Source of the DNA: Sphingobium sp. OAS761
GTDB taxonomy: Bacteria > Pseudomonadota > Alphaproteobacteria > Sphingomonadales > Sphingomonadaceae
NCBI RefSeq assembly: GCF_024168485.1
Contig: NZ_JALJVY010000006.1
Span: 62,001 to 126,000, forward strand
DNA: 64,000 nucleotides
Reading direction: 5' to 3'
Shown here: positions 1-64,000 of the stretch, one piece after another
Layout: the number at the start of each line of letters is the position of its first letter
How positions within the stretch are numbered: position 1 is the stretch's first letter
Position numbers and translations under genes: made by a program
Notes under the pieces: generated by a model
Seen by the model: only the letters and a program-made list of their open reading frames with translations
The model's database searches: none
What the model was told of the DNA's origin: nothing

Positions 1-42
1 CGCCGCCCCGGTCATCATCTTGATGCAGACGGCGATCTTCAC
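1..42 (-). CDS. N-terminus of an EtfB-like electron transfer flavoprotein beta subunit (partial)
   Basis: Only the first 14 codons lie in the window, reading V(M)KIAVCIKMMTGAA from a GTG. The opening M-K-I-x-V-C-I-K is the usual start of electron transfer flavoprotein beta subunits. The GTG overlaps the TGA of the upstream FAD dehydrogenase gene as GTGA, so the two are translationally coupled. An EtfB would take electrons from an acyl-CoA or FAD dehydrogenase and pass them to the quinone pool. The identification rests on a very short segment and on the operon context; the remainder is off the left edge. Confidence 0.5.
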   Translation of the reverse strand, partial: MKIAVCIKMMTGAA

Positions 43-1448
43 GCGTTCGCCCGTGATCGGCTGATACCCGCACCGGCGATGCGGCCGAAGGTGATGGCGC
101 GCAGCACCGATGTGGCGGCGGGATATTCATGATAGAAGAGCCCTGCGATCTCGCCGGCGGCATAGAGGCCCGGGATCGGCGTGCCGGTTCCGGTCAGGAC
201 GCGCCCCTGCGTGTCGGTCTTGATCCCGCCATAGGTGAAGGTGATGGCGGTGGTCAGCGGGTAGGCGAAGAAGGGCGCGCGATCGAGGGGATAGGCCCAG
301 TTGGATTTGGGCGGCTCGATGCCGACGGTGCATTTGCCGTCGAGCCGGGCGGGATCGAACTCGCCGGGCTGAACCGCTCCATTATAGGAATCGATCGTCG
401 CGACCAGCGCGTCCGGCTCGATGCCCAGCTGCAGTGCGAGCTCCTCGATCGTGTCGGCTTCGATCGGCGGCTGGTCGGTGTCGAACAGCGCCAGCAGATG
501 CGGGTGATCGTGAACATGGCGATCGCCGATGAAGAAGGCGGCCTGGTTCTGGTTGCGCCAGATTTCGTAGCCGATGAGTTCGAAGGTCGCGTCCATCGTG
601 TCGCGCCCTTCGTCGAAGAAGCGCTGGCCTTCGGCATTGACCAGGATACCATAGGGACAGCCATAGATCACGGCATCGGCGCGATCGGTACGGCTATCCA
701 CCGCCTCGGCATGGATGCCATCGAACTGGCCGGCGGTGCCCGCGCCGATGTCCATCGCCATGCGGATGCCCGCGCCGCGATTATATTTGATGCCCGGTGC
801 GATGAGCCGGAGATCGCAGGCTTTGGGCCCAACATATTGGGTCAGCATCTCGGCATTGCCCTCGAACCCGCCGCAGGCGAGAATGACGGACGGGGCATGC
901 AGTGTCTTGAGCAGGCCGTCGGGTCCGCGCACCACGACGCCCGCCACGCGGCCCGCGTCGGACAGGGTGAGCCGCACCGCCTCGGTCTCATAATATATCG
1001 ACCCCATGCCTGTCGCCTCGAAGCACCGGGCGAGATTCTCGACGATCGCATGGCCGCCGCCGTTGGGCAGGCTGATCATGCCCTGCATGGTCGCCGCGAT
1101 CGGCGATCTATGCTCGATCAGTTCGACGCCATGATCGGTCAGGAAGGTGAGGCTGTCGCGGGTCTCTCGCTCCAGGGTCGAGCAGATGTCGGCATCGGCC
1201 AGCCCCTTGGACAGCTGCGCCGCCAGGCCCACCCAGAAGGGGTCGAGCCCGTCCTTGATCGTGCCGCGCAGGCCTGCGGTGGTCCAGCGGGTCGCGCCGC
1301 CGCGCTCGTCCTGGGGCGCGGCCTCCAGCACAGCGATCCGGGGCGAGCGCCCTTCCTTCTGCTCCGCCTCGGCAAAGCTCACCGCTGCCGACAGGCCGGC
1401 TGCCCCGCATCCCACGATGACCAGATCGAATGTTTCGCCCTGCGCCAT
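39..1448 (-). CDS. FAD-dependent dehydrogenase, fumarate reductase/tricarballylate dehydrogenase-like
   Basis: This 469-residue flavoprotein opens with a Rossmann FAD site, VIVGCGAAGLSAA (about residues 11-23), and ends with the second FAD contact of the fumarate reductase flavoprotein family, GLYAAGEIAG followed by YPAATSVLRAITFGRIAG. The family (TcuA, 3-ketosteroid dehydrogenases, urocanate reductase) oxidises or reduces C-C double bonds next to carbonyl or carboxyl groups. A GTG two codons upstream is possible, but the ATG at 1448 has GGGAGAG at proper spacing. It is the fourth gene of a minus-strand operon and couples to an EtfB-like gene, which fits an electron acceptor role. The exact substrate is unknown. 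Confidence 0.8.
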   Translation of the reverse strand: MAQGETFDLVIVGCGAAGLSAAVSFAEAEQKEGRSPRIAVLEAAPQDERGGATRWTTAGLRGTIKDGLDPFWVGLAAQLSKGLADADICSTLERETRDSLTFLTDHGVELIEHRSPIAATMQGMISLPNGGGHAIVENLARCFEATGMGSIYYETEAVRLTLSDAGRVAGVVVRGPDGLLKTLHAPSVILACGGFEGNAEMLTQYVGPKACDLRLIAPGIKYNRGAGIRMAMDIGAGTAGQFDGIHAEAVDSRTDRADAVIYGCPYGILVNAEGQRFFDEGRDTMDATFELIGYEIWRNQNQAAFFIGDRHVHDHPHLLALFDTDQPPIEADTIEELALQLGIEPDALVATIDSYNGAVQPGEFDPARLDGKCTVGIEPPKSNWAYPLDRAPFFAYPLTTAITFTYGGIKTDTQGRVLTGTGTPIPGLYAAGEIAGLFYHEYPAATSVLRAITFGRIAGAGISRSRANA

Positions 1449-1472
1449 GCTCACTCTCCCGTCTGTTTCATT

Positions 1473-2957
1473 TTAACCGTGATTGACCCAGACGCTCTTC
1501 ACCTCCGTGAAGGCCTCGAGGGCCTCGATGCCGGTTTCCCGGCCAATGCCGCTCGCCTTGAAGCCGCCGAAGGGGATGGCGTGGGTGCCCACGCGATAGG
1601 TGTTGACCCAGACTGTGCCGGCCCGCACTGCCTCGATCATGCGGTGCGCGCGGGCGAGGTCGCGGGTCCATACACCTGCTGCCAGGCCAAAGCGGGTATC
1701 GTTGGCGATGCGGATTGCCTCGGCCTCGTCTTCGAAAGGGATGACCACTGCGACGGGCCCGAAAATCTCTTCTAGGATCAGGCGCGAATCAGGCTTGGCA
1801 TCGGCATAGATGGTCGGCTGAACGAAGAAGCCGGGATGGTCGGGCCGTCCGCCACCTGCGACCACCGACAGCCCCTCTTCGCGCGCGCAGTCGAAATAGG
1901 CCGAGACCTTGGCGAGCTGGGGCCGGTTGGACAGCGGTCCCATCTGCGTTTCGGGATCGAGCGGGTCGCCCCAGCGCACATTTCTGGCCGTCGCGGCCAA
2001 CTGCTCGACAAACCGGTCATGGATGCTGCGCTGCACCAGGATACGCGAGCCCGCATTGCAGGCCTGCCCGGCAGTCGCAAAGAGGCTGAGGACCGTCCAC
2101 TTCAACATCTCGTCGATGTCGGCATCCTCGAACACGATGTTGGGCGACTTGCCGCCCAGTTCCAACGACACGCGCGCATGCCGCTCGGCCGCGACCTTCG
2201 CGATCTTCGCGCCTGTGGCGCCTGATCCGGTGAAGCCGATCTTGTCGACCAGTGCATGAGAGATCAGCCAGTTGCCGACCTCTCCGGCGCCGGTCACAAC
2301 GTTGAGGACACCGGCAGGAATGCCCGCCTCGATAGCGAGCTTCGCCACCAGCAGGGTGGAGACGGGCGTGAATTCCGAAGGCTTGACGATGACTGAATTG
2401 CCTGTCGCGAGGGCAGGAAACAGCTTCCATCCCAACAGGTTGAGCGGCGTGTTCCAGGGGGTGATCGCGGCGACGACGCCGATCGGCTCGCGCCGGGTCC
2501 AGGCGCTGTAGCCCGGCATCGGCATGTCGATCGTATAGCCGTGGACCGTTTCGGCGAGCGTGCCGAAGAAGCGGCAATCCTCCGCGAAGGCCAAGACGCC
2601 ATAATACATTTCGGAGAATAGCTTGCCATTCTCCCGCACCGCCGTGAGGCCGATGTCACGGGCATTGGCTTCTATGAGGTCGGCGAACCTGCGCAGGACG
2701 GCAACCCGCTGTGCCGCGGGCTTGCGCCGCCAGACGCCCTCTTCGAACGCGCGGTGCGCTGCCCTGACCGCGCGGTCCACATCCTGCTCGGTCGCAAGCG
2801 GCACCTGTCCCCAGTCCTGACCGCTATAGGGATCGGTGCAGGCGAATGCGCGCCCATCCGACGCCTGCACCAGATTCCCGTCGATCAGCATATCGACGAC
2901 CGGCCCCGCATCGCTTGCCCATTGTTTACGGATATCGGCAAAATCCTGCTGGTTCAT
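1473..2957 (-). CDS. NAD(P)+-dependent aldehyde dehydrogenase
   Basis: The 494-residue length is normal for the ALDH superfamily. ITPWNTPLN (about residue 160) and the Rossmann GFTGSGATG are followed by the catalytic Glu in LELGGKSPN and the catalytic Cys in GQACNAGSR (about residues 263 and 297), so the enzyme should be active. It oxidises an aldehyde to a carboxylate, which the CoA transferase in the same operon could then activate. The ATG has GGAGAG upstream. It lies 24 bp before the FAD dehydrogenase gene and 38 bp after the SDR gene. The substrate is not predictable from sequence. Confidence 0.9.
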   Translation of the reverse strand: MNQQDFADIRKQWASDAGPVVDMLIDGNLVQASDGRAFACTDPYSGQDWGQVPLATEQDVDRAVRAAHRAFEEGVWRRKPAAQRVAVLRRFADLIEANARDIGLTAVRENGKLFSEMYYGVLAFAEDCRFFGTLAETVHGYTIDMPMPGYSAWTRREPIGVVAAITPWNTPLNLLGWKLFPALATGNSVIVKPSEFTPVSTLLVAKLAIEAGIPAGVLNVVTGAGEVGNWLISHALVDKIGFTGSGATGAKIAKVAAERHARVSLELGGKSPNIVFEDADIDEMLKWTVLSLFATAGQACNAGSRILVQRSIHDRFVEQLAATARNVRWGDPLDPETQMGPLSNRPQLAKVSAYFDCAREEGLSVVAGGGRPDHPGFFVQPTIYADAKPDSRLILEEIFGPVAVVIPFEDEAEAIRIANDTRFGLAAGVWTRDLARAHRMIEAVRAGTVWVNTYRVGTHAIPFGGFKASGIGRETGIEALEAFTEVKSVWVNHG

Positions 2958-2995
2958 GCCACGCTCTCCTGCATTTGTTCTGTTCCCCGGTCAGG

Positions 2996-3772
2996 TCAAC
3001 CGAACATGTTCTTGCCGCCGTCAAGATGGATGACCGATCCGGTTATGGCAGCGGAGCGGGGCGAGGCCAGAAACGCACAGGCGAACGCGATTTCGCTCGG
3101 CTCGGTGTGACGGCGGATCGGGATGTCCTTGACGATCGACGCGACGAAATCCTTGTCGGCGAACTGGGGATGGGTGGTCAGATCCCGCTCGGTTGCGGCA
3201 ACGCCCGGATTGATGTCGTTGACGGTGATGCCATATTCGCTCAGCCCCTCGGCCAGCGACTTGGTGAAAACGCGGATGCCGCCCTTAGCGGTCGAATGGG
3301 GCACGCGGGTGAAGCCGCCATGGTAGCCGTCTGGCCCGTTCATGTGGATGATGCGGCCATAGCCCGCTTCGCGCATCGCAGGCGCGAACGCCTTGGCGAG
3401 ATACCAGGCGCCGGTCAGCTGCTGGTTGAGGTGGCGGTGCCAATCCTCGTCTGTGGTGTCCCAGAAATCCTTGTGCAGGCGGCGCGCGGCATTGGCGACG
3501 TAGATGTCGACACGGCCGAATGCCTCTTCGGCGCGGAGCTTTAGCTCCTCTACCGTCTCTTTCTGTCCGGCATCGCCCAGCACGACGATACCCTTGGCGC
3601 CCAGCGCCTCAGCTTCGCGCAGTACACCCTCGGCCTCCTCCCGGTTCGAACGGGTATTGATGACGACATTGGCGCCGCGTGCGGCGAATTCCAAAATGAT
3701 CGCCTTGCCGATGTTGCGGCCGGAACCGGTGACGAGAACGGTCTTACCGGTGAAATCGAGGTCCTTGTCCAT
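2996..3772 (-). CDS. SDR-family protein with altered catalytic tetrad
   Basis: This 258-residue protein has the classical SDR fold: cofactor motif TGSGRNIG (residues 15-22), VANAA in place of NNAG, and the C-terminal LDGGKNMF. The usual catalytic residues are all changed. In alignment the tetrad Asn-Ser-Tyr-Lys reads Gln118, Gly146, His159 and Lys163; the YxxxK motif is HSTAK. Spacing between these positions is normal, so this is substitution rather than misalignment or frameshift. It sits between a CoA transferase and an aldehyde dehydrogenase. It may use another chemistry or be a non-catalytic binding protein. The ATG at 3772 has AGGAGAG upstream; a GTG one codon earlier is also possible. 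Confidence 0.85.
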   Translation of the reverse strand: MDKDLDFTGKTVLVTGSGRNIGKAIILEFAARGANVVINTRSNREEAEGVLREAEALGAKGIVVLGDAGQKETVEELKLRAEEAFGRVDIYVANAARRLHKDFWDTTDEDWHRHLNQQLTGAWYLAKAFAPAMREAGYGRIIHMNGPDGYHGGFTRVPHSTAKGGIRVFTKSLAEGLSEYGITVNDINPGVAATERDLTTHPQFADKDFVASIVKDIPIRRHTEPSEIAFACAFLASPRSAAITGSVIHLDGGKNMFG

Positions 3773-3862
3773 CACGCTCTCCTAATTCTCATAATCTGCG
3801 ATATCGCCTCTGAACTGGCTCCGTCGCCCGGGGACTCAGTCGCGCTCTTGAGCGCGCCTCTT

Positions 3863-5086
3863 TCAGCCGACGACGCCCCGAGCGCGCAGTTCGCGAATCT
3901 GTTCGGGGGTACGCCCCGCCGCCCGCAGGACAGCGTCGGTATCCGCACCAAGGTCAGGTCCGGGATGACGCACATCGCAGGGCGTTCCCATCATCTTGAT
4001 CGGCACACCTGCGATCGAGAGCGGCTCCGACAGACCCTCTATCTCAATTTCCGGCAGCATGTTGCGGACAGCGAAATGAGGGTCTTTGGCGATCTCGGCC
4101 ATATTATAGACCGGACCGAAAGGTACAACGCCGCCCAGCCGCTGCATGAGTTCAGCCTTGGTGAAGCGCGATGTATGCACCGAGAGCGCGGCGATCAGCT
4201 CGTCGCGATAGATCCGTCTCCCGTCGGGCGTGCTGAACCTCTCGTCGGCCAGAAGGTCGTCAGCGTCCAGCGCCCGGCACAAAGTGGCGAAATAGGTCTG
4301 GTTGGACACGGCTATGGCGGCGAAGCCGTCGCTCGCGGGATAGATGCCGAACGGGGCCATGAAAGGTTGATGGTTGCCAACGCCTCCGGCAATGACATTG
4401 CCGAAGGAGCGCTGGTAGACGATGCGCTCGCTGATGGCGAGGATCGAATCGACCATCGCCACGTCCAGAAACTGGCCTTCGCCGGTGCGGTCGCGATGGA
4501 CCACCGCAGCCAACGTACCGATGGCCAGAAACATGCCTGGAATGATGTCGCCGATGCCCGGCCCCACCTTGGTAGGGATCGCCGGATCGGATCCGGTCAC
4601 GGCGTTGATTCCCCCCATCGCCTGTGCCACCACGTCGAGCGAGGGCCAGTTGACATAGGGACTGTTGCCCGAGCGTGGATCACCGAAACCGCGCAAAGCC
4701 GCGTAGATGAGGCCGGGCTTCCGCTCCTTGAGTATCTCATAGGACAGGCCGAGTTTCTCCATGGTCCCGGCGCGGAAATTTTCGATCACAACGTCATATT
4801 GCTGGATCAGATCGAACACGATTTCGTGACTCGCCGGGTCCTTGAGGTTGAGTGCGATACTGTGCTTGTTACGATTGACGCTGTGAAAATAGCCGGCGTG
4901 GCGTTTTTCCGTGTCGCTCGGATGATAAGGGCCGGCCCCGCGCGTGGCGTCCCCGATCCCCACAACCTCGACCTTTAGGACCTCCGCGCCGAGATCGGCG
5001 AGTATCTGTGTCCCATAGGGCCCCGCCAGTGACTGGGTGAAATCCAGCACCCGCAGACCCGCCAAAGCTCCCCTGCCTTCTGTCAC
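3863..5086 (-). CDS. CaiB/BaiF (class III) family CoA transferase
   Basis: The 407-residue protein begins with the family's N-terminal motif LRVLDFTQSLAGPYGTQILAD (read in two parts) and has the GAEVLKVE strand plus the conserved NRNKHSIALNLKDP and VVIENFRAGTMEKLGL segments, which hold the catalytic Asp region of formyl-CoA transferase relatives. Class III enzymes move CoA between carboxylic acids. I place the start at the GTG at 5086, which has GGAG seven bases upstream and gives the normal N-terminus; a TTG 14 codons earlier is less likely. It is the first gene of the minus-strand operon running to position 1, with a palindrome about 65 bp upstream. Confidence 0.88.
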   Translation of the reverse strand: MTEGRGALAGLRVLDFTQSLAGPYGTQILADLGAEVLKVEVVGIGDATRGAGPYHPSDTEKRHAGYFHSVNRNKHSIALNLKDPASHEIVFDLIQQYDVVIENFRAGTMEKLGLSYEILKERKPGLIYAALRGFGDPRSGNSPYVNWPSLDVVAQAMGGINAVTGSDPAIPTKVGPGIGDIIPGMFLAIGTLAAVVHRDRTGEGQFLDVAMVDSILAISERIVYQRSFGNVIAGGVGNHQPFMAPFGIYPASDGFAAIAVSNQTYFATLCRALDADDLLADERFSTPDGRRIYRDELIAALSVHTSRFTKAELMQRLGGVVPFGPVYNMAEIAKDPHFAVRNMLPEIEIEGLSEPLSIAGVPIKMMGTPCDVRHPGPDLGADTDAVLRAAGRTPEQIRELRARGVVG

Positions 5087-5149
5087 CTGTACGCTCCATC
5101 CTCTCAACACTGACTTGATGGCAGTCAACCATCAGCCCCGCGCATATGA

Positions 5150-5169
5150 ATGGTTATACGTATATCCAT
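5150..5169. promoter_or_regulatory. 20-bp palindrome upstream of the CoA-transferase operon
   Basis: ATGGTTATACGTATATCCAT is symmetric at 9 of 10 pairs around the central CG. It lies 64-83 bp upstream of the proposed GTG of the CoA transferase gene, in AT-rich DNA unlike its surroundings, which suits a repressor operator overlapping the promoter. The TGG...CCA ends resemble GntR/FadR or TetR operators, but no regulator gene lies beside it. Confidence 0.5.
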
Positions 5170-5186
5170 ACAAACGTAAACCCCGA

Positions 5187-5484
5187 TGACGCTCAACAAA
5201 TATGCGAGCGTGAATCAGGGAAATGGTGCGTTATGGGAGGTCGCCGACGGATGGCTCGCCGTTCGGCCGCCGCGCAGCGATCCACAGGCCGGGGGACGAA
5301 ATGGGGCCTTGGAGCACGCGGCGGCTCGCGTCGGCGGCGTCAATTCTGCCGACAGAGCATGTTGGCTAAGGGCCGCAAAGTCGGCGTTCTCCCCGCTCGG
5401 GGGATGGATGTTGGCGGCTATTGTGGACAAGGCGCGAACATGTTTCGTTCAGCAGGGACATGCCCAATTGAAGAGCAATCCTTG
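5187..5484. other. Stretch without a supported gene
   Basis: About 300 bases between the operator and the GH3 remnant. An open frame on the plus strand runs 5186-5485, but it has no clear ribosome site, no recognisable motif and a composition like antisense frames. I see no terminator hairpin or repeat. It may be the eroded rest of the GH3 gene or of a deleted neighbour. Confidence 0.35.
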
Positions 5485-6027
5485 AGGCCGACGGTCACGC
5501 CGCGTATCCGCGCCTGCCGCGCGGCGACGGTAAAGACCTGTTCGACCAGATCAAGGGCCTGGGTGCTGCCAAACGCCGGGGGGGCAGGGCAATTGGTAGC
5601 ATCCTGTGCCTCCAGTCCGTGCGCAGTTCCTCATGGAATAGCAGCGGGATGCCGAGCCGCGTCTGCTCCACCGCATATTTCTGCACCGTGTTCATGAACG
5701 CAACCGTATCCTCCCGCGCGCGGTAGGGATCAGTCATGAAACGGGTCGAGCCTGTCGCGTCGGACAGTCGCGATATCTGGCCGATGCCGTGCGGAATGGC
5801 GGTCGCCGCCTTCTCGGGCGAAGAGGTGTAGGTCGCCGGGTCGATGATCTTCGACTTGGTCATCCACAGCGCACAAAGCTACGCCACCTTATCCTCCAGG
5901 GTTATCTGCCCCAACAGGTCGGCCACGGGCGCTCGCGCTTCGGGATAGCGAGGCCCGGTCGTGCCCGGACCGGTCCTGCCGTTGCCAATGCCAGCACTGC
6001 GCGGTGTGAAAAACGAAGCACACTCAT
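5485..6027 (-). pseudogene. Decayed GH3 beta-glucosidase (5' third only)
   Basis: Pieces of a GH3 glycosidase can be read in order but in different frames. A signal-like start (MSVLRFSHRAVLALATAG) is followed by a frameshift. Then RYPEARAPVADLLGQ and ITLEDKVA run into an in-frame TAG where Gln is expected, followed by LCALWMTKSKIIDPATY and PHGIGQISRLSD up to RLGIPLLFHEE. A one-base loss follows, after which AHGLEAQDATN and LDLVEQVFTVAARQARIRGVT continue in the next frame before similarity stops. The catalytic domain is missing. It begins about 30 bp after the rhamnosidase, so the two probably formed a rhamnoglucoside-degrading pair. At least three lesions plus the truncation make a sequencing error unlikely. 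Confidence 0.85.
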
Positions 6028-6058
6028 TCTCCCGGTTTTGCAACCGGATCGGCAGCGA

Positions 6059-9000
6059 TCATACCGCGACCGTGAACTGATATTGCCCCGACCCGACGAC
6101 GATCCGGGTCACGCCCTTTTCCTCCGTCACCCGACGCGATGCCGCCACGGGTCTGCGGTTCATGCGGATCTGACGGCGCGCGCCCGGCAACACCACCTCA
6201 CCCTGCACATTGGGCGGCAGGTCCACCGACAGGATCAGCTGATCGCCCTCATAGTGCCAGTCGGTCTTGATGAGGCCCGCGATCGAAGCATAGTCCGCGC
6301 CGCCCTGCCCAATGCGGCGGTCGAAGACAGGCGCCACGCGCACCCGCCGGAACCCCGGATCGATCGGGGCGATGCCCGCGACCCGGCGAAACAGAAAATC
6401 GGTGATCGCACCAAAGGCATAATGGTTGAAGCTGTTCATCGTCCGGTCTTCGCCGTCGCTGTTCCAGCGTTCCCACATGGTGGTAGCGCCCTTTTCGACC
6501 ATATAGCCCCAACTGGGATAGGAGCGCTGGAGCAAGAGCGCCACCGCCGTTTCCTGCTGCCCTGTATCGGCCAGCGCGTCGAGGATATGGGGCGTGCCCA
6601 GGAAGCCGGTCGACAGCTTGCCGCCCCGCGCCGCGATATTGGCGGCCAGCCTGCGTCCGGCCTCCATCCGCAGTTGCGCCGGCAGAAGGTCGAAGCGGAT
6701 CGGCAGGATATAGCTGGTCTGGCTGCCATTGCCGATCTGGCCGTCGGGCTGCACATATTCCTTGAGGAAGGCGTCGCGGATCGCGCCGAACAGCGCGCGA
6801 TAGCGATCTGCGTCCGCCGTCTTGCCGATCGCGGCCGCCATGTCGGCCATCATCCGCGCATCCGCCGCCCAGAAGGCAGTGCCGATCAAATCCTTGGGCG
6901 TGGTGGCATCGCCGGGCTGCTTGGCGTCCACCGCCAGCCAGTCGGCATAGTCCGATCCCCGCGACTTCTTCCAGAGATGCGCCGGGTTACGCTCCAAAAT
7001 ATAGGCCATGTAGCGGTCCATGGCCTCCCAATTCTCGGCGATGATGCCGGTGTCGCCATAGTGCATCCACGCGGTGTGGGGCAGGATGACCCCCGCATCG
7101 GCCCAGCCGGGAGAGCTGCTCTGGCTGTTGGGCATGAAGGGCGGGATCACGTCCGGAAAGCCACCCGCCTTGGTCTGGCCGTATCGCACATCCTGCATGA
7201 AGCGGCGCGTATAGGCGTCTACATCCATATTATAGGCAGCGGCGGGCCAGAAAACCGCGGCATCGCCCATCCATCCCAACCGCTCGTCGCGCTGCGGGCA
7301 ATCGGTGGGCAGGCCGAAGAAGTTGGAGCGCTGGCTCCAGGTCGAATTGCGCCAGAATTTGGCGATTACCGGATCGCCCACACGGAAGGCACCGGTAACG
7401 GGCAGGTCGTTATGGCCAACCAGCCCGGTCAGCGTCTCCTGTGTCGGCGCATGGGGCAGGCCGTGCAGCTCGACATAGCGAAAGCCGTGATAGGTGAAGC
7501 GCGGCTCCCAAACCTCCTCACCCTCCCCCTTCAATATATAGGTATCGCGGGCGAAGGCGGTGCGCAGGTTGGACTGGTCGACCTCGCCGCTGGGCAGCAA
7601 TATCTCCGCAAAGCGCATCTCGACCTTCGTGCCCGCTGCGCCCTGCGTCCGCAGCCGCGCCCATCCGGCGAAATTCTGGCCGAAATCGACGACATGGACG
7701 TCCGGCCTGGGCTGGGTAATGGCGACCGGCGCAATGGTCCGAGTGACGCGGATGGGCGGCGCGACCTGCGGTTCGACCGGGATGTCGGGCGCGGCCGCGC
7801 GCGCGGCCGCGCGCCAGCCCTCTTCCGATGTGTCCGGCTGTGCCCAGCCGCTGCGCTCGCGCCGCGCATCATAGACTTCCCCGTCATAGATTTCCGACGA
7901 CAGGATCGCCGATGGCGCGGTGGTCCAGCCATCGCCCGTGCCGATCACCTCCGTCGATCCATCGGCATAGGTCAGTTCCAGTTGCGCCAGAACGCGGCAG
8001 GGCGCGGGACCGAAGACGAAGCGCGCGCCCTCCGAGAACTCGCTGCCATACCAGCCGTCCCCGACCCAAAGACCCAACATGTTGCGGCCCGGCTTCACCA
8101 GGCCGGTGACGTCATAGGCCTGATAGAGGATACGCTTGCTGGTATCGGTCGATTCCGGCGCCATCCGCCGGTCACCGATCTTCTCGCCATTCAGCCAAGG
8201 TTCGTAGCAGCCCAGCGCCGTGGCATAGAGACGGGCGCTCTGCACGGGCTTGGCAGCGTCGAACCCGCGCCGCAAATGCATGGCGGGATAGGCCGGCCAG
8301 GGTTCGCCCACCGGCTTCCTCTTCGCCGCTACCGTCGCGGCCCAGGCGCTGTCGTCAAAGCCGGGCGCTGCCCAGCCGTCGGGGGCGGTCGCGCTGGCCT
8401 TCCACCCGGCAGCGCTGGTGAGACGGCGGCTGTTCCCCCGCGCGTCGGTGATACGGATGATGGCGGCCAGCAGCGATCCTGGCATATTATAACTGACGTA
8501 GCGGCCCTGCGACACGCCGATCACATTGCGCCCCGGCCGAAGCGGCAGGCGATAGGTCGCCATGGTGGTCCACCTTACCGGGTCGGCATCGTCCGTTTGT
8601 ACTTCTTTGCCGTTCAGCCAGACCGCCTTCAATCCCGGACAGCTCAGCAACAGCACGCCGCTCTCCCCTCGGGCCGCGGTCAACGCCGTCCGGTAAAAGC
8701 GCGTGCCGTCGGCCGGGATGCGGTCCGTCCCGTCGATCCAGTGCAACCCCGCCTGCCGGTCCAGCGCGGCTTCCATATCCTCGCTCGCCAGCCATTGAGC
8801 GGACCAGTCGGCCGTATCGAAAAGGCCGGTCTCCCACATCGCCGGGCGACTGCGCGCACTACGCTTGCCCTGAGCGTCCCACGCCTCGACCGACCACCAG
8901 AAACGCGCGCGTGACGGCGCGGCCGGACCGCCAAAGGGAATGTCGAAGGTGCTGGCGGACTCGACCCGTCCGCTGTCCCAGACCAGATTGCGCCCTGCGG

Positions 9001-9259
9001 CCAAATCCTCCTGGGACCGCGCCACCATGATGCGGTAGGCGCCCTGCATGAAATCACCGTCGCCGCTCATCAGCTTCCAGGAAAGGCGCGGCTGCCGGTT
9101 ACCTAGCGCCAGCGGGGCAGAAACGCCGCATACCTGCAGGTCGACGATGCTGAACCCGGCTGCTTCTGCTGCCGCGAGCCGGCCATTGGCGGCCATGCTG
9201 GTGATGGCAACTGCGCTTGCCTTCATTACGTCCCTGCGGCGCATACGCATATCGTTCAC
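6059..9259 (-). CDS. Secreted alpha-L-rhamnosidase, GH78
   Basis: This roughly 1066-residue enzyme has the full GH78 architecture: N-terminal Ig-like domains (LQVCGVSAPLALG, PRLSWKL), beta-sandwich carbohydrate-binding segments, an (alpha/alpha)6 barrel and a C-terminal beta domain. Family motifs CPQRDERLGWMGDA and GATTMWERWNS followed by NSFNHYAFGA carry the catalytic acid and base regions. The N-terminus contains a twin-arginine-like RRRDVMKAS followed by a hydrophobic stretch ending in AAA, so Tat export is likely. I prefer the GTG at 9259, six bases after GGGAGAGA; an ATG three codons later is the alternative. It removes terminal rhamnose from plant or bacterial glycosides. A decayed GH3 gene follows. 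Confidence 0.93.
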   Translation of the reverse strand: MNDMRMRRRDVMKASAVAITSMAANGRLAAAEAAGFSIVDLQVCGVSAPLALGNRQPRLSWKLMSGDGDFMQGAYRIMVARSQEDLAAGRNLVWDSGRVESASTFDIPFGGPAAPSRARFWWSVEAWDAQGKRSARSRPAMWETGLFDTADWSAQWLASEDMEAALDRQAGLHWIDGTDRIPADGTRFYRTALTAARGESGVLLLSCPGLKAVWLNGKEVQTDDADPVRWTTMATYRLPLRPGRNVIGVSQGRYVSYNMPGSLLAAIIRITDARGNSRRLTSAAGWKASATAPDGWAAPGFDDSAWAATVAAKRKPVGEPWPAYPAMHLRRGFDAAKPVQSARLYATALGCYEPWLNGEKIGDRRMAPESTDTSKRILYQAYDVTGLVKPGRNMLGLWVGDGWYGSEFSEGARFVFGPAPCRVLAQLELTYADGSTEVIGTGDGWTTAPSAILSSEIYDGEVYDARRERSGWAQPDTSEEGWRAAARAAAPDIPVEPQVAPPIRVTRTIAPVAITQPRPDVHVVDFGQNFAGWARLRTQGAAGTKVEMRFAEILLPSGEVDQSNLRTAFARDTYILKGEGEEVWEPRFTYHGFRYVELHGLPHAPTQETLTGLVGHNDLPVTGAFRVGDPVIAKFWRNSTWSQRSNFFGLPTDCPQRDERLGWMGDAAVFWPAAAYNMDVDAYTRRFMQDVRYGQTKAGGFPDVIPPFMPNSQSSSPGWADAGVILPHTAWMHYGDTGIIAENWEAMDRYMAYILERNPAHLWKKSRGSDYADWLAVDAKQPGDATTPKDLIGTAFWAADARMMADMAAAIGKTADADRYRALFGAIRDAFLKEYVQPDGQIGNGSQTSYILPIRFDLLPAQLRMEAGRRLAANIAARGGKLSTGFLGTPHILDALADTGQQETAVALLLQRSYPSWGYMVEKGATTMWERWNSDGEDRTMNSFNHYAFGAITDFLFRRVAGIAPIDPGFRRVRVAPVFDRRIGQGGADYASIAGLIKTDWHYEGDQLILSVDLPPNVQGEVVLPGARRQIRMNRRPVAASRRVTEEKGVTRIVVGSGQYQFTVAV

Positions 9260-9324
9260 GCACTCTCTCCCGTTCGGATGCTTCATTGCCATTGGATTGC
9301 AGCATAGCAGCGATCAGGACAAAT

Positions 9325-9346
9325 AATAATACGATATCGTATGATT
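9325..9346. promoter_or_regulatory. 22-bp near-perfect palindrome upstream of the rhamnosidase
   Basis: The half sites AATAATACGAT and ATCGTATGATT match at 10 of 11 positions, with a perfect 14-bp core ATACGATATCGTAT at 9329-9342. It lies about 70 bp upstream of the rhamnosidase start in a short AT-rich patch, a typical place for a sugar-responsive repressor such as LacI or GntR. No such regulator is next to it. Confidence 0.55.
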
Positions 9347-9482
9347 TATCCCGAGCGCAAAATCGAGAACGCATAGGCGACAGCGGGCCGATATTTATCA
9401 AAGCCCTGACGAAGCATGCATCAACCGCTCGGACCCTCGCAACGCGGGACGGATCCGGCAAGGACGCGCATATGGTGGCGGG

Positions 9483-9746
9483 TCAGTTCGCCTCGCTGCG
9501 CATCCGCGCGACCAGAGCGGCTATCTCCCCGGGTTCCAGAAGCCAGGTCCGGGTCGGACGCCCCTCCCGATGTACCGGTTGCGTCAGCAGCACGCGGGCT
9601 TGCGCCTGCGCGTGAGGTTTGTAGAGCGCGAAGTGGACCGCGCAGTCACGGACCGTGCCGATCAGCGGTGCCTTGCCGTCAAGATCGATCATGGTCGCGG
9701 GCTGATCCCAAGGAATGCTGATCACGGTGCCGGATTTCTGTGTCAT
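9483..9746 (-). CDS. Small protein of unknown function downstream of dgcA
   Basis: An 87-residue soluble protein, starting MTQKSGTVISIPWDQPA and ending EIAALVARMRSEAN. I do not recognise its family, and it has no signal peptide, membrane segment or metal motif. It lies 55 bp downstream of the DgcA-type epimerase on the same strand and may be co-transcribed. The balanced composition and conserved-looking beta-strand pattern suggest a real gene. The ribosome site is weak and a TTG 14 codons upstream is possible. Confidence 0.5.
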   Translation of the reverse strand: MTQKSGTVISIPWDQPATMIDLDGKAPLIGTVRDCAVHFALYKPHAQAQARVLLTQPVHREGRPTRTWLLEPGEIAALVARMRSEAN

Positions 9747-9801
9747 GCCGTCTGCGAGATCATGGCGAGGCGCGAAAATCAAGTCCAAGACACGGTTCGC
9801 G

Positions 9802-10794
9802 TCAAAGTCCGCCCCAAAATCCCTGCGTGGGGGGGTGCAGATAGCCGTCTGCTCCGGTCACGCCGCCCGCGCGATCCCGCGACAGCCAAAGCGGTCCGTC
9901 AAGATCGACGAACATGCTGTCCGCTGCGATGACCCAGGCCGGCGCGATGGACAGGGACGAACAGATCATGCAGCCGGTCATGATCCCCAACCCGCGCGCG
10001 CGCGCGGCCAAGGCCAGCTCCAGTGCGGCAGTCAGGCCTCCGGCCTTGTCGAGCTTTATGTTCACGACGCCATAGCCGTCGGGCAGGTCGTCGAGGTCCT
10101 GCGCAACATGGACGGATTCATCGGCGGCGATTGGAACGACCGAACGAAAACTGGCCAATTCTCTATCTTCCTTCGCGGGCAATGGCTGTTCCAGAAGGTC
10201 GATCCGCAATTGGGCCATCAGGCCTTGCAAGCCCTCGACCTCGGCCATGGTCCAGCTTTCATTAGGGTCGACGATCATCCGCGGCGCCGGCGCCGCGGCG
10301 CGAACCGCCTGCAACTGGGCGGCGGGATCGGCACGGTCCACCTTCACCTTGATGAGCGGGACACCGGCCAGCCTGGTCGCCGCACGCGCCATGGCGTCGG
10401 GCGTGTCGAGGCCAACCGTCAGGGCGGTCGCCATCGGCCGCAACGGGCTGCCTAATCCCAGGGCAGCGGCGATGTCGCTGCCCGCGAGGCGCAGCTCCAG
10501 GTCCCACAGCGCGCAATCCAGCGCGTTGCGAGCGGCGCCGGCAGGCAGGATGTCCAGCAGGTCGCGCCGTCCCGCGCCCGCCTCGATCGCGGCGCGTGCC
10601 GTTTCGATCTGGGTGATGGACGATGCTATGCTCTCGCCATAGCGGGGATAGGGTACGCATTCGCCGCGGCCGACAATGCCGCCTTCCTCGAGCGACACGG
10701 TCACAACGTCGGCCACCGTCTTGACGCCACGGGAGATCCGGAACGGCGTGGCAAGAGGGAAGGTTTCGCCTGCGGCGGTCAATGTGCGGCGCAT
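9802..10794 (-). CDS. dgcA: Enolase-superfamily dipeptide epimerase / N-acetyl-D-glutamate racemase (DgcA-like)
   Basis: A 330-residue member of the muconate-lactonising subgroup. The lid domain starts RRTLTAAGETFPLATPFRISRG. The barrel shows the KxK acid/base (LIKVKVD), metal ligands in IVDPNES, LLEQPLP and AADES, and the second catalytic Lys in NIKLDKAGG. Family members epimerise L-Ala-D/L-Glu dipeptides or racemise N-acetyl-D-glutamate and serve peptidoglycan peptide or D-amino-acid recycling. I place the start at the ATG at 10794; a longer open frame runs upstream without a suitable N-terminus. A LysR regulator gene ends 55 bp upstream on the same strand. Confidence 0.82.
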   Translation of the reverse strand: MRRTLTAAGETFPLATPFRISRGVKTVADVVTVSLEEGGIVGRGECVPYPRYGESIASSITQIETARAAIEAGAGRRDLLDILPAGAARNALDCALWDLELRLAGSDIAAALGLGSPLRPMATALTVGLDTPDAMARAATRLAGVPLIKVKVDRADPAAQLQAVRAAAPAPRMIVDPNESWTMAEVEGLQGLMAQLRIDLLEQPLPAKEDRELASFRSVVPIAADESVHVAQDLDDLPDGYGVVNIKLDKAGGLTAALELALAARARGLGIMTGCMICSSLSIAPAWVIAADSMFVDLDGPLWLSRDRAGGVTGADGYLHPPTQGFWGGL

Positions 10795-10849
10795 GGGATC
10801 AGCCGGTCTCCGTGACGGATATTCGATAGATTTGCCTTCGTCCCATGCG

Positions 10850-11743
10850 TCAGCCCGCCGGAGCGTGCAAGCGTCCGTCGCCGCGCAACGCGGCCCCGAT
10901 CGCGTCCCGCACGGGCAAAGGCGCGTCCAGCCATTGTTCGGCCCCGTGCGCCGCAACCCATCCGAGCGTCCGCCGCGCGGCAAAACCGGTCAGCCGGGGG
11001 CGCACCACGCCGTCAAGCCGGTAGCAATCGGGCATGACGGTCAGCCCCAGGCCCGCCCCCACCATCTGAAGCACATGTTCGTCGTTGGTCGAGCGGAGGG
11101 CGAAATGGGGCCGGACGCCGCGCTCGGTGAAATGGCGGCTGGTGTCCGACAGAGCTTCGCAATGACGGCGCACGATCATCACCGCGTCGGCAAGCTGCTC
11201 TGCTCCTATCTCCGCCTCGCCCGCCAGCGCATGATCGGCCGGCAGCGCAAGGGCGTAGCCTTCGGTCAGCACCGGCCGTTCCAGAAAGCGATCTCCGCCT
11301 CGCCCGGTCAATGTCAGCGCCAGATCGATGCGCCCCTTGGCGAGATGGCCCACCAGTTCACGTTCATTGCCGAAAACCAATTCGAACCTGTGGGTGTCGC
11401 CCGGCCGGGTCTGCGCGACGCCCGTGGCGATGACCCGGCCGGGAACCGACGCCAGCACGCCGAGGCGCAGCGTCGGGAGGTCGGCAGCGATGCCCATCGA
11501 CTGAAGCGCCACGTTGAAATCGCGCTCGATCCGCCGCGCGTGGGCGAGGAAGGTGGCGCCCGCGGCCGTCAGTTCGACCCGCTGGTTGGATCGGACGAAC
11601 AGGGCATGGCCCAGCGTCCGTTCCAGCTTGGCGATACCCACCGACAGGGTCGGCTGCGACACGTGGCAGGCGGCGGCGGCGCGCGAGAAATTGCCCTGAT
11701 CCACGACCGCCAGGAAATAGCGAAGCAGATAGCGGTCGAGCAT
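10850..11743 (-). CDS. LysR-type transcriptional regulator
   Basis: A 297-residue LysR protein with an N-terminal winged helix (LRYFLAVVDQGNFSRAAAACHVSQPTLSVGIAKLE, given here in outline as residues 8-42) and a periplasmic-binding-like effector domain with LRLGVLASVPG and GLGLTVMPDC. It is transcribed toward the epimerase gene, so it may regulate it, but LysR genes are more often divergent and here the divergent neighbour is a dead isovaleryl-CoA dehydrogenase. That raises the possibility that its original target has been lost. Confidence 0.88.
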   Translation of the reverse strand: MLDRYLLRYFLAVVDQGNFSRAAAACHVSQPTLSVGIAKLERTLGHALFVRSNQRVELTAAGATFLAHARRIERDFNVALQSMGIAADLPTLRLGVLASVPGRVIATGVAQTRPGDTHRFELVFGNERELVGHLAKGRIDLALTLTGRGGDRFLERPVLTEGYALALPADHALAGEAEIGAEQLADAVMIVRRHCEALSDTSRHFTERGVRPHFALRSTNDEHVLQMVGAGLGLTVMPDCYRLDGVVRPRLTGFAARRTLGWVAAHGAEQWLDAPLPVRDAIGAALRGDGRLHAPAG

Positions 11744-11876
11744 CGCCCTGCATCCTTTCAGAAAATCGCGCCGCGTTTCGGCCGATGCATAGATGACGAT
11801 AATATAGTCCGTATGGAAGGTTCAATTGTCCATTGCGTTTGCACTTCGACGGGATGCGCGGGGACAGGAGAGAGCG

Positions 11877-12080
11877 ATGACCGATTCCGATTTCGCGCTT
11901 GGCGAAACGGCGGACATGATCCGCGACAGCACCCCCCGTTTCGTCGCCGACCGGATCGCCCCACTGGCCGCCGAGATCGACGCGAGGGCCCGGTTTCCGC
12001 GCGCGCTGTGAGCCGACATGGGCGCGCTCGGCCTGTATCGCGCAACCCTCGACGAGGCTGATCGCGGGAGGGCCGCCTGA
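11877..12080 (+). pseudogene. Isovaleryl-CoA dehydrogenase remnant (N-terminal 60-70 codons)
   Basis: Starting at an ATG with CAGGAGAGAG upstream, the frame reads DFALGETADMIRDSTPRF, then DRIAPLAAEIDARARFP, the typical N-terminus of isovaleryl-CoA dehydrogenase. A TGA at 12009 replaces the Trp codon TGG expected before ADMGALGLYRATLDE, and the similarity then ends. No FAD or catalytic Glu region remains. It is divergent from the LysR gene and is the edge of a deletion that removed the leucine-degradation gene. Confidence 0.8.
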
Positions 12081-12091
12081 CCGTGTTGCCG

Positions 12092-12925
12092 CTACAGCCG
12101 GTCGGCGTGCCAGCGCAGGTGATCGCCCATGAAGGTCGAGATGAAATAATAGCTGTGGTCGTAACCCGGCTGCATCCGCAGCGTGAGGTCGATACCCGCT
12201 GTCCGGCAGGCATGGGCCAGCAGATGCGGGCGCAGTTGCTCGTCCAGAAACTGGTCGGCGTCCCCCTGGTCCACCAGCAACGCGGGGACATGCGCGCCGT
12301 CCTCGATCAGCGCGATCGCGTCGTGGCGACGCCACGCCGCCCGGTTGTCGCCCAGATAGCCGCCCAGTGCCTTGCCCCCCCAGGGCACCTGCCCCGGCGC
12401 GACGATCGGGGCGAAGGCGGACACCGCCTTGTATCGTTCCGGAAAGGTCAGTCCGATGGTCAGCGCGCCATGTCCCCCCATGCTATGGCCCATGATCGAC
12501 TGCCGGTCCATGTCGACCGGGAAGTGCGCCGCGATCAGGGCGGGCAGTTCCTGCGTCACATAGGACCACATGCGATAATGCGCCGCGAACGGCGCGCGCG
12601 TGGCATCGACGTAAAAGCCGGCGCCCAGGCCGAAATCATAGGCGCCCGACGGATCGTCGGCGACATCATCGCCGCGCGGCGAGGTGTCCGGCGCTATAAA
12701 AATCAGGCCCAGTTCTGCGCAGGCACGGCGATATTCGCCCTTTTCGGTGACATTGGCATGGGTGCAGGTCAGGCCTGACAGATACCAGACCACCGGCAAT
12801 GCCACCCCCGGATCATGTGGGGGGACATAGACCGAAAAGGTCATGTCGGTGCCGGTGCTGGCCGATGCATGGCGATAGACGCCCTGCACGCCGCCGAACG
12901 CCCGGTTCTGCGAGAGCGTTTCCAT
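12092..12925 (-). CDS. fghA: S-formylglutathione hydrolase
   Basis: A 277-residue alpha/beta hydrolase of the esterase D family. The nucleophile Ser lies in GHSMGGHGAL, the acid Asp in LLVDQGDADQFL, and the His in GYDHSYYF, all at family positions. It hydrolyses S-formylglutathione to formate and glutathione, the second step of formaldehyde detoxification. The start at 12925 lies four bases after the stop of the hydroxymethylglutathione dehydrogenase gene, so the two are co-translated. Confidence 0.95.
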   Translation of the reverse strand: METLSQNRAFGGVQGVYRHASASTGTDMTFSVYVPPHDPGVALPVVWYLSGLTCTHANVTEKGEYRRACAELGLIFIAPDTSPRGDDVADDPSGAYDFGLGAGFYVDATRAPFAAHYRMWSYVTQELPALIAAHFPVDMDRQSIMGHSMGGHGALTIGLTFPERYKAVSAFAPIVAPGQVPWGGKALGGYLGDNRAAWRRHDAIALIEDGAHVPALLVDQGDADQFLDEQLRPHLLAHACRTAGIDLTLRMQPGYDHSYYFISTFMGDHLRWHADRL

Positions 12926-12929
12926 CGCT

Positions 12930-14042
12930 CTAGAACACCACCACGCTGCGGATGCTCCTGCCCGCATGCATCAGGTCGAACGCGGTGTTGATCTCTTCCA
13001 GGCCCATGACATGGGTAATCATCGGATCGATCTCGATCTTGCCGGTCATGTACATATCGACGATCTTGGGAACATCGGTACGGCCCTTGGCACCGCCGAA
13101 TGCGGTGCCGCGCCAGTTGCGGCCGGTAACCAGCTGGAAGGGCCGGGTGCTGATTTCCTTGCCCGCTTCGGCGACGCCGATGATGATGGAGGTGCCCCAT
13201 CCGCGATGGCACGCCTCCAGCGCGGTGCGCATCACGTCGGTATTGCCGGTCGCGTCGAACGTGTAGTCGGCGCCGCCGTCGGTCATCTCGACGATCCGCG
13301 CGACGACGTCCTCGCGGCTCATGCCTCTGGAATTGAGGAAATCGGTCATGCCGAACCGCCGCCCCCATTCCTCACGGTCGGGATTAATGTCGACACCGAT
13401 GATCCGGCCCGCGCCGGCCAGCCGCGCACCCTGGATCACGTTGAGGCCGATGCCGCCCAAGCCGAATACGACGACATTGTCGCCGACCTGCACCTTCGCC
13501 GTGTTCACCACCGCGCCGACGCCGGTGGTGACGCCGCAGCCGATATAACAGCTCGTCTTGAAGGGTGCGTCCTCGCGGATTTTCGCGACGGCTATTTCGG
13601 GCAGCACGGTGAAGTTGGAGAAGGTGGAGCAGCCCATATAATGGAAGATCGGCTGTCCCCTGTAGCTGAAGCGGGTGGTGCCGTCGGGCATGAGGCCCTT
13701 GCCCTGCGTCGCGCGGATCGCGGTGCACAGGTTTGTCTTGCCCGACAGGCAGCTTTTGCACTGGCGGCATTCGGGCGTGTAGAGCGGAATGACATGATCG
13801 CCCGGCTTGACGCTCGTCACGCCGGCGCCCACCTCGCGCACGACGCCCGCGCCCTCATGCCCCAGCACCGAGGGGAAAATGCCCTCGCTGTCGAAACCGT
13901 CCAGCGTGTAGGCATCCGTGTGACAGATGCCGGTCGCCATGATCTCTACCAGCACTTCACCCGCCCGGGGTCCATCCAGATCAAGCTCGACGATCTCCAG
14001 GGGTTTTTTGGCTTCGAAGGCGACGGCGGCGCGGGTCTTCAT
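12930..14042 (-). CDS. frmA: S-(hydroxymethyl)glutathione dehydrogenase / class III alcohol dehydrogenase
   Basis: A 370-residue zinc alcohol dehydrogenase of class III. Catalytic zinc ligands are in GICHTDAY and LGHEGAG, the structural zinc Cys cluster in [17 protein letters not shown], and the NAD site in [14 protein letters not shown]. The Gly-rich [10 protein letters not shown] segment is typical of the class. It oxidises the spontaneous adduct of formaldehyde and glutathione to S-formylglutathione. It forms an operon with fghA and is divergent from a LysR regulator. Confidence 0.96.
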
Positions 14043-14139
14043 CTTGTCTCTCCTGATGACATGCCCACGGCCTAGCGTTTTTGCGACTGGGTGTTAAAGG
14101 GGGCTTTGAGTAAAAGTTTATAACCATGGAGTGATAATC

Positions 14140-15024
14140 ATGGATGGCTGGGCCGGAATCGACGAATTTGTCGCCGCGGCCCTGGCCGGCTCCTTTTCCG
14201 CCGCCGCGGGTAGGCTCGGCTGTTCCGTCACCCATATCAGTCGATCGGTCGCGCGGCTGGAAAAGCGGCTCGATGCACGCCTTTTCCATCGCACGACCCG
14301 TCGCGTTACGCTGACCGATACCGGGCAGACATTCTTGCGTCAGGCCGAACGGCTGGTAGCGGAGCGGGATGAGGCGATCGCTTCGGTGACGTCCACGGGC
14401 GAACCGCAGGGCGCTTTGCGTATCACCTGTTCGACGGCGATGGGAGAGTTGTTCATCGCGCCGATCGTCAATCGATATGCCGCACTCCATCCGCGCCTCA
14501 GCGTGACGATGGAACTGACGAACCGGCTGGTCGATTTGATAGCCGACAATTTCGACCTCGCCATTCGTACCGGCGCGATGGCGGATTCGCAGTTGATCCG
14601 TACCCGCATCGCCTCCCGGTCCTTTTCGAGCTGTGCCGCGCCCGTTTATCTTGATCGACGCGGCCGGCCGCGAACGCCGGAGGATCTGGCGGGTCAGGAC
14701 TGCCTGCTGGGGTCGACATCGACCTGGCATTTTTCGGTGGATGGCCGCGATGTGATTTATCGTCCGCGGGGAAGATTGCGCGTCAACAGCGGCCGCGCGG
14801 TGCTCGATGCAGCGTTGCAGGGAATGGGCATATGTCAGTTGCCCGAATTCTATGTCCTGCCCTATCTGCGAACCGGCGCGCTGGAACCGGTGCTCGAGGA
14901 CAGCCGGCCGCGCGACGAACCGATTTGGGCTGTTTATCCGCAGCGCCGTCATCTCTTGCCCAAGGTTACGGCGCTGGTTGCGATGCTTCGACGCGAACTG
15001 CCGAAGGCGCTGATCGCCGGCTAG
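14140..15024 (+). CDS. LysR-type regulator divergent from frmA-fghA
   Basis: A 294-residue LysR protein of the CrgA/DmlR-like group: winged helix near the N-terminus (FVAAALAGSFSAAAGRLGCS then VARLEKRLDARLFHRTTRR) and an effector domain with GALRITCSTAMGE and NFDLAIRTG. The ATG at 14140 has GGAG eight bases upstream; a GTG at 14131 is less suited. The 97-bp divergent region with frmA suggests that it controls the formaldehyde operon, as often seen for this arrangement in alpha- and betaproteobacteria. Confidence 0.9.
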   Translation: MDGWAGIDEFVAAALAGSFSAAAGRLGCSVTHISRSVARLEKRLDARLFHRTTRRVTLTDTGQTFLRQAERLVAERDEAIASVTSTGEPQGALRITCSTAMGELFIAPIVNRYAALHPRLSVTMELTNRLVDLIADNFDLAIRTGAMADSQLIRTRIASRSFSSCAAPVYLDRRGRPRTPEDLAGQDCLLGSTSTWHFSVDGRDVIYRPRGRLRVNSGRAVLDAALQGMGICQLPEFYVLPYLRTGALEPVLEDSRPRDEPIWAVYPQRRHLLPKVTALVAMLRRELPKALIAG

Positions 15025-15077
15025 GCCATCGGCGGACATGCGGCGACGACCCGGGGCGACGGGATGCCCCCTGTGTC

Positions 15078-16928
15078 TTACCTTTCGATCTGGCTCACGT
15101 CGCGAACGGCGCCCTTTGCCGCGTTGGTCGTCATGGCGGCATAGGCGCGCAGGGCCGGCGAAACATCGCGCTTGCGGCCAAAGGGCTTCCACGCCTTTGG
15201 GCCCCTTGCCTCCATCTCGGCGCGGCGTTCCGCGAGCAGCGCATCGTCCAGATCGACCCGGATGACGCGGGCCGGGATGTCTATGATGATGGGGTCGCCC
15301 GTCTGGACCAGCGCGATCAGGCCGCCCTCGGCCGCTTCGGGCGAGACATGGCCGATCGAAAGGCCTGACGTGCCGCCGGAAAACCGCCCGTCAGTGATGA
15401 GCGCGCAGGCCTTGCCCAGCCCCTTCGACTTCAGATAGCTGGTGGGATACAGCATTTCCTGCATTCCCGGCCCGCCCTTCGGCCCTTCATAGCGGATGAC
15501 GACCACGTCGCCTTCCTTGACTTCGTTGCCCAGGATACCCGCGACGGCCGCGTCCTGGCTTTCATAGACGCGCGCGGTGCCGTGGAAGACGAGGATGCTT
15601 TCGTCGACGCCCGCCGTCTTCACGATGCAGCCTTCTGGCGCGAGATTGCCGAACAGGACGGCCAGGCCGCCATCCTTCGAGAAAGGATGCTCGGCTGAGC
15701 GGATGACGCCGTTTTCGCGGTCGATGTCCAGATCCTCCCAGCGTTCCGACTGGCTGAAGGCGACCTGCGTCGGGACGCCGCCGGGCGCGGCCCGGTAGAA
15801 ATTCCGCACGTCATCGCTGTTGGTGCGGCCGATGTCCCAGCGGGCCAGCGCATCGGCCAAGGTGCGGCTGTGCACGGTCGGCAATGATGCATCGACCAGC
15901 CCCGCGCGCTCCAGCTCGCCCAGTATCGCCATGATGCCGCCGGCGCGGTGGACGTCCTCCATGTGCACGTCCTGCTTGGCGGGCGCGACCTTGCACAGGC
16001 ACGGCACGCGGCGGGACAGGCGGTCGATGTCGGCCATGGTGAAATCGACCCCGCCCTCATAGGCGGCGGCGAGCAGGTGAAGCACCGTGTTGGTGGAACC
16101 GCCCATGGCGATGTCCAGGCTCATGGCGTTTTCGAACGCGGCGAAGTTGGCGATGGAGCGGGGGAGGACGCTCTCGTCATCCTGCTCATAATAACGCTTG
16201 GCGATGTCGACGATCAGATGCCCCGCCTCGCGGAACAGGCGCTCGCGATCGGCATGGGTGGCCAGCGTCGACCCGTTTCCGGGCAGCGACAGGCCCAGCG
16301 CTTCGGTCAGGCAGTTCATCGAATTGGCGGTGAACATGCCCGAGCAGGAACCGCAGGTCGGGCAGGCCGAACGTTCGATCACCTGCACTTCCTCGTCGGT
16401 ATAGCTGTCGTCGGCGGCAACGACCATGGCATCGACCAGATCGAGGGCGACCTTCTTACCGCGCACGACCGTTTTGCCCGCCTCCATCGGTCCGCCAGAC
16501 ACGAAGACGACGGGGATGTTGAGACGCATGGCGGCCATCAGCATCCCGGGCGTGATCTTGTCGCAGTTGGAGATGCACACGATCGCGTCGGCACAATGGG
16601 CGTTCACCATATATTCGACGCTGTCGGCGATCAGGTCGCGGCTGGGCAGCGAATAGAGCATGCCGCCATGGCCCATGGCGATGCCGTCGTCGACGGCAAT
16701 GGTGTTGAATTCCTTGGCGACGCCGCCCGCTGCCTCGATTTCCCGTGCGACAAGCTGGCCCAGATCCTTCAGGTGCACATGACCGGGCACGAACTGGGTG
16801 AAGCTGTTAGCGATGGCGATGATCGGCTTCCCGAAATCCTCGTCCTTCATGCCCGTTGCGCGCCACAGGCCACGCGCGCCGGCCATGTTGCGGCCGTGGG
16901 TGGTGGTGCGGGAACGGTAGGCGGGCAT
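15078..16928 (-). CDS. ilvD: Dihydroxy-acid dehydratase
   Basis: A 616-residue IlvD. Iron-sulfur cluster Cys residues are visible in [11 protein letters not shown] and [18 protein letters not shown], with the signature [14 protein letters not shown] near the C-terminus. It dehydrates 2,3-dihydroxy-3-methyl acids to 2-oxo acids in valine, leucine and isoleucine synthesis. The start [20 protein letters not shown] is the usual N-terminus, so the 22 extra upstream codons are not used. It is a single gene here, with a 284-bp upstream region shared with the divergent thiolase that contains AT-rich promoter-like DNA at about 17085-17120. Confidence 0.97.
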
Positions 16929-17212
16929 GACTCGGGTCCTTTGCGGGGTAACGAATGCGGCCCCTCTACAGGCTGGGGCCGGGGTGTGGAACAAATTATT
17001 CCTTTGACCCGTCGATCACGCCATTTTCTTACGTCGCGCAGGTGGGCGGCAACAGAGTCCGGTAGGAGAACAAGGTTCTTGAATTAACGTCATTTAATTT
17101 CAATCATTTATACCATTATTGGCGCGCCAGGTCAGCATCGTAAAAGGCGTTGCGTGGATCGGTCGCCGGACCCACATAGACATGACACGGCGCCACCGCA
17201 GGAGAGAGAGAA

Positions 17213-18397
17213 ATGCAGGACGACCCCGTCATCATCGCCGGCTATGCCCGCACGCCCATGGGCGGCTTTCAGGGGGCATTGTCGTCGCTCAAGGCCACCG
17301 ATCTGGGCGCGGCGGCGGTCAGGGCAGCCGTGGAGCGTTCCGGCGTGCCCGCCGATGCGGTCGATCGGATCTACATGGGCTGCGTCCTGCCCGCGGGGCT
17401 GGGGCAGGCGCCTGCCCGGCAGGCGGCGGTCGGTGCCGGATTGAGCCTGCGGACCGAAGCGACGACCGTCAACAAGATGTGCGGATCGGGCATGCAGGCG
17501 GCGATCATGGCCTATGAGGCACTAGCGGCCGGCACGGCCGACATCGTCGTGGCGGGCGGCATGGAAAGCATGACCAACGCGCCCTATGCACTGCCCAAGC
17601 ATCGCTCCGGCGCGCGGATCGGTCACGACCGCATCATCGATACGATGATGATGGACGGACTGGAGGACGCCTATGAACCGGGCAAGGCGATGGGCGTGTT
17701 CGCCGAGGAGGCCGTGCGGGATTATCAGTTCACGCGCGAGGAGCAGGATGCCTTCGCCATCAGATCGCTGGAGCGGGCCAGCGCCGCGATCGCATCGGGC
17801 GCTTTCGCCCGCGAAATCACGCCAGTTAGGGTCGGGGGACGGGGCGTCGAGACGATTGTCGACACGGACGAGCAGCCCGGCAAGGCGAAGCCGGAGAAAA
17901 TCCCGTCGCTCAGGCCCGCCTTCGTTCCGGACGGCACGATAACGGCGGCCAACGCCTCATCCATTTCCGATGGGGCAGCGGCGCTGGTGATGACGCGGGC
18001 GAGTATCGCCGAAAAACTTGGCGTGAAACCGCTCGCGCGCGTGGTCGCGACCGCAGCCCATGCGCAGGAACCTGCCAAATTCACGACCGCGCCCGTACCG
18101 GCGATGCGCAAGGTGCTCGACAAGGCGGGCTGGGCGGCGACCGATGTCGACCTGTATGAAGTGAACGAGGCGTTCGCGGTCGTCGCCATGATCGCCGCGA
18201 AGGAACTCGCCATCCCGGCCGACAAGCTGAACGTCAATGGCGGCGCGACCGCGCTGGGTCACCCGATCGGGGCGTCGGGCGCACGCATCGTCGCCACGCT
18301 GATCGCCGCGTTGCAGGTGCGCGGATTGAAACGCGGAATAGCCTCGCTCTGTATTGGCGGCGGCGAGGCAACGGCAATGGCGGTAGAACTGGTCTGA
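17213..18397 (+). CDS. Acetyl-CoA acetyltransferase (thiolase)
   Basis: A 394-residue thiolase. The acylated Cys90 is in VNKMCGSGMQA, the catalytic His in NGGATALGHPIGASGAR, and the second catalytic Cys in SLCIGGGEATAM. It condenses or cleaves acetoacetyl-CoA. It has AGGAGAG upstream of the ATG and is monocistronic, convergent with the GH13 gene. It could serve fatty acid oxidation, ketone-body use or PHB synthesis; no neighbours decide this. Confidence 0.94.
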   Translation: MQDDPVIIAGYARTPMGGFQGALSSLKATDLGAAAVRAAVERSGVPADAVDRIYMGCVLPAGLGQAPARQAAVGAGLSLRTEATTVNKMCGSGMQAAIMAYEALAAGTADIVVAGGMESMTNAPYALPKHRSGARIGHDRIIDTMMMDGLEDAYEPGKAMGVFAEEAVRDYQFTREEQDAFAIRSLERASAAIASGAFAREITPVRVGGRGVETIVDTDEQPGKAKPEKIPSLRPAFVPDGTITAANASSISDGAAALVMTRASIAEKLGVKPLARVVATAAHAQEPAKFTTAPVPAMRKVLDKAGWAATDVDLYEVNEAFAVVAMIAAKELAIPADKLNVNGGATALGHPIGASGARIVATLIAALQVRGLKRGIASLCIGGGEATAMAVELV

Positions 18398-18425
18398 GCG
18401 CGGTCGCCTGCCCCTGTGCCGACGC

Positions 18426-20033
18426 CTATTCCTCGACCAGCATCGCGCCATAGGCGGTAAGAATACCGGGACGGGCATCGTTTACGGCGTGAAGCACCCG
18501 GCCTGCGACGGGCATTTCCACGGGCCAGTCCGCGTCGCGAGACGTCAGGTTGAACAGGCAGAGCAATGATTGCCCGTCTGCCCGGCGCCGGAATAGCAGG
18601 CACTGGTCGTCGGCGACCAGCACATCCAGCCTGCCATGGCGCAGCGCGGGATTGTCCCTGCGCAACGCGAGCATGGCGCGGGTAAAGTGCAGCAGCGAGG
18701 CGGGGTCGCTTTCCTGCGCGTCCACCGCGCGGGCAATGTTTTCCTCGCCATGCGGCAGCCACGGTTCCACGTTGGAAAATCCTGCCTGCGCCGCGTCTAT
18801 CACCCATGGCAGCGGCGTGCGCGCGCCATCCCGGGACAAGGTGAGTGGCCAGTTGGCGATGGCTTCGGGATCCTGTAGCCGCTCATAGGGAATATCGACC
18901 TGCGTCAGGCCCAGTTCTTCTCCCTGATACAATATGGCGTTACCGCGCAGCGCGATGAGCAACATGGCCTTCAGCCGCGCGAAGGCGGCATGGTCATCCG
19001 GCGCGCACCACCGCGACAGGGCGCGTGGAGCATCGTGATTTTCAAACGCCCAGCTTGGCCACCCCATGCCCGGTTCGTCCGGCCAGCGCTCGATCGTGTC
19101 GCGCACCAGTGCGGGAGTAAGGGCGTCGGCATAAAGGAAGTTGAAGCCATAGGCGCTGTTGAGACGGTTTTCGCCAGCCGTATAAGCTTTCATCTCACTT
19201 TCGGCGAGGTCGCCGCCGACTTCGGCCACGGTGAAGACGGCCCCGTAATCGTCGCACAGGGCGCGGATGCGTTGTACGAAATCGACGACGCCAGGATGCG
19301 ACTGGCTGTAGCGCCTGATCTGATAGTCGAACGAGCGGGTACGCGGCTTGCCCGTGTCGGGGGCAGGCGGATTGTCGCGCAGTTCGGGGTCATGCATCGC
19401 GTGATTGAGCGCGTCGAGCCGAAAGCCGTCGACGCCCCGGTCCAGCCAGAAACGCATCGCGCCGAGCAGCGCATCCTGCACCGCCGGATTGTGGACGTTA
19501 AGTTGCGGCTGGCTGGCAAGGAACTGGTGCATATAATATTGGCGCCGCCGCGCGTCCCAGGTCCAGGCTGGACCACCGAACACCGATTGCCAGTTGTTGG
19601 GCGGCGTGCCGTCGGCCCTGGGATCGGCCCAGACATACCAGTCGGACTTCGCGCCCATGCGGCTGGCGCGGCTGGCGGCGAACCAGCCGTGCAGGTCGGA
19701 CGTGTGGGCATAGACCTGATCTATCGTCACCCTGAGCCCCAGTTCGTGCGCGCGGACGACCAGCGCGTCGAAATCGTCGAGCGTGCCGAAAATCGGATCG
19801 ACATCGCAATAATCTGCGATGTCATAGCCGAAATCGCGCATGGGCGAGGTGAAAAAGGGCGATATCCAGATCGCATCGGCGCCAAGGCGCGCGATATGGT
19901 CCAGCCGCGCCGTGATACCGTTCAGATCACCGATGCCGTCCTGATTGCTGTCGCAAAAGCTGCGCGGATAGATCTGGTAGATGACGGCGCCCTTCCACCA
20001 GGGCAGATCGGTCGACGAGGGCTCGAATGGCAT
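18426..20033 (-). CDS. GH13 alpha-glucosidase
   Basis: A 535-residue cytoplasmic GH13 enzyme with no signal peptide. The barrel begins WWKGAVIYQIYPRSF. The nucleophile Asp lies in DGFRLDALNH, the acid/base Glu in VAEVGG and the transition-state Asp in FENHDAPRA. QPQLNVHNP before the nucleophile marks the oligo-1,6-/alpha-glucosidase branch. It releases glucose from maltose or other alpha-glucosides. It is 36 bp downstream of the kup stop codon side, on the same strand, and convergent with the thiolase. No MalT or LacI regulator or transporter lies nearby. Confidence 0.92.
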   Translation of the reverse strand: MPFEPSSTDLPWWKGAVIYQIYPRSFCDSNQDGIGDLNGITARLDHIARLGADAIWISPFFTSPMRDFGYDIADYCDVDPIFGTLDDFDALVVRAHELGLRVTIDQVYAHTSDLHGWFAASRASRMGAKSDWYVWADPRADGTPPNNWQSVFGGPAWTWDARRRQYYMHQFLASQPQLNVHNPAVQDALLGAMRFWLDRGVDGFRLDALNHAMHDPELRDNPPAPDTGKPRTRSFDYQIRRYSQSHPGVVDFVQRIRALCDDYGAVFTVAEVGGDLAESEMKAYTAGENRLNSAYGFNFLYADALTPALVRDTIERWPDEPGMGWPSWAFENHDAPRALSRWCAPDDHAAFARLKAMLLIALRGNAILYQGEELGLTQVDIPYERLQDPEAIANWPLTLSRDGARTPLPWVIDAAQAGFSNVEPWLPHGEENIARAVDAQESDPASLLHFTRAMLALRRDNPALRHGRLDVLVADDQCLLFRRRADGQSLLCLFNLTSRDADWPVEMPVAGRVLHAVNDARPGILTAYGAMLVEE

Positions 20034-20069
20034 ACGATGATCCGATCAGAGGGCGGGGTCGGCGTACCG

Positions 20070-21998
20070 TCAGATTTCGACCTGACTGCCCAGTTCGACC
20101 ACGCGGTTGGTAGGAAGGCGGAAAAACTCCATCGCACTTTCCGCGTTGCGAAGCATCCAGGCGAATATCTTTTCGCGCCAGATCGGCATACCCGGCCGGG
20201 CCGAGGGCAGCAAAGTCTGTCGCGCGAGGAAGAAGCTGGTATCCATCATCTTGAACGCATGGCCGCATCCGGTGACATTTTTGAGCGCGGCCGGCACATC
20301 GGGTTCCTGCATGAAGCCATATTGCAGGACCATGCGGAAGAAGCCTCGCCCCAGATCCTCCAGCTTGCAGCGGCCGTCATCCTCGACCACGGGCACGTCC
20401 TTGATCTTCACGGTCAGCAAGATGACGCGTTCGTGCAGCACCTTGTTGTGCTTGAGGTTGTGGAGCAGCGCATGCGGTACGCCGTCCGGCGTCGACGTCA
20501 TGAACACCGCCGTGCCCGGTACGCGCACCGCACTGTTGGCAGCCGATGCAACGAAAACCGGAATCGGCATCGCCGCTTCGCGCAGACGGTCCTGCACCAG
20601 TCGCCGCCCGCGCGACCAGGTGGTGAGAAGCGTGAAGACGATGAAGCCGATCAGCAGGGGGAACCAGCCGCCGTCCGGCACCTTCGTCATATTGGCCGCC
20701 AGATAGGCACCGTCGACCAGGAAGAATACCGCCAGCAACGGCGCGGCATAGTACCATTTCCAGTGCCACAGGCGGTACAGCAGCACGGTCAGCAGCAGAT
20801 TGTCGATGAACATCGCGCCGGTCACTGCGATGCCATAGGCGGCAGTCAGGTTGGAAGATGTCTGGAACACCAGCACCAGCAGGATCACCATGACCATCAG
20901 CCCCCAGTTGATCAGGGGAATATATATCTGGCCGGCGGTCGATGCGCTGGTGTGGGAAATGCGCAGGCGTGGCATGAAGCCCAGCTGGATCGCCTGTTGC
21001 GTGACGGAAAATGCCCCGGAAATCACGGCCTGCGACGCGATGATGGCGGCCAAGGTGGCGAGCCCGACCAGCGGCAGCTGTGCCCATTGCGGTGCCAGAT
21101 TGTAGAAGGGGCTATGCAGCGCGGCGGCCCCTTCGCGAAACAGCAATGCACCCTGGCCCATATAGTTAAGCATGAGGGCCGGCAGCACGAAGGCCAGCCA
21201 GGACACCCGTATCGGGCTGCGTCCGAAATGGCCCATGTCGGCATAGAGCGCCTCGGCGCCCGTCACCGCGAGCACGACGGACCCCAGTGCGAGGAATGCC
21301 GGCAGCGGGTCGGTGACGAAGAACATGAACGCCCAATAAGGGTTGAAGGCGTAGAGGATGCCCGGCGTCTGCAAGATCGAGATGACGCCCAGCGTCGCGA
21401 TCGTGATGAAATAGAGCATCATGATCGGGCCGAAAAGCGTGGCGACCCGGTTGGTGCCGAAACTCTGTATCCAAAAGAGGCCGAGCAGGATCAAAATGGC
21501 CACCGGCAGGATGGCGGGCGCCAGATTGCCATTGTAGACCGCCAGACCTTCGACCGCCGACAGGACGGAGACCGCAGGCGTGATCATGGAATCGCCATAG
21601 AAGAGCGCGGTAGCGAAAACGCCCAGCAGCACGATGCCGCGCGACCAGCGCTGCGTTTTCGTCTGGCCGTTGATAAGGGCGAGCAGCGCGAGGCTGCCCC
21701 CTTCACCCTTGTTATCCGCGCGCATGATGATGGAGACATATTTCAGGGTCACCACCAGCATCATCGACCAGAACATCAGGCTGATGACACCCAGTATATG
21801 GTCAGGATCGAGGTCGAGATGATGATGGCCCGCAAAAGTCTCGCGAAACGCGTAAAGCGGGCTGGTGCCGATGTCGCCGAATACGATGCCGATCGCGCCG
21901 ACGACGAGCTTTGCGGTCGCCTTCTGGTGCCCGTGGCCATGCCCGCCGCTGTCCTCGTCCGACGTGGAATGCGCCGTATTGGGAAGAAGGTCAGCCAT
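20070..21998 (-). CDS. kup: Kup-family low-affinity potassium transporter
   Basis: A 642-residue inner-membrane protein with about 12 hydrophobic segments. The first one contains the diagnostic [18 protein letters not shown] (residues 35-52), followed by [16 protein letters not shown] and later [10 protein letters not shown]. Kup proteins import K+ with protons. The N-terminus carries a His/Gly-rich stretch (GGHGHGHQK) before the first helix. The cytoplasmic tail of about 170 residues is present, so the gene is complete. Confidence 0.95.
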
Positions 21999-22121
21999 TC
22001 AGGGTCATGCTCATTCGTCGCTTACTGGAGACGGGACGTCCCGACATTTGCTGTCCCCCGTTGCAAACCGCCGCGCCCTACCATGGGTCGGGGTCCGGCG
22101 CAATCCGGGTGCTGCACCGCA

Positions 22122-22769
22122 TCATGGAGCCGGCGCGCCGCCTTGTGCTGCCAGCATTGCGTCGATACGCGCGATATTGGCTTCCAGTTCCGCCTTCACT
22201 GCGCTGCCTGCCGGCGCGCCGGCGGCTAGCGGCGCCCAAAGAGCGCGGGCGCCCTGCAATTGCCCGGCCCGCGCCAGCGCCAGCCCGTAGAAATAGCGTG
22301 GCGCCGGCCCCTCCGGGTCCAGTGCCAGCGCGCGGCGGAAGGAAAATTCGGCGGCAGGGGACAACACCCCCTCACCATGGGCGACCAGCGCATTGCCCAG
22401 GCCGAGCCACAGATTGGCATCGTCCGGTTGCTGTCGCAGGCCGGAGAGCAGGACATTGGCAGATTCCTTCGTCTTGCCCTGCCAGCCGAGTCCGTCCGAC
22501 AGCATCAGCCATTGTGCCGCCGGGCCGTAACGTTCGGCAAGGCCACGCCGCTGTTCCGCCAGCTTTTCATCGAATGGATCGCCCCTGGCATCGGCGATCT
22601 TGCGTGGTGCGCCCGGCAGTGCGGGATTCCCCTGCCATGCATAGCCTGCAAGGCCCAGCAGCAAGGCGGCGGCCGTGATCTCCCGCGCGGCACGTGGCAG
22701 GCGCGCGAGCAGCAGCAGGGCAAGGAAGGTGGCCCCTGCCAGCACGAAAGCGATGAACCAGCCGGTCAT
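22122..22769 (-). CDS. ccmI: Cytochrome c maturation protein CcmI (TPR domain)
   Basis: A 215-residue protein with one or two N-terminal membrane segments (WFIAFVLAGATFLALLLLA and a second near residue 38) and a periplasmic TPR-like region (QPDDANLWLGLGNALVAHGEG, read in parts; RRALALDPEGPAPRYFYGLAL). CcmI holds apocytochrome c for haem attachment. Its ATG overlaps the ccmH stop as ATGA. It is shorter than the fused CcmI/CycH proteins of some proteobacteria, and it is the last gene of the ccm operon. Confidence 0.85.
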   Translation of the reverse strand: MTGWFIAFVLAGATFLALLLLARLPRAAREITAAALLLGLAGYAWQGNPALPGAPRKIADARGDPFDEKLAEQRRGLAERYGPAAQWLMLSDGLGWQGKTKESANVLLSGLRQQPDDANLWLGLGNALVAHGEGVLSPAAEFSFRRALALDPEGPAPRYFYGLALARAGQLQGARALWAPLAAGAPAGSAVKAELEANIARIDAMLAAQGGAPAP

Positions 22770-23176
22770 GCGTCCTTTCTCCGCACGATGCGCCCGCGCA
22801 GCAGCAGCAGGCCCAGGGCCAGCAGGGCAAGCGGCGCCAGCCAGAGCGGCCAGAGGATCGGGTCGGCGGTGGGTTCGTAGCTCACCCAGTCTCCATAACG
22901 GGAAATCAGCCAGCCGCGTATCTGTTCGGGCCGTTCGCCGGCCATGATGCGCTCGCGGATCTGGGATCGCATGTCGCCCGCCATGCTGGCGTTCGAATCG
23001 GCGATCGACTGGCTCTGGCAGGTGAGGCAGCGAATGGTTTCCATCAGCGCCTTCGCCTGCCGTTCCTGCCCTGCGTCGGGGATCTGCCGATCAGCCCAGG
23101 GTGCGGGCGGCAGCGCGGTCTGCGCAGCGAGCGGACCGGCTATTAGCGCCAGCAGCAGGGCGAGCCAATATCTCAC
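22766..23176 (-). CDS. ccmH: Cytochrome c maturation protein CcmH
   Basis: A 136-residue exported thiol-disulfide protein: signal peptide ending at LAAQ, the diagnostic Cys pair in IRCLTCQSQSIADSNA (about residues 49-52), RYGDWVSYEP, and one C-terminal membrane helix. CcmH reduces the haem-binding Cys residues of apocytochrome c together with CcmG. It overlaps both ccmG and ccmI by four bases. Confidence 0.95.
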   Translation of the reverse strand: MRYWLALLLALIAGPLAAQTALPPAPWADRQIPDAGQERQAKALMETIRCLTCQSQSIADSNASMAGDMRSQIRERIMAGERPEQIRGWLISRYGDWVSYEPTADPILWPLWLAPLALLALGLLLLRGRIVRRKDA

Positions 23177-23700
23177 CGTGTCGCCTTCAGCCGATCGAGG
23201 ATCATCGGCACGTCGTCGGCGCGGATGTCGCCGATATGCTGGTAGGCGATACGCCCCCTGCCGTCGATGATGAAGGTTTCCGGCACGCCCGACGATCCGA
23301 GCGCAATCTGCACGCTGCTGCGGGCGTCGAGGCCGATGCGGGCGTAGGGGTTGCCGTAGCGGGCAAGAAAGGCGTCGACATCGGCCCGGGCGTCACGAAT
23401 GGCGATGGCATCGATGTCGGCCCCGGCCGCCCTGAGCGCTTCGAGTTGCGGCGCTTCGGCGGCGCAGGGGACGCACCAGCTGGCAAAGATGTTAAGCAGC
23501 CTGGGCTTTCCCGTCGCGAGTTGCGTCGATGCGAGCGCCGGCCGGTCGCTGGCGGCGGCGGGCAGGACGAAAGCAGGCAGCGGCTGGCCTACCAATTTGG
23601 AATTGATGATGTGGTCGTCGGGCTGGAACAGGCCCGCGGCGAACAGGCCGATAAAGGCCAGGAACAGCGCCAGCGGCAACCAGATCAGGATCGTCCTCAT
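23173..23700 (-). CDS. ccmG: Thioredoxin-like protein CcmG/DsbE
   Basis: A 175-residue membrane-anchored periplasmic thioredoxin with an N-terminal helix (ILIWLPLALFLAFIGLFAAG) and the active site WCVPC in NIFASWCVPCAAEAP. The second family marker, GVPETFIIDGRGRI, is intact. It keeps the apocytochrome Cys residues reduced. The ATG at 23700 overlaps the ccmF stop as ATGA, which fixes the start. Confidence 0.95.
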   Translation of the reverse strand: MRTILIWLPLALFLAFIGLFAAGLFQPDDHIINSKLVGQPLPAFVLPAAASDRPALASTQLATGKPRLLNIFASWCVPCAAEAPQLEALRAAGADIDAIAIRDARADVDAFLARYGNPYARIGLDARSSVQIALGSSGVPETFIIDGRGRIAYQHIGDIRADDVPMILDRLKATR

Positions 23701-25628
23701 GCCTCGGTCGCCCTTCGCGCGCGCCACTTGATCAGCCAGCCGCGCCGCTCGCGCCCCACCAGCGCCAGCGCGCCGCCCAGCGCGATCAGGATGCCGCCCA
23801 GCCAGATAAGCGTCACGAAGGGCTTCCACCAGATGCGCATTTGCCAGCGATTGCCCTCAACCTCTTCGCCAAGCACCACATAGAGTTGCCCATTCCAGCG
23901 GGTCAGCAACGCCGCCTCCGTGGTCGTCGTAGGCGGGGCGGCGAAAAAGCGCGATTGGGGATGGATCGTCACCGGTGCCCCGCCGTTGCGGCTGGCCTGC
24001 ATATCGGCCTGGAGCGCTGTCCAATTGTCGCCGGCGATAGGCAATATCTGGACGAAACGGAGCGTCCAGCCGGCCGTCCGGATCGTGTCGCCGGGGCGCG
24101 CGGCGACCAGTTTTTCGACGGTGAAGGCCGAATCGCAGGCCATGCCGGCAAGGCTGACGGCACAGCCCAGATGCGCGATCACCATGCCATAGGTGAAAAG
24201 CGGGGTGCGCAACAGCCGGCGTTTCCACAGCGGCGCGAGGCTGGCGATGCCGACCGCGATGGCCAGGACAAGGCCGAGCCAAGGGAGGGTGCCCATGCGG
24301 ACCGGCGCGAAGGCCAGCATCAGTGCAGCGATGACCAGCGCGACGGCGGGAACCAGCAGGCGTCGCGCCACGGCGCGGGCGCTGTCGCGTCGCCAGCGGG
24401 TGAGCGGCCCAGCGGCGAGCGCCACCATCAGCGCCAGCGCCAGCGGTCCGGCTATCCGGTCGAAATAGGGGGCGCCGACGGACACCTTGTGCCCGAAAGC
24501 CTCGGTCATCAGCGGATAGAGCGTGCCGATCAGCACCACGCCCAGAATCACCGAGAGCAGCAAATTGTTGATCACGAGCCAGGTTTCGCGACTGACCAGA
24601 TCGAAGGGCGCGCCTTCGCGCACGGTCCGGATGCGCCAGCCGAACAGGGCCAGTGCACCGCCGATATAGATGGCGAGCAGCACGAGGATGAAGCTGCCGC
24701 GCTCGGGATCGACGGCGAAGGCGTGGACGCTGGTCAGGATGCCCGACCGCACGAGGAAGGTGCCCACCATCGACATGGAGAATGCGACGACCGCCAGCAT
24801 CACCGTCCAGGCGCGCAGGCCATCGCGTGTTGCGAGCACGGTCACGCTGTGAAGCAGTGCCGTCGCCGCCAGCCAGGGCATGAGAGACGCATTTTCCACC
24901 GGGTCCCAGAACCACCAGCCGCCCCAGCCCAGTTCATAATAGGCCCAATAGCTGCCCGCTGTGATGCCGAGCGTCAGCAATATCCAGGCGGCAAGCACCC
25001 AGGGGCGCATGGCGCGGGCGAACGCGGCGTCGACCGCGCGGGTCAAAAGGGCGCCTACCGCGAAGGAAAAAGCGACCGACAGGCCCACATAACCGAGATA
25101 CAGGGTGGGCGGATGGAAGGCGAGCCCGGGGTCCTGCAACAACGGATTGAGACCTTGTCCGTCCGGTGGTGGCGGGTCGATCCGTGCGAAGGGATTGGAA
25201 GAGAAGAGCAGGAAGGCGTAGAAGCCGAGCGATATGGCGGCCTGCGCGCCCAGCGTTGCCATATGCGTGTCACGGCGTAGGGCACGCTCGAACAGGGCGA
25301 CGGTCGCACCGGCCATGCCCATCACCGCGACCCATAACAGCATCGACCCCTCGTGATTGCCCCATGTCCCGGCGAATTTGTAGAGCCAGGGCTTCATCGA
25401 ATGGCTGTTGGTCGCAACGAGCAACACGGACATGTCGGAACGCAGGAACAGCGTGATCAGCAGGGCGAAGGCGACGGCCGTCAACAGGCCCTGCGCAATC
25501 GCGACCGGCCGCACGGCGGGCAGCAACTCGGGCTTTCCTCCCTTCAGCCCGAAAAAGGCGAGGAACAGTTGAAGCAGCGCCAGCGCGGCGGCAAGCCAGA
25601 GCGCGGCAAGACCGGTTTCCGCGATCAT
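23697..25628 (-). CDS. ccmF: Cytochrome c haem lyase subunit CcmF
   Basis: A 643-residue polytopic inner-membrane protein with the tryptophan-rich haem-handling motif WGGWWFWDPVENASLMPWL (about residues 233-251) and conserved periplasmic His positions, such as NHEGSMLLW near residue 90. CcmF with CcmH/I attaches haem to the CXXCH motif of c-type cytochromes. Its length is normal. There is a 34-bp gap to ccmE upstream. Confidence 0.96.
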   Translation of the reverse strand: MIAETGLAALWLAAALALLQLFLAFFGLKGGKPELLPAVRPVAIAQGLLTAVAFALLITLFLRSDMSVLLVATNSHSMKPWLYKFAGTWGNHEGSMLLWVAVMGMAGATVALFERALRRDTHMATLGAQAAISLGFYAFLLFSSNPFARIDPPPPDGQGLNPLLQDPGLAFHPPTLYLGYVGLSVAFSFAVGALLTRAVDAAFARAMRPWVLAAWILLTLGITAGSYWAYYELGWGGWWFWDPVENASLMPWLAATALLHSVTVLATRDGLRAWTVMLAVVAFSMSMVGTFLVRSGILTSVHAFAVDPERGSFILVLLAIYIGGALALFGWRIRTVREGAPFDLVSRETWLVINNLLLSVILGVVLIGTLYPLMTEAFGHKVSVGAPYFDRIAGPLALALMVALAAGPLTRWRRDSARAVARRLLVPAVALVIAALMLAFAPVRMGTLPWLGLVLAIAVGIASLAPLWKRRLLRTPLFTYGMVIAHLGCAVSLAGMACDSAFTVEKLVAARPGDTIRTAGWTLRFVQILPIAGDNWTALQADMQASRNGGAPVTIHPQSRFFAAPPTTTTEAALLTRWNGQLYVVLGEEVEGNRWQMRIWWKPFVTLIWLGGILIALGGALALVGRERRGWLIKWRARRATEA

Positions 25629-25662
25629 GACCGCTTTGCCCGTTGACGGAAAAACGCAAGCC

Positions 25663-26109
25663 TCACCGCTCGGCCTTCATCTCATGGGTGCTCTCGTCGT
25701 AGCGCATGCCTTCCAGTTCGCGCGGCATATAGCGCTCGTCGTGCTTGGCAAGCAGGTTGGTGGCGACGAATGCACCGCTACCGTCGAACGCGCCTTCGGC
25801 AACGACGCCGCTGCCTTCCTTGAACAGGTCGGGAGCGATACCGCTGAATGTCGCCGGTACGGTCGCCTTGCCGTCGGTGACATCGAAGCGGATGGTAACG
25901 CCGTCAGCCGCGCGCTTGATGCTGCCTTTCACCACCATACCGCCCAGGCGGATCGACTTGCCCGGTGCGACACCTTTGATCCTCACGTCGTTGGGGGTGT
26001 AGAAATAGGCGGCCTCGTCCTTCAGCGCGGATACGGCGAGCAGCCCCGCGCCGATCAGCGCCATTAGCGCAACCAGTGCCAGCACCAGCCGCTGATGCTT
26101 CGCTTTCAT
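25663..26109 (-). CDS. ccmE: Haem chaperone CcmE
   Basis: A 148-residue protein with one N-terminal membrane anchor and an OB-fold periplasmic domain (RLGGMVVKGSI, FDVTDGKATVPATFSG). The covalent haem-binding His and following Tyr are in LLAKHDERYMP. CcmE carries haem from CcmC to CcmF. The start at 26109 overlaps the ccmD stop as ATGA. Confidence 0.96.
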   Translation of the reverse strand: MKAKHQRLVLALVALMALIGAGLLAVSALKDEAAYFYTPNDVRIKGVAPGKSIRLGGMVVKGSIKRAADGVTIRFDVTDGKATVPATFSGIAPDLFKEGSGVVAEGAFDGSGAFVATNLLAKHDERYMPRELEGMRYDESTHEMKAER

Positions 26110-26252
26110 GCGCGGTCCGCCCGTGTGTCCGCCGACAGGCCTTGCGCCTGCCTTTCCGCCGCGCGCATCGCGCGCCAGCTCAGAATGCTGACCAGCGCCG
26201 TGCCCAGCACCGTGACCGAATAGGCGGCGATGACGAAAGCCCATTGGTTCAT
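26106..26252 (-). CDS. ccmD: Cytochrome c maturation protein CcmD
   Basis: A 48-residue single-span membrane protein: MNQWAFVIAAYSVTVLGTAL followed by a short basic tail. It lies between ccmC and ccmE with overlapping or near-overlapping ends, which identifies it despite low sequence conservation. CcmD helps release haem-bound CcmE from CcmC and the ABC unit. Confidence 0.85.
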   Translation of the reverse strand: MNQWAFVIAAYSVTVLGTALVSILSWRAMRAAERQAQGLSADTRADRA

Positions 26253-26256
26253 GGTC

Positions 26257-26982
26257 CTATCCCCGCGCCATGCGCTGCATCCGCGCCTCGACCTTATTGC
26301 GCGCAAGGATCGCCCGCATCCGCATAAGCACAATGGCGGCGAAGAGCAGCGTGAATCCCAGCAGCGTCAGCCCCAGCGGCCAAAGCAAGGATCCATCGAT
26401 ACTGGAGCCGCGCAAAGTGATGCTGGGCCCTTGGTGCAGGCTGTTCCACCAGACGACCGATCGGTTGATGATCGGAATGTTGATCGCGCCGACCAGCGCG
26501 AAAATGGCAGTGACGCTGCTGACTCCGCCCTGCTGCCCTTGTTTCGCGCTCGCTTCGGCAAGTGCGATATAGCCCAGGTAGAGAAAGAAGAGGACCAGCA
26601 TGGACGTCATGCGGCCGTCCCATTCCCACCAGGTGCCCCAGGTCGGACGCCCCCATATCGAACCGGTCATGAGACACAGCGCGGTGAACAGTGCGCCGGG
26701 CGCGGCGATGGCACGGCCCCCGACCGCCGCGAGCGGGTGACGCCACACCAGTTGCATGATCGCGGCGACGGCGATGCCAGTCCATCCGCCCATGCCAAGC
26801 CAGGCAGCCGGTACGTGGATGTAGAGAATGCGCACCGTGTCCCCCTGAAGATAGTCGGCAGGAGTCACGAACAGGCCGCACAGGGCGCCGGCGACGAGCA
26901 GAAACAGCCCTGCCCAGAATAGCCAGCCAGTCAGCGGCCGGGCTATTTTCAGGAAACGGGTGGGATTGGCGAAACGATGCAT
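26257..26982 (-). CDS. ccmC: Haem exporter/transfer protein CcmC
   Basis: A 241-residue inner-membrane protein with six hydrophobic segments and the haem-binding tryptophan-rich motif WGTWWEWDGRMTS, flanked by conserved His in YIHVPAAW and NSLHQGPS. CcmC loads haem onto CcmE. It is the first gene of the ccm operon here. The usual upstream genes ccmA and ccmB, for the ABC part, are not present in the window. Confidence 0.95.
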   Translation of the reverse strand: MHRFANPTRFLKIARPLTGWLFWAGLFLLVAGALCGLFVTPADYLQGDTVRILYIHVPAAWLGMGGWTGIAVAAIMQLVWRHPLAAVGGRAIAAPGALFTALCLMTGSIWGRPTWGTWWEWDGRMTSMLVLFFLYLGYIALAEASAKQGQQGGVSSVTAIFALVGAINIPIINRSVVWWNSLHQGPSITLRGSSIDGSLLWPLGLTLLGFTLLFAAIVLMRMRAILARNKVEARMQRMARG

Positions 26983-27384
26983 TTGGGATCGCTATCTAGC
27001 GACAGCGCCGCCGCCGCGCCAGTAGGGCATTTTGCCAATAGCAATGGCGGCAGACATGACGAGCACGCCATAGGTGGCCGGCACTTTCCGCCTTTCGCCG
27101 TGCCCATCCTGCCGAACGGGCGACGCTCCGATTTTGTTGCGACCGCCGCAAAATGCGCGCTGTCGGGATTTTTTTCACAGAGTCAGGCGGGCGCAAAGAG
27201 GGCGATCGGAGCCATGAAAATGGAAAGAATCCGCAAGATGTCACGCATCGAAACCTGAAAATCTCTCAAGGCATGCCATATGCGTAAAATTATCCGCCCA
27301 ATTTACGTTACGGAAAATACGGGTGGCAAAGCAGATGCAAATTTTGCAATCGTAAAACTAATTTCGCACTTGCGAGAATCGGGC

Positions 27385-27464
27385 CCTGAAGACAAAAGGT
27401 AGAGGCCTTTCAGGCATCCTCTCCTAAAACTTTCAGGGCTGGCCTCCGGGCCGGCTCTTTTTTT
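27385..27464 (+). ncRNA. Candidate small RNA resembling the suhB/MmgR family
   Basis: This 80-base region in a gene-free stretch (26983-27430) looks like a compact sRNA. A 5' hairpin (GAGGCCT-TTC-AGGC with outer CCTC) is followed by a single-stranded TCCTCTCCTAAAACTTTCA, then a strong Rho-independent terminator with TCCG loop and seven T. The CCTCTCC stretch could pair with GGAGAG ribosome sites, which are very common in this genome. The layout and the CUCUCC-AAAACUUUCAGGGC run resemble my memory of the alphaproteobacterial suhB/MmgR RNAs. The 5' end is estimated. Confidence 0.5.
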
Positions 27465-27618
27465 GCCTATTAAGGTCGTGCAGGGGCTCTTCAAGCCGGT
27501 TCGGCCGCTTGACGCCCCCCGCCAGGGGACAGATGAGGCGATTGATGTGCATCTCATCCTGAACGCCATCGGCAAGCGCCAGGCAAAGCCAATCCAGAAA
27601 CCGCGCCAGCAATTGCAT
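27433..27618 (-). CDS. Small hypothetical protein
   Basis: A 61-residue open frame, MQLLARFLDWLCLALADGVQ followed by a charged half ending KKSRPGGQP. It has an unusually good ribosome site (GGGAGAGGAG five bases before the ATG), the main reason to report it. The N-terminal half could form an amphipathic helix. Its last codons lie antisense to the terminator of the candidate sRNA. No family is recognised. Confidence 0.4.
   Translation of the reverse strand: MQLLARFLDWLCLALADGVQDEMHINRLICPLAGGVKRPNRLEEPLHDLNRQKKSRPGGQP
27436..27464 (+). terminator. Rho-independent terminator
   Basis: A 9-bp stem GGGCTGGCC/GGCCGGCTC (two G-U pairs) with loop TCCG is followed directly by TTTTTTT. No plus-strand protein gene precedes it, so it most likely ends the small RNA. 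Confidence 0.75.
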
Positions 27619-27695
27619 GGCTCCTCTCCCACCTATTTATAGTGCCAACATATCATAAGGCGGGACGAAAGAGCAACGAATCCGCTGCTGAAGGC

Positions 27696-29063
27696 CTACT
27701 GGTCGGCGGCGATGACGCGGTACAGGGTGATGCGATTGGAGATCAGGGCGAGATCCGTCGCGATCGCAGACCGACGGGCAGCATAGAGGCTGCGCTGGCT
27801 GGTCAGCGTCGCCAGGAATGTGTCGATTCCCGCGCGATATCGTTGGTCGGCCAGATCATAGGCATTGCGACTCGCCGTCACCAGCCGGCGCTGGGCTGCC
27901 TGCTGTCCCTCGATCGTGCCTTCGCGCGCCAGTGCGTCAGAGACCTCCCGGAATGCCGTCTGGATCGCTCCTTCATATTGGGCGAGGTACCGATCGCGTT
28001 CCGCCTTGCTATAATCCAGATTGGCGCGATTGGCGCCGCCGAAAATAGGGAGGCTGGCGGAGGGGGCGGCCGACCACAGCGACGACCCGCCGTCAAACAG
28101 CGCGGAGAGCGCCGAACTGGCGACTCCGATCGCCGCGGTCAGGCTGATGCGGGGGAACATGGCTGCCCGGGCCGCGCCGATGTCGGCATTGGCTGCCTTG
28201 AGCTGATGCTCGGCCTGAAGCACGTCGGGTCGCTGAAGCAATATGTCGGAAGAGAGCCCCGCCGGAACGCTGGCTATGCCGGGCATGAGGGATTCGAGCG
28301 ATAGCGGAAGCAAAGCATCTTCCACCGGCGCGCCGGCCAGCAATTCTATGGCGTTGCGATCCTGCGCCACCTGGGTCACATAGGCTGCGACGTCAGCGCC
28401 GGCCTGCTCCACGATGGTTTCGGCCTGATGCACGTCAAGCTTGCCGGCGAGACCTGCCGCGTTCAGCGAACGGTTGAGATCGAGCGTGCGTCGGGCGCTT
28501 GCCAACGTCTCCCGCGACAGGGCGAGCAGGTCCTGATCTGCTGCCAGCGTCGCATATGCGGTCGCCGTTTCAGCGACCAGACTGATGCGCGCGGCCCGCG
28601 CACCTTCCTGCGTCGCCAGATAGCTTTCCAGTGCGGAGCGCGTCTGGCTGCGGACGCGGCCGAACAGGTCTATTTCGAACGCGCTGATGCCTATGTCCGC
28701 GCCGTAGCTTTCCTGGCGCTCGCCATTGCGGCGCTGGATCGTGGCATCGGCCGTCGCGGCAAGCGTGGGAAACTGGGCGGAGCGCTCCACGCGATATTGC
28801 GCGCGCGCCGAATCCACTGCTGCGAGCGTGGCGCGCAGGTCCCGATTGTCGGCAAGCGCGCGCGCGATGATCGTCCGTAGCTTTGCGTCCTGTACCAGCT
28901 GGATCCAGGGCAGGCCGGCCACGACACTAGCCTGCGGGACCTCATATGCAGCGCCCGTCGGGAAGGACGCCGGGACCGGCGGGGCAGTGCGGGCATAGGG
29001 GGGGGCCATGGAACAGCCCGACAGAAGCATCGCCGGCACCAATATCAGGATCGGGATCTTCAT
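27696..29063 (-). CDS. Outer-membrane efflux lipoprotein, NodT/OprM family
   Basis: A 455-residue TolC-like channel. The signal peptide ends in lipobox LLSGC, so it is a lipoprotein. The two repeated coiled-coil halves are visible (RIISLVAE-type helices and the paired LQRPDVLQAEHQLKAANADIGAARAA motif). It completes a tripartite pump with the two upstream genes, and its start overlaps the RND stop codon as ATGA. No sign of truncation. Confidence 0.93.
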   Translation of the reverse strand: MKIPILILVPAMLLSGCSMAPPYARTAPPVPASFPTGAAYEVPQASVVAGLPWIQLVQDAKLRTIIARALADNRDLRATLAAVDSARAQYRVERSAQFPTLAATADATIQRRNGERQESYGADIGISAFEIDLFGRVRSQTRSALESYLATQEGARAARISLVAETATAYATLAADQDLLALSRETLASARRTLDLNRSLNAAGLAGKLDVHQAETIVEQAGADVAAYVTQVAQDRNAIELLAGAPVEDALLPLSLESLMPGIASVPAGLSSDILLQRPDVLQAEHQLKAANADIGAARAAMFPRISLTAAIGVASSALSALFDGGSSLWSAAPSASLPIFGGANRANLDYSKAERDRYLAQYEGAIQTAFREVSDALAREGTIEGQQAAQRRLVTASRNAYDLADQRYRAGIDTFLATLTSQRSLYAARRSAIATDLALISNRITLYRVIAADQ

Positions 29064-32000
29064 GCCGGTTCTTCCCCATGTCCCGGAACCTCATAGCCGA
29101 TCGGCTTGTCCTGTCCGAACAGGCGCAGGATCGACAGGAAAAAGAGCGGGACGAAGAAAATCGCCAGCACGGTCGCGGTCGTCATTCCGCCGACCACGGC
29201 CGTGCCGATGGCGATCCGGCTCTGTGCGCCCGCACCGTTCGCGATCGCGAGCGGGATGACGCCGACGATGAAGGCAAGGCTGGTCATCAGGATCGGGCGG
29301 AAGCGCAGGCGTGCCGCCGCGATGGCAGCGTCATAGGCATTCTTGCCCTCACGATGCGCCAGTTCGGCAAATTCTACGATCAGGATGGCGTTCTTCGCCG
29401 CGAGCCCCATGGTGGTGAGCAGGCCAACCTGGAAGAAGATGTTGTTCTCCAGGCCCCGCGCCCATACCGCGATCACCGCGCCGACCAGCCCCAGGGGAAT
29501 GACCAGCAGGACAGCGAGGGGGATCGACCAGCTTTCGTATAGCGCCGCGAGACAGAGAAAGACGACGAGCACGGACAGGCCATAGAGCAGGGGTGCTTGA
29601 CCGCCGGAAAGCTGCTCCTGATAGGACAGGCCGCTCCAGGCATAGCTGGTCCCGGCGGGAAGCTCTTGCTGAAGCGCCACGATGCGGGCCATCGCGTCGC
29701 CGGAACTGGCGCCCGGCGCAGCCTGACCCTGGATTTCGAACGAGGACAAGCCGTTGAAACGCGATAAGGTCGATGGGCCCACCACCCAGCGTGTGGTGGC
29801 GAAGGCGGAAAAGGGTACCATGATGCCGGTGGTTGACCGGACCATCCAGTTGTCGAGATCGGTCGGCAGCGCGCGGTAAGGGGCGTCGGCCTGCATATAG
29901 ACACGCTTCACCCGTCCGCGATCGACAAAATCGTTGATATAGGTGCTGCCCCAGGCGGAACTGAGCACGTCGTCCACATCGGCCTGGGTCAGGCCCAGCA
30001 CCGCCAGCTTTTCGGAATCAATGTCGACCTGAAGCTGAGGTGTATCCTCCAACGTGGCGGCACGCACACCGGCCAGCAGGGGGTCCTTGCGCGCGGCGGC
30101 GAGCAACTGATTGCGCAGGTCCAGGAAACGCTCGCGCGACAGGCTGCCGTTATTCAGCAGTTCGAAGGTGAAGCCGTTGGATTGGCCCAGGCCGCGGATC
30201 GCAGGTGGCGTGATGGCCAGAATCTGGGCGTCCCGGATCGCCGCGAGCTTCTTGTTGGCGCGCTGCGCTATCGCGCCTGCGCTATTCTCTCGTCCCTTCC
30301 TGTCCTCCCACGGGGCCAGGTTGATGAATCCCATGCCGACATTTTCGCCCTGACCCTGAAAACTGAACCCGGTCATGGCAAAGGCATAGGAAACATTGTC
30401 GCTTTCATCATTGGTGAAATAGGCGAGCACCTGATCGCCCACATTCTGGGTGCGGCTGGACTTCGCGCCCGCGGGAAGGGTCACCTGTACCATCACCTGC
30501 CCCTGATCCTCGACCGGCAGAAAGCTGGTGGGCAGGCGGAAGAAGAGCAAGGCCAAAATCGCCAATATGCCGACATAGCCCAGCCAAAAAAGGCCGCGCT
30601 TTCCCAGCACCGTCTCGGTCCGGCGGACATAGCCCCGCGTCACGCGATCAAACCAGGTGTTGAACCGACCGGCCCAGCCCTCATGGCGGCGTTCCTGCGA
30701 CGAGGCCTTGAGCATGGTCACACAAAGCGCCGGCGACAGGATGAGTGCCACCAGCACCGACAACAGCATCGACGATACGATGGTAATGGAGAACTGGCGG
30801 TAGATGACACCGGTCGATCCGCCGAAAAACGCCATCGGCAGCAAGACAGCCGACAGGACCAGCGCGATGCCCACCAGCGCGCCGCCGATTTCGCTCATGG
30901 ACCGGATGGTGGCATCGCGGGGCGACAGGCCATCTTCTTCCATCAGGCGCTCTACATTTTCGACGACGACGATAGCGTCGTCGACCAGCAGGCCGATCGA
31001 CAACACCATGCCGAACAGCGTCAGGGTGTTGATCGAATAGCCGAACAGGGCAAGGATGCCGAACGTGCCGAGCAATACGACCGGCACGGCAATCGCGGGA
31101 ATCAGCGTCGCCCGCCAGCTCTGGAGGAAGAGGAACATCACGACCACGACCAGGCCGACCGCCTCGATCAAGGTCTGAATCACCTCGTCCACGGATAATT
31201 TGATGAAAGGTGTCGTATCGCGCGGATACACGACCTTGTACCCGTCCGGCAGGCTGGCGGACAGTTCCTGAACCTTGGCCTTTACCAGTTCTGCCGTTTT
31301 CAGCGCGTCGGCGCCCGGTGCCAGCTGAAGCGCGACGCCTGAAGCGGGATGCCCGTTCAACCGAGCCAGCGTCGAATAGTTTTCGTTGCCCAGCTCCACG
31401 CGCGCAACGTCCGACAGTCGGACGACCGACCCGTCGCTCTGTGTCTTGACGATTATGGCCCGGAATTGTTCGGGCGTCTGCAATCGCGCGCGAGCGCGCA
31501 CCGTGGCGTTGATCTGTTGGCCCGGGGGTGATGGATCTGCGCCGATCGAGCCCGCCGACACCTCGACATTCTGGGCCCGGACCGCGCTTTCCACATCAGA
31601 GGGCATCAGTTTGACCGTGGCCAGCTTATATGGGTCCAGCCAGATCCGCATCGCATATTGCGACCCGAAGATACGGGTCGCGCCAATGCCGCTGATCCGG
31701 GCGATCGGGTCCTGGAAATTATTGACCAGATAGTCGGCGATGTCGGTTTCGCTGGTCGCGTCCTTTTCATCGTACAGCCCGACCAGCATCAGGAAATCCG
31801 TCTGCTGCTTGGTAACGGTCAGGCCCTGCTGCTGCACCGCATTGGGAAGACGACTAAGCGCCTGTTGCACCTTGTTCTGAACTTGCACCTGCGCGGTGTC
31901 GGGGTCCGTTCCCTTCTGGAAGGTGACACTGATCTGGGCCTGCCCCGACGACGAGGACGAGGACGAGAAATACATCAGCCCATCGATCCCGGTCAGCTGT

Positions 32001-32203
32001 TGCTCGATGACCTGGGTAACGCTGGTTTCGACGGTCTGGGCATTGGCGCCGGGGTAGCTGGCGCTGATGGACACGCCTGGCGGGGCGATGTCGGGATATT
32101 GCGCGATCGGCAGTGACATCATCGACCCGATGCCCGCCAGCATGATGCCGATGGCGATGACCCAGGCGAAAATCGGCCGATCGATGAAGAAGCGACTGAA
32201 CAA
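29060..32203 (-). CDS. RND efflux pump inner-membrane subunit, HAE1/AcrB family
   Basis: A 1047-residue transporter with 12 membrane segments and two large periplasmic loops. The proton-relay Asp pair is in LLVDDAIVVVENV, and the partner Lys in GLAAKNAILIVEFA. FFIDRPIFAWVIAIGIML is the typical first helix. It exports hydrophobic drugs or solvents with AcrA- and TolC-type partners. In the pore domain near residue 85 it has seven consecutive Ser (YFSSSSSSSG) where AcrB has a mixed sequence. Confidence 0.96.
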   Translation of the reverse strand: MFSRFFIDRPIFAWVIAIGIMLAGIGSMMSLPIAQYPDIAPPGVSISASYPGANAQTVETSVTQVIEQQLTGIDGLMYFSSSSSSSGQAQISVTFQKGTDPDTAQVQVQNKVQQALSRLPNAVQQQGLTVTKQQTDFLMLVGLYDEKDATSETDIADYLVNNFQDPIARISGIGATRIFGSQYAMRIWLDPYKLATVKLMPSDVESAVRAQNVEVSAGSIGADPSPPGQQINATVRARARLQTPEQFRAIIVKTQSDGSVVRLSDVARVELGNENYSTLARLNGHPASGVALQLAPGADALKTAELVKAKVQELSASLPDGYKVVYPRDTTPFIKLSVDEVIQTLIEAVGLVVVVMFLFLQSWRATLIPAIAVPVVLLGTFGILALFGYSINTLTLFGMVLSIGLLVDDAIVVVENVERLMEEDGLSPRDATIRSMSEIGGALVGIALVLSAVLLPMAFFGGSTGVIYRQFSITIVSSMLLSVLVALILSPALCVTMLKASSQERRHEGWAGRFNTWFDRVTRGYVRRTETVLGKRGLFWLGYVGILAILALLFFRLPTSFLPVEDQGQVMVQVTLPAGAKSSRTQNVGDQVLAYFTNDESDNVSYAFAMTGFSFQGQGENVGMGFINLAPWEDRKGRENSAGAIAQRANKKLAAIRDAQILAITPPAIRGLGQSNGFTFELLNNGSLSRERFLDLRNQLLAAARKDPLLAGVRAATLEDTPQLQVDIDSEKLAVLGLTQADVDDVLSSAWGSTYINDFVDRGRVKRVYMQADAPYRALPTDLDNWMVRSTTGIMVPFSAFATTRWVVGPSTLSRFNGLSSFEIQGQAAPGASSGDAMARIVALQQELPAGTSYAWSGLSYQEQLSGGQAPLLYGLSVLVVFLCLAALYESWSIPLAVLLVIPLGLVGAVIAVWARGLENNIFFQVGLLTTMGLAAKNAILIVEFAELAHREGKNAYDAAIAAARLRFRPILMTSLAFIVGVIPLAIANGAGAQSRIAIGTAVVGGMTTATVLAIFFVPLFFLSILRLFGQDKPIGYEVPGHGEEPA

Positions 32204-32213
32204 GATAATGGTC

Positions 32214-33506
32214 CTACTTCGCCGCCGTCGCGACCGGCTTGACGACGTCCTTGGGCTTTACCTTTTCAGTGCCCTCTACGACCAGTCGATCGCCCGATTT
32301 CAGACCTTTGGTGATCAGCCATTTGTCGCCGATCGCCTGTGCGGCGGTGACGACGCGCCGCTCGACCTTGTTGTCCTTGCCCACGACAAGGGCGGTGGCA
32401 TCGCCTTTCGGGTCGCGGCTTATTCCCTGCTGCGGCGCCAGCACGGCACCGGGCACAACCGATTGGGGCGCGACCACGCGCACGAACATGCCGGGCATGA
32501 GCAACCCGTCGGGATTGGGGAACCGGGCGCGCAGCGTCACCGTCCCGCTGTTGGGATCGACAATAGGCTCGGCAAATTCGATCCGGCCGGCCTGCGGATA
32601 GTCGCTGCCATCGTCCAGCTTCAGCCGGATCGTGGCGCTTGCAGGCAAGGTCTTGCCCGCCGCCAGCGAGCGGCGCAGCGCAAGCAGCTGCGCGCTAGAT
32701 TGCGTGATGTCGACGTAGATCGGATCGAGTTGCTGGATTGTGACCAGCGGATCGCTCTGGCTGGCGGTGACCAGCGCGCCCGGTGTGAACAGGCTGCGGC
32801 CGATGCGGCCGCTGATCGGCGCGCGCACTAGCGTGAATTCCAGATTGACGTTGCTGGTCTGGAGGCTGGCGCGAGCCTGGCCGACCGCGGCCTGCGCCTG
32901 CCGTGCGGCGGCGATCACGTCATCGCGATCCTGGGCGCTGACCGCCTCCGTCTGCCCCAGGCTCCGATAGCGCTGGGCCTTAGCCTGCGCGGCGACGGCA
33001 CTTGCCTGGGCACTCGCCAACGCGGCCGACGCTTCGGCCTGCGCCGCGCGATAGAGGCGCGGATCGATTTGATAGAGGGGCTGGCCTGCGCTGACCGTCG
33101 CGCCCTCCGTGAACAGCCGCTTCTGGATGATGCCCGCGACCTGCGGCCGGACTTCTGACATCATCGCCGATACGGTACGGCCGGGCAATTCGGATGAAAT
33201 GGTCACGTCCTGCGTCGACAGGGTAACCACGCCCACCTCCACCGGACCCGTTTTGGGCGCCTTTTCCTGCCCGCATGCCGCCAGCAGCAGGAGCAGGGCA
33301 GCCGGTGCGACCCGAAGACTGCGGGGGCGAGGGGAGGTGGGCGCGAGGCGGCATGCACCAGGCGCCGACGCGTTACGGACCCTTGCAATGCCATTCAGAC
33401 AGTTTGGACGATCGATCCCGCGCACGGGGGAGGGGGGGAGGGGATGTGCGCAAGCCCGGTTTCCGGCCTGTCTGGATTTTCCGGCCTCATCGGCTGGAGA
33501 GGTCAT
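32214..33506 (-). CDS. RND efflux periplasmic adaptor (AcrA/MexA family)
   Basis: The protein has the AcrA order: lipobox region LLLLLAACG, lipoyl half motifs around EVRPQVAGIIQKRLFTEGA, an alpha-hairpin rich in Ala/Gln (AEASAALASAQASAVAAQA), and beta-barrel and membrane-proximal domains. The start is odd. The only in-frame ATG with a plausible ribosome site is 33506, which leaves about 77 residues before the lipobox Cys, far longer than a signal peptide, with no start codon closer. The N-terminus may therefore be extended, or a small frameshift lies near 33330-33420. First gene of the pump operon. Confidence 0.88.
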   Translation of the reverse strand: MTSPADEAGKSRQAGNRACAHPLPPSPVRGIDRPNCLNGIARVRNASAPGACRLAPTSPRPRSLRVAPAALLLLLAACGQEKAPKTGPVEVGVVTLSTQDVTISSELPGRTVSAMMSEVRPQVAGIIQKRLFTEGATVSAGQPLYQIDPRLYRAAQAEASAALASAQASAVAAQAKAQRYRSLGQTEAVSAQDRDDVIAAARQAQAAVGQARASLQTSNVNLEFTLVRAPISGRIGRSLFTPGALVTASQSDPLVTIQQLDPIYVDITQSSAQLLALRRSLAAGKTLPASATIRLKLDDGSDYPQAGRIEFAEPIVDPNSGTVTLRARFPNPDGLLMPGMFVRVVAPQSVVPGAVLAPQQGISRDPKGDATALVVGKDNKVERRVVTAAQAIGDKWLITKGLKSGDRLVVEGTEKVKPKDVVKPVATAAK

Positions 33507-33630
33507 TGCAAGGGCTCCGCGTTGCACCGGCTGAGGGACGCCGGCCGGCTGGTCATCGGTTTTTTGTGCGTTGCGTCATAGTGCGACTTGCTGTCGTCTG
33601 TCGTCGGCATGTTGCCATGTACCGCGGACG

Positions 33631-33655
33631 GTATCGCTTTGTATCACCCCGTATC
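33631..33655. promoter_or_regulatory. Three GTATC repeats at exact 10-bp spacing
   Basis: GTATC occurs at 33631, 33641 and 33651, one helical turn apart, in the 199-bp divergent region between the efflux operon and the OmpR-type response regulator. Direct repeats with a 10- or 11-bp period are the usual binding pattern of this regulator family, so this is the best candidate for its operator. It lies 50-75 bp upstream of the regulator start. Confidence 0.6.
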
Positions 33656-33705
33656 AACGAGCGCGGGCCGCAGACTCTGCCGTCCGATGACGCTAAGGAT
33701 CGACC

Positions 33706-34431
33706 ATGCCGGATTCCCTTTCCCGCCCCCCTACGATCCTGGTTGTGGACGACGATGCGGATATTCGCGACTTGATCGTCGGCCAATTGAGCCAGGAAAA
33801 TTTTCGCCTGCTGGGCGCGGGCAGCCTTTCGGAGTTGCGCGCTACGCTGGAACGGGAACCAGTGGACCTGATCGTGCTGGACCTGAACCTGCCCGATGGG
33901 GACGGGCTGGGACTGTGCCGTGAACTCCGGGCCGAGGGGGTGGAGGTCCAGATCATCATGGTCACGGCGCGCGGCAGCGCAATCGACCGGGTGCTGGGTC
34001 TGGAATTGGGGGCCGACGATTATCTGACCAAGCCATTCGAGCCGCGCGAACTGCTGGCGCGAATCCGCAACCTTCTGCGGCGCGTGCGCACCGACCCGGT
34101 ACCGCGGCCCGAGCAGCGGCGTTATGCAACGATCGGTCCGTGGCGCCTGGATCTGGTGCAACGTCGACTGATAGCACCCGACGACCGGCTGGTGATGCTT
34201 TCGTCCGCCGAATATCGCCTGCTGACGCGGTTCATCGATGAGCCCAATATCGTGCTGGCGCGCGAAGCGCTGTTGCCGGAACGCCGCGCCACCGCGGCTT
34301 TTGACCGCACGATAGACCTTCAGATCAGCCGGCTGCGTCAGAAACTGGCCACCGTTCGCGGCGGCGACGAACTTATCCTGACGGTTCGCGGCGAAGGCTA
34401 TGTGCTGGCCAGCGAGGTCGTCTATTCATGA
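33706..34431 (+). CDS. OmpR-family response regulator
   Basis: A 241-residue two-domain regulator. The receiver has acidic pocket residues Asp15 and Asp16, the phosphorylated Asp59 in VLDLNLPDGDG, and the switch Lys in DYLTKPFEPRELLARI. The C-terminal winged helix contains LSSAEYRLLTRF, ISRLRQKL and VRGEGYVLA. It overlaps the kinase gene (ATGA) and is divergent from the RND pump, which it probably controls. Confidence 0.94.
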   Translation: MPDSLSRPPTILVVDDDADIRDLIVGQLSQENFRLLGAGSLSELRATLEREPVDLIVLDLNLPDGDGLGLCRELRAEGVEVQIIMVTARGSAIDRVLGLELGADDYLTKPFEPRELLARIRNLLRRVRTDPVPRPEQRRYATIGPWRLDLVQRRLIAPDDRLVMLSSAEYRLLTRFIDEPNIVLAREALLPERRATAAFDRTIDLQISRLRQKLATVRGGDELILTVRGEGYVLASEVVYS

Positions 34432-35792
34432 TCGGTCGGCCGGTCGCGCGCATACGCGCCTTTTTCAGGTCGATGGCGGGGCATATTTTCGTCATCCTGA
34501 CGCTGGGCATGTCGGTCGCTGCGATCATCGCGCTGCTGGTCGCGGAACGGAACCGACACCACGATTATGAGCGCGTCCGCCGACAGCGCGTCGTGGCGAG
34601 CGCGGTAGATATTGCCGATCGAATTCGTCGCGATCCCCGACGGATCGAGGCCATGATCGCCGATCAGGCTATCATCGGCGCGTCGTCCGCGCCGGACGGC
34701 ATATCGATCAGCGATCCCGACGCCGATCTGGAAGCCATTCTGGCCGAACGTTTCGGGCCCGGATCCAGGCCGGAAGCAGGACAGTTGCCCATCGGCCTTT
34801 GCTTTCCTAACGAAAGCCGGCAGGAAATCGCGGCGGGCCTGGTCGGCGCACCCCGCCCGGACTGCTGGGTCGTGCGCTTCACGGATGGGCGGGGCGTGCG
34901 CCGCGCCGTGGCACTCACATTTCCGCGCATGGCCAAGCCGCCCAGCACGCTGTTCAACCCGCTCTACCTGCTGGTTATCATCACGGCGTCGGCCTGCCTC
35001 GCTATCCTAGTGGCACGGCTCGTGGCCAAGCCGTTACGGCGCATGGCGGCGGCGGCCGAGGCGTTTTCCGTTTCGCTCGACCCTGAGGAGATTCCCGAAC
35101 ATGGACCTACGGAGGTCCGCGCCGCGCTGACCACGTTCAACCTGATGCAGCGGCGGGCGCGAGCCGGATTCGCCGAGCGCACACAATTGCTGGCGGCGAT
35201 CAGCCACGATCTCCAGACACCGCTTACCCGCATGCGGCTGCGGCTCGAACTGGTCGACAACCCTGAGCTCAAAGAGCGGTTGCTCGCCGATCATCAGGCG
35301 ATGCAGACGCTGGTGCGCGAGGGGCTGGACTTGGCCAGCAGCACGGAGTCGCGCGAGGATTGGTCTTTGCTGGACGTAGATTCCCTGCTCGCCAGCATGG
35401 CGGAAGATGCGCAGGAACTGGGGGCGCCCGTGCGTTACATCCGGGGGTGCGGCGCCACGGCGCGGGTCAAGCCCAATGCGTTGACGCGCTGCATCGGCAA
35501 TCTGGTCGACAATGCCGTGAAATATGGCGGGTCGGCCGATCTCGGTTGCGCACGCCATGGCAGCCGGCTGGTCATCCAGGTGCGCGACCATGGCCCGGGC
35601 ATTCCCGCGGCCGAACTGGACCAGATGTTCGAGCCGTTTACCCGAGGGGCAAGCGGCCAGCCGGGCGGACGGCACGGCACGGGCATCGGCCTGACTATCG
35701 CACGGTCGCTGGCGATGAGTTTCGAGGCGTCGGTGCGGCTGCGCAACGCGGACGGCGGCGGACTGATCGCCAGCATCGAAATGAAGGGCTGA
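34428..35792 (+). CDS. Sensor histidine kinase of the efflux-linked two-component system
   Basis: A 454-residue membrane kinase: first helix about residues 19-38, a periplasmic sensor of about 135 residues, second helix about 178-196, HAMP, then the H-box AISHDLQTPLTRMR with His260. The ATPase domain shows N-box CIGNLVDNAVKYG, G1 DHGPGIP and G2 HGTGIGLTIA. The periplasmic domain has two Cys (about residues 125 and 146) that could form a disulfide. Partner is the overlapping response regulator gene. Confidence 0.94.
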   Translation: MIGRPVARIRAFFRSMAGHIFVILTLGMSVAAIIALLVAERNRHHDYERVRRQRVVASAVDIADRIRRDPRRIEAMIADQAIIGASSAPDGISISDPDADLEAILAERFGPGSRPEAGQLPIGLCFPNESRQEIAAGLVGAPRPDCWVVRFTDGRGVRRAVALTFPRMAKPPSTLFNPLYLLVIITASACLAILVARLVAKPLRRMAAAAEAFSVSLDPEEIPEHGPTEVRAALTTFNLMQRRARAGFAERTQLLAAISHDLQTPLTRMRLRLELVDNPELKERLLADHQAMQTLVREGLDLASSTESREDWSLLDVDSLLASMAEDAQELGAPVRYIRGCGATARVKPNALTRCIGNLVDNAVKYGGSADLGCARHGSRLVIQVRDHGPGIPAAELDQMFEPFTRGASGQPGGRHGTGIGLTIARSLAMSFEASVRLRNADGGGLIASIEMKG

Positions 35793-35872
35793 ACGGCTCG
35801 GGCGTCACGGCAAGAAGGCCGAAGCAGGGCTTAATTACAGGATTTTTCGCCCGGCAGACATTTCATAGGACG

Positions 35873-36697
35873 CTATTTCGAAACGGCGCTTGCGATCATC
35901 TCACCGCGCGACCGGTCGATCGACCATAGAAGACCCGGTTTCGACGGGTCCCAGTCGATCGCCTGGCCGGGCGAGGCGAAGCCGATGGCACGGACGAATT
36001 CCAGCGTCGATCCAGCCTTGGGCAGGGCGAGTTCGTATATTTCCGGCCGGTCATGACCCGTCACGAAAAGGCGTCCATCCTTGCTCCAGCTCAGGCCCGA
36101 GCAACTTTTCGGTGCGAAACGCGCCAGGACCTGGGGCGGGAATATCCAGGCGGCCTCCTGACGGAACTGGTCGTCCATTCGCACGAGCAGGGTCTGGCGA
36201 TAATCGCGGCCGGGCGCGCCGCCCTTACCTTCATAATTGGCGAATACCGCCCACCATTTACCGGCATGACGGTCCATCACGGTCAGCGATCCCGGACCAA
36301 GGCCGAGGCTTACGCTGCGGACATGGCGCAAGGTGGCCGTGTCGAAAAACTCCACGGCGCTGGTCTGCGGCACGGCGGGATAGTTGGATGCAGCGCATAC
36401 CAGTGATCGTTCCACCACGGTGCAACTGTTCATGTGCGGGAACAAACGGCGCTCCCCTTGCCAGGTGGCGATGCGCTTGCCGTCCGATATGCGATATTTT
36501 CCGATCCGGTCATTATCGACCGCATAGACATGGACGCCGTCCGATGCCGCGCCCTGATTGGCCTCTGGCGCCGCGATGCGTCGCACCACCTGTGGCGGCG
36601 GTGGCAAGGTCGCTCCCGCGACGGGATCGTCGATGGCCGCGCTGCCCGGCATCGACGCCGACAGCAGGAGAAAGAAGAAAATCGTCCGCCGACCCAT
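35873..36697 (-). CDS. Exported protein of unknown function, beta-propeller-like
   Basis: A 274-residue protein with a clear Sec signal peptide (RRTIFFFLLLSASMPGSAA). The mature part has repeated short strands (DNDRIGKYRISDGKRIATW, VEFFDTATLRHVRSVSLG, GLSWSKDGRLFVTGHDRPEI) like the blades of a small beta-propeller, probably binding a ligand or partner in the periplasm. No catalytic motif is recognised. It is monocistronic, with start near GGGAGAGAC. Confidence 0.75.
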   Translation of the reverse strand: MGRRTIFFFLLLSASMPGSAAIDDPVAGATLPPPPQVVRRIAAPEANQGAASDGVHVYAVDNDRIGKYRISDGKRIATWQGERRLFPHMNSCTVVERSLVCAASNYPAVPQTSAVEFFDTATLRHVRSVSLGLGPGSLTVMDRHAGKWWAVFANYEGKGGAPGRDYRQTLLVRMDDQFRQEAAWIFPPQVLARFAPKSCSGLSWSKDGRLFVTGHDRPEIYELALPKAGSTLEFVRAIGFASPGQAIDWDPSKPGLLWSIDRSRGEMIASAVSK

Positions 36698-36827
36698 ATT
36701 GTCTCTCCCTGCTGAAAGACAGGGCGATAGGCCATGAACGCTACAGAAAAATGGCGGATCGATGCATCGCCGGCGCGGGCGGAGGCGCGATGCCTGACCG
36801 CGATCTCCGCCCGACCGGCATGATAAC

Positions 36828-37553
36828 TTAAAGCGCGTTCAGCACCAGTTCCGCATGTTCCTTCCGACAGATCAGCAGGTCGGGCATGTATACGTCCTTC
36901 TGATTGTAGATCATCGGCGATCCGTCGATGCGGCTGACATGAAGGCCATGGGCCAAAGCCACGGCCGCGGGCGCGCAACTGTCCCATTCATATTGCCCGC
37001 CGGTGTGGAGATAGATGTCGACTTCGCCCCGGATGATCGCCATCGCCTTCGCGCCGGCGGAGCCCATGCCGACCAATTCGGCGCCGATCTGTTCCGCCAC
37101 GCGCACGGCTTCCGCGGCGGGGCGGGTACGGGAAACCACCATGCGCAGCGTGTCCGGTGCCGGCGGAACCGGCGCCGGTTCATCCGTCCGCAGCACAAGG
37201 TCCATGCCCGGCAGCGCCACCGCGCCAATGACCGGCGCGCCGTCGACGGCCAGCGCCACATGGACGGCCCAGTCGGTCCGTTCCTCGCCATATTCGCGCG
37301 TGCCGTCGACCGGATCGATAATCCAGACGCGCGACTTTTCCAGCCGTTCGGCGCTGTCCTTCTCCTCCTCGGACAGCAATCCGTCCTCGGGCCGCTGCTC
37401 GCGCAGGGCGTGACAAAGGAATTGATTGGCGGTCTGGTCGCCGGCCTTGCCCAGGGATTTGCCCCCGAACATGCCCGACGCCCTTACCTGAAGCAGAATC
37501 CTGCCTGCCTGTTCGGCCAGATGGGCCGCGAGTTCCGCGTCGCTCCGGCTCAC
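36828..37553 (-). CDS. cysQ: 3'(2'),5'-bisphosphate nucleotidase CysQ
   Basis: A 241-residue protein of the inositol monophosphatase fold. Metal ligands are in [11 protein letters not shown], the signature [13 protein letters not shown], and the second signature [16 protein letters not shown]. It hydrolyses PAP, the by-product of sulfate reduction via PAPS, to AMP. Its ATG overlaps the cysNC stop (ATGA), so it belongs to the same operon. Confidence 0.93.
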
Positions 37554-39469
37554 GGGATCAACCTCTTGATGATCTCGTCGGCCGCTTCGTCGGCACTCAT
37601 TACCGTGGTGTCGATACAGATTTCAGGGTCCACCGGCGGTTCATAGGGACTGTCGATACCCGTGAAGTTCTTCAGAGCACCCGAGCGTGCCTTCTTGTAC
37701 AGGCCCTTCACGTCCCGCTTTTCGGCCTCGGCCAAGGGCGTGTCGATATGAACCTCGAAGAATTCACCGGGCTGCATCATCTGGCGCACCATGTCGCGTT
37801 CGGCCCGGAAGGGCGAGATGAACGCGGTAATGACGATCAGGCCGGCGTCGGTCATGAGCTTCGCTACCTCGCCGACACGCCGGATATTTTCCACACGATC
37901 GGCATCGGTGAAGCCCAGATCCTTGTTCAGGCCGTGACGCACATTGTCGCCGTCGAGCAGGAAGGTGTGGCGGTTCATGCGGGCCAGCTTCTTTTCGACG
38001 ATGTTCGCGATCGTCGACTTGCCCGCGCCCGACAGCCCGGTCAGCCACAGGACCGCGGGCTTCTGGTTCTTCATGCCGGCATGGCTCTCGCGCGTCACAT
38101 CGGTCGCCTGCCAATGAACGTTGTCGGCGCGGCGGAGCGAGAAGTGGATCATGCCTGCCGCCACCGTGGCGTTGGTCATCTTGTCGATCAGGATGAACCC
38201 GCCAAGATCCCGGTTCTGCGCATAGGCCTCGAACGGTACGGGACGGTCGGTCACCAGATTGGCGACACCGATGGCATTGAGGTCCAGCGTCTTGGCCGCC
38301 AGATGCTCCATCGTGTTGACGTTGACCTGATATTTGGGCTGCTGAATGGTCGCGGTAACGGTTTGCGCGCCGATCTTCAGCCAATAGGGCCGGCCGGGCA
38401 GCATTTCGTCGTCCGCCATCCAGACGATCGTCGCTTCGAACTGGTCCGCAGCCAGCACCGGCTCGTCCGCCGTCGAAATGACGTCGCCGCGCGAACAGTC
38501 GATCTCGTCCTCGAAGCAAAGGGTCACGGACTGTCCGGCCACCGCCTCGTCCAGATCGCCATCGAGCGTAACGATACGGCTGATCGTGCTGTTCCGGCCC
38601 GAAGGCAGCACGCGGATCTTGTCGCCCGGACGCACCGTCCCGGTCGCAACCTGGCCGGAAAAGCCGCGAAAGTCGAGATTGGGGCGGTTGACCCACTGTA
38701 CCGGCATGCGGAACGGCTTGGCTGCGTCAGCGGTGCTGTCGACCTCGACGGTTTCGAGATGCTCCATGAGCGCGGGGCCGGTATACCAGGGGGTATTGGC
38801 CGACGCTCCCGTGATGTTGTCGCCCTTGAAGCCGGAAATCGGCATGGGGGTGAAACTGTCGATGCCGATCGACTTCGCAAATTCGGTATATTCGGCAACG
38901 ATACGGTCGTAGACCGCCTGATCATAGTCGACCAGATCCATCTTGTTGATGGCCAGCACGATATTCTTGATGCCGATCAGATGCGCCAGATAGCTGTGCC
39001 GCCGCGTCTGGACCAGTACGCCCTTGCGCGCATCGATCAGGATCACCGCGAGGTCGGCGGTCGAGGCGCCGGTCACCATGTTGCGGGTATATTGTTCGTG
39101 ACCGGGCGTATCGGCGACGATGAACTTGCGCTTTTCGGTCGCGAAGAAGCGGTAGGCAACGTCGATCGTAATACCCTGTTCACGTTCGGCGGCAAGGCCG
39201 TCGACCAGCAGGGCGAAGTCGATCTCCTGCCCTTGCGTGCCAACGCGCTTGCTGTCGGCTTCCAGCGCAGCCAGCTGATCCTCGAAGATCATCTTGCTGT
39301 CGTAGAGCAGACGCCCGATCAGTGTGGACTTGCCGTCATCCACCGACCCGCACGTGATGAAGCGCAGCATCGTCTTGTGCTGGTGAACTTCCAGATATTT
39401 GTCGATGTCCTCTGCGATAAGGGCGTCGGTCTTGTAAATCGGATCGCTGACTGCGGTGGTCTCGCTCAT
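37550..39469 (-). CDS. cysNC: Bifunctional sulfate adenylyltransferase subunit 1 / APS kinase
   Basis: A 639-residue fusion. The N-terminal GTPase part (about 1-450) shows the P-loop [27 protein letters not shown] and NKMDLVDYD and an EF-Tu-like beta barrel. The C-terminal kinase (about 455-639) has [12 protein letters not shown], the [17 protein letters not shown] motif and [10 protein letters not shown]. With CysD it makes APS from sulfate and ATP, then PAPS. Its start overlaps the cysD stop by one base (TGATG). Confidence 0.97.
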
Positions 39470-40413
39470 CAGAAATACCCCTCCTGCTTCTTTTTCTCCA
39501 TGCTGGCGTCGCCGCCATCCTTGTCGATCACGCGGCCCTGGCGTTCGCTGGTGGTCGTCAGCAGCATTTCCTGAATCACCTCCGGCAGGGTCCGGGCTTC
39601 GGATTCCACAGCGCCGGTCAGCGGCCAGCAGCCAAGGGTCCGGAACCGCACCGAACGCTCGGTAATTTCGGGCAACTCACCCAGCACCTTTTCCAGGCGT
39701 TCCAGGTCGTCGGCCATGAAAAGCTGCCCGTCGCGTATATAGGTCGGGCGCGGCGCCGAGAAATAGAGCGGCACGATGTCGATATTTTCGAGGTGCAGAT
39801 ATTGCCAGATGTCCAGCTCGGTCCAGTTGGAGATCGGGAAGACGCGCATCGATTCGCCCTTCGCCTTGCGCGCATTGTAGAGATGCCACAATTCGGGGCG
39901 CTGAGCCTTGGGGTCCCAGCGGTGCGAGGCGGTACGGAAGGAAAAGATGCGCTCCTTGGCACGGCTCTTTTCCTCGTCGCGCCGCGCGCCTCCGAACGCC
40001 GCATCAAAGCCATAAAGATCAAGCGCCTGCTTCAGACCTTCGGTTTTCCACATGTCGGTGTGAAGCGGACCGTGGTCGAACGGATTGATCCCTTTCTCCT
40101 GCGCTTCCGGATTGTGGTAGACCAGCAATTCCATGCCCGCGTCGTTCGCGGCCTTGTCGCGCAGGGCATACATGTCGCGGAATTTCCAGGTCGTATCGAC
40201 ATGAAGGAGCGGGAAGGGCGGCGGCGAGGGATAAAAGGCCTTCTTCGCCAGATGCAGCATGACCGCGGAGTCCTTGCCGACGGAATAGAGCATCACCGGC
40301 TTTTCTGCCTCTGCGACAACCTCTCGCATGATCTGGATGCTTTCGGCTTCCAGCCTCTGCAAATGCGTCAGGCGGGCTGCGCCCAGCTCCCCGGGGCTGG
40401 TCAATGTCGTCAT
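39469..40413 (-). CDS. cysD: Sulfate adenylyltransferase subunit 2
   Basis: A 314-residue ATP pyrophosphatase with [17 protein letters not shown] (PP-loop, about residues 45-61), [11 protein letters not shown]-type strand (here [11 protein letters not shown]), [20 protein letters not shown] and [11 protein letters not shown]. It catalyses APS formation with the GTPase subunit. First gene of cysD-cysNC-cysQ, divergent from a LuxR-type regulator across 92 bp. Confidence 0.97.
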
Positions 40414-40485
40414 AAGCTGAAACTCTCCCTTCTCACGGCTTCTGCTGTCTGGACAACCGAGTTAGCGGCTTGTTCGGCTAAAATA

Positions 40486-40501
40486 ACTCCCATATGGGAG
40501 T
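40486..40501. promoter_or_regulatory. Perfect 16-bp palindrome over the ribosome site of the LuxR-type gene
   Basis: ACTCCCATATGGGAGT is a perfect inverted repeat. Its right half contains the GGGAG ribosome site of the downstream regulator (start 40506), and the flanks AAAT/ATTT continue the symmetry with a one-base offset. It lies in the divergent region with cysD, so a bound regulator could control itself and possibly the cys operon. As RNA, it could also hide the ribosome site. Confidence 0.55.
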
Positions 40502-40505
40502 ATTT

Positions 40506-41546
40506 ATGAGCCTGGCGCGCACGGACGAGAATGAATTGCTGACGGCGCTGCACGGCGGGGTGGTCGAAGATCGGCCCTGGGCCTTGTTCCTGGAACGATT
40601 GCGCGCGCGGATCGAAGCAGACTGCTGTTGCTTGTGGGCAAGGCGGAACACGGGCGGATGGTCACCCATCGAATTGGCAAAGTCGCGCAAATCGACAGGC
40701 ATGGGCAATATCGAGGCACTGGCGGCGTTCGACACGATGCGGCCAAGTCGCATTTATCGTCAGGCCGAAATGGTCGGGGAGGGATCACCCGATATCCGCG
40801 AAGACGGCGATGGCCGACACATGATGATCGGGCATGGACAAGGCCGCGAAGTCATATTGTCCGCCTATATTGCGCAGGACGAATTCCAGGCGGGCGATGC
40901 GGCTCTTTTGCTCAACCTTGCGCCGCATATGCATGTCGCTTTCCGCATATATGACGCGTTGCTCCGCCAGCGGCTGAAATCAACGATGCTCGATCACATC
41001 CTTGCGGACATGGCCACCGGCTGGATTCTTCTGGATGGTCAGGGCCGTGTGCTGGAAACGAGCATGATCGCAAGGACGATGATCGAAGAAAGGCAGGCGC
41101 TGCTGGTCGGAAGCGATGGCCGTCTCCATTGCGTGGGGCAAGACGCCCAGTCCGCGCTGGAAGCAGCCATGGCGGACTCCCGAAATCTTCCCCGGGCGGC
41201 CTGGCTCGACATCGACCCGCCGTTGCAGATGGTGGTCACCGAACCGACGGAGGATGCAGGTCGGCATATGCCGACAGCGCGCTACCAGCTGCTGATCCGC
41301 AAGATTCGCGAATCTGTGATGAAAGACGGACAGTATCTGAAGGAGCTATTTGGGCTGACGCGGAGCGAAGCCCTTTTGGCGGCGCGTATTGCGGAGGGAG
41401 ACAGCATCGTGCAGGCGGCCGATGCACTGTCGCTGACACCGGAAACGGCCCGGAACTACTCGAAACGCATCTACGCGAAGACAGGAACGCGCGGGCAGGC
41501 CGATCTGGTGCGGCTGCTTCTGGGAGGTGTCAGCGTGCTGGGCTGA
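40506..41546 (+). CDS. LuxR-type helix-turn-helix regulator
   Basis: A 346-residue protein with a C-terminal LuxR/GerE helix-turn-helix (LTRSEALLAARIAEGDSI followed by ALSLTPETARNYSKRIYAKTG) and an N-terminal domain of about 280 residues resembling a PAS-like sensor (DMATGWILLDGQGRVLETS). It lacks the acyl-homoserine lactone signature. The ATG at 40506 has GGGAG five bases upstream; the ATG at 40494 lies inside the palindrome. It is divergent from the cys operon, so it may respond to sulfur or to the compound degraded nearby; neither is shown. Confidence 0.8.
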   Translation: MSLARTDENELLTALHGGVVEDRPWALFLERLRARIEADCCCLWARRNTGGWSPIELAKSRKSTGMGNIEALAAFDTMRPSRIYRQAEMVGEGSPDIREDGDGRHMMIGHGQGREVILSAYIAQDEFQAGDAALLLNLAPHMHVAFRIYDALLRQRLKSTMLDHILADMATGWILLDGQGRVLETSMIARTMIEERQALLVGSDGRLHCVGQDAQSALEAAMADSRNLPRAAWLDIDPPLQMVVTEPTEDAGRHMPTARYQLLIRKIRESVMKDGQYLKELFGLTRSEALLAARIAEGDSIVQAADALSLTPETARNYSKRIYAKTGTRGQADLVRLLLGGVSVLG

Positions 41547-41653
41547 GTGCTCGGCCAGTTCGCCCGTCATGTTCTGAGTGCGGCAATGGGTCCTGGCACC
41601 GACCCGTCGGAAAGTTATTTAACATAAGATATATTATCGGTCTTTTATAGAGA

Positions 41654-42191
41654 TTGCGTGTCAAGAGCGACTGGCTCGACGGCGAGCTGCGAACCAACCT
41701 TCCCACTTTCCATACCTACTATTCCAACATGCAGGTGACGCAATATACCGAGTCCGCAGGCGGCGGCGGCGCGGGCTTTACCCGCAACGCCAACGCCATG
41801 CTCAAGGGATTCGAACTGGAAACGATCCTGGCGCCGGTAGCCGGCCTGGTCCACCCGCGCAGCGGCCCAGTATAGTTTTTGGCCCAACGGGATCACGCCG
41901 TCGGTCCGGGTGGATTATAGCTGGCGAAGCCGACGCTGGTTCCACACCAACAACCTGTCCAACCTCAACCCGTTCAATGACCGGATCGCCGATTCGGGAT
42001 ACGGCCTGCTCAGCGCCAATATCGTTATCGCCGACATTCCGCTGGGCGATGCGAAGGGTCAATTGTCACTCTGGGGCGAGAATCTGACGGACAAGGCCTA
42101 TCGCGTCCAGGGCGTGGACTTCGGCGCCCTTGGCTTTGCGGGCAATGTCTATGGCACGCCGCGTCGTTTCGGCACGGACATCAAGGTCAAT
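41654..42191 (+). pseudogene. TonB-dependent receptor, C-terminal fragment with frameshift
   Basis: Two frames together read the end of a TonB-dependent receptor barrel. First LRTNLPTFHTYYSNMQVTQY through ANAMLKGFELETILAPVAGL, then, after a shift near 41850-41880, YSFWPNGITPSVRVDYSWRS through GQLSLWGENLTDKAYRVQ and FGALGFAGNVYGTPRRFG. There is no plug domain or signal peptide. The end resembles the intact receptor at 43183-45582 (FGSLGFAG in both) but is on the other strand. It is the last quarter of a deleted receptor. Confidence 0.85.
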
Positions 42192-42226
42192 CGCCCGGCG
42201 TCACCTGGCACTGACGAGGGCTCCTG

Positions 42227-43000
42227 TCAGGGGCGCATCGTGCCGCCCCCGTTGACGGAAATGGTCTGACCGTTCACCCATTCCCCATCCTTCGAAAACA
42301 GCATTGCCACCATGGCCGCAATGTCCTCGCCGCGGCCCAGGCGCGTACTGCGGCTTCCTGCCACCAATCGGCTCTGAATTGCTTCATCCATTTTCTCGGC
42401 CATGCGCGGGATCATCACTATCCCCGGCAGGATGGCGTTCGCACGCACGCCCTGCGGCCCCCAACGGCTGGCGATATGCCGCATCAGCGCGTTAACCGCC
42501 GACTTGGTCATGGCATAGGCGAACCGACACGGCTCGCCGAAATGCGCGGCGTCCGAACTGGTGAAGACGATCGCGCCGCGCCGGGCCGCGAGATAGGGCA
42601 TGACGGCGCGGGCGACGAGCACCGAACCGCGCAGACCGACGGCCAAGGTCTGGTCGAACACGCCCATGTCGATGTCCAGCAGATCGGTGTCATATTCCAC
42701 CGCCGCCATATCCATGGCGTTAACGAAGGCGAAATCGGGCGCCCCCACACCGTCTACCGTCTTTTGCACCAGCGCGGCAACGGATGCTTCGTCCGATTGG
42801 TCATAGGCGACGGCCATGCATTCACCGCCATCGGCACGAATAGCCCCGGCATCGCGTTCGGCCCCGTCCCCGTCCTTGTCTCCCAGAACGACGCGGCACC
42901 CTTCGGCCGCCAGCCGCCGCGCGACCGCCGCACCTATGCCGCCGCCGCCTGCGATCAAGGCAACCTTGCCGGCAAGATCCCTGCCTTGGATATGATCCAT
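42227..43000 (-). CDS. SDR-family oxidoreductase
   Basis: A 257-residue SDR with intact active-site Ser (IVFTSSDAAHFG) and YAMTK, and the C-terminal VNGQTISVNGGG. The cofactor loop is one residue short and lacks the usual Thr (IAGGGGIG), and the NNAG motif is replaced by VNAM, so it is a divergent member that should still bind NAD(P). It lies downstream of a TonB receptor gene in the same direction and next to a dead receptor fragment. The ATG at 43000 is chosen for its normal N-terminus; the upstream bases are a run of G. Confidence 0.85.
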   Translation of the reverse strand: MDHIQGRDLAGKVALIAGGGGIGAAVARRLAAEGCRVVLGDKDGDGAERDAGAIRADGGECMAVAYDQSDEASVAALVQKTVDGVGAPDFAFVNAMDMAAVEYDTDLLDIDMGVFDQTLAVGLRGSVLVARAVMPYLAARRGAIVFTSSDAAHFGEPCRFAYAMTKSAVNALMRHIASRWGPQGVRANAILPGIVMIPRMAEKMDEAIQSRLVAGSRSTRLGRGEDIAAMVAMLFSKDGEWVNGQTISVNGGGTMRP

Positions 43001-43149
43001 ATTTGCCCCCCCCCTGCGCACCGGCGAGCAATCACGGCGCGATGCTTATGAAAGGCCGATAGCTTATATCGCCGGACCTTTTCGCCAACAGCAGAGGCCG
43101 CTTCTCCAGAGGCGCGGAACCGGCGGCGGCATAGCCTGCGCCAGGTAGA

Positions 43150-43176
43150 GGCCGGCCGGGCAGAACCCGGCCGGCC
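43150..43176 (-). terminator. Strong 11-bp hairpin after the TonB receptor gene
   Basis: A perfect 11-bp GC stem (GGCCGGCCGGG and complement) with a 5-base loop lies seven bases after the receptor stop codon. There is no T-run on the minus strand, so it is an imperfect terminator or a 3' stabiliser that lowers expression of the SDR gene beyond it. Confidence 0.55.
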
Positions 43177-43182
43177 CTTTCG

Positions 43183-45582
43183 TCAGAATTTGATCCGAGC
43201 GTCCACGCCGTAAGAAATCGGCTTGCTGAAGGTCGCGCCGGCGAAGCCCAGCGACCCGAAGTCGATGCCGTACGAGAGACGCTTCTGGTTGAGCAGATTG
43301 TCGCCCCAGAAACCCACGTCAAGTGTGCCGCCGCCCAGTTGGATGTCCTCGACCGAAAGCCGTGCCTTCACATTGGTCGAATTGGGCGAGACCAGCAATT
43401 CGTTGAACGGCGCGGTATTGTCGAGCGCATTGACGTAAAAGCTCGTGCGGTGCGAATAGTCGCCGCGCAAGCGGACAGTCATGTCTCCGATCGGATAGGC
43501 ATATTCGGCACCAAGGTGAACGGTCCACTTCGGGGAGTAAACCGGCTTGGCCTTGTCCGCGACATCCAGAATGTCATTCGTCGCCGGATCGCGGAAGAGA
43601 AATTCCTTGTACTTGGTCTTCACATAACCAACCGAACCGTCGATCTGGAAACCGGCAAAGGGCGCGGCTGTCAGTTCCGCCTCGAAGCCCGACAGGCGGA
43701 CCTTGCCCGCATTGACGATCAGCGAGGTGGCGCCACCGCTGCCAGCGGCGAATTGCTGGATCTGCAGATTGGTATAGTCGGTCATGTAGCCGGCCAGGTT
43801 CAAACGCACGCGATTGTCCAGGAACTGCGACTTCAGGCCGATCTCATAAGCCTTGGCCTTTTCCGGGTCGAAGCTGTTGATCACATTGGCGCGCGGATTG
43901 AGCCCGCCCGAGCGGTAGCCGGTCGACAGACGGCCGTAGAGCAACACGTCGTCCACGACCTCGTAGGCGGCTGACACGAGGTAGGAGAAATTCTCGAAGC
44001 TCTTGCGGCCGCGCTGAACCGGGAACACATCGCCCGCGAGGTAGATGGTCTTGTCATCCGCAGTGAAGCGGCCACCCAGGGTCAGTTCGAACTTGTCGTC
44101 CAGCGCCGAGGGACGCCAGCTGGCCTGCCCGAACACCGCCATCGACTGGGATGTGCCCCCGAAGGCTTGGTTCGGGTTGACATTGAAGCCGACGGTATCG
44201 AGACCGGGATTGAGGGCAGGGATCGCGCCGCCGAGCATGTCGGCCGTTGCCGCCGGGAACCCGAGCGACTGGAGCGCGGGAGAGAGATAGGCGACCGGCA
44301 GAACCAGCGTCAGCGCCTGGCGATTATCCTCAGAAGATTTTTCCTTGAAATAATACATGCCCAGCAGGTAATTAATGTCTCCGACCTTGCCGAGCGCCTG
44401 CAATTCTTGGCTGAATTGCCATTGCTTCTGCGGTGCGTTGTTGCCGGCATAGGGGTTGACCCGCTGCACCGAGGTTAGTGTCGGCGAGGTGAAATCGATG
44501 ACCTTGCCCAACAGCACGCCGTTGCCCGACAGGTTCAGGATCGTGTCCTGGAAGAATTTGCGATAGCCGGTGATCGACTTGATCGTCAGTTCGGGTATGG
44601 GATCATAGCTGATGGTCAGCGCGTGACCCTGAACCCGCGTCTTGCTGCCATAACGATAATCGCCGTCGCGGTCCGTGAAGCCGGCCTGCTGCGCGGTGCC
44701 CTGCCGCACAGGATCAACCAGGAACGGGTCGCCGCCATAGCTGGGGGATTGCGAGTAATAGCTCTGGGCCAGCGGCGTCGCGGCGACGATCTGGAAGAAG
44801 GCAGGTGTGCCCCGACGGGTGTCGTAGTCGAAATTATAATTGACGGTGACATCGCCGAAATCGCCTTCAAGCCCCAGGGCGAAGGAGGTCGCGTTGATCG
44901 ACCCGGGATCCTTCGACGATGCCGTCAGGGTATTGTCGACATAGCCGTCCGCCTGCTTGTGCTGGGCGGCAATCGATGCCTTGATCACATCACCCAGGAT
45001 GTAACCGGTGTCGACGCGGCCGCGCACATACCAGTCGTTGAAACGGCCATAGCCCGCCTTTGCGGTCACACCGAAGTCATTGGCAGGCTTTTTGGACACG
45101 AGCTGAAGCGCGCCACCGATCGTGTTGCGGCCAAACAGCGTGCCCTGCGGACCGCGCAACACCTCGATCCGTTCCAGATCGATCAGGTCGAACACGGCGC
45201 CGGCCGCACGCGCAAGATAGACGCCGTCGAGATAGATGCCGACGCCCTGTTCAGACACGGCGGACGGTTCGTTGTTGCCGATGCCGCGAATGAACACCGT
45301 AGCCGCCGAGAGGCTGGACGGCTGTTGTTCGATCGTCAGGTTCGGCGCAAATTTGGGCACGTCGGCAGCGTTCGAGATATTCTGGCGCTCGATAAAGTCG
45401 CCGCCAAGCGCGGTCACGGCGACCGGCACATTCTGGAGCGTCTCGGCAGAGCGCCGCGCGGTGACGACAATGTCGCTAAGCCCGGTCTGCGCTTCCCCTT
45501 GCGGTGCTGCGTCCTGCGCGCTGGCAACGGTCGCGAAAGTCATGGACACGCCGGCAACGCCAGCAAAAAGCAACGATTTCAT
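43183..45582 (-). CDS. TonB-dependent receptor
   Basis: A 799-residue outer-membrane receptor: signal peptide (KSLLFAGVAGVSMTFATVASA), TonB box region SDIVVTARRSAETLQNVPVA, plug motifs VFIRGIGNNEP and EVLRGPQGTLFGRNTIGGAL, a 22-strand barrel and C-terminal DARIKF with terminal Phe. Receptors of this IroN/CirA-like group in sphingomonads often import aromatic or steroid compounds, not only siderophores. Placed after the mutase operon, it probably imports the pathway substrate. The ATG at 45582 has GGGAGG upstream. Confidence 0.93.
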   Translation of the reverse strand: MKSLLFAGVAGVSMTFATVASAQDAAPQGEAQTGLSDIVVTARRSAETLQNVPVAVTALGGDFIERQNISNAADVPKFAPNLTIEQQPSSLSAATVFIRGIGNNEPSAVSEQGVGIYLDGVYLARAAGAVFDLIDLERIEVLRGPQGTLFGRNTIGGALQLVSKKPANDFGVTAKAGYGRFNDWYVRGRVDTGYILGDVIKASIAAQHKQADGYVDNTLTASSKDPGSINATSFALGLEGDFGDVTVNYNFDYDTRRGTPAFFQIVAATPLAQSYYSQSPSYGGDPFLVDPVRQGTAQQAGFTDRDGDYRYGSKTRVQGHALTISYDPIPELTIKSITGYRKFFQDTILNLSGNGVLLGKVIDFTSPTLTSVQRVNPYAGNNAPQKQWQFSQELQALGKVGDINYLLGMYYFKEKSSEDNRQALTLVLPVAYLSPALQSLGFPAATADMLGGAIPALNPGLDTVGFNVNPNQAFGGTSQSMAVFGQASWRPSALDDKFELTLGGRFTADDKTIYLAGDVFPVQRGRKSFENFSYLVSAAYEVVDDVLLYGRLSTGYRSGGLNPRANVINSFDPEKAKAYEIGLKSQFLDNRVRLNLAGYMTDYTNLQIQQFAAGSGGATSLIVNAGKVRLSGFEAELTAAPFAGFQIDGSVGYVKTKYKEFLFRDPATNDILDVADKAKPVYSPKWTVHLGAEYAYPIGDMTVRLRGDYSHRTSFYVNALDNTAPFNELLVSPNSTNVKARLSVEDIQLGGGTLDVGFWGDNLLNQKRLSYGIDFGSLGFAGATFSKPISYGVDARIKF

Positions 45583-45670
45583 AACATCCTCCCATGCCGC
45601 CCTCACCCCTTTGATCGGGCGATTCGTTCCCCGCTCATAGCGAGGCAATGCACATTTGCCTGTCATAAAG

Positions 45671-45689
45671 GGGCGCCCCGGCGGCGCCC
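45671..45689 (-). terminator. Hairpin between the mutase operon and the TonB receptor gene
   Basis: A 7-bp stem GGGCGCC/GGCGCCC with a 5-base loop, followed on the minus strand by CTTTATGAC. It lies in the 191-bp gap between the EthD-domain gene and the receptor. The T-run is short, so termination would be weak. Confidence 0.4.
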
Positions 45690-45773
45690 GACAAGCATTT
45701 GCGTCCGATTTCGTTCTATTGTCCCGATATGTTCATCACGTCAATCGCGAAATCTGCACGATTGCGTAGATAT

Positions 45774-46373
45774 TCATCCTGAAAGCTGCGCAAATGGGGT
45801 CGCGTGTCGCACGAGTTTCAGAGCTTGTGTCACGAACGACGGATAGGTGTCGGTCCCGGCCGGCCAGCCTGGCACCCAGATGATGGCAGTTGCGGGGAAG
45901 GCCGCTCCTTCCCAGGCCTGAACCATGTCGATCGAGACGCCCGATGATTGTTCGGCAAGCTGTTGGGCGAAGCGTCTCGCCTGCAGGCGCACATTCTCCC
46001 GCTCTCTCTCACCGTCGATCAACAGGGCCGTGCGCCGCTGCTGGGAATCGACCCGTTGCCCAGTCGACAGGATGATCTCTTCCGCGCCCGCCGCCCTGAT
46101 GCGCGAACGGTCCATGAACCGTTCCTCGTCGGCCCGCATGCGGTCCCCGATCGGCCCGTCCATTAGCGCGGCGGCCGCCACGATGTCCTCGGCCCAGAAC
46201 TCGCTGATCGTATCCCATCCGAAATCGACTGCATCGACCAAGTGGTTGCGGGCATAGCCAGAGAAGGGGAAAAGGCCGACTGCCAGAGGCGCATGATTGT
46301 CTTCATAATAGCGCTGAAAGGCCGCGCGTGTGCTGCCGGGTTTGTGCACGAGGGCGCAGACGGATTTGGTCAT
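45774..46373 (-). CDS. EthD-domain protein
   Basis: A 199-residue protein whose first half (KSVCALVHKPGSTRAAFQRYY then NHAPLAVGLFPFSGYARNHL) is an EthD/dimeric alpha-beta-barrel fold, including the conserved pattern E/DxHxPL. The second half looks like a related degenerate repeat. EthD proteins accompany oxygenases in ether and aromatic degradation, and their exact role is unknown. The start overlaps the meaB stop by four bases, placing it firmly in the mutase operon. Confidence 0.8.
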   Translation of the reverse strand: MTKSVCALVHKPGSTRAAFQRYYEDNHAPLAVGLFPFSGYARNHLVDAVDFGWDTISEFWAEDIVAAAALMDGPIGDRMRADEERFMDRSRIRAAGAEEIILSTGQRVDSQQRRTALLIDGERERENVRLQARRFAQQLAEQSSGVSIDMVQAWEGAAFPATAIIWVPGWPAGTDTYPSFVTQALKLVRHATPFAQLSG

Positions 46374-47329
46374 GCTGCAATTATTCTTTCGTCCAGTTGC
46401 CTGAGAAGATGCTCGGCGGCACCGTGCGGATCGATCCGGCGCGCGTCGACGGCATCGAAGATCGCATCGCCCCCCAGCTCCAGCGCGCGCGCCGTCAGCG
46501 CGTCTTTGACCAGGTTGATGACTTGCGCCCGCGCACGAAGGCCGTTGCGGCGTGCGAAATCGCCTGCCCCTTCCAACCGGGTGCGATGCGCGGCAATCGC
46601 CTCGACAATCTCTGCCCCGCCCTCGCCCCGCGCTGCAACCGATCGCAGCACCGGCGTTTCGGGCTGCGCCGGTCGCGACTGGGCCCGTAGGTGCAGCATC
46701 ATTTCCATCTGGCGCCGGGTCGCGTCATAACCGTCCCGGTCGGCTTTGTTGACAACGAAGATGTCACCAGCCTCCATGATACCTGCCTTCACTGCCTGGA
46801 TTTCGTCGCCCAGTCCGGGCACCGCGACGATGATGGTGGTATGGGCCAGGTTCACGACATCGATCTCGTCCTGTCCCACGCCCACCGTTTCGACCACGAC
46901 GATGTCATAGCCCATCGCATCAAACACCAGCGCGGCGTCATGGGTCGAGCGGGACAGCCCGCCCGCCTGTCCACGCGTGCCGAGCGAGCGGATGAAAACG
47001 CCGGGGTCCAGCGCGTGGCGGGCCATGCGCACCCTGTCGCCCAGAATGGCGCCCCCTGTAAACGGGCTGGAGGGATCGACCGCCAGCACCGCGACGCGCA
47101 TCCCGCGCGACCGCCATTCGGCGACGAGCATGTCGGTCAGGGTCGACTTACCGGCGCCGGGCGGTCCGGTGATACCGACAATCTGGGCGCGGCCGGTATG
47201 CGGATAGACGGCGGCAAGTAGGGCCGGTCCGCGCGGGTCGCGATCGTCCAGCCAGCGTATGGCCCGCGCGCCCGCGGCAATCTCGCCGGTCAGAAGCCGC
47301 CGCGCGACATCGCCGGCATCCTGCCCCAT
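46370..47329 (-). CDS. meaB: MeaB/ArgK-type GTPase, mutase chaperone
   Basis: A 319-residue G3E GTPase. The P-loop is GITGPPGAGKSTLTD, switch regions include VDPSSPFTGGAILGDRVRM and DIVVVETVGVGQDE, and base recognition is NKADRDG. MeaB loads adenosylcobalamin onto B12-dependent acyl-CoA mutases and protects them. Its start overlaps the stop of the B12-binding subunit by one base (TGATG), evidence that it serves this particular mutase. Confidence 0.95.
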   Translation of the reverse strand: MGQDAGDVARRLLTGEIAAGARAIRWLDDRDPRGPALLAAVYPHTGRAQIVGITGPPGAGKSTLTDMLVAEWRSRGMRVAVLAVDPSSPFTGGAILGDRVRMARHALDPGVFIRSLGTRGQAGGLSRSTHDAALVFDAMGYDIVVVETVGVGQDEIDVVNLAHTTIIVAVPGLGDEIQAVKAGIMEAGDIFVVNKADRDGYDATRRQMEMMLHLRAQSRPAQPETPVLRSVAARGEGGAEIVEAIAAHRTRLEGAGDFARRNGLRARAQVINLVKDALTARALELGGDAIFDAVDARRIDPHGAAEHLLRQLDERIIAA

Positions 47330-47748
47330 CAGGCCGCTTCCTCGGCCTGACGTTCCGCCCACCACTGGTCGAGATAGGCGACGATGTCGCGCGTATCCGA
47401 CCCCATGGTAAAAATACGGTCGACGCCCGCTTCCTCAAGCACCGCCCGGTCTTCCTCGGGGATGACGCCTCCCGCGACCAGCAGCTTGTCCTCCGCTCCC
47501 GCCTCGCGCAGCAATCGTGCGAGGCGGGGCAGGCTGCGCGTATGACCCGCCGAAAGGGTGGAAATGCCGACCACGTCGACGTCTTCCTGAACGGCCGCCG
47601 CGCAGACCATTTCCGGCGTCTGCTTCAGTCCCGTGAATATCACTTCCATCCCTGCCTCGCGCAGGGCGTGGCCGATGATCGTGACGCCAACGGTGTGGGT
47701 GTCCATGCCCAGCTTCGCAAGCAGAACGCGCAAAGGACGCTTGTTCAT
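47329..47748 (-). CDS. B12-binding small subunit of an acyl-CoA mutase
   Basis: A 139-residue B12-binding domain. The base-off/His-on motif DxHxxG reads DTHTVG in LLAKLGMDTHTVGVTI, followed by GISTLSAGH and LLVAGGVIPEED. It is homologous to IcmB/HcmB and the C-terminal part of MutB, so the cofactor site is intact. The start at 47748 has GAGG eight bases upstream; an ATG two codons earlier is possible. It follows the large subunit by 10 bp. Confidence 0.93.
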   Translation of the reverse strand: MNKRPLRVLLAKLGMDTHTVGVTIIGHALREAGMEVIFTGLKQTPEMVCAAAVQEDVDVVGISTLSAGHTRSLPRLARLLREAGAEDKLLVAGGVIPEEDRAVLEEAGVDRIFTMGSDTRDIVAYLDQWWAERQAEEAA

Positions 47749-47758
47749 AGTCATGTCC

Positions 47759-49480
47759 TCAAATTCCCATGAGTTGGCTGTCGGCGCTGTGCACGCCGAA
47801 TATATCGCGCATGGCGTTGCAGAGTTCACCGTGCGTGGCGTAGGCTTTTACTGCTTCCAGGCACGGCGGCACCAGATTGGCGCCCGTTCGGGCGGCGTCC
47901 CGCACATTGTCCAGCGCCGCGTCGACCGCGGCCTGGTCGCGCCGCGCGCGCAGATCGCGCACCTTGCGCACTTGTTCCTCCTCCATCGAATCGTCGAGAC
48001 GGAAAATCTCTATCTCCCGTTTTTCCTGGGCGCGGGTCAGATGATTGACGCCGACCCATTTGCGCCGACCTTCCTCGATATCCTTGTTGCGTTCATATTG
48101 CTCGCGACCCAGCGCCCGCTGGATATATCCGCCCTCGATCGCCTTGACCGCGCCACCCATGGCGAAGACCTTGTCCAGTTCGGCGAAGGCGGCTTCTTCC
48201 ATCTGCTTTGTCAGCGTTTCGACATAATAGCTGCCCGCCAGCGGATCGATGGTTTCAGCGACCCCGGTCTCATATGCCACGATATGCTGGATGGCTGCGC
48301 CGACGCGAATGGCGTTTTCCGCCGGCAGCGCATGCGCCTCATCATAGAGCGGTGTGGTCATCGCTTCCCCCGCCCCGCCCAGCGCGCACGCCGTCGCCAT
48401 GATCCCGAGCCGGGCAATGTTGTTGAGCGGTTGTTGCAGGGTAAGCGCAATGGTCGTCGGCGACGTCATCATCCGAATTTTGAGGGAGGCGTCAGACGTG
48501 GCGCCATAACGCTCCTTCATCAAGCGAGCCCAGCATTTGCGGAATGCCCGCAGCTTGCACACGCCTTCGAAAAAATCCATGTCGACGTTGACGACGAAGT
48601 GATTGATATAAGGGGCAACTTCGTCTATTGTCAGACCGCGTTCCAGTACCGCATCAATGTGCGCGCAGGCGATGGCTAGCGAGTAGGCGATCTCCTGCAC
48701 CGGGTTCGCCTTGGCGGGCTGCAACTGGGCAGAAATGATCGAGATCGGCGCCCAGTTGGGGTGGTTGCGAATGATATATTCGATGCAGTCTGTCGCGATG
48801 CGCAATCCATGCTCAGGCGGATATATATAGCGGCCGACACACGTATATTCGATCAAAATGCCATTGACGATGTGCAGCACGAAATCCGCTGGATCGATAC
48901 CTTTCTTCTCCAGCGCTGCGATGATCATGGCCAGATTGACCGGCTGCGGCGCGTTGCACACGCTCATCAGATATTTCAGCTTGTCGAACGGCAGGTCGAA
49001 GGCCTTTTCCAGATCCTCCAGGCTGTCGAGCGCCATACCGGCACGGCCCACTTCGCCTTCCACAATCGGATCGTCGCTGTCATAGCCGTTGGTGGTCGCC
49101 AGATCATATTCCAGGATCAGGCCGGACAGGCCCTGATCCAGCATGTAGCGCGCACGCTTCGCCCAGTCCTCGCCCTTGCCGAAACCAGTGACCTGGGTCA
49201 TCGTCCAGAAATCCGTCCGGTGCCCGTTGGGCCGGGTCGAGCGCGTGTATGGATATTCCCCGGGGAAACCGAGGTCGGCACCGTAATCGAAACCGACCGC
49301 GTCAAGGTCCGCAGGCGTGTAAAGCGGCTTGATCGGCCATTTGAGCGCTTGCGTCTCGAACGCTTCCCGGCGTTCCTTGCGTCCTTCGAGTGCCGGCCCG
49401 CGCGTTTCGCGTTCCCAGCGTTCAGCTTCGCCCGCGATATGCTCGCTTTCGCTGACCATGGGTCCGATCGGTCGGTTCAT
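47759..49480 (-). CDS. B12-dependent acyl-CoA mutase large subunit with altered active site
   Basis: A 573-residue homologue of the methylmalonyl-CoA/isobutyryl-CoA mutase substrate domain without a fused B12 domain. The fold is secure: FWTMTQVTGFGKGEDW, TNGYDSDDP, EVGRAGMALDSL, RYIYPPEHGLRI and GVAETIDPLAGSYYVE. Positions that contact substrate in P. shermanii MutB are changed: Tyr89 is His87, Gln197 is Val205, Arg207 is Val215, Tyr243 is Ala251, His244 is Gln252 and Arg283 is Tyr291. IcmA and HcmA, from memory, keep Gln at the Arg207 position and retain the His. The substrate is therefore not methylmalonyl-, isobutyryl- or 2-hydroxyisobutyryl-CoA in any predictable way. Confidence 0.9.
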   Translation of the reverse strand: MNRPIGPMVSESEHIAGEAERWERETRGPALEGRKERREAFETQALKWPIKPLYTPADLDAVGFDYGADLGFPGEYPYTRSTRPNGHRTDFWTMTQVTGFGKGEDWAKRARYMLDQGLSGLILEYDLATTNGYDSDDPIVEGEVGRAGMALDSLEDLEKAFDLPFDKLKYLMSVCNAPQPVNLAMIIAALEKKGIDPADFVLHIVNGILIEYTCVGRYIYPPEHGLRIATDCIEYIIRNHPNWAPISIISAQLQPAKANPVQEIAYSLAIACAHIDAVLERGLTIDEVAPYINHFVVNVDMDFFEGVCKLRAFRKCWARLMKERYGATSDASLKIRMMTSPTTIALTLQQPLNNIARLGIMATACALGGAGEAMTTPLYDEAHALPAENAIRVGAAIQHIVAYETGVAETIDPLAGSYYVETLTKQMEEAAFAELDKVFAMGGAVKAIEGGYIQRALGREQYERNKDIEEGRRKWVGVNHLTRAQEKREIEIFRLDDSMEEEQVRKVRDLRARRDQAAVDAALDNVRDAARTGANLVPPCLEAVKAYATHGELCNAMRDIFGVHSADSQLMGI

Positions 49481-50436
49481 GTCGCACTCTCCTCAAGCAG
49501 GGGCCACGCCGCATCCCACAGGAGGCGGGCAGATTCAGGATCCAGGGACGCGCGTGTCACACCCCATCCCGACGGCGTCGGGGGTGTCCAGACGGGGGCA
49601 ATGGCGCAATCCTCGATATACAGACCGCCGCGTCCGGCCAGTTCGGGTGCGACCGCCGCCCAAATAGGACTGGCGGCGCCTTCCTCAGGCGTGCGCATCC
49701 GGCCTTGCGGCAAGGAGCCGTCCTCGTTGATCCAGCCCAGGCGCACCGCGTCCTCAAAGGTCACATGGCGACCGAGATTGGTTGCCACGCCGCCCGGCGT
49801 CGCGACATTCATGGTCACTCCGTCCCCGGCGTGCCGGCGGCTATATTCGACCGCCAGCAGATTGGCGCAGAGCTTGGCATGGCCATAGGCCTCGAACTTG
49901 TCATACGGGCGATCCAGATAGTTGAGGTCGTCGATCCGCAGTTCGGCGAGATGGTGCGACCCGGAGGAAACGACGACGACGCGCGGGTCGGCAGCAGCTT
50001 TCAGGTTAGGCAAAAGCAGTTCCGAGAGCAGGAAAGGTCCAAAATAATTGACCGCCATCTGGCTTTCGAAGCCGTCCGCGGTGCGGGTGAGCGGCGGACC
50101 CATCAGCCCGGCATTATTGATCAACAGGTCGAGCGGACGATCACCCCAATCGCGGACAAACGCGCGCACCGACGCCATCGAGAGTAAATCGATAGCGTGG
50201 ACTTCCGGTGCCTCCACGTCGCGCGTCAGCGCAATGGCGCTGGCGACCGATCGCCCAGCCTCCGTGTCGCGAACAGCCAGCGTCACGGCGGCGCCCGCGC
50301 CCGCGAGCGCGCCGGCGATCGCGACGCCCACGCCGGACGAGGCGCCCGTTACGATTGCGCGTTTTCCTGAAAGATCATGCCCGGCGAGCATCACGTCCGC
50401 CGTGGGTTCCTGCACAATTTCGCCTTCCATGCTCAT
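49477..50436 (-). CDS. SDR-family oxidoreductase, retinol dehydrogenase-like
   Basis: A 319-residue SDR with intact TGASSGVG cofactor motif, INNAGLMG, VVSSGSHH and YGHAK catalytic centre. Length and the DDLNYLDRPYDKFEAYGHAK stretch place it near the WW-domain oxidoreductase/retinol dehydrogenase group, which acts on bulky hydrophobic alcohols or ketones. It is the first gene of the mutase operon, overlapping the mutase start by four bases, and so probably makes or uses the mutase substrate. Confidence 0.88.
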   Translation of the reverse strand: MSMEGEIVQEPTADVMLAGHDLSGKRAIVTGASSGVGVAIAGALAGAGAAVTLAVRDTEAGRSVASAIALTRDVEAPEVHAIDLLSMASVRAFVRDWGDRPLDLLINNAGLMGPPLTRTADGFESQMAVNYFGPFLLSELLLPNLKAAADPRVVVVSSGSHHLAELRIDDLNYLDRPYDKFEAYGHAKLCANLLAVEYSRRHAGDGVTMNVATPGGVATNLGRHVTFEDAVRLGWINEDGSLPQGRMRTPEEGAASPIWAAVAPELAGRGGLYIEDCAIAPVWTPPTPSGWGVTRASLDPESARLLWDAAWPLLEESAT

Positions 50437-50450
50437 GGATCAGCATCCTC

Positions 50451-50471
50451 CACCTAATAGGTGAACCTAAT
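50451..50471. promoter_or_regulatory. Palindrome with two ACCTAAT repeats before the mutase operon
   Basis: CACCTAATAGGTG (50451-50463) is a perfect 13-bp palindrome, and ACCTAAT recurs 13 bp further, making a second inverted repeat TAGGT-GA-ACCTA. It lies 15-35 bp upstream of the first SDR codon and about 95 bp from the divergent AraC gene. Both palindrome and spaced direct repeat could be an operator; AraC proteins favour direct repeats. Confidence 0.5.
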
Positions 50472-50566
50472 CCGGCAAATTCCCGCCGCTCAAGCCCGGC
50501 CATGATCGGCACGCGCGATTGTGACACATTCTGGCAAGAAATCGCATTATCGGATAAGATCGCGCC

Positions 50567-51436
50567 ATGAATGCGATTTCCATCCGGCAGGCCAGGGCGC
50601 GTGAGGATCTCGTCCGCGCGGCGGTCACGCTGAACGGTGCGGTCGTGGAACTTTGCACCTATCCCGAAGTGCGGGAGGAGACACTCAATTTCGTTGAGCC
50701 GCAGGCTGTTCTCATGCTCGGACTTTCGCGCCTTCTGTCTGGATCGGAAGGCCGCATCGCAGGCGATCCACGTCGGCCCTTTTTGCGGTTTGGCGCCCTG
50801 GCGCTACGGCCTGCCGGCATACCGCTGGAAATCCATGTCGGGCCCGGGGCGTTCGACACTATCCGAATCCGTTTCGAACCCGCCCGAATCGCCCCGGCGC
50901 TGGAGGGCGCGAAATTCGACGACGCGCTGCTGGCCGCCTGCCTCGATCTGCGGTCCCACCCGATCGAGGAAGCGATGCTGCGGCTTGCGAGCGAACTGGA
51001 TCATTGCGAATCGGATGCTATCGCCATGGTGGAAGCGCTTGTCACGCTCATCCTTCTCGACCTTGCCCGGTATTTGCAGAGCGCAGCGGCGCGCGGCAGG
51101 CGGCGCAGCGGCGGCCTGTCCGCCCGGGCGTTGCGCCGGGCACTGGCCATGATCGACGCGGACGGGCCACCCCCCCAAATCGATGCAATCGCTGATCACT
51201 GCGGCCTTAGCCGCCATCATTTCATCCGCTGTTTCACCCAGTCCACGGGGGTTGGCCCGGGCGCAGCAATTCGGCGCAGACTTATCGAACGGGCCAAGAC
51301 CTTGCTCGTCGAAGGTGACCATCCGATCGATGAAATAGCGAAGATATTGGGATATGCCGGTGCGCCGTCCTTTGCGACCGCCTTTCGTCGCGAAACCGGG
51401 CGTTCGCCCGGCGTCTGGCGAGCGTTGATGCGGTAG
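50567..51436 (+). CDS. AraC-family regulator divergent from the mutase operon
   Basis: A 289-residue regulator with a C-terminal pair of AraC helix-turn-helix motifs (IDAIADHCGLSRHHFIRCF and IDEIAKILGYAGAPSFATAFRRETGRSPG, quoted as two separate motif regions, about residues 204-222 and 250-278). The N-terminal 190 residues contain a CHLD-like sensing fold with no close match to known families. The position opposite the SDR-mutase operon makes it the likely activator. Confidence 0.88.
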   Translation: MNAISIRQARAREDLVRAAVTLNGAVVELCTYPEVREETLNFVEPQAVLMLGLSRLLSGSEGRIAGDPRRPFLRFGALALRPAGIPLEIHVGPGAFDTIRIRFEPARIAPALEGAKFDDALLAACLDLRSHPIEEAMLRLASELDHCESDAIAMVEALVTLILLDLARYLQSAAARGRRRSGGLSARALRRALAMIDADGPPPQIDAIADHCGLSRHHFIRCFTQSTGVGPGAAIRRRLIERAKTLLVEGDHPIDEIAKILGYAGAPSFATAFRRETGRSPGVWRALMR

Positions 51437-51464
51437 GCCGGCAACAGCAACCGGTCCTGCAGAA

Positions 51465-51495
51465 CAAAAAAGGGGCCGGTCATGTGACCGGCCCC
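51465..51495 (-). terminator. Rho-independent terminator
   Basis: A 10-bp perfect GC-rich stem (GGGGCCGGTC and complement) with a 4-base loop is followed on the minus strand by seven T (plus-strand A-run 51465-51471). It ends the small exported protein gene at 51538-51819. Confidence 0.85.
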
Positions 51496-51537
51496 CCTTA
51501 TCTGGATATCAAGCGCCAAGGCGCCGTCCACACAACC

Positions 51538-51819
51538 TTACAGGCGGTTGACTTCCTTCGCGGTCAGCGTCGTCACCAGACCCTTTTCCGCCGACGACAG
51601 CGTTTCAACAGGAATGACGACGAAGCGGCCGCTGTAGATGATCTGCACGGCGGTCGGTTCGCCCGCGGCATTCTTCATTACGCGATCGATGAAGCCAACC
51701 TTGCGCCCGTCGGTGGTCTTAACAAGCGCCCGCTCCTTGATCACGGCAACGTCACCGGCAATCGCAGCCGTGGAAAGCGTGAAGGAAAGAACGGCGGCCA
51801 CAGCATAGGTAAACTTCAT
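51538..51819 (-). CDS. Small exported PRC-barrel-like protein
   Basis: A 93-residue protein with signal peptide (FTYAVAAVLSFTLSTAAIAG). The mature part, KTTDGRKVGFIDRVMKN through YSGRFVVIPVETLS, resembles a PRC-barrel domain. Such exported proteins are common in sphingomonads and of unknown function. It has its own terminator and AGGGGATG upstream. A longer frame upstream has no support. Confidence 0.75.
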   Translation of the reverse strand: MKFTYAVAAVLSFTLSTAAIAGDVAVIKERALVKTTDGRKVGFIDRVMKNAAGEPTAVQIIYSGRFVVIPVETLSSAEKGLVTTLTAKEVNRL

Positions 51820-52018
51820 GGATACATCCCCTTTTGAAACTGGATGCCCCGCTGGTATCATGCTGCAGCACAGCAATAAAGACATCGATAGTTGCAAAAA
51901 ATGCAATCGTTCAGCCCTGAAGAACACACACGCGAAGGTGGATCGACGCTGGTCGTCTGAGATATTTTGCCAATCGGCCAAAGCAACATAATGATTATAA
52001 AAGCTAATTTCTCCCGAT

Positions 52019-52552
52019 TTAAGCCATGCGCGTTTTCGTGCCCTCGCTGTCTTCAATCATTGCCATGCCTTCGGCAGTTATGGCGGCGACATAATGTTCC
52101 AGCAGATCGGCAAAACGTTCCAGATCCTGCGGCGCGAAATGCCCCTGTACGGCATGCATCATGGCGCGCCGTGCATCCGCAATCGTTGCGGCCTGTCTTT
52201 GCCCGGCCTCGGTGGGGAAGAGGCGCGTATGACGCCGGTCATTCTCGCCGGTCTGCCGGGCGATCAGGCCAAGTTCCACCAGCGGCAATATCGTTCGGCT
52301 GACGGTCGAGGCATTGACCCCCAGCGCCTGTGCCAGTTCATTCATGCGCTGACCCGGATCAGCCATGACAGTTTCCAATATGTCGACCTGGACAGGCGTG
52401 AGTTCATGATCGCCGACCGAGTAGATCGAGCGTTGAATCGCCCGGTTATACGGGTTGCGCCGTAGATCGACGATTGCCTTGGCAATACGCGCCGCCGCTG
52501 TCGTGGGTTTTCCGGTCACATGATCCTCTTCGCCCTGCCCTGTCACTGCCAT
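52019..52552 (-). CDS. MarR-family regulator
   Basis: A 177-residue winged-helix protein. The recognition region is LTPVQVDILETVMADPGQRM then LAQALGVNASTVSRTILPLVELGLI, and the wing is DRRHTRLFPTEAG. An alternative GTG at 52519 has a better ribosome site (GAAGAGG). It is divergent from a chimeric remnant; MarR genes normally face a target, so an original neighbour was probably replaced or deleted. A MarR-like inverted repeat lies in the intergenic region. Confidence 0.88.
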   Translation of the reverse strand: MAVTGQGEEDHVTGKPTTAAARIAKAIVDLRRNPYNRAIQRSIYSVGDHELTPVQVDILETVMADPGQRMNELAQALGVNASTVSRTILPLVELGLIARQTGENDRRHTRLFPTEAGQRQAATIADARRAMMHAVQGHFAPQDLERFADLLEHYVAAITAEGMAMIEDSEGTKTRMA

Positions 52553-52643
52553 TCCCGCTTAGCCGCGGCGGCGATCGATGCAAGCAGCCGCCCTCCGATA
52601 ATTAGTTGTATGATGCATCTAAAGCGATTAGACAAAGGTATAG

Positions 52644-52658
52644 CATGTATTATACAAG
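52644..52658. promoter_or_regulatory. Inverted repeat CATGTAT-T-ATACAAG
   Basis: A 15-bp inverted repeat matching at 6 of 7 pairs around one central base, in the AT-rich stretch between the MarR gene and the chimeric open frame and 17 bp before its ATG. Size and position fit a MarR operator. Confidence 0.45.
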
Positions 52659-52674
52659 TATATGGGAGGGCAGG

Positions 52675-52887
52675 ATGCCGGGACACGCCATTGCGCGCGA
52701 CGAGGCGGCCTTTCAGTTTGCACGCCATGCGGCCCGCATGAATTTCGATACCGTTCCGCCCGACGTCGTGAAGATGACGCAGGGCGTCGAGGAAGTGGCG
52801 AAAACCGCCCTCTTCCTCGTTTCCGACAACGCCTCCCCGCTAACCGGCGCGATCCTGCCGATCGATGGCGGCAGGACCTCCCTCTAG
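52675..52887 (+). pseudogene. Chimeric remnant: MmgE/PrpD N-terminus joined to an SDR C-terminus
   Basis: This 70-codon open frame has a good ribosome site (GGGAGGGCAGG). Residues about 10-36 (AFQFARHAARMNFDTVPPDVV) resemble the start of MmgE/PrpD family proteins, and from residue 38 on, VEEVAKTALFLVSDNASPLTG followed by LPIDGGRTSL is the C-terminus of an SDR. The two are joined in frame, consistent with a deletion between two genes of a former operon. It can be translated, but the product has neither active site. Confidence 0.65.
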
Positions 52888-52903
52888 GCGCTGCGCCGCA
52901 GGA

Positions 52904-53323
52904 TCAGGCCGAGACGTTCACGTCCTGATCGAAGCGTACGAAGCGGCGGGCGATTTTCCATTCCCCGTCCGTTTTGACCACGGTGTCGCGCATCCTGCCC
53001 GACACGACAATCTTTGCCGCCATCGGTTGATGGCCGGCATTGACGTTGGTGAACATATAATTGGCCTGAACCTCGCCATTCTCCTCCGTGACGAAGAGAT
53101 TATAATTATAGTGGCGGTTCTTGCCTTCGGTCTGCTGCTCGGACACCTTTGCATGTTCGATCTGCTCGTCGATGCCGCGGAACCGCAGGGGGATGCCTTC
53201 CATTTCGGTTTCGACGTCAGGCGTGTAGAGCGTCGCGAGCGCGTCCCAGTCGCAATAGTCCGAGCAATGGGCGAAACGCGCGATCAGTTCACCGATCGCG
53301 ATCTTGTCTTCCAACGTGACCAT
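52904..53323 (-). CDS. SnoaL-like (NTF2-fold) protein
   Basis: A 139-residue protein of the NTF2-like superfamily: LEDKIAIGELIARFAHCSDYCDW is the typical N-terminal helix pair, followed by LATLYTPDVE and GEWKIARRFVRFD. Members include ketosteroid isomerases, dehydratases and ring-hydroxylating dioxygenase beta subunits; the catalytic residues cannot be assigned here. I place the start at the ATG at 53323 (AAAGACAGG upstream). Last gene of the minus-strand cluster 57476-52904. Confidence 0.8.
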   Translation of the reverse strand: MVTLEDKIAIGELIARFAHCSDYCDWDALATLYTPDVETEMEGIPLRFRGIDEQIEHAKVSEQQTEGKNRHYNYNLFVTEENGEVQANYMFTNVNAGHQPMAAKIVVSGRMRDTVVKTDGEWKIARRFVRFDQDVNVSA

Positions 53324-53339
53324 ATCCTGTCTTTCTTCG

Positions 53340-54227
53340 TTATTGATGTTCGTCATACCAAGGGAAAAAGGGCGGCATCTGCGATGCTTTGCCCGTGAAC
53401 TGCGCCGGGCGCTTTTCATTGAAGGCGCGCACGCCTTCGCGGCCATCGGCCATGCTTGTGTAGAAAACCGCCAGCGATTCGGTCAGGTGCGCCTCCCAAG
53501 GCGTCGCCTGGGCACCGTTGCGGTTGATCATCTGACGGATCAGCGCGATCGACACGGGCGAACGGTCCTTCACCAGTGACCGGGCGAAGGCCTTGGCCTC
53601 GTCCAGCAGGGCATCGGCCGGCAGGACGGCACGCACCAGACCCTTCTCCTGGGCTTCAATGGCGTCAAATATGTCGGCCTTGTAGGCCCATTCCAATGCC
53701 TGCTCAACGCCCACGATACGGGGCAGGAAGAAGGAGGAGCAGGCCTCCATCGTGATGCCCAGCCGCCCGAAGACGAAACCGAAGCGCGCCTTTTCCGAAG
53801 CGAAGCGGAAATCCATCGGCAGCAGCATGGTCGAACCGATACCCACGGCCACGCCGTTAACCGCGCCGACGATCGGCTTGCGGCAATTATACATGGCCAG
53901 GGTGACCCGCCCACCGGTGTCGCGCACGCCCTTCAGCACGGCCGGGTCGTCCGGCGCCGTTCGCAGATCATCCATTGTCGGCGCCATGGCTTCGTCCAGC
54001 CCGAAGACGTTGCCACCGACAGACAGATCCATGCCGGCGCAGAAAGCCCGGCCCTCGCCCGTCACCACGATCACACGGACCGCATCGTCCATGCTCGCCC
54101 GATTATAGGCGTCGATCAGTTCCCCGCACATTTCGACGGTGAAGGCATTGAGCTTGTCAGGCCGATTGAGCGTCAGGAGGAGCAAACCGTCCTCTTCCAC
54201 ATCATAGCGGATCGTCGTGTAGTCCAT
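53340..54227 (-). CDS. Enoyl-CoA hydratase/isomerase family protein
   Basis: A 295-residue crotonase. The oxyanion-hole segments are AFCAGMDLS and AVNGVAVGIGSTM. Of the two catalytic Glu of typical hydratases, the second aligns with the Glu in ALEWAYKADIFDA, while the first position is Phe (FGFVFGRLGI). This suggests isomerase, dehydrogenase-supporting or hydrolase activity rather than classic hydration. It lies between the NTF2-like and nitronate-monooxygenase-like genes of the cluster. Confidence 0.85.
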   Translation of the reverse strand: MDYTTIRYDVEEDGLLLLTLNRPDKLNAFTVEMCGELIDAYNRASMDDAVRVIVVTGEGRAFCAGMDLSVGGNVFGLDEAMAPTMDDLRTAPDDPAVLKGVRDTGGRVTLAMYNCRKPIVGAVNGVAVGIGSTMLLPMDFRFASEKARFGFVFGRLGITMEACSSFFLPRIVGVEQALEWAYKADIFDAIEAQEKGLVRAVLPADALLDEAKAFARSLVKDRSPVSIALIRQMINRNGAQATPWEAHLTESLAVFYTSMADGREGVRAFNEKRPAQFTGKASQMPPFFPWYDEHQ

Positions 54228-54230
54228 CGG

Positions 54231-55214
<984 letters not shown>

Positions 55215-55227
55215 CTATGCACTTGTC

Positions 55228-56301
55228 TCAGGCGCCTGTGGCCTCGTTCCATCCCAGTTCCGCCAGCAGCGGATAATGTGCCGCCAGCGCCTCGGCATGG
55301 GCGGAGGCCGCCGTCCCGCGCAAGGCGCGCGCCTTGATGCCATGATAGATGGCGGCAAGACGGAATAGGGAGAAGGCGCGGTAGAAGTCCAGATCTCCGA
55401 TGCCATCGCGACCCGTGCGACGGCAATAGGCCGCCACATAATCGTCCTCCGACATCAGGCCGAACGTGTCGACATCGGTGCCACGCAGGCCCGACAGGAT
55501 TGTCGGGGGCAGCCGGTACATCATCAGATGATTGACGAAATCGGCCAGGGGGTGCCCCAGCGTCGACAATTCCCAGTCGAGCACGGCCGCCACGCGCGGT
55601 TCGGTGGAATGAAACACCATATTGTCGGCACGGAAATCGCCGTGAACGATGCGGCTTTCGTCCCCGGCGGGAATGTTGGCGGGCAGCCATTCGATCAGGC
55701 GGTCCATATGCGGGTCCCGCCCGGCAACCTCATCAGCAAGATATTGCCGCGACCAACGCGAAATCTGCCGTTCGAAATAATTGCCGGTCTTGCCGAAGTC
55801 AGCCAGGCCCAGTGACGCTGGGTCGAAGCCATGCAATTGCGCCAACGTCCCGTTCATGGCGTCGAGATAGGCGCGCCGCTCGTCACGAGGGACGGATTCA
55901 AAGCGCGAGTTCCAGAACACGCGGCCTTCGACGCATTCCATGATGTAAAACCAGCTGCCGATGACCGCATCATCCGTGCACAGGCCATAGACTTGGGGAA
56001 CTGGAAATCCCGCCTTGCCCAGCGCGCCGATCACCCGCGCTTCCCGGTCCACCGCGTGGGCCCCGGGAATAGTCACCCCGGGGGGCTTGCGGCGCAGGAC
56101 GAAGGAACGATCACGGGTATCAAGCCGGAAGGTCGGGTTGGACTGGCCGCCCTTGAACTGCCGGACGGTCACTTCGCCCTCGGCCTCCGGCACATGGGCG
56201 CGCATCCATTCGCGCAGGGCATTCTCGTCGAAGCGATGTCCCTCGCGCACGGCAGTCGTTCCGGCGTTCAGCGCATCGACCAAATCGCTCGTCCCGCTCA
56301 T
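55228..56301 (-). CDS. APH-family phosphotransferase linked to acyl-CoA dehydrogenase
   Basis: A 357-residue aminoglycoside-phosphotransferase-fold kinase: Lys region FVLRRKPPG, catalytic HGDFRADNMVF and metal-binding LDWELSTLGHPLADF. It matches the kinase domain of ACAD10/ACAD11, which phosphorylates 4-hydroxyacyl-CoAs before the dehydrogenase part removes phosphate. Here kinase and dehydrogenase are separate genes overlapping by four bases, the bacterial version of that fusion. It therefore likely handles a hydroxyacyl-CoA. Confidence 0.88.
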   Translation of the reverse strand: MSGTSDLVDALNAGTTAVREGHRFDENALREWMRAHVPEAEGEVTVRQFKGGQSNPTFRLDTRDRSFVLRRKPPGVTIPGAHAVDREARVIGALGKAGFPVPQVYGLCTDDAVIGSWFYIMECVEGRVFWNSRFESVPRDERRAYLDAMNGTLAQLHGFDPASLGLADFGKTGNYFERQISRWSRQYLADEVAGRDPHMDRLIEWLPANIPAGDESRIVHGDFRADNMVFHSTEPRVAAVLDWELSTLGHPLADFVNHLMMYRLPPTILSGLRGTDVDTFGLMSEDDYVAAYCRRTGRDGIGDLDFYRAFSLFRLAAIYHGIKARALRGTAASAHAEALAAHYPLLAELGWNEATGA

Positions 56302-57476
56302 ATCCTTGCCAGAGCCTCGCGCTTGATCTTCTTGGCCAGCGACCATTTATGCACCTGCGTCGGACCGTCATAGATGCGAAACGCCCGGATTTCGCGAAAC
56401 ACCTGCTCCACGATCGTGTCGTGGCTGACCCCGGTCCCGCCCATCACCTGAACGCAGCGATCCGCGACGCGAAACAGGGTTTCGGAAATCGCGACCTTCG
56501 CCATGGAGCTTTCGGTGATCGCCTTGCTTCCCGCATCCAGCGCGTCGGCGCACCAGTCGATCATGAGCGCACACTGTTGAAGATCGATAAGATTGTCCGC
56601 CAGCATGAAGCCTACGCCTTCATGGTCGATCAGGGGCTTGCCGAACGCCTGCCGCCGGACCGCATAATCGGTCGCAATCTCGTTCGCCCGGGTCGCCGCG
56701 CCCAGCCAGCGCATGCAATGAGTAAGGCGCGCCGGAGCCAGGCGCACCTGCGCATAGACGAAGCCTTCATGCGGCGCCCCGAGAATGGCATCCGCCCCAA
56801 GCCGAAGATCGTCGACCTTCACGACCGCATGCCCGCCCGGCATCGAACTGTCGATGGTGCCGATCAGCCTTTCCTGAACCAGCGCGGGGTGCGGCAGCGG
56901 CACAAGGAACATCGTGGCTGCATCCTTCCCGTCATCGCGCACTGTCTTGGCCATCAGAATGGCGAATTTGGCGCCGGCAAAACCGGTGGCGAACGCCTTG
57001 CGGCCATTGATCACCCACATGTCGCCCTGCTTTTTCGCCTGCGTCTGCATCATCGACGGGTCCGATCCGGTACCGCCGTCAACGGCCGGTTCCGTCATCA
57101 GGAAGCAGGAACGCCCATCACCTGCGATCATGGGCTCCAGGAACTGCGCCTTTTGCTCAGGCGTCGCGACCTTGCCGAGCAGGAACATATTGCCTTCGTC
57201 GGGTGCATTGGTGTTGCAGGCGAGCGGCCCGAGCGGCGACAGGCCCGAAGCACGCAGCACGATAGCCGTGTCGCGGTGGGACATATGACTGCCGTCCGCA
57301 CGGATATGCGGGGTGAGCACGCCCGCAGCCCGCGCCTTCGACCGCATTTCCTGCACCATGGTGTCCAGCGGGCCATGGCCATCGTGGCGCTCGTCGCCCT
57401 CATAGGCAATCACGACGTCGCGAACGAACGCTTCCACCTTCCGCGCCATGGCGACGCCTTCGCTCTGTTCAGGCAT
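56298..57476 (-). CDS. Acyl-CoA dehydrogenase, ACAD10/11-like
   Basis: A 392-residue flavoenzyme of the acyl-CoA dehydrogenase superfamily: FLMTEPAVDGGTGSDPSMM (FAD/substrate loop), YAVRRQAFGKPLIDH, CVQVMGGTGVSHD and RIYDGPTQVHKWSLAKKI. The usual position for the C-terminal catalytic Glu is not obvious, fitting the ACAD10/11 group. It is the first gene of a five-gene minus-strand cluster. The ATG at 57476 has AAAGGAAC upstream. Confidence 0.9.
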   Translation of the reverse strand: MPEQSEGVAMARKVEAFVRDVVIAYEGDERHDGHGPLDTMVQEMRSKARAAGVLTPHIRADGSHMSHRDTAIVLRASGLSPLGPLACNTNAPDEGNMFLLGKVATPEQKAQFLEPMIAGDGRSCFLMTEPAVDGGTGSDPSMMQTQAKKQGDMWVINGRKAFATGFAGAKFAILMAKTVRDDGKDAATMFLVPLPHPALVQERLIGTIDSSMPGGHAVVKVDDLRLGADAILGAPHEGFVYAQVRLAPARLTHCMRWLGAATRANEIATDYAVRRQAFGKPLIDHEGVGFMLADNLIDLQQCALMIDWCADALDAGSKAITESSMAKVAISETLFRVADRCVQVMGGTGVSHDTIVEQVFREIRAFRIYDGPTQVHKWSLAKKIKREALARI

Positions 57477-57591
57477 GTCTGTTCCTTTCCCGGCAAAGGG
57501 CGCTTGCCAAGCCCAGAACGACAAAGCAAGTTGTAATAAAGCGTCGGATGGCAAAGCCGGTGCTTATCGCGAGAGGATGGACGGACGACGC

Positions 57592-59175
57592 ATGACGGAC
57601 AAGCGGTTTCGCAAGGAAGAACATCATGGCCGGGTCGTCACCTGCCACGGTGACAGGCCAACGGACATATTCGCCATGTTCCTCGATACCGTGGCGCGCG
57701 CGCCCGATGCGGTGGCGCTGGTCGATGGCGACATACGCTGGACTTATGCGACACTCGCCCGGCGAGCCGGACAATGCGCCGCACGACTGGCCGCGCTTGG
57801 ACTGGTCGCCGGCGACCGGCTGGGCATTCTGCTGGACAACCGGGCGGACTATACGACGCTATTGCTGGCGTCAGCGCGCCTTGGGCTCATCGCCGTGCCG
57901 ATGAATATCCGCCAGAAACCGCCGGAAACCGCACATGCGCTAACCGACAGCGGTGCGGTCGCGCTGGTATATGAAAATATTTTGGCAGACCAATTGCCGA
58001 ATCGCGGGGCGTTACCGGACCTGCGCCTCTGGCTGCCCTACTCGACCGAAGCGGCGCTCTGGGACCGTCAGCCCGTCATGGCCGCCGATGGGCCGCAGCG
58101 ATCGGCGGTGACGGAGGACGACCCCTTCTGCATCCTCTATACATCCGGGACTACCGGGCGCCCCAAAGGCGCGGTCCTGACGCATTTCGGTGTCGTCACA
58201 AGCTGCCTCGGCAGCCGCGATCATCTCCACCTGCGCGACGGTGAGGCGATGGTCCTGTCGGTGCCGGCGTCGCACGTCACCGGTATCGTCCTGGTGCTGA
58301 TGCTGGCTTTGTGCGTGGCGGGAAAGCTGGTCGTGCAGCGTGGCTTCAAGGCCAAGCAGTTCCTGGAATTCGCACAGGCAGAAGGCGTGACCTATGCGAT
58401 CATGGTTCCGGCGATGTACAAGCTGTGCCTGATGGACGAGGACTATGCCGCCTTCGACCTAAGCCGATGGCGGATCGGCGCCTATGGCGGTGCGCCCATG
58501 GCGGAAGCGACTATCGAAAAACTGGCGCGCGAGACGCCCCAGCTCACACTGGTCAATATCTACGGCTCCACCGAAACGACGTCGCCCGCCGTCATGATGC
58601 CGCTCGGCGAGGGGCCGTCGCGCCGCGATCAGGTGGGCCGGGCGCTGCCCTATGCCGACATAGTGATCATGGACGCGGATGGACGCCAATGCCCAGCCGG
58701 CCAGCAGGGCGAAATCTGGATAGCCGGGCCCATGACGGTGCCGCGCTATTGGAACAATGCGGACGCAAGCGCGACGAACTTTACCGGCGGATACTGGAAG
58801 TCGGGGGACATCGGGGTCATGGACGCCGACGGCTATATCCGGCTGCTCGACCGGATGAAGGACGTGATCAACAGAGGCGGGTTCAAGATATATTCGGTCG
58901 AGGTCGAAAATGTGCTGATGGCCCATGATGCCGTCGCGGAAGCCGTCGTCGTAGGCCGTCCCTGCCCGGTGCTGGGGGAGCGGGTCGAGGCGTTCGTCGT
59001 CGCGCACGAAGCGGTCCGGGACGACGCATTGCGGCAATTCTGCGCAGACCGGCTTTCAGACTACAAGATACCGGATCATGTCTACATCGTGGACGGCCCC
59101 CTGCCCCGCAACGCCAATGGAAAACTTTTGAAGAATGTCGTGCGTGAATGGCTGCCGCCGGTCGCCGCGCAATAG
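57592..59175 (+). CDS. Acyl-CoA synthetase (AMP-forming)
   Basis: A 527-residue ANL-family ligase: YTSGTTGRPKGAVLTH (P-loop), NIYGSTETTSPA, YWKSGDIGVMDADGYIRLLDRMKDVINRGG and the catalytic Lys in PRNANGKLLKN. It forms an acyl-CoA from a carboxylic acid, ATP and CoA, the activation step of this region. It is divergent from the acyl-CoA dehydrogenase. The start is uncertain: ATG 57577 directly abuts GAGAGG, and ATG 57592 is 15 bases after it. Confidence 0.93.
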   Translation: MTDKRFRKEEHHGRVVTCHGDRPTDIFAMFLDTVARAPDAVALVDGDIRWTYATLARRAGQCAARLAALGLVAGDRLGILLDNRADYTTLLLASARLGLIAVPMNIRQKPPETAHALTDSGAVALVYENILADQLPNRGALPDLRLWLPYSTEAALWDRQPVMAADGPQRSAVTEDDPFCILYTSGTTGRPKGAVLTHFGVVTSCLGSRDHLHLRDGEAMVLSVPASHVTGIVLVLMLALCVAGKLVVQRGFKAKQFLEFAQAEGVTYAIMVPAMYKLCLMDEDYAAFDLSRWRIGAYGGAPMAEATIEKLARETPQLTLVNIYGSTETTSPAVMMPLGEGPSRRDQVGRALPYADIVIMDADGRQCPAGQQGEIWIAGPMTVPRYWNNADASATNFTGGYWKSGDIGVMDADGYIRLLDRMKDVINRGGFKIYSVEVENVLMAHDAVAEAVVVGRPCPVLGERVEAFVVAHEAVRDDALRQFCADRLSDYKIPDHVYIVDGPLPRNANGKLLKNVVREWLPPVAAQ

Positions 59176-59258
59176 CCGCAATTAAGTGCATTGATCGTTG
59201 CTTTATCTTGCCTGAGTAAGGCATCGTCCGTAGTCTGAACGACGGATACCGCAAGCAA

Positions 59259-59281
59259 TCGTTCCGACCCGAACGGAACGA
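59259..59281. promoter_or_regulatory. Inverted repeat TCGTTCCG-N7-CGGAACGA before the monooxygenase gene
   Basis: Perfect 8-bp arms spaced by seven bases, 13-35 bp upstream of the BVMO start and just before its GGGAGGAG ribosome site. The position suggests repression by a TetR-like protein or, in the RNA, a hairpin near the ribosome site. No regulator is adjacent. Confidence 0.5.
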
Positions 59282-59293
59282 CGGGAGGAGTGG

Positions 59294-61267
59294 ATGTCAG
59301 TAAAGGTGGATCAGCCGCGCCCGGCGCCGGCAGAAGAACCCGTGATTTCGCCCACCGCCAATCAATTGGCCGGACATTTGCCGATCACCGATGGCGCGGC
59401 ATTGCGGGCAGCGTTGCAGCAGGCTGACATTCCCACCTTGCTGATGGTCTATACCCAGATCAGCGGTGACGAAACGCTGCTGGACCCGTTCCGCCCGCAC
59501 ATCAAGCCGTTCATGCAGGGTGGATCGGCGGGGATACCGGAGGATCTCAAGGCCGATATGCGCGATCGCCTGTTCGAATTGCTCACCCGTGAAGCGCCGG
59601 CAGCCATTCCCATCGAATCCGGTCGTATGCGCCGGATGATGGACGTCTATACAGGCGAACATGTTGCGGACGAGTTCGTGCCCCTGTTGCTGGAACAGGC
59701 CGGCTTGGCGGGCGTCCAGGGTGTCGATCTTTCTGCGCGCGCCGTGCCGCCGGCGGATTTTAGGATATTGGTCATCGGGGCGGGCATGTCCGGCATCGCA
59801 CTCGGCGCGAAGCTGGGGGAAGCCGGCTATGACTATGAGGTCATTGAGAAGAACGAAGAGGTCGGCGGCACCTGGTATCACACGACCTATCCGGGACTGG
59901 CGGTCGATACGCCCAGCCATTTCTATTCCTTTTCCTTCGAGCTGAACGCCGACTGGTCTCACTGGTTTTCACGGGGCTACCAGAATCAGGCCTATTTGCG
60001 CCATTGCGCGATCAAATATGGCGTGCGCGACCGCACGACATTCCGCACCGAGGTAACCAGCGCGATCTGGGACGAAGATTCCGCGATGTGGGACGTTACC
60101 ATCCGGTCGCTCGATAGCGGCAAAACGGAAAAAAGACGGGTGAATGCCGTCATCTCCGCCCTGGGATTCAGCAACCGGCCACAGACGTTCGACATTCCGG
60201 GCGCGGCGGATTTCACGGGCGTGGCGATGCACTCCGCCCAGTGGAACCACAGCGCCGACCTTGCCGGCAAGCGGATAGGCGTGATCGGCACCGGCGCCAG
60301 TTCGATGCAGATCTCGCCTCAAATGGCAAAAATCGCGTCGCACCTCACGGTATTCCAGCGGTCGCGCCACTGGATAAACCCGATTGCCATTCTGAACAGC
60401 AAGGTGCCCGACGGCGTCCGCTGGGCGATGCGCCACATTCCCCATTATGGGCAATGGTGGCGGCTCTTCACCTACTGGAACGCCTCCGACGGCCTGTACC
60501 AGAATGTGGTGATCGATCCGGACTGGCACATGCCCGACCAGTCGGTATCCGCACCGAATGAGGCGATGCGGCAATATCTGCTCGCCTATCTGGACGAGAA
60601 ACTGAAGGATCGGCCGGACCTGAAAGAAAAGGTGACGCCCGACTACCCGCCCGGCGCCAAGCGGCTTTGCATGGATGCGGGCTGGTTCGACATGCTGTTG
60701 CAGGACAATGTGACGCTGGAAACCAGCGGTATCGAAAAGATTGTCGAAAATGGGATACTGACCAGGGACGGCGAACTGATCGAACTGGACGTGATCGTCT
60801 TCGCCACCGGCTATGTCCTGGCGGAAATGCTGGCGCCGATGCATGTCGAGGGGCGCGACGGTGTCACGATCCGTCAGCTTTGGGGCTGGGACGACCCGCG
60901 TGCGCATCGCGGATCGACCGTACCCGGATTCCCCAACTTCTTCATGATTTCCGGCCCCAACAGCGTGCCCCAGCATGGTGCGGGCATCAACATCCTGTCC
61001 GAAACGCAGACCAACTTCATCATCGGTTGCCTGGACCTCATGCTGTCAAACGGCGGTAAGGCGATCGAGCCGAAGTCGGAGGCGTTCGACGAATGGAATG
61101 CCAGGCTGGACGATCAGTTGCAGCACATGATCTGGGGCCATCATCGCGTCAAAAGCTATTACCAGAACAGCGCTGGCCGTCTTTGGCTGTCGTGCCCGTT
61201 TCGCATCGTCGATGCCTGGCACAACAGCCGGGCACCCGTTCCTTCCGAATTTATCATCCGCGCCTAG
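59294..61267 (+). CDS. Baeyer-Villiger monooxygenase, HAPMO type
   Basis: A 657-residue flavin monooxygenase. An N-terminal extension of about 150 residues, seen in 4-hydroxyacetophenone monooxygenase-type enzymes, precedes the FAD site VIGAGMSGIALGAKLGE (160-176). NADPH binding is GVIGTGASSMQIS. The BVMO fingerprint FxGxxxHxxxW is FTGVAMHSAQW (307-317), followed by Asn instead of the usual Pro/Asp. It inserts oxygen next to a ketone to make an ester or lactone. A two-gene set of unknown paralogues follows by 20 bp. Confidence 0.92.
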   Translation: MSVKVDQPRPAPAEEPVISPTANQLAGHLPITDGAALRAALQQADIPTLLMVYTQISGDETLLDPFRPHIKPFMQGGSAGIPEDLKADMRDRLFELLTREAPAAIPIESGRMRRMMDVYTGEHVADEFVPLLLEQAGLAGVQGVDLSARAVPPADFRILVIGAGMSGIALGAKLGEAGYDYEVIEKNEEVGGTWYHTTYPGLAVDTPSHFYSFSFELNADWSHWFSRGYQNQAYLRHCAIKYGVRDRTTFRTEVTSAIWDEDSAMWDVTIRSLDSGKTEKRRVNAVISALGFSNRPQTFDIPGAADFTGVAMHSAQWNHSADLAGKRIGVIGTGASSMQISPQMAKIASHLTVFQRSRHWINPIAILNSKVPDGVRWAMRHIPHYGQWWRLFTYWNASDGLYQNVVIDPDWHMPDQSVSAPNEAMRQYLLAYLDEKLKDRPDLKEKVTPDYPPGAKRLCMDAGWFDMLLQDNVTLETSGIEKIVENGILTRDGELIELDVIVFATGYVLAEMLAPMHVEGRDGVTIRQLWGWDDPRAHRGSTVPGFPNFFMISGPNSVPQHGAGINILSETQTNFIIGCLDLMLSNGGKAIEPKSEAFDEWNARLDDQLQHMIWGHHRVKSYYQNSAGRLWLSCPFRIVDAWHNSRAPVPSEFIIRA

Positions 61268-61287
61268 GGCGCCAGAGGAGATGTCGC

Positions 61288-62331
61288 ATGGCCACCAAAT
61301 TCGTTCCGGTCGCCCCACCGCAGATCATCGAGGGGGTTTATAGCACGGACCAGCATGCTCGGCTGCTCAAGCTGGTCCGCGACAAGGGGCCGTGGGAAAT
61401 GATTCTGGCGCAGCATTTCCAGTCGCCCGAGGAAGTGCTGGCCACCACGTCGGGAACCATGCCCGAAGGCTTCACCCCGACGTGGGAAATGTTCATGTCG
61501 CCGGTGTTCCGAGGCTATCTCGCCAAAGGCGCGACCGCCCTCTATCCCGAGATCGAGGATTGCTTCTGGAACAGCAAGTTCACCGATCTGGTGCGCAATT
61601 ATTGGGGGGCCGAATATGCCCGTCCCGAAAACATGCTCTTCAACATTCAGGGGCCCTGCCGCGGCAGCGAAACTCCGCATGTCGATGCGACCAATTTCCG
61701 CGGCGTCGACAGCCTGAACGCTCCCGTCTGGCTGATGAACATGATGGTCAAGTCGGGCCTGTTCGACCGCTGGCGCTGCAAGAAGGCCCAGGTCATCACC
61801 TGGTATTACCGGGGTCAGGTCGGAGGCGGCTTCAACTATTGGCCCAACGGCCCGCAGGCCGAGCCCGCCCAGATCAAGGCGCCGATGTGGGGCCGCGCCG
61901 TCGTGGTCGAAAATGAAATGATGTACCACACGGCCGAAGCGACCGGACCGTCCGCGATGCGTTGGCCGGACGGACTGAACATCAAGTCGCGCATGCGCAG
62001 TGCGCCCGATTCCGACGGATGGCAGGTCGTGAATGGCGATACGGTGATCCAGGACATTCCGGCAGAGGAATTCCGCCTGCTGCTGCACTGGGGCGCCGAC
62101 ATCTATATGGATTACAACGAACTCAAGCGTGCGCTCGACCACACCGACGACATCAGCAAGGACCAGGTGTTCGACACGCTGATTGCCGACATGCGCGCGC
62201 GCGGCCTTACCTTCGAGGTCCCGACAGATCCGCTGACCGATCAGAAGTTCATCGCCCTGCTCACCCGGACCTACGACCCGGGCAAGCCGGCGATCTTCCC
62301 GCCGGAGCCCGAGGAAGCGCTCGCGGCCTGA
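61288..62331 (+). CDS. Putative Fe(II)/2-oxoglutarate oxygenase-like protein (paralogue 1)
   Basis: A 347-residue soluble protein I cannot assign to a named family. In it and its paralogue downstream (roughly 40% identical) I see a conserved HxD (His131, Asp133), a distal His (His214 in MMYH) and an Arg 11 residues later (Arg225). This spacing matches the facial triad and 2-oxoglutarate contact of the PhyH-like oxygenases. Other conserved blocks are FNIQGPC, KSGLFDxW, GGFxYWPxGP and the C-terminal LIADxxxRG. It follows the BVMO by 20 bp with GAGGAG. Confidence 0.75.
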   Translation: MATKFVPVAPPQIIEGVYSTDQHARLLKLVRDKGPWEMILAQHFQSPEEVLATTSGTMPEGFTPTWEMFMSPVFRGYLAKGATALYPEIEDCFWNSKFTDLVRNYWGAEYARPENMLFNIQGPCRGSETPHVDATNFRGVDSLNAPVWLMNMMVKSGLFDRWRCKKAQVITWYYRGQVGGGFNYWPNGPQAEPAQIKAPMWGRAVVVENEMMYHTAEATGPSAMRWPDGLNIKSRMRSAPDSDGWQVVNGDTVIQDIPAEEFRLLLHWGADIYMDYNELKRALDHTDDISKDQVFDTLIADMRARGLTFEVPTDPLTDQKFIALLTRTYDPGKPAIFPPEPEEALAA

Positions 62332-62342
62332 TATAAGGGGGC

Positions 62343-62522
62343 GATTATGCGCCTTTCCGCGCCGAGATGACCCAGTTGTGGAAAGACGGCGGCATCAGCG
62401 TTCCCCAGACGATCTTCGAAGGGCTGGAAAGCGCGCCGGAGGCGCTGGCCGCCTGTATCTCGGGCGACAGCCCAGGCGCCAAGATACTTGTCCGGGTCTC
62501 GCCCGACACCAGCCGGAGCTGA
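62343..62522 (+). pseudogene. C-terminal fragment of an MDR-family quinone/alkenal reductase
   Basis: Between the two paralogues the frame DYAPFRAEMTQLWKDGGISV then TIFEGLESAPEALAACIS and GAKILVRVS can be read to a TGA at 62522. It is the last 60 residues of a medium-chain reductase of the leukotriene-B4 dehydrogenase group (relatives read IVEGLENAPEAL then GKQLVRV). No cofactor site remains. It shows that an additional gene once lay here and was cut by deletion. Confidence 0.75.
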
Positions 62523-62556
62523 CCGAGAGGCGCAACAGCAAGCAGGAGTTGCCGAC

Positions 62557-63618
62557 ATGATCGACCGCGCGCGCAGAATGAAGCCCGTCGTCCCGCCCAG
62601 GATGCTGCATGACATCTTCACGCCGGAGGAGAACCGGCGGCTTTTCCATATCCTGCGCACCAATGGACCCTGGCGGTTGATCGCGGCTATCTATTTCAAA
62701 TCGGTGGAAGAACTGCTTGCAATTTCGAGCCCGGGTGCAGGGGGCACACGACCGCGCTCCCTGTCGGACATGCTCAACCCTTCCTTCCGCGGCTTCTTCG
62801 GCAATCATGGCCTGCCCTATGAGGAGGAAGCACACGAAATCTTCTACAGCCGCAAGCTGGTGGATCTTGTCAAGTCGATGCACGGTGCGCGCTATGGGAC
62901 GCCCTATCTGTTCCAGTTCAACATCCAGGGACCGTGCCATGGCTATGATCCCGGCCATTTCGACGGGCGAAGCTGGCGCGGGCTCGACCCGACCAACATG
63001 CCGGCCTGGCTTGGCGCGGTGATGGCGAAATCGGGGCTGTTCGACGCGTGGGAAGTGAAAGCCGGGCAGGTGATATCCTATTATTATCCGTCCGATGTCG
63101 ATGGCGGCTTCACTTACTGGCCGGACGGCCCGGAAGCAGCGCCGCAACGTATGGCGGCGCCATTCTGGAACAGCGGCCTTCTGACCGACAACCAGCACAT
63201 GTATCATCGGGGCGAGGCCTGCGGTCCGCGCGACCGGCGCGATACCCCGGACGGCATGACGTTGGATTCCGTTCTGGAGGCGGACGGAGAACAGGGCTGG
63301 CGCGTGGTCGACGGAGACCGCCTGATCGCCCGTTATCAGCCCAGCGACATGCGCATCCTGTTTCATTACAGCGCGCATGTTTTCACCGATATGGACGAGT
63401 TGAAGCTCTTTTACGACCATAAGGACGATCTGACGATCGAACGGGCTTTCGACATGCTGATCGCTGATTTGAAGCGGCGAGGCGTAGGCTTTGCCATGCC
63501 GGGCGATCCCATGACCGACCGAGCATTCATCGCGACGCTAACCGAAACATACGCCATGAGTCCGTCGCATTATCCGGCAGAAGCGCCGCTCGACGTCAGG
63601 CCGGCGATAGCGGCCTGA
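62557..63618 (+). CDS. Putative Fe(II)/2-oxoglutarate oxygenase-like protein (paralogue 2)
   Basis: A 353-residue paralogue of the gene at 61288. The putative metal triad is His134, Asp136 and His217, with Arg228 again 11 residues after the distal His. The surrounding FNIQGPCHG, KSGLFDAWEVKAGQVISYYY and GGFTYWPDGP match the first copy. The ATG at 62557 has GCAGGAG eight bases upstream. The two copies have clearly diverged, so they may act on different intermediates or form a heteromer. It ends 9 bp from the convergent transporter gene. Confidence 0.75.
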   Translation: MIDRARRMKPVVPPRMLHDIFTPEENRRLFHILRTNGPWRLIAAIYFKSVEELLAISSPGAGGTRPRSLSDMLNPSFRGFFGNHGLPYEEEAHEIFYSRKLVDLVKSMHGARYGTPYLFQFNIQGPCHGYDPGHFDGRSWRGLDPTNMPAWLGAVMAKSGLFDAWEVKAGQVISYYYPSDVDGGFTYWPDGPEAAPQRMAAPFWNSGLLTDNQHMYHRGEACGPRDRRDTPDGMTLDSVLEADGEQGWRVVDGDRLIARYQPSDMRILFHYSAHVFTDMDELKLFYDHKDDLTIERAFDMLIADLKRRGVGFAMPGDPMTDRAFIATLTETYAMSPSHYPAEAPLDVRPAIAA

Positions 63619-63627
63619 CCCCAGCGG

Positions 63628-64000
63628 TTAGTGCAGGACAGGCGCTTCGGCGCCTGTTCCGGCAGGTGCACGGACCGACCAACCGTAGACGGCAATCAGC
63701 AAATAACAGACAGCCGGTACCATCAGGGCCACGGCCAGGCTGGACGCATCCGCCACCGCTCCGGTCAGCAGCGGCACCAGCGCGCCGCCGACAATCGCCA
63801 TGCACAGCAGACCCGATGCCTGCGGCGTGCGGTCTCCCAGCCCTTCGACGCCGAGGCTGAAGATCGTGGGGAACATGATCGCATTCATGAGCCCGATCGC
63901 GAGGATCGTATAGCCTGCGACCATTCCGTCCGACAACGCCGAAACGGCGGCTAGCAGAATGGCGCCGATGCACATGATCGCCAGCAGCAACCCGGGACTG
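63628..64000 (-). CDS. Sugar MFS transporter of the FucP type, C-terminal part (partial)
   Basis: The last about 124 residues of a major facilitator permease. Segments include GYTILAIGLMNAIMFPTIFS and CMAIVGGALVPLLTGAVAD, characteristic of the FucP/glucose-galactose group, and the chain ends in GTGAEAPVLH. It runs off the right edge. The family imports L-fucose, glucose or related sugars by proton symport. Convergent with the paralogue 2 gene. Confidence 0.8.
   Translation of the reverse strand, partial: SPGLLLAIMCIGAILLAAVSALSDGMVAGYTILAIGLMNAIMFPTIFSLGVEGLGDRTPQASGLLCMAIVGGALVPLLTGAVADASSLAVALMVPAVCYLLIAVYGWSVRAPAGTGAEAPVLH

Follow-up and report, generated by a model that had tools for sequence, protein, structure and literature searches.

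The AdoCbl-dependent carbon-skeleton mutases of the PF01642 family known so far act, to our knowledge, on small acyl-CoAs and share one site that holds the thioester. For a conserved branch that combines the radical machinery of these enzymes with a replaced site, either the class of substrate or the means of steering the radical rearrangement should be new. In the human enzyme, Tyr110, His265 and Arg228 (positions 89, 244 and 207 in MutB numbering) contact the substrate and Arg108 (position 87) is exposed in the cavity, as described in the available part of the source (PMC11988910).

Here we describe such a branch, starting from an operon in a 64,000-nucleotide stretch of Sphingobium sp. OAS761 DNA (the window). 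Our favoured reading, held with slightly better than even confidence, is that the operon encodes a functional AdoCbl-dependent carbon-skeleton mutase from a separate and so far undescribed subfamily, with a role in degrading steroids or steroid-like polycyclic isoprenoids aerobically. It offers a concrete candidate enzyme for bacteria whose steroid breakdown is partly understood, and possibly a tool to rearrange bulky scaffolds.

A B12-dependent mutase operon

The initial annotation proposed a B12-dependent acyl-CoA mutase whose large subunit aligns with the family over its full length, and profile searches agreed: the large subunit matched PF01642 along its full length (508 bits, E 3e-152) and exceeded the TIGR00641 cut-off (481 bits against 304). 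The closest chain in a PDB sequence search was HcmA (4r3u, E 1e-114). An AF2 model of the large subunit was weak (mean pLDDT 63, pTM 0.70); all 41 of the Foldseek matches obtained with it at E <= 0.001 were mutases, the best again being HcmA (E 1.4e-28).

The genes run in the order SDR, large subunit, B12 subunit, MeaB and EthD protein, followed by a TonB-dependent receptor (Table 1). Read from the sequence, adjoining genes of the operon overlap in ATGA or TGATG or stand 4 bases apart, with an ATGA overlap both between SDR and mutase and between MeaB and EthD genes, and the MeaB ATG at 47329 overlaps the small-subunit stop. We placed the start of the small subunit at 47754, where it is preceded by GAGGA; the 47829 of the ORF list is wrong, and the annotated orthologue in locus L036, likewise of 141 residues, supports our choice. 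The DxHxxG subunit and MeaB had been called intact and translationally coupled, which fits these overlapping or nearly touching genes. The B12 apparatus is retained, and its conserved motifs predict cofactor binding.

Table 1. Genes of the mutase operon and its surroundings, in window coordinates
Feature	Position	Strand	Evidence or remark
TonB-dependent receptor (start uncertain)	43183..45666	-	downstream of EthD gene, same direction
EthD-domain protein, 199 aa	45774..46373	-	PF07110
MeaB-type G-protein chaperone, 319 aa	46370..47329	-	TIGR00750 318 bits, cut-off 241
B12-binding small subunit, 141 aa, motif DTHTVG (DxHxxG)	47329..47754	-	PF02310; TIGR00640 above cut-off
AdoCbl mutase large (substrate-barrel) subunit	47759..49480	-	ORF exactly these coordinates, 573 aa
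Short-chain dehydrogenase (SDR), 319 aa	49477..50436	-	PF00106
AraC-type regulator, divergent, upstream of operon	50567..51436	+	PF12833
SnoaL-like, possible catabolic neighbour	52904-53446	-	profile matches
Enoyl-CoA hydratase, possible catabolic neighbour	53340-54227	-	profile matches
FMN reductase/NMO type, possible catabolic neighbour	54231-55205	-	profile matches
APH-type phosphotransferase, possible catabolic neighbour	55228-56346	-	profile matches
Acyl-CoA dehydrogenase, possible catabolic neighbour	56298-57554	-	profile matches
AMP-forming CoA ligase, possible catabolic neighbour	57448-59175	+	profile matches
Baeyer-Villiger-type flavin monooxygenase, 657 aa	59294..61267	+	PF00743

The predicted model of the EthD protein (pLDDT 89.8) gave modest PDB matches of the alpha-beta-barrel type (best E 1.4e-4), which include a putative chlorite dismutase, 4-methylmuconolactone methylisomerase and EthD-family chains. 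The TonB receptor is 78% identical to the copy in L036 and 56-77% identical to those in L052, G061, G189 and G084. By sequence match, the 657-residue monooxygenase resembles phenylacetone monooxygenase (E 9e-60) and steroid monooxygenase (E 2e-54). No cobalamin riboswitch scored above the Rfam gathering scores within the window.

Replacement of conserved active-site residues

We compared active sites in an alignment of 46 rows, 19 from the subfamily and 27 from other mutases, numbered as in MutB through the 5req/MutB row; the title of that entry (Y89F) agrees with the Phe at position 89 of the row. The comparison rows comprised seven methylmalonyl-CoA mutases (MCMs) of Sphingomonadaceae, three 41-42% relatives from the same class, haloarchaeal, clostridial, fusobacterial, Deinococcus, rhizobial and Methylobacterium sequences, and MeaA (taken as ECM-like), IcmF, Xaut_5021 (which we take to be an HCM), Xaut_5043 (presumably pivalyl-CoA mutase, PCM), HcmA, MutB and human MMUT.

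Six changed residues had been claimed for the active site, and five of them stood: Gln197 is replaced by Val205 in 17 of the 19 subfamily rows, and Arg207 by Val215, Tyr243 by Ala251, His244 by Gln252 and Arg283 by Tyr291 in all 19. The sixth, Tyr89 to His, was a register slip, since the histidine concerned is His87, which aligns with Tyr79; Tyr89 itself corresponds to Val97, where HcmA has Ile and the Xaut_5043 row Leu. Val97 and the five confirmed changes are each fixed in 17-19 of the 19 subfamily rows. An alignment error behind the changed residues was rejected because the 46-row alignment overturned only Tyr89 among the six.

Beyond these positions, Thr195 is replaced by His203 (17/19 subfamily rows), Arg87 by Thr95 (16/19), His328 by Met338 and Gln330 by Ser340 (both 19/19), Gly333 by Thr (19/19), Glu247 by Pro255 (Pro in 17/19), Met78 by Gly86, Ser164 by Leu171, Asn236 by Ala244 and His364 by Thr375. 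Arg82 is Asp90, at a position that varies within the subfamily and is never Arg.

Arg87, Thr195, Gln197 and His244 are present in 27/27 of the other rows and in 0/19 of the subfamily rows. Tyr243, Ser164 and Thr166 are kept in 26 of the 27 other rows, Arg82 in 25, Gln330 in 24 and His328 in 23. The earlier statement that all other characterised mutases keep His244 therefore agrees with every comparison row, few of which are biochemically characterised, and the companion statement, on Arg or Gln at position 207, is true of 26 of them, the Xaut_5043 row having Asn. Arg82, Arg87, Ser164 and Thr195, which are conserved in 25-27 of the comparison rows, are all replaced in the large subunit; we take these four and Met78 to line the CoA channel, and their presumed role makes ordinary acyl-CoA binding doubtful.

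The cofactor side is mostly kept and the substrate side rewritten

A position was counted as conserved if shared by at least 25 of the 27 other mutases, and as kept if present in at least 17 of the 19 subfamily rows. By this measure 63 of 90 conserved positions were kept and 27 lost. All of the lost positions lie at MutB 73-386, whereas the 19 conserved ones beyond 400 were all kept (Fisher P 5e-4). Gly91, Glu370, Ala371 and Pro375, presumably cofactor contacts, are present in 19/19 subfamily rows. Positions taken as B12 contacts thus mostly stay, the presumed cofactor neighbours Glu247 and Gly333 being exceptions, and substrate-contact positions are replaced; in sum, most of the cofactor side is preserved and the substrate side, presumed CoA channel included, has been rewritten.

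Comparison with five relatives gave dN/dS values of 0.043-0.088 (Nei-Gojobori, 483 codons), which indicate purifying selection, although the ratios are rough because dS is high (0.95-1.40). A pseudogene or decay is ruled out by these values of 0.04-0.09, by the fixed new residues and by the intact partner genes: the large subunit is remodelled, not decayed.

A long-stemmed clade with few carriers

In the full tree the 19 subfamily rows form a clade with 100/100 support on a stem of 1.73 changes per site, and a thinned tree of 8 subfamily rows, from which PCM, MeaA and IcmF were removed, recovered the split at 100/100 with a stem of 1.69. No subgroup of established substrate was found to include the large subunit, and no description of the subfamily was among the matches listed in literature searches of titles and abstract openings.

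The subfamily is conserved from Alpha- and Gammaproteobacteria to Myxococcota. Identity is 81-92% for members from sphingomonads, Haliea, Zhongshania and one gammaproteobacterial MAG, 79% for a proteobacterial MAG of unplaced position, and 61-64% for two further MAGs, one myxococcotal and one deltaproteobacterial. Seven of 298 Sphingomonadaceae genomes carry it (six full-length at 84-100%, one partial at 86%), and the next best among the matches listed is at most 40% identical. Four of 385 genomes of the class passed E 1e-110: besides the own genome, these were three whose proteins are 42-43% relatives and retain the ordinary Tyr-His pair; in a phylum scan of 398 genomes the own genome alone passed. 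Among 410 plasmid records with a match, 12, each from Sphingobium, reached 90-95%, and the other 398 stayed below 60%. A scan of 84,980 species found 15 loci, all subfamily members; it relies on two exact peptide patterns, so absence from it is weak evidence. Apart from the large subunit, the own genome (4.25 Mb, 36 contigs) matches PF01642 at a single place, a 739-codon frame encoding a canonical MCM, and the subfamily mutase is therefore not the housekeeping enzyme.

A steroid-type genomic setting

We compared gene neighbourhoods at 20 loci (the window, L036, L037, L038-L052, G189 and G061), where absences are soft because flank lengths differ, being 10 kb or less for most named loci. The B12 subunit is found in 20/20 and MeaB in 19/20, the gap being L045, whose contig begins at the mutase. 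An AraC orthologue lies beside the mutase in 15/20 loci and an EthD gene adjoins the mutase genes in 14/20. Six (window counted) have the SDR directly upstream, the other five copies being 69-76% identical to the window's. Sulfotransferase genes occur near the mutase in some loci. In 4/20 loci the mutase has an orthologue of the window's CoA ligase nearby: G189 and G061 have orthologues at 66-73% adjoining EthD, and L038 has a fragment where its contig ends, 1.4 kb beyond EthD. Given this ligase, the substrate may still be a CoA ester.

A KshA-like oxygenase is encoded near the mutase in 7/20 loci, as judged by homology to the L040 copy (PF19298), whose nearest solved relative is KshA (4qdc, E 4e-51). 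In L048, CysD, CysNC and phosphatase genes are followed, 6-7 kb from the mutase, by an HsaC-type gene (302 bits, below the model cut-off of 450; E 3e-77 to 2zi8, which we take to be HsaC) and an IpdA-type gene (E 6e-82 to 6co6, presumably IpdA, against 2e-28 to glutaconate CoA-transferase). An HsaC-like gene lies 29 kb from the mutase in G084. Steroid-type neighbours mark a minority of loci, those of the HsaC or IpdA type being confined to L048 (both, close by) and G084 (HsaC). The genes around the mutase in the window are not specific to steroids. A leucine- or isovalerate-type pathway, guessed from gene sizes, was dropped when the 314/639-residue pair proved to be CysD and CysNC.

Whole genomes pointed the same way. 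At E <= 1e-60, an HsaC-like gene is present in 46/298 Sphingomonadaceae genomes, comprising 7/7 carriers of the mutase versus 39/291 non-carriers (P 1.4e-6). By genus, which handles kinship to that level only, it is present in 4/4 of the carriers' genera versus 24/96 overall (P 0.003). None of 14 named control genomes has one. Nine of 11 further carriers do (E <= 1e-40 asked; each best match 3.3e-74 or better), which makes 16 of the 18 carriers examined, the 12 plasmid-borne carriers standing outside this count; at E <= 1e-40 no such gene was found in the L045 carrier (a 1.6-Mb MAG) or the L049 carrier (a MAG). Since no HsaC-like match reaches the curated cut-off of the model and some may be other extradiol dioxygenases, we read the matches as a marker of steroid-type or related meta-cleavage catabolism and not as proven HsaC. 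Both HsaC-like genes of the own genome are on contig C13, not beside the mutase.

Some carriers are described steroid degraders. Sphingobium sp. Chol11 and S. herbicidovorans MH break down bile salts, by a route whose side-chain removal is called 'largely unknown' in the available part of the source (PMC12175502). Carrier MH-B5, formerly Altererythrobacter and now Croceicoccus estronivorus, is an estrogen degrader with an estrogen cluster, according to the available text of PMC7793797; going by that text, the cluster and mutase locus L040 share one contig accession.

The mutase is not placed in the core bile-salt route, since C. tardaugens and N. aromaticivorans, which also degrade bile salts (PMC12175502, available part), are absent from the hits of the 84,980-species scan with its two exact peptide patterns. 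It probably acts outside that route, and the same absence spoke against a bile-salt side-chain enzyme, an idea prompted by the little-known side-chain removal. The words 'mutase' and 'cobalamin' do not occur in the available parts of PMC12882949, PMC8399759 and PMC12175502. Papers on N. tardaugens, in their available parts, report a methylmalonyl-CoA mutase in a propionyl-CoA cluster and B12 synthesis genes, induced on testosterone or estradiol; by that description the mutase is the canonical enzyme. Steroidal glycoalkaloid degradation, hinted at by tomato Sphingobium strains, was also rejected, because a role confined to tomato is hard to square with S. herbicidovorans and the marine carriers; the available text of the steroidal glycoalkaloid paper does not contain the word 'mutase'.

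Proposed reaction

The large subunit probably carries out a rearrangement that nobody has described. MeaB would load AdoCbl onto the DxHxxG subunit and the large subunit would close over it; Co-C homolysis would then give an adenosyl radical that takes a hydrogen from the substrate, whose neighbouring group would undergo a 1,2-shift. The residues proposed to hold the CoA chain, thioester and acyl group in relatives (Arg87, Thr195, Gln197, Arg207, Tyr243, His244, Arg283, His328 and Gln330) have given way to a nearly fixed new set (Thr95, His203, Val205, Val215, Ala251, Gln252, Tyr291, Met338 and Ser340). This swap suggests a larger, less polar pocket, which may admit a bulky substrate, with Gln252, His203 and Tyr291 the likeliest new polar contacts for a carbonyl. 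The likely job would be to shift a carbon, methyl-branched or quaternary, which keeps a steroid-derived intermediate from beta-oxidation. A B12-dependent enzyme with a rebuilt, conserved pocket is well supported, and the 'bulky or ring-derived' substrate of the initial annotation fits the steroid-type neighbourhoods, but 'acyl-CoA' is less secure.

Alternatives and comparison with known mutases

The large subunit might act instead like PCM, on a small acyl-CoA with a quaternary alpha-carbon, in a strongly drifted pocket with conventional CoA binding. Xaut_5043 joins the subfamily at 97/90 in the full tree, and the two share the loss of Arg207 (Asn in Xaut_5043), an altered Tyr243 (Gln) and a His at Tyr79. 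The large and small subunit genes Xaut_5043/5044 of Xanthobacter autotrophicus adjoin a MeaB-type gene, as here, and the window has genes for a CoA ligase and acyl-CoA enzymes not far from the mutase. However, the tree tool flags this join as long branches meeting, Xaut_5043 is 31.5% identical to the large subunit, below the MCM and HCM rows, and it retains Arg87, Thr195, Gln197, His244, His328 and Gln330, all lost in the subfamily. We consider this reading unlikely.

Loss of His244, Gln197 and other active-site residues could also mean a catalytically inactive homologue, a pseudoenzyme or regulatory partner. The precedent is MutA, the beta chain of Propionibacterium MCM (1e1c_B), likewise a diverged barrel, which is non-catalytic and pairs with MutB. 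In contrast, the large subunit here has its own B12 subunit and MeaB in an operon without a second large subunit, most presumed B12 contacts are kept, the changed residues are nearly invariant across the subfamily, and HcmA is far closer than the very distant MutA chain (E 9e-30), all of which makes inactivity quite improbable. We give equally little credence to the idea that the mutase scaffold here serves a different class of AdoCbl radical reaction (elimination, dehydration or deamination): the pocket has lost the residues that stabilise acyl migration, and genes that handle hydroxyls and ketones lie around (SDRs, an APH-type kinase, sulfotransferases in some loci), but we know of no PF01642 member that catalyses such a reaction.

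It is similarly a long shot that CoA has been given up altogether and that a polycyclic ketone enters the emptied barrel for a biological Dowd-Beckwith ring expansion. The radical would take a hydrogen from an angular methyl beside a ring ketone, for example in a 17-keto steroid or a ring-C/D fragment, and the carbonyl would migrate onto the methyl, turning the blocking quaternary carbon into a tertiary one.

As a working carbon-skeleton mutase of a distinct subfamily, which we prefer, the large subunit matches the superfamily by profile, by fold and by its DxHxxG and MeaB partners, and departs from it at His244, Gln197 and the presumed CoA-channel residues. IcmF, the fused isobutyryl-CoA mutase, has a homologous barrel, but carries a fused G-domain where MeaB is a separate gene here, is 25% identical and keeps His244 and Gln197; against the IcmF equivalog the large subunit scored 172 bits (cut-off 1500). 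The MCMs (MutB, human MMUT and the sphingomonad enzymes) share the fold, Gly91, Glu370, Ala371 and Pro375, and a MeaB-type chaperone; they are 33.5-38.8% identical, and their carboxylate, thioester and presumed CoA-channel residues are replaced here, with Val215 and Val97 at Arg207 and Tyr89 and a score of 390 bits against a cut-off of 876 for the NCBIfam MCM equivalog. HcmA/HcmB, the 2-hydroxyisobutyryl-CoA mutase, has separate large and small subunits, as here, and HcmA is the best match in both sequence and fold, yet at 37.7% identity. Unlike the subfamily, it has Arg87, Thr195, Gln197, Tyr243, His244, His328 and Gln330, with Gln at 207; the large subunit, without that Gln and without His244, lies outside the HcmA clade.

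Sulfation genes around the mutase loci

Several of the loci carrying the mutase (L050, L047, L046 and L071) have a PF13469 sulfotransferase close by, and in two cases a DUF1214-type protein adjoins it. It is odd to find such enzymes within a degradation cluster, and we suggest that those near the mutase possibly take part in a sulfation-elimination step. A sulfate-activation set lies about 3 kb beyond the TonB-dependent receptor gene in the window and less than 1 kb past MeaB in L048, another of the compared loci. In a gene-by-gene comparison, the two sets shared 75% identity for CysD, 70% for the CysN/C fusion and 31% for the CysQ-like phosphatase. Together with the PF13469 sulfotransferases, this set may act as the PAPS source of a sulfation step within these clusters.

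Features of the window and of related loci
Feature	Location	Strand	Remark
suhB / mmgR-type small RNA	window 27398-27471	+	scores above the Rfam gathering score
CysD, CysN/C fusion, CysQ-like phosphatase	window 36828-40413	-	
EthD-domain protein	window 45774-46373		
Baeyer-Villiger-type monooxygenase	window 59294-61267	+	657 aa
CysD, CysN/C fusion, CysQ-like phosphatase	L048:13813-17449		
PF13469 sulfotransferase	L050:12947-14302		
PF13469 sulfotransferase	L047:15-1208		
Sulfotransferase	L046:14278-15462		by homology only, 76% to L071 copy
PF13469 sulfotransferases	L071:11436-12611 and L071:18253-19749		
CofGH fusion, CofE, F420-type oxidoreductase	L072:9632-13465		
Mutase relative, 43%	L033:1501-3126		in-frame TAA

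Other genes in the window and in related loci

The gene for the EthD-domain protein, whose predicted structure has a model pLDDT of 90, shares 4 bases with MeaB in the window and adjoins the mutase genes in 14 of the 20 loci. Coenzyme F420 biosynthesis genes and an F420-type oxidoreductase lie about 30 kb from the mutase in the Croceicoccus estronivorus region (L072), and this group is conserved in G189 and G061.

In the 43% mutase relative at L033, the in-frame stop falls at the position of MutB Tyr79, where L034 and L035, both closely related to it, carry Tyr; the stop reflects either sequencing error or decay.

The window also encodes a small RNA and a Baeyer-Villiger-type monooxygenase, in which the flavin domain begins about 150 residues in and the best-scoring stretches are limited to that domain.
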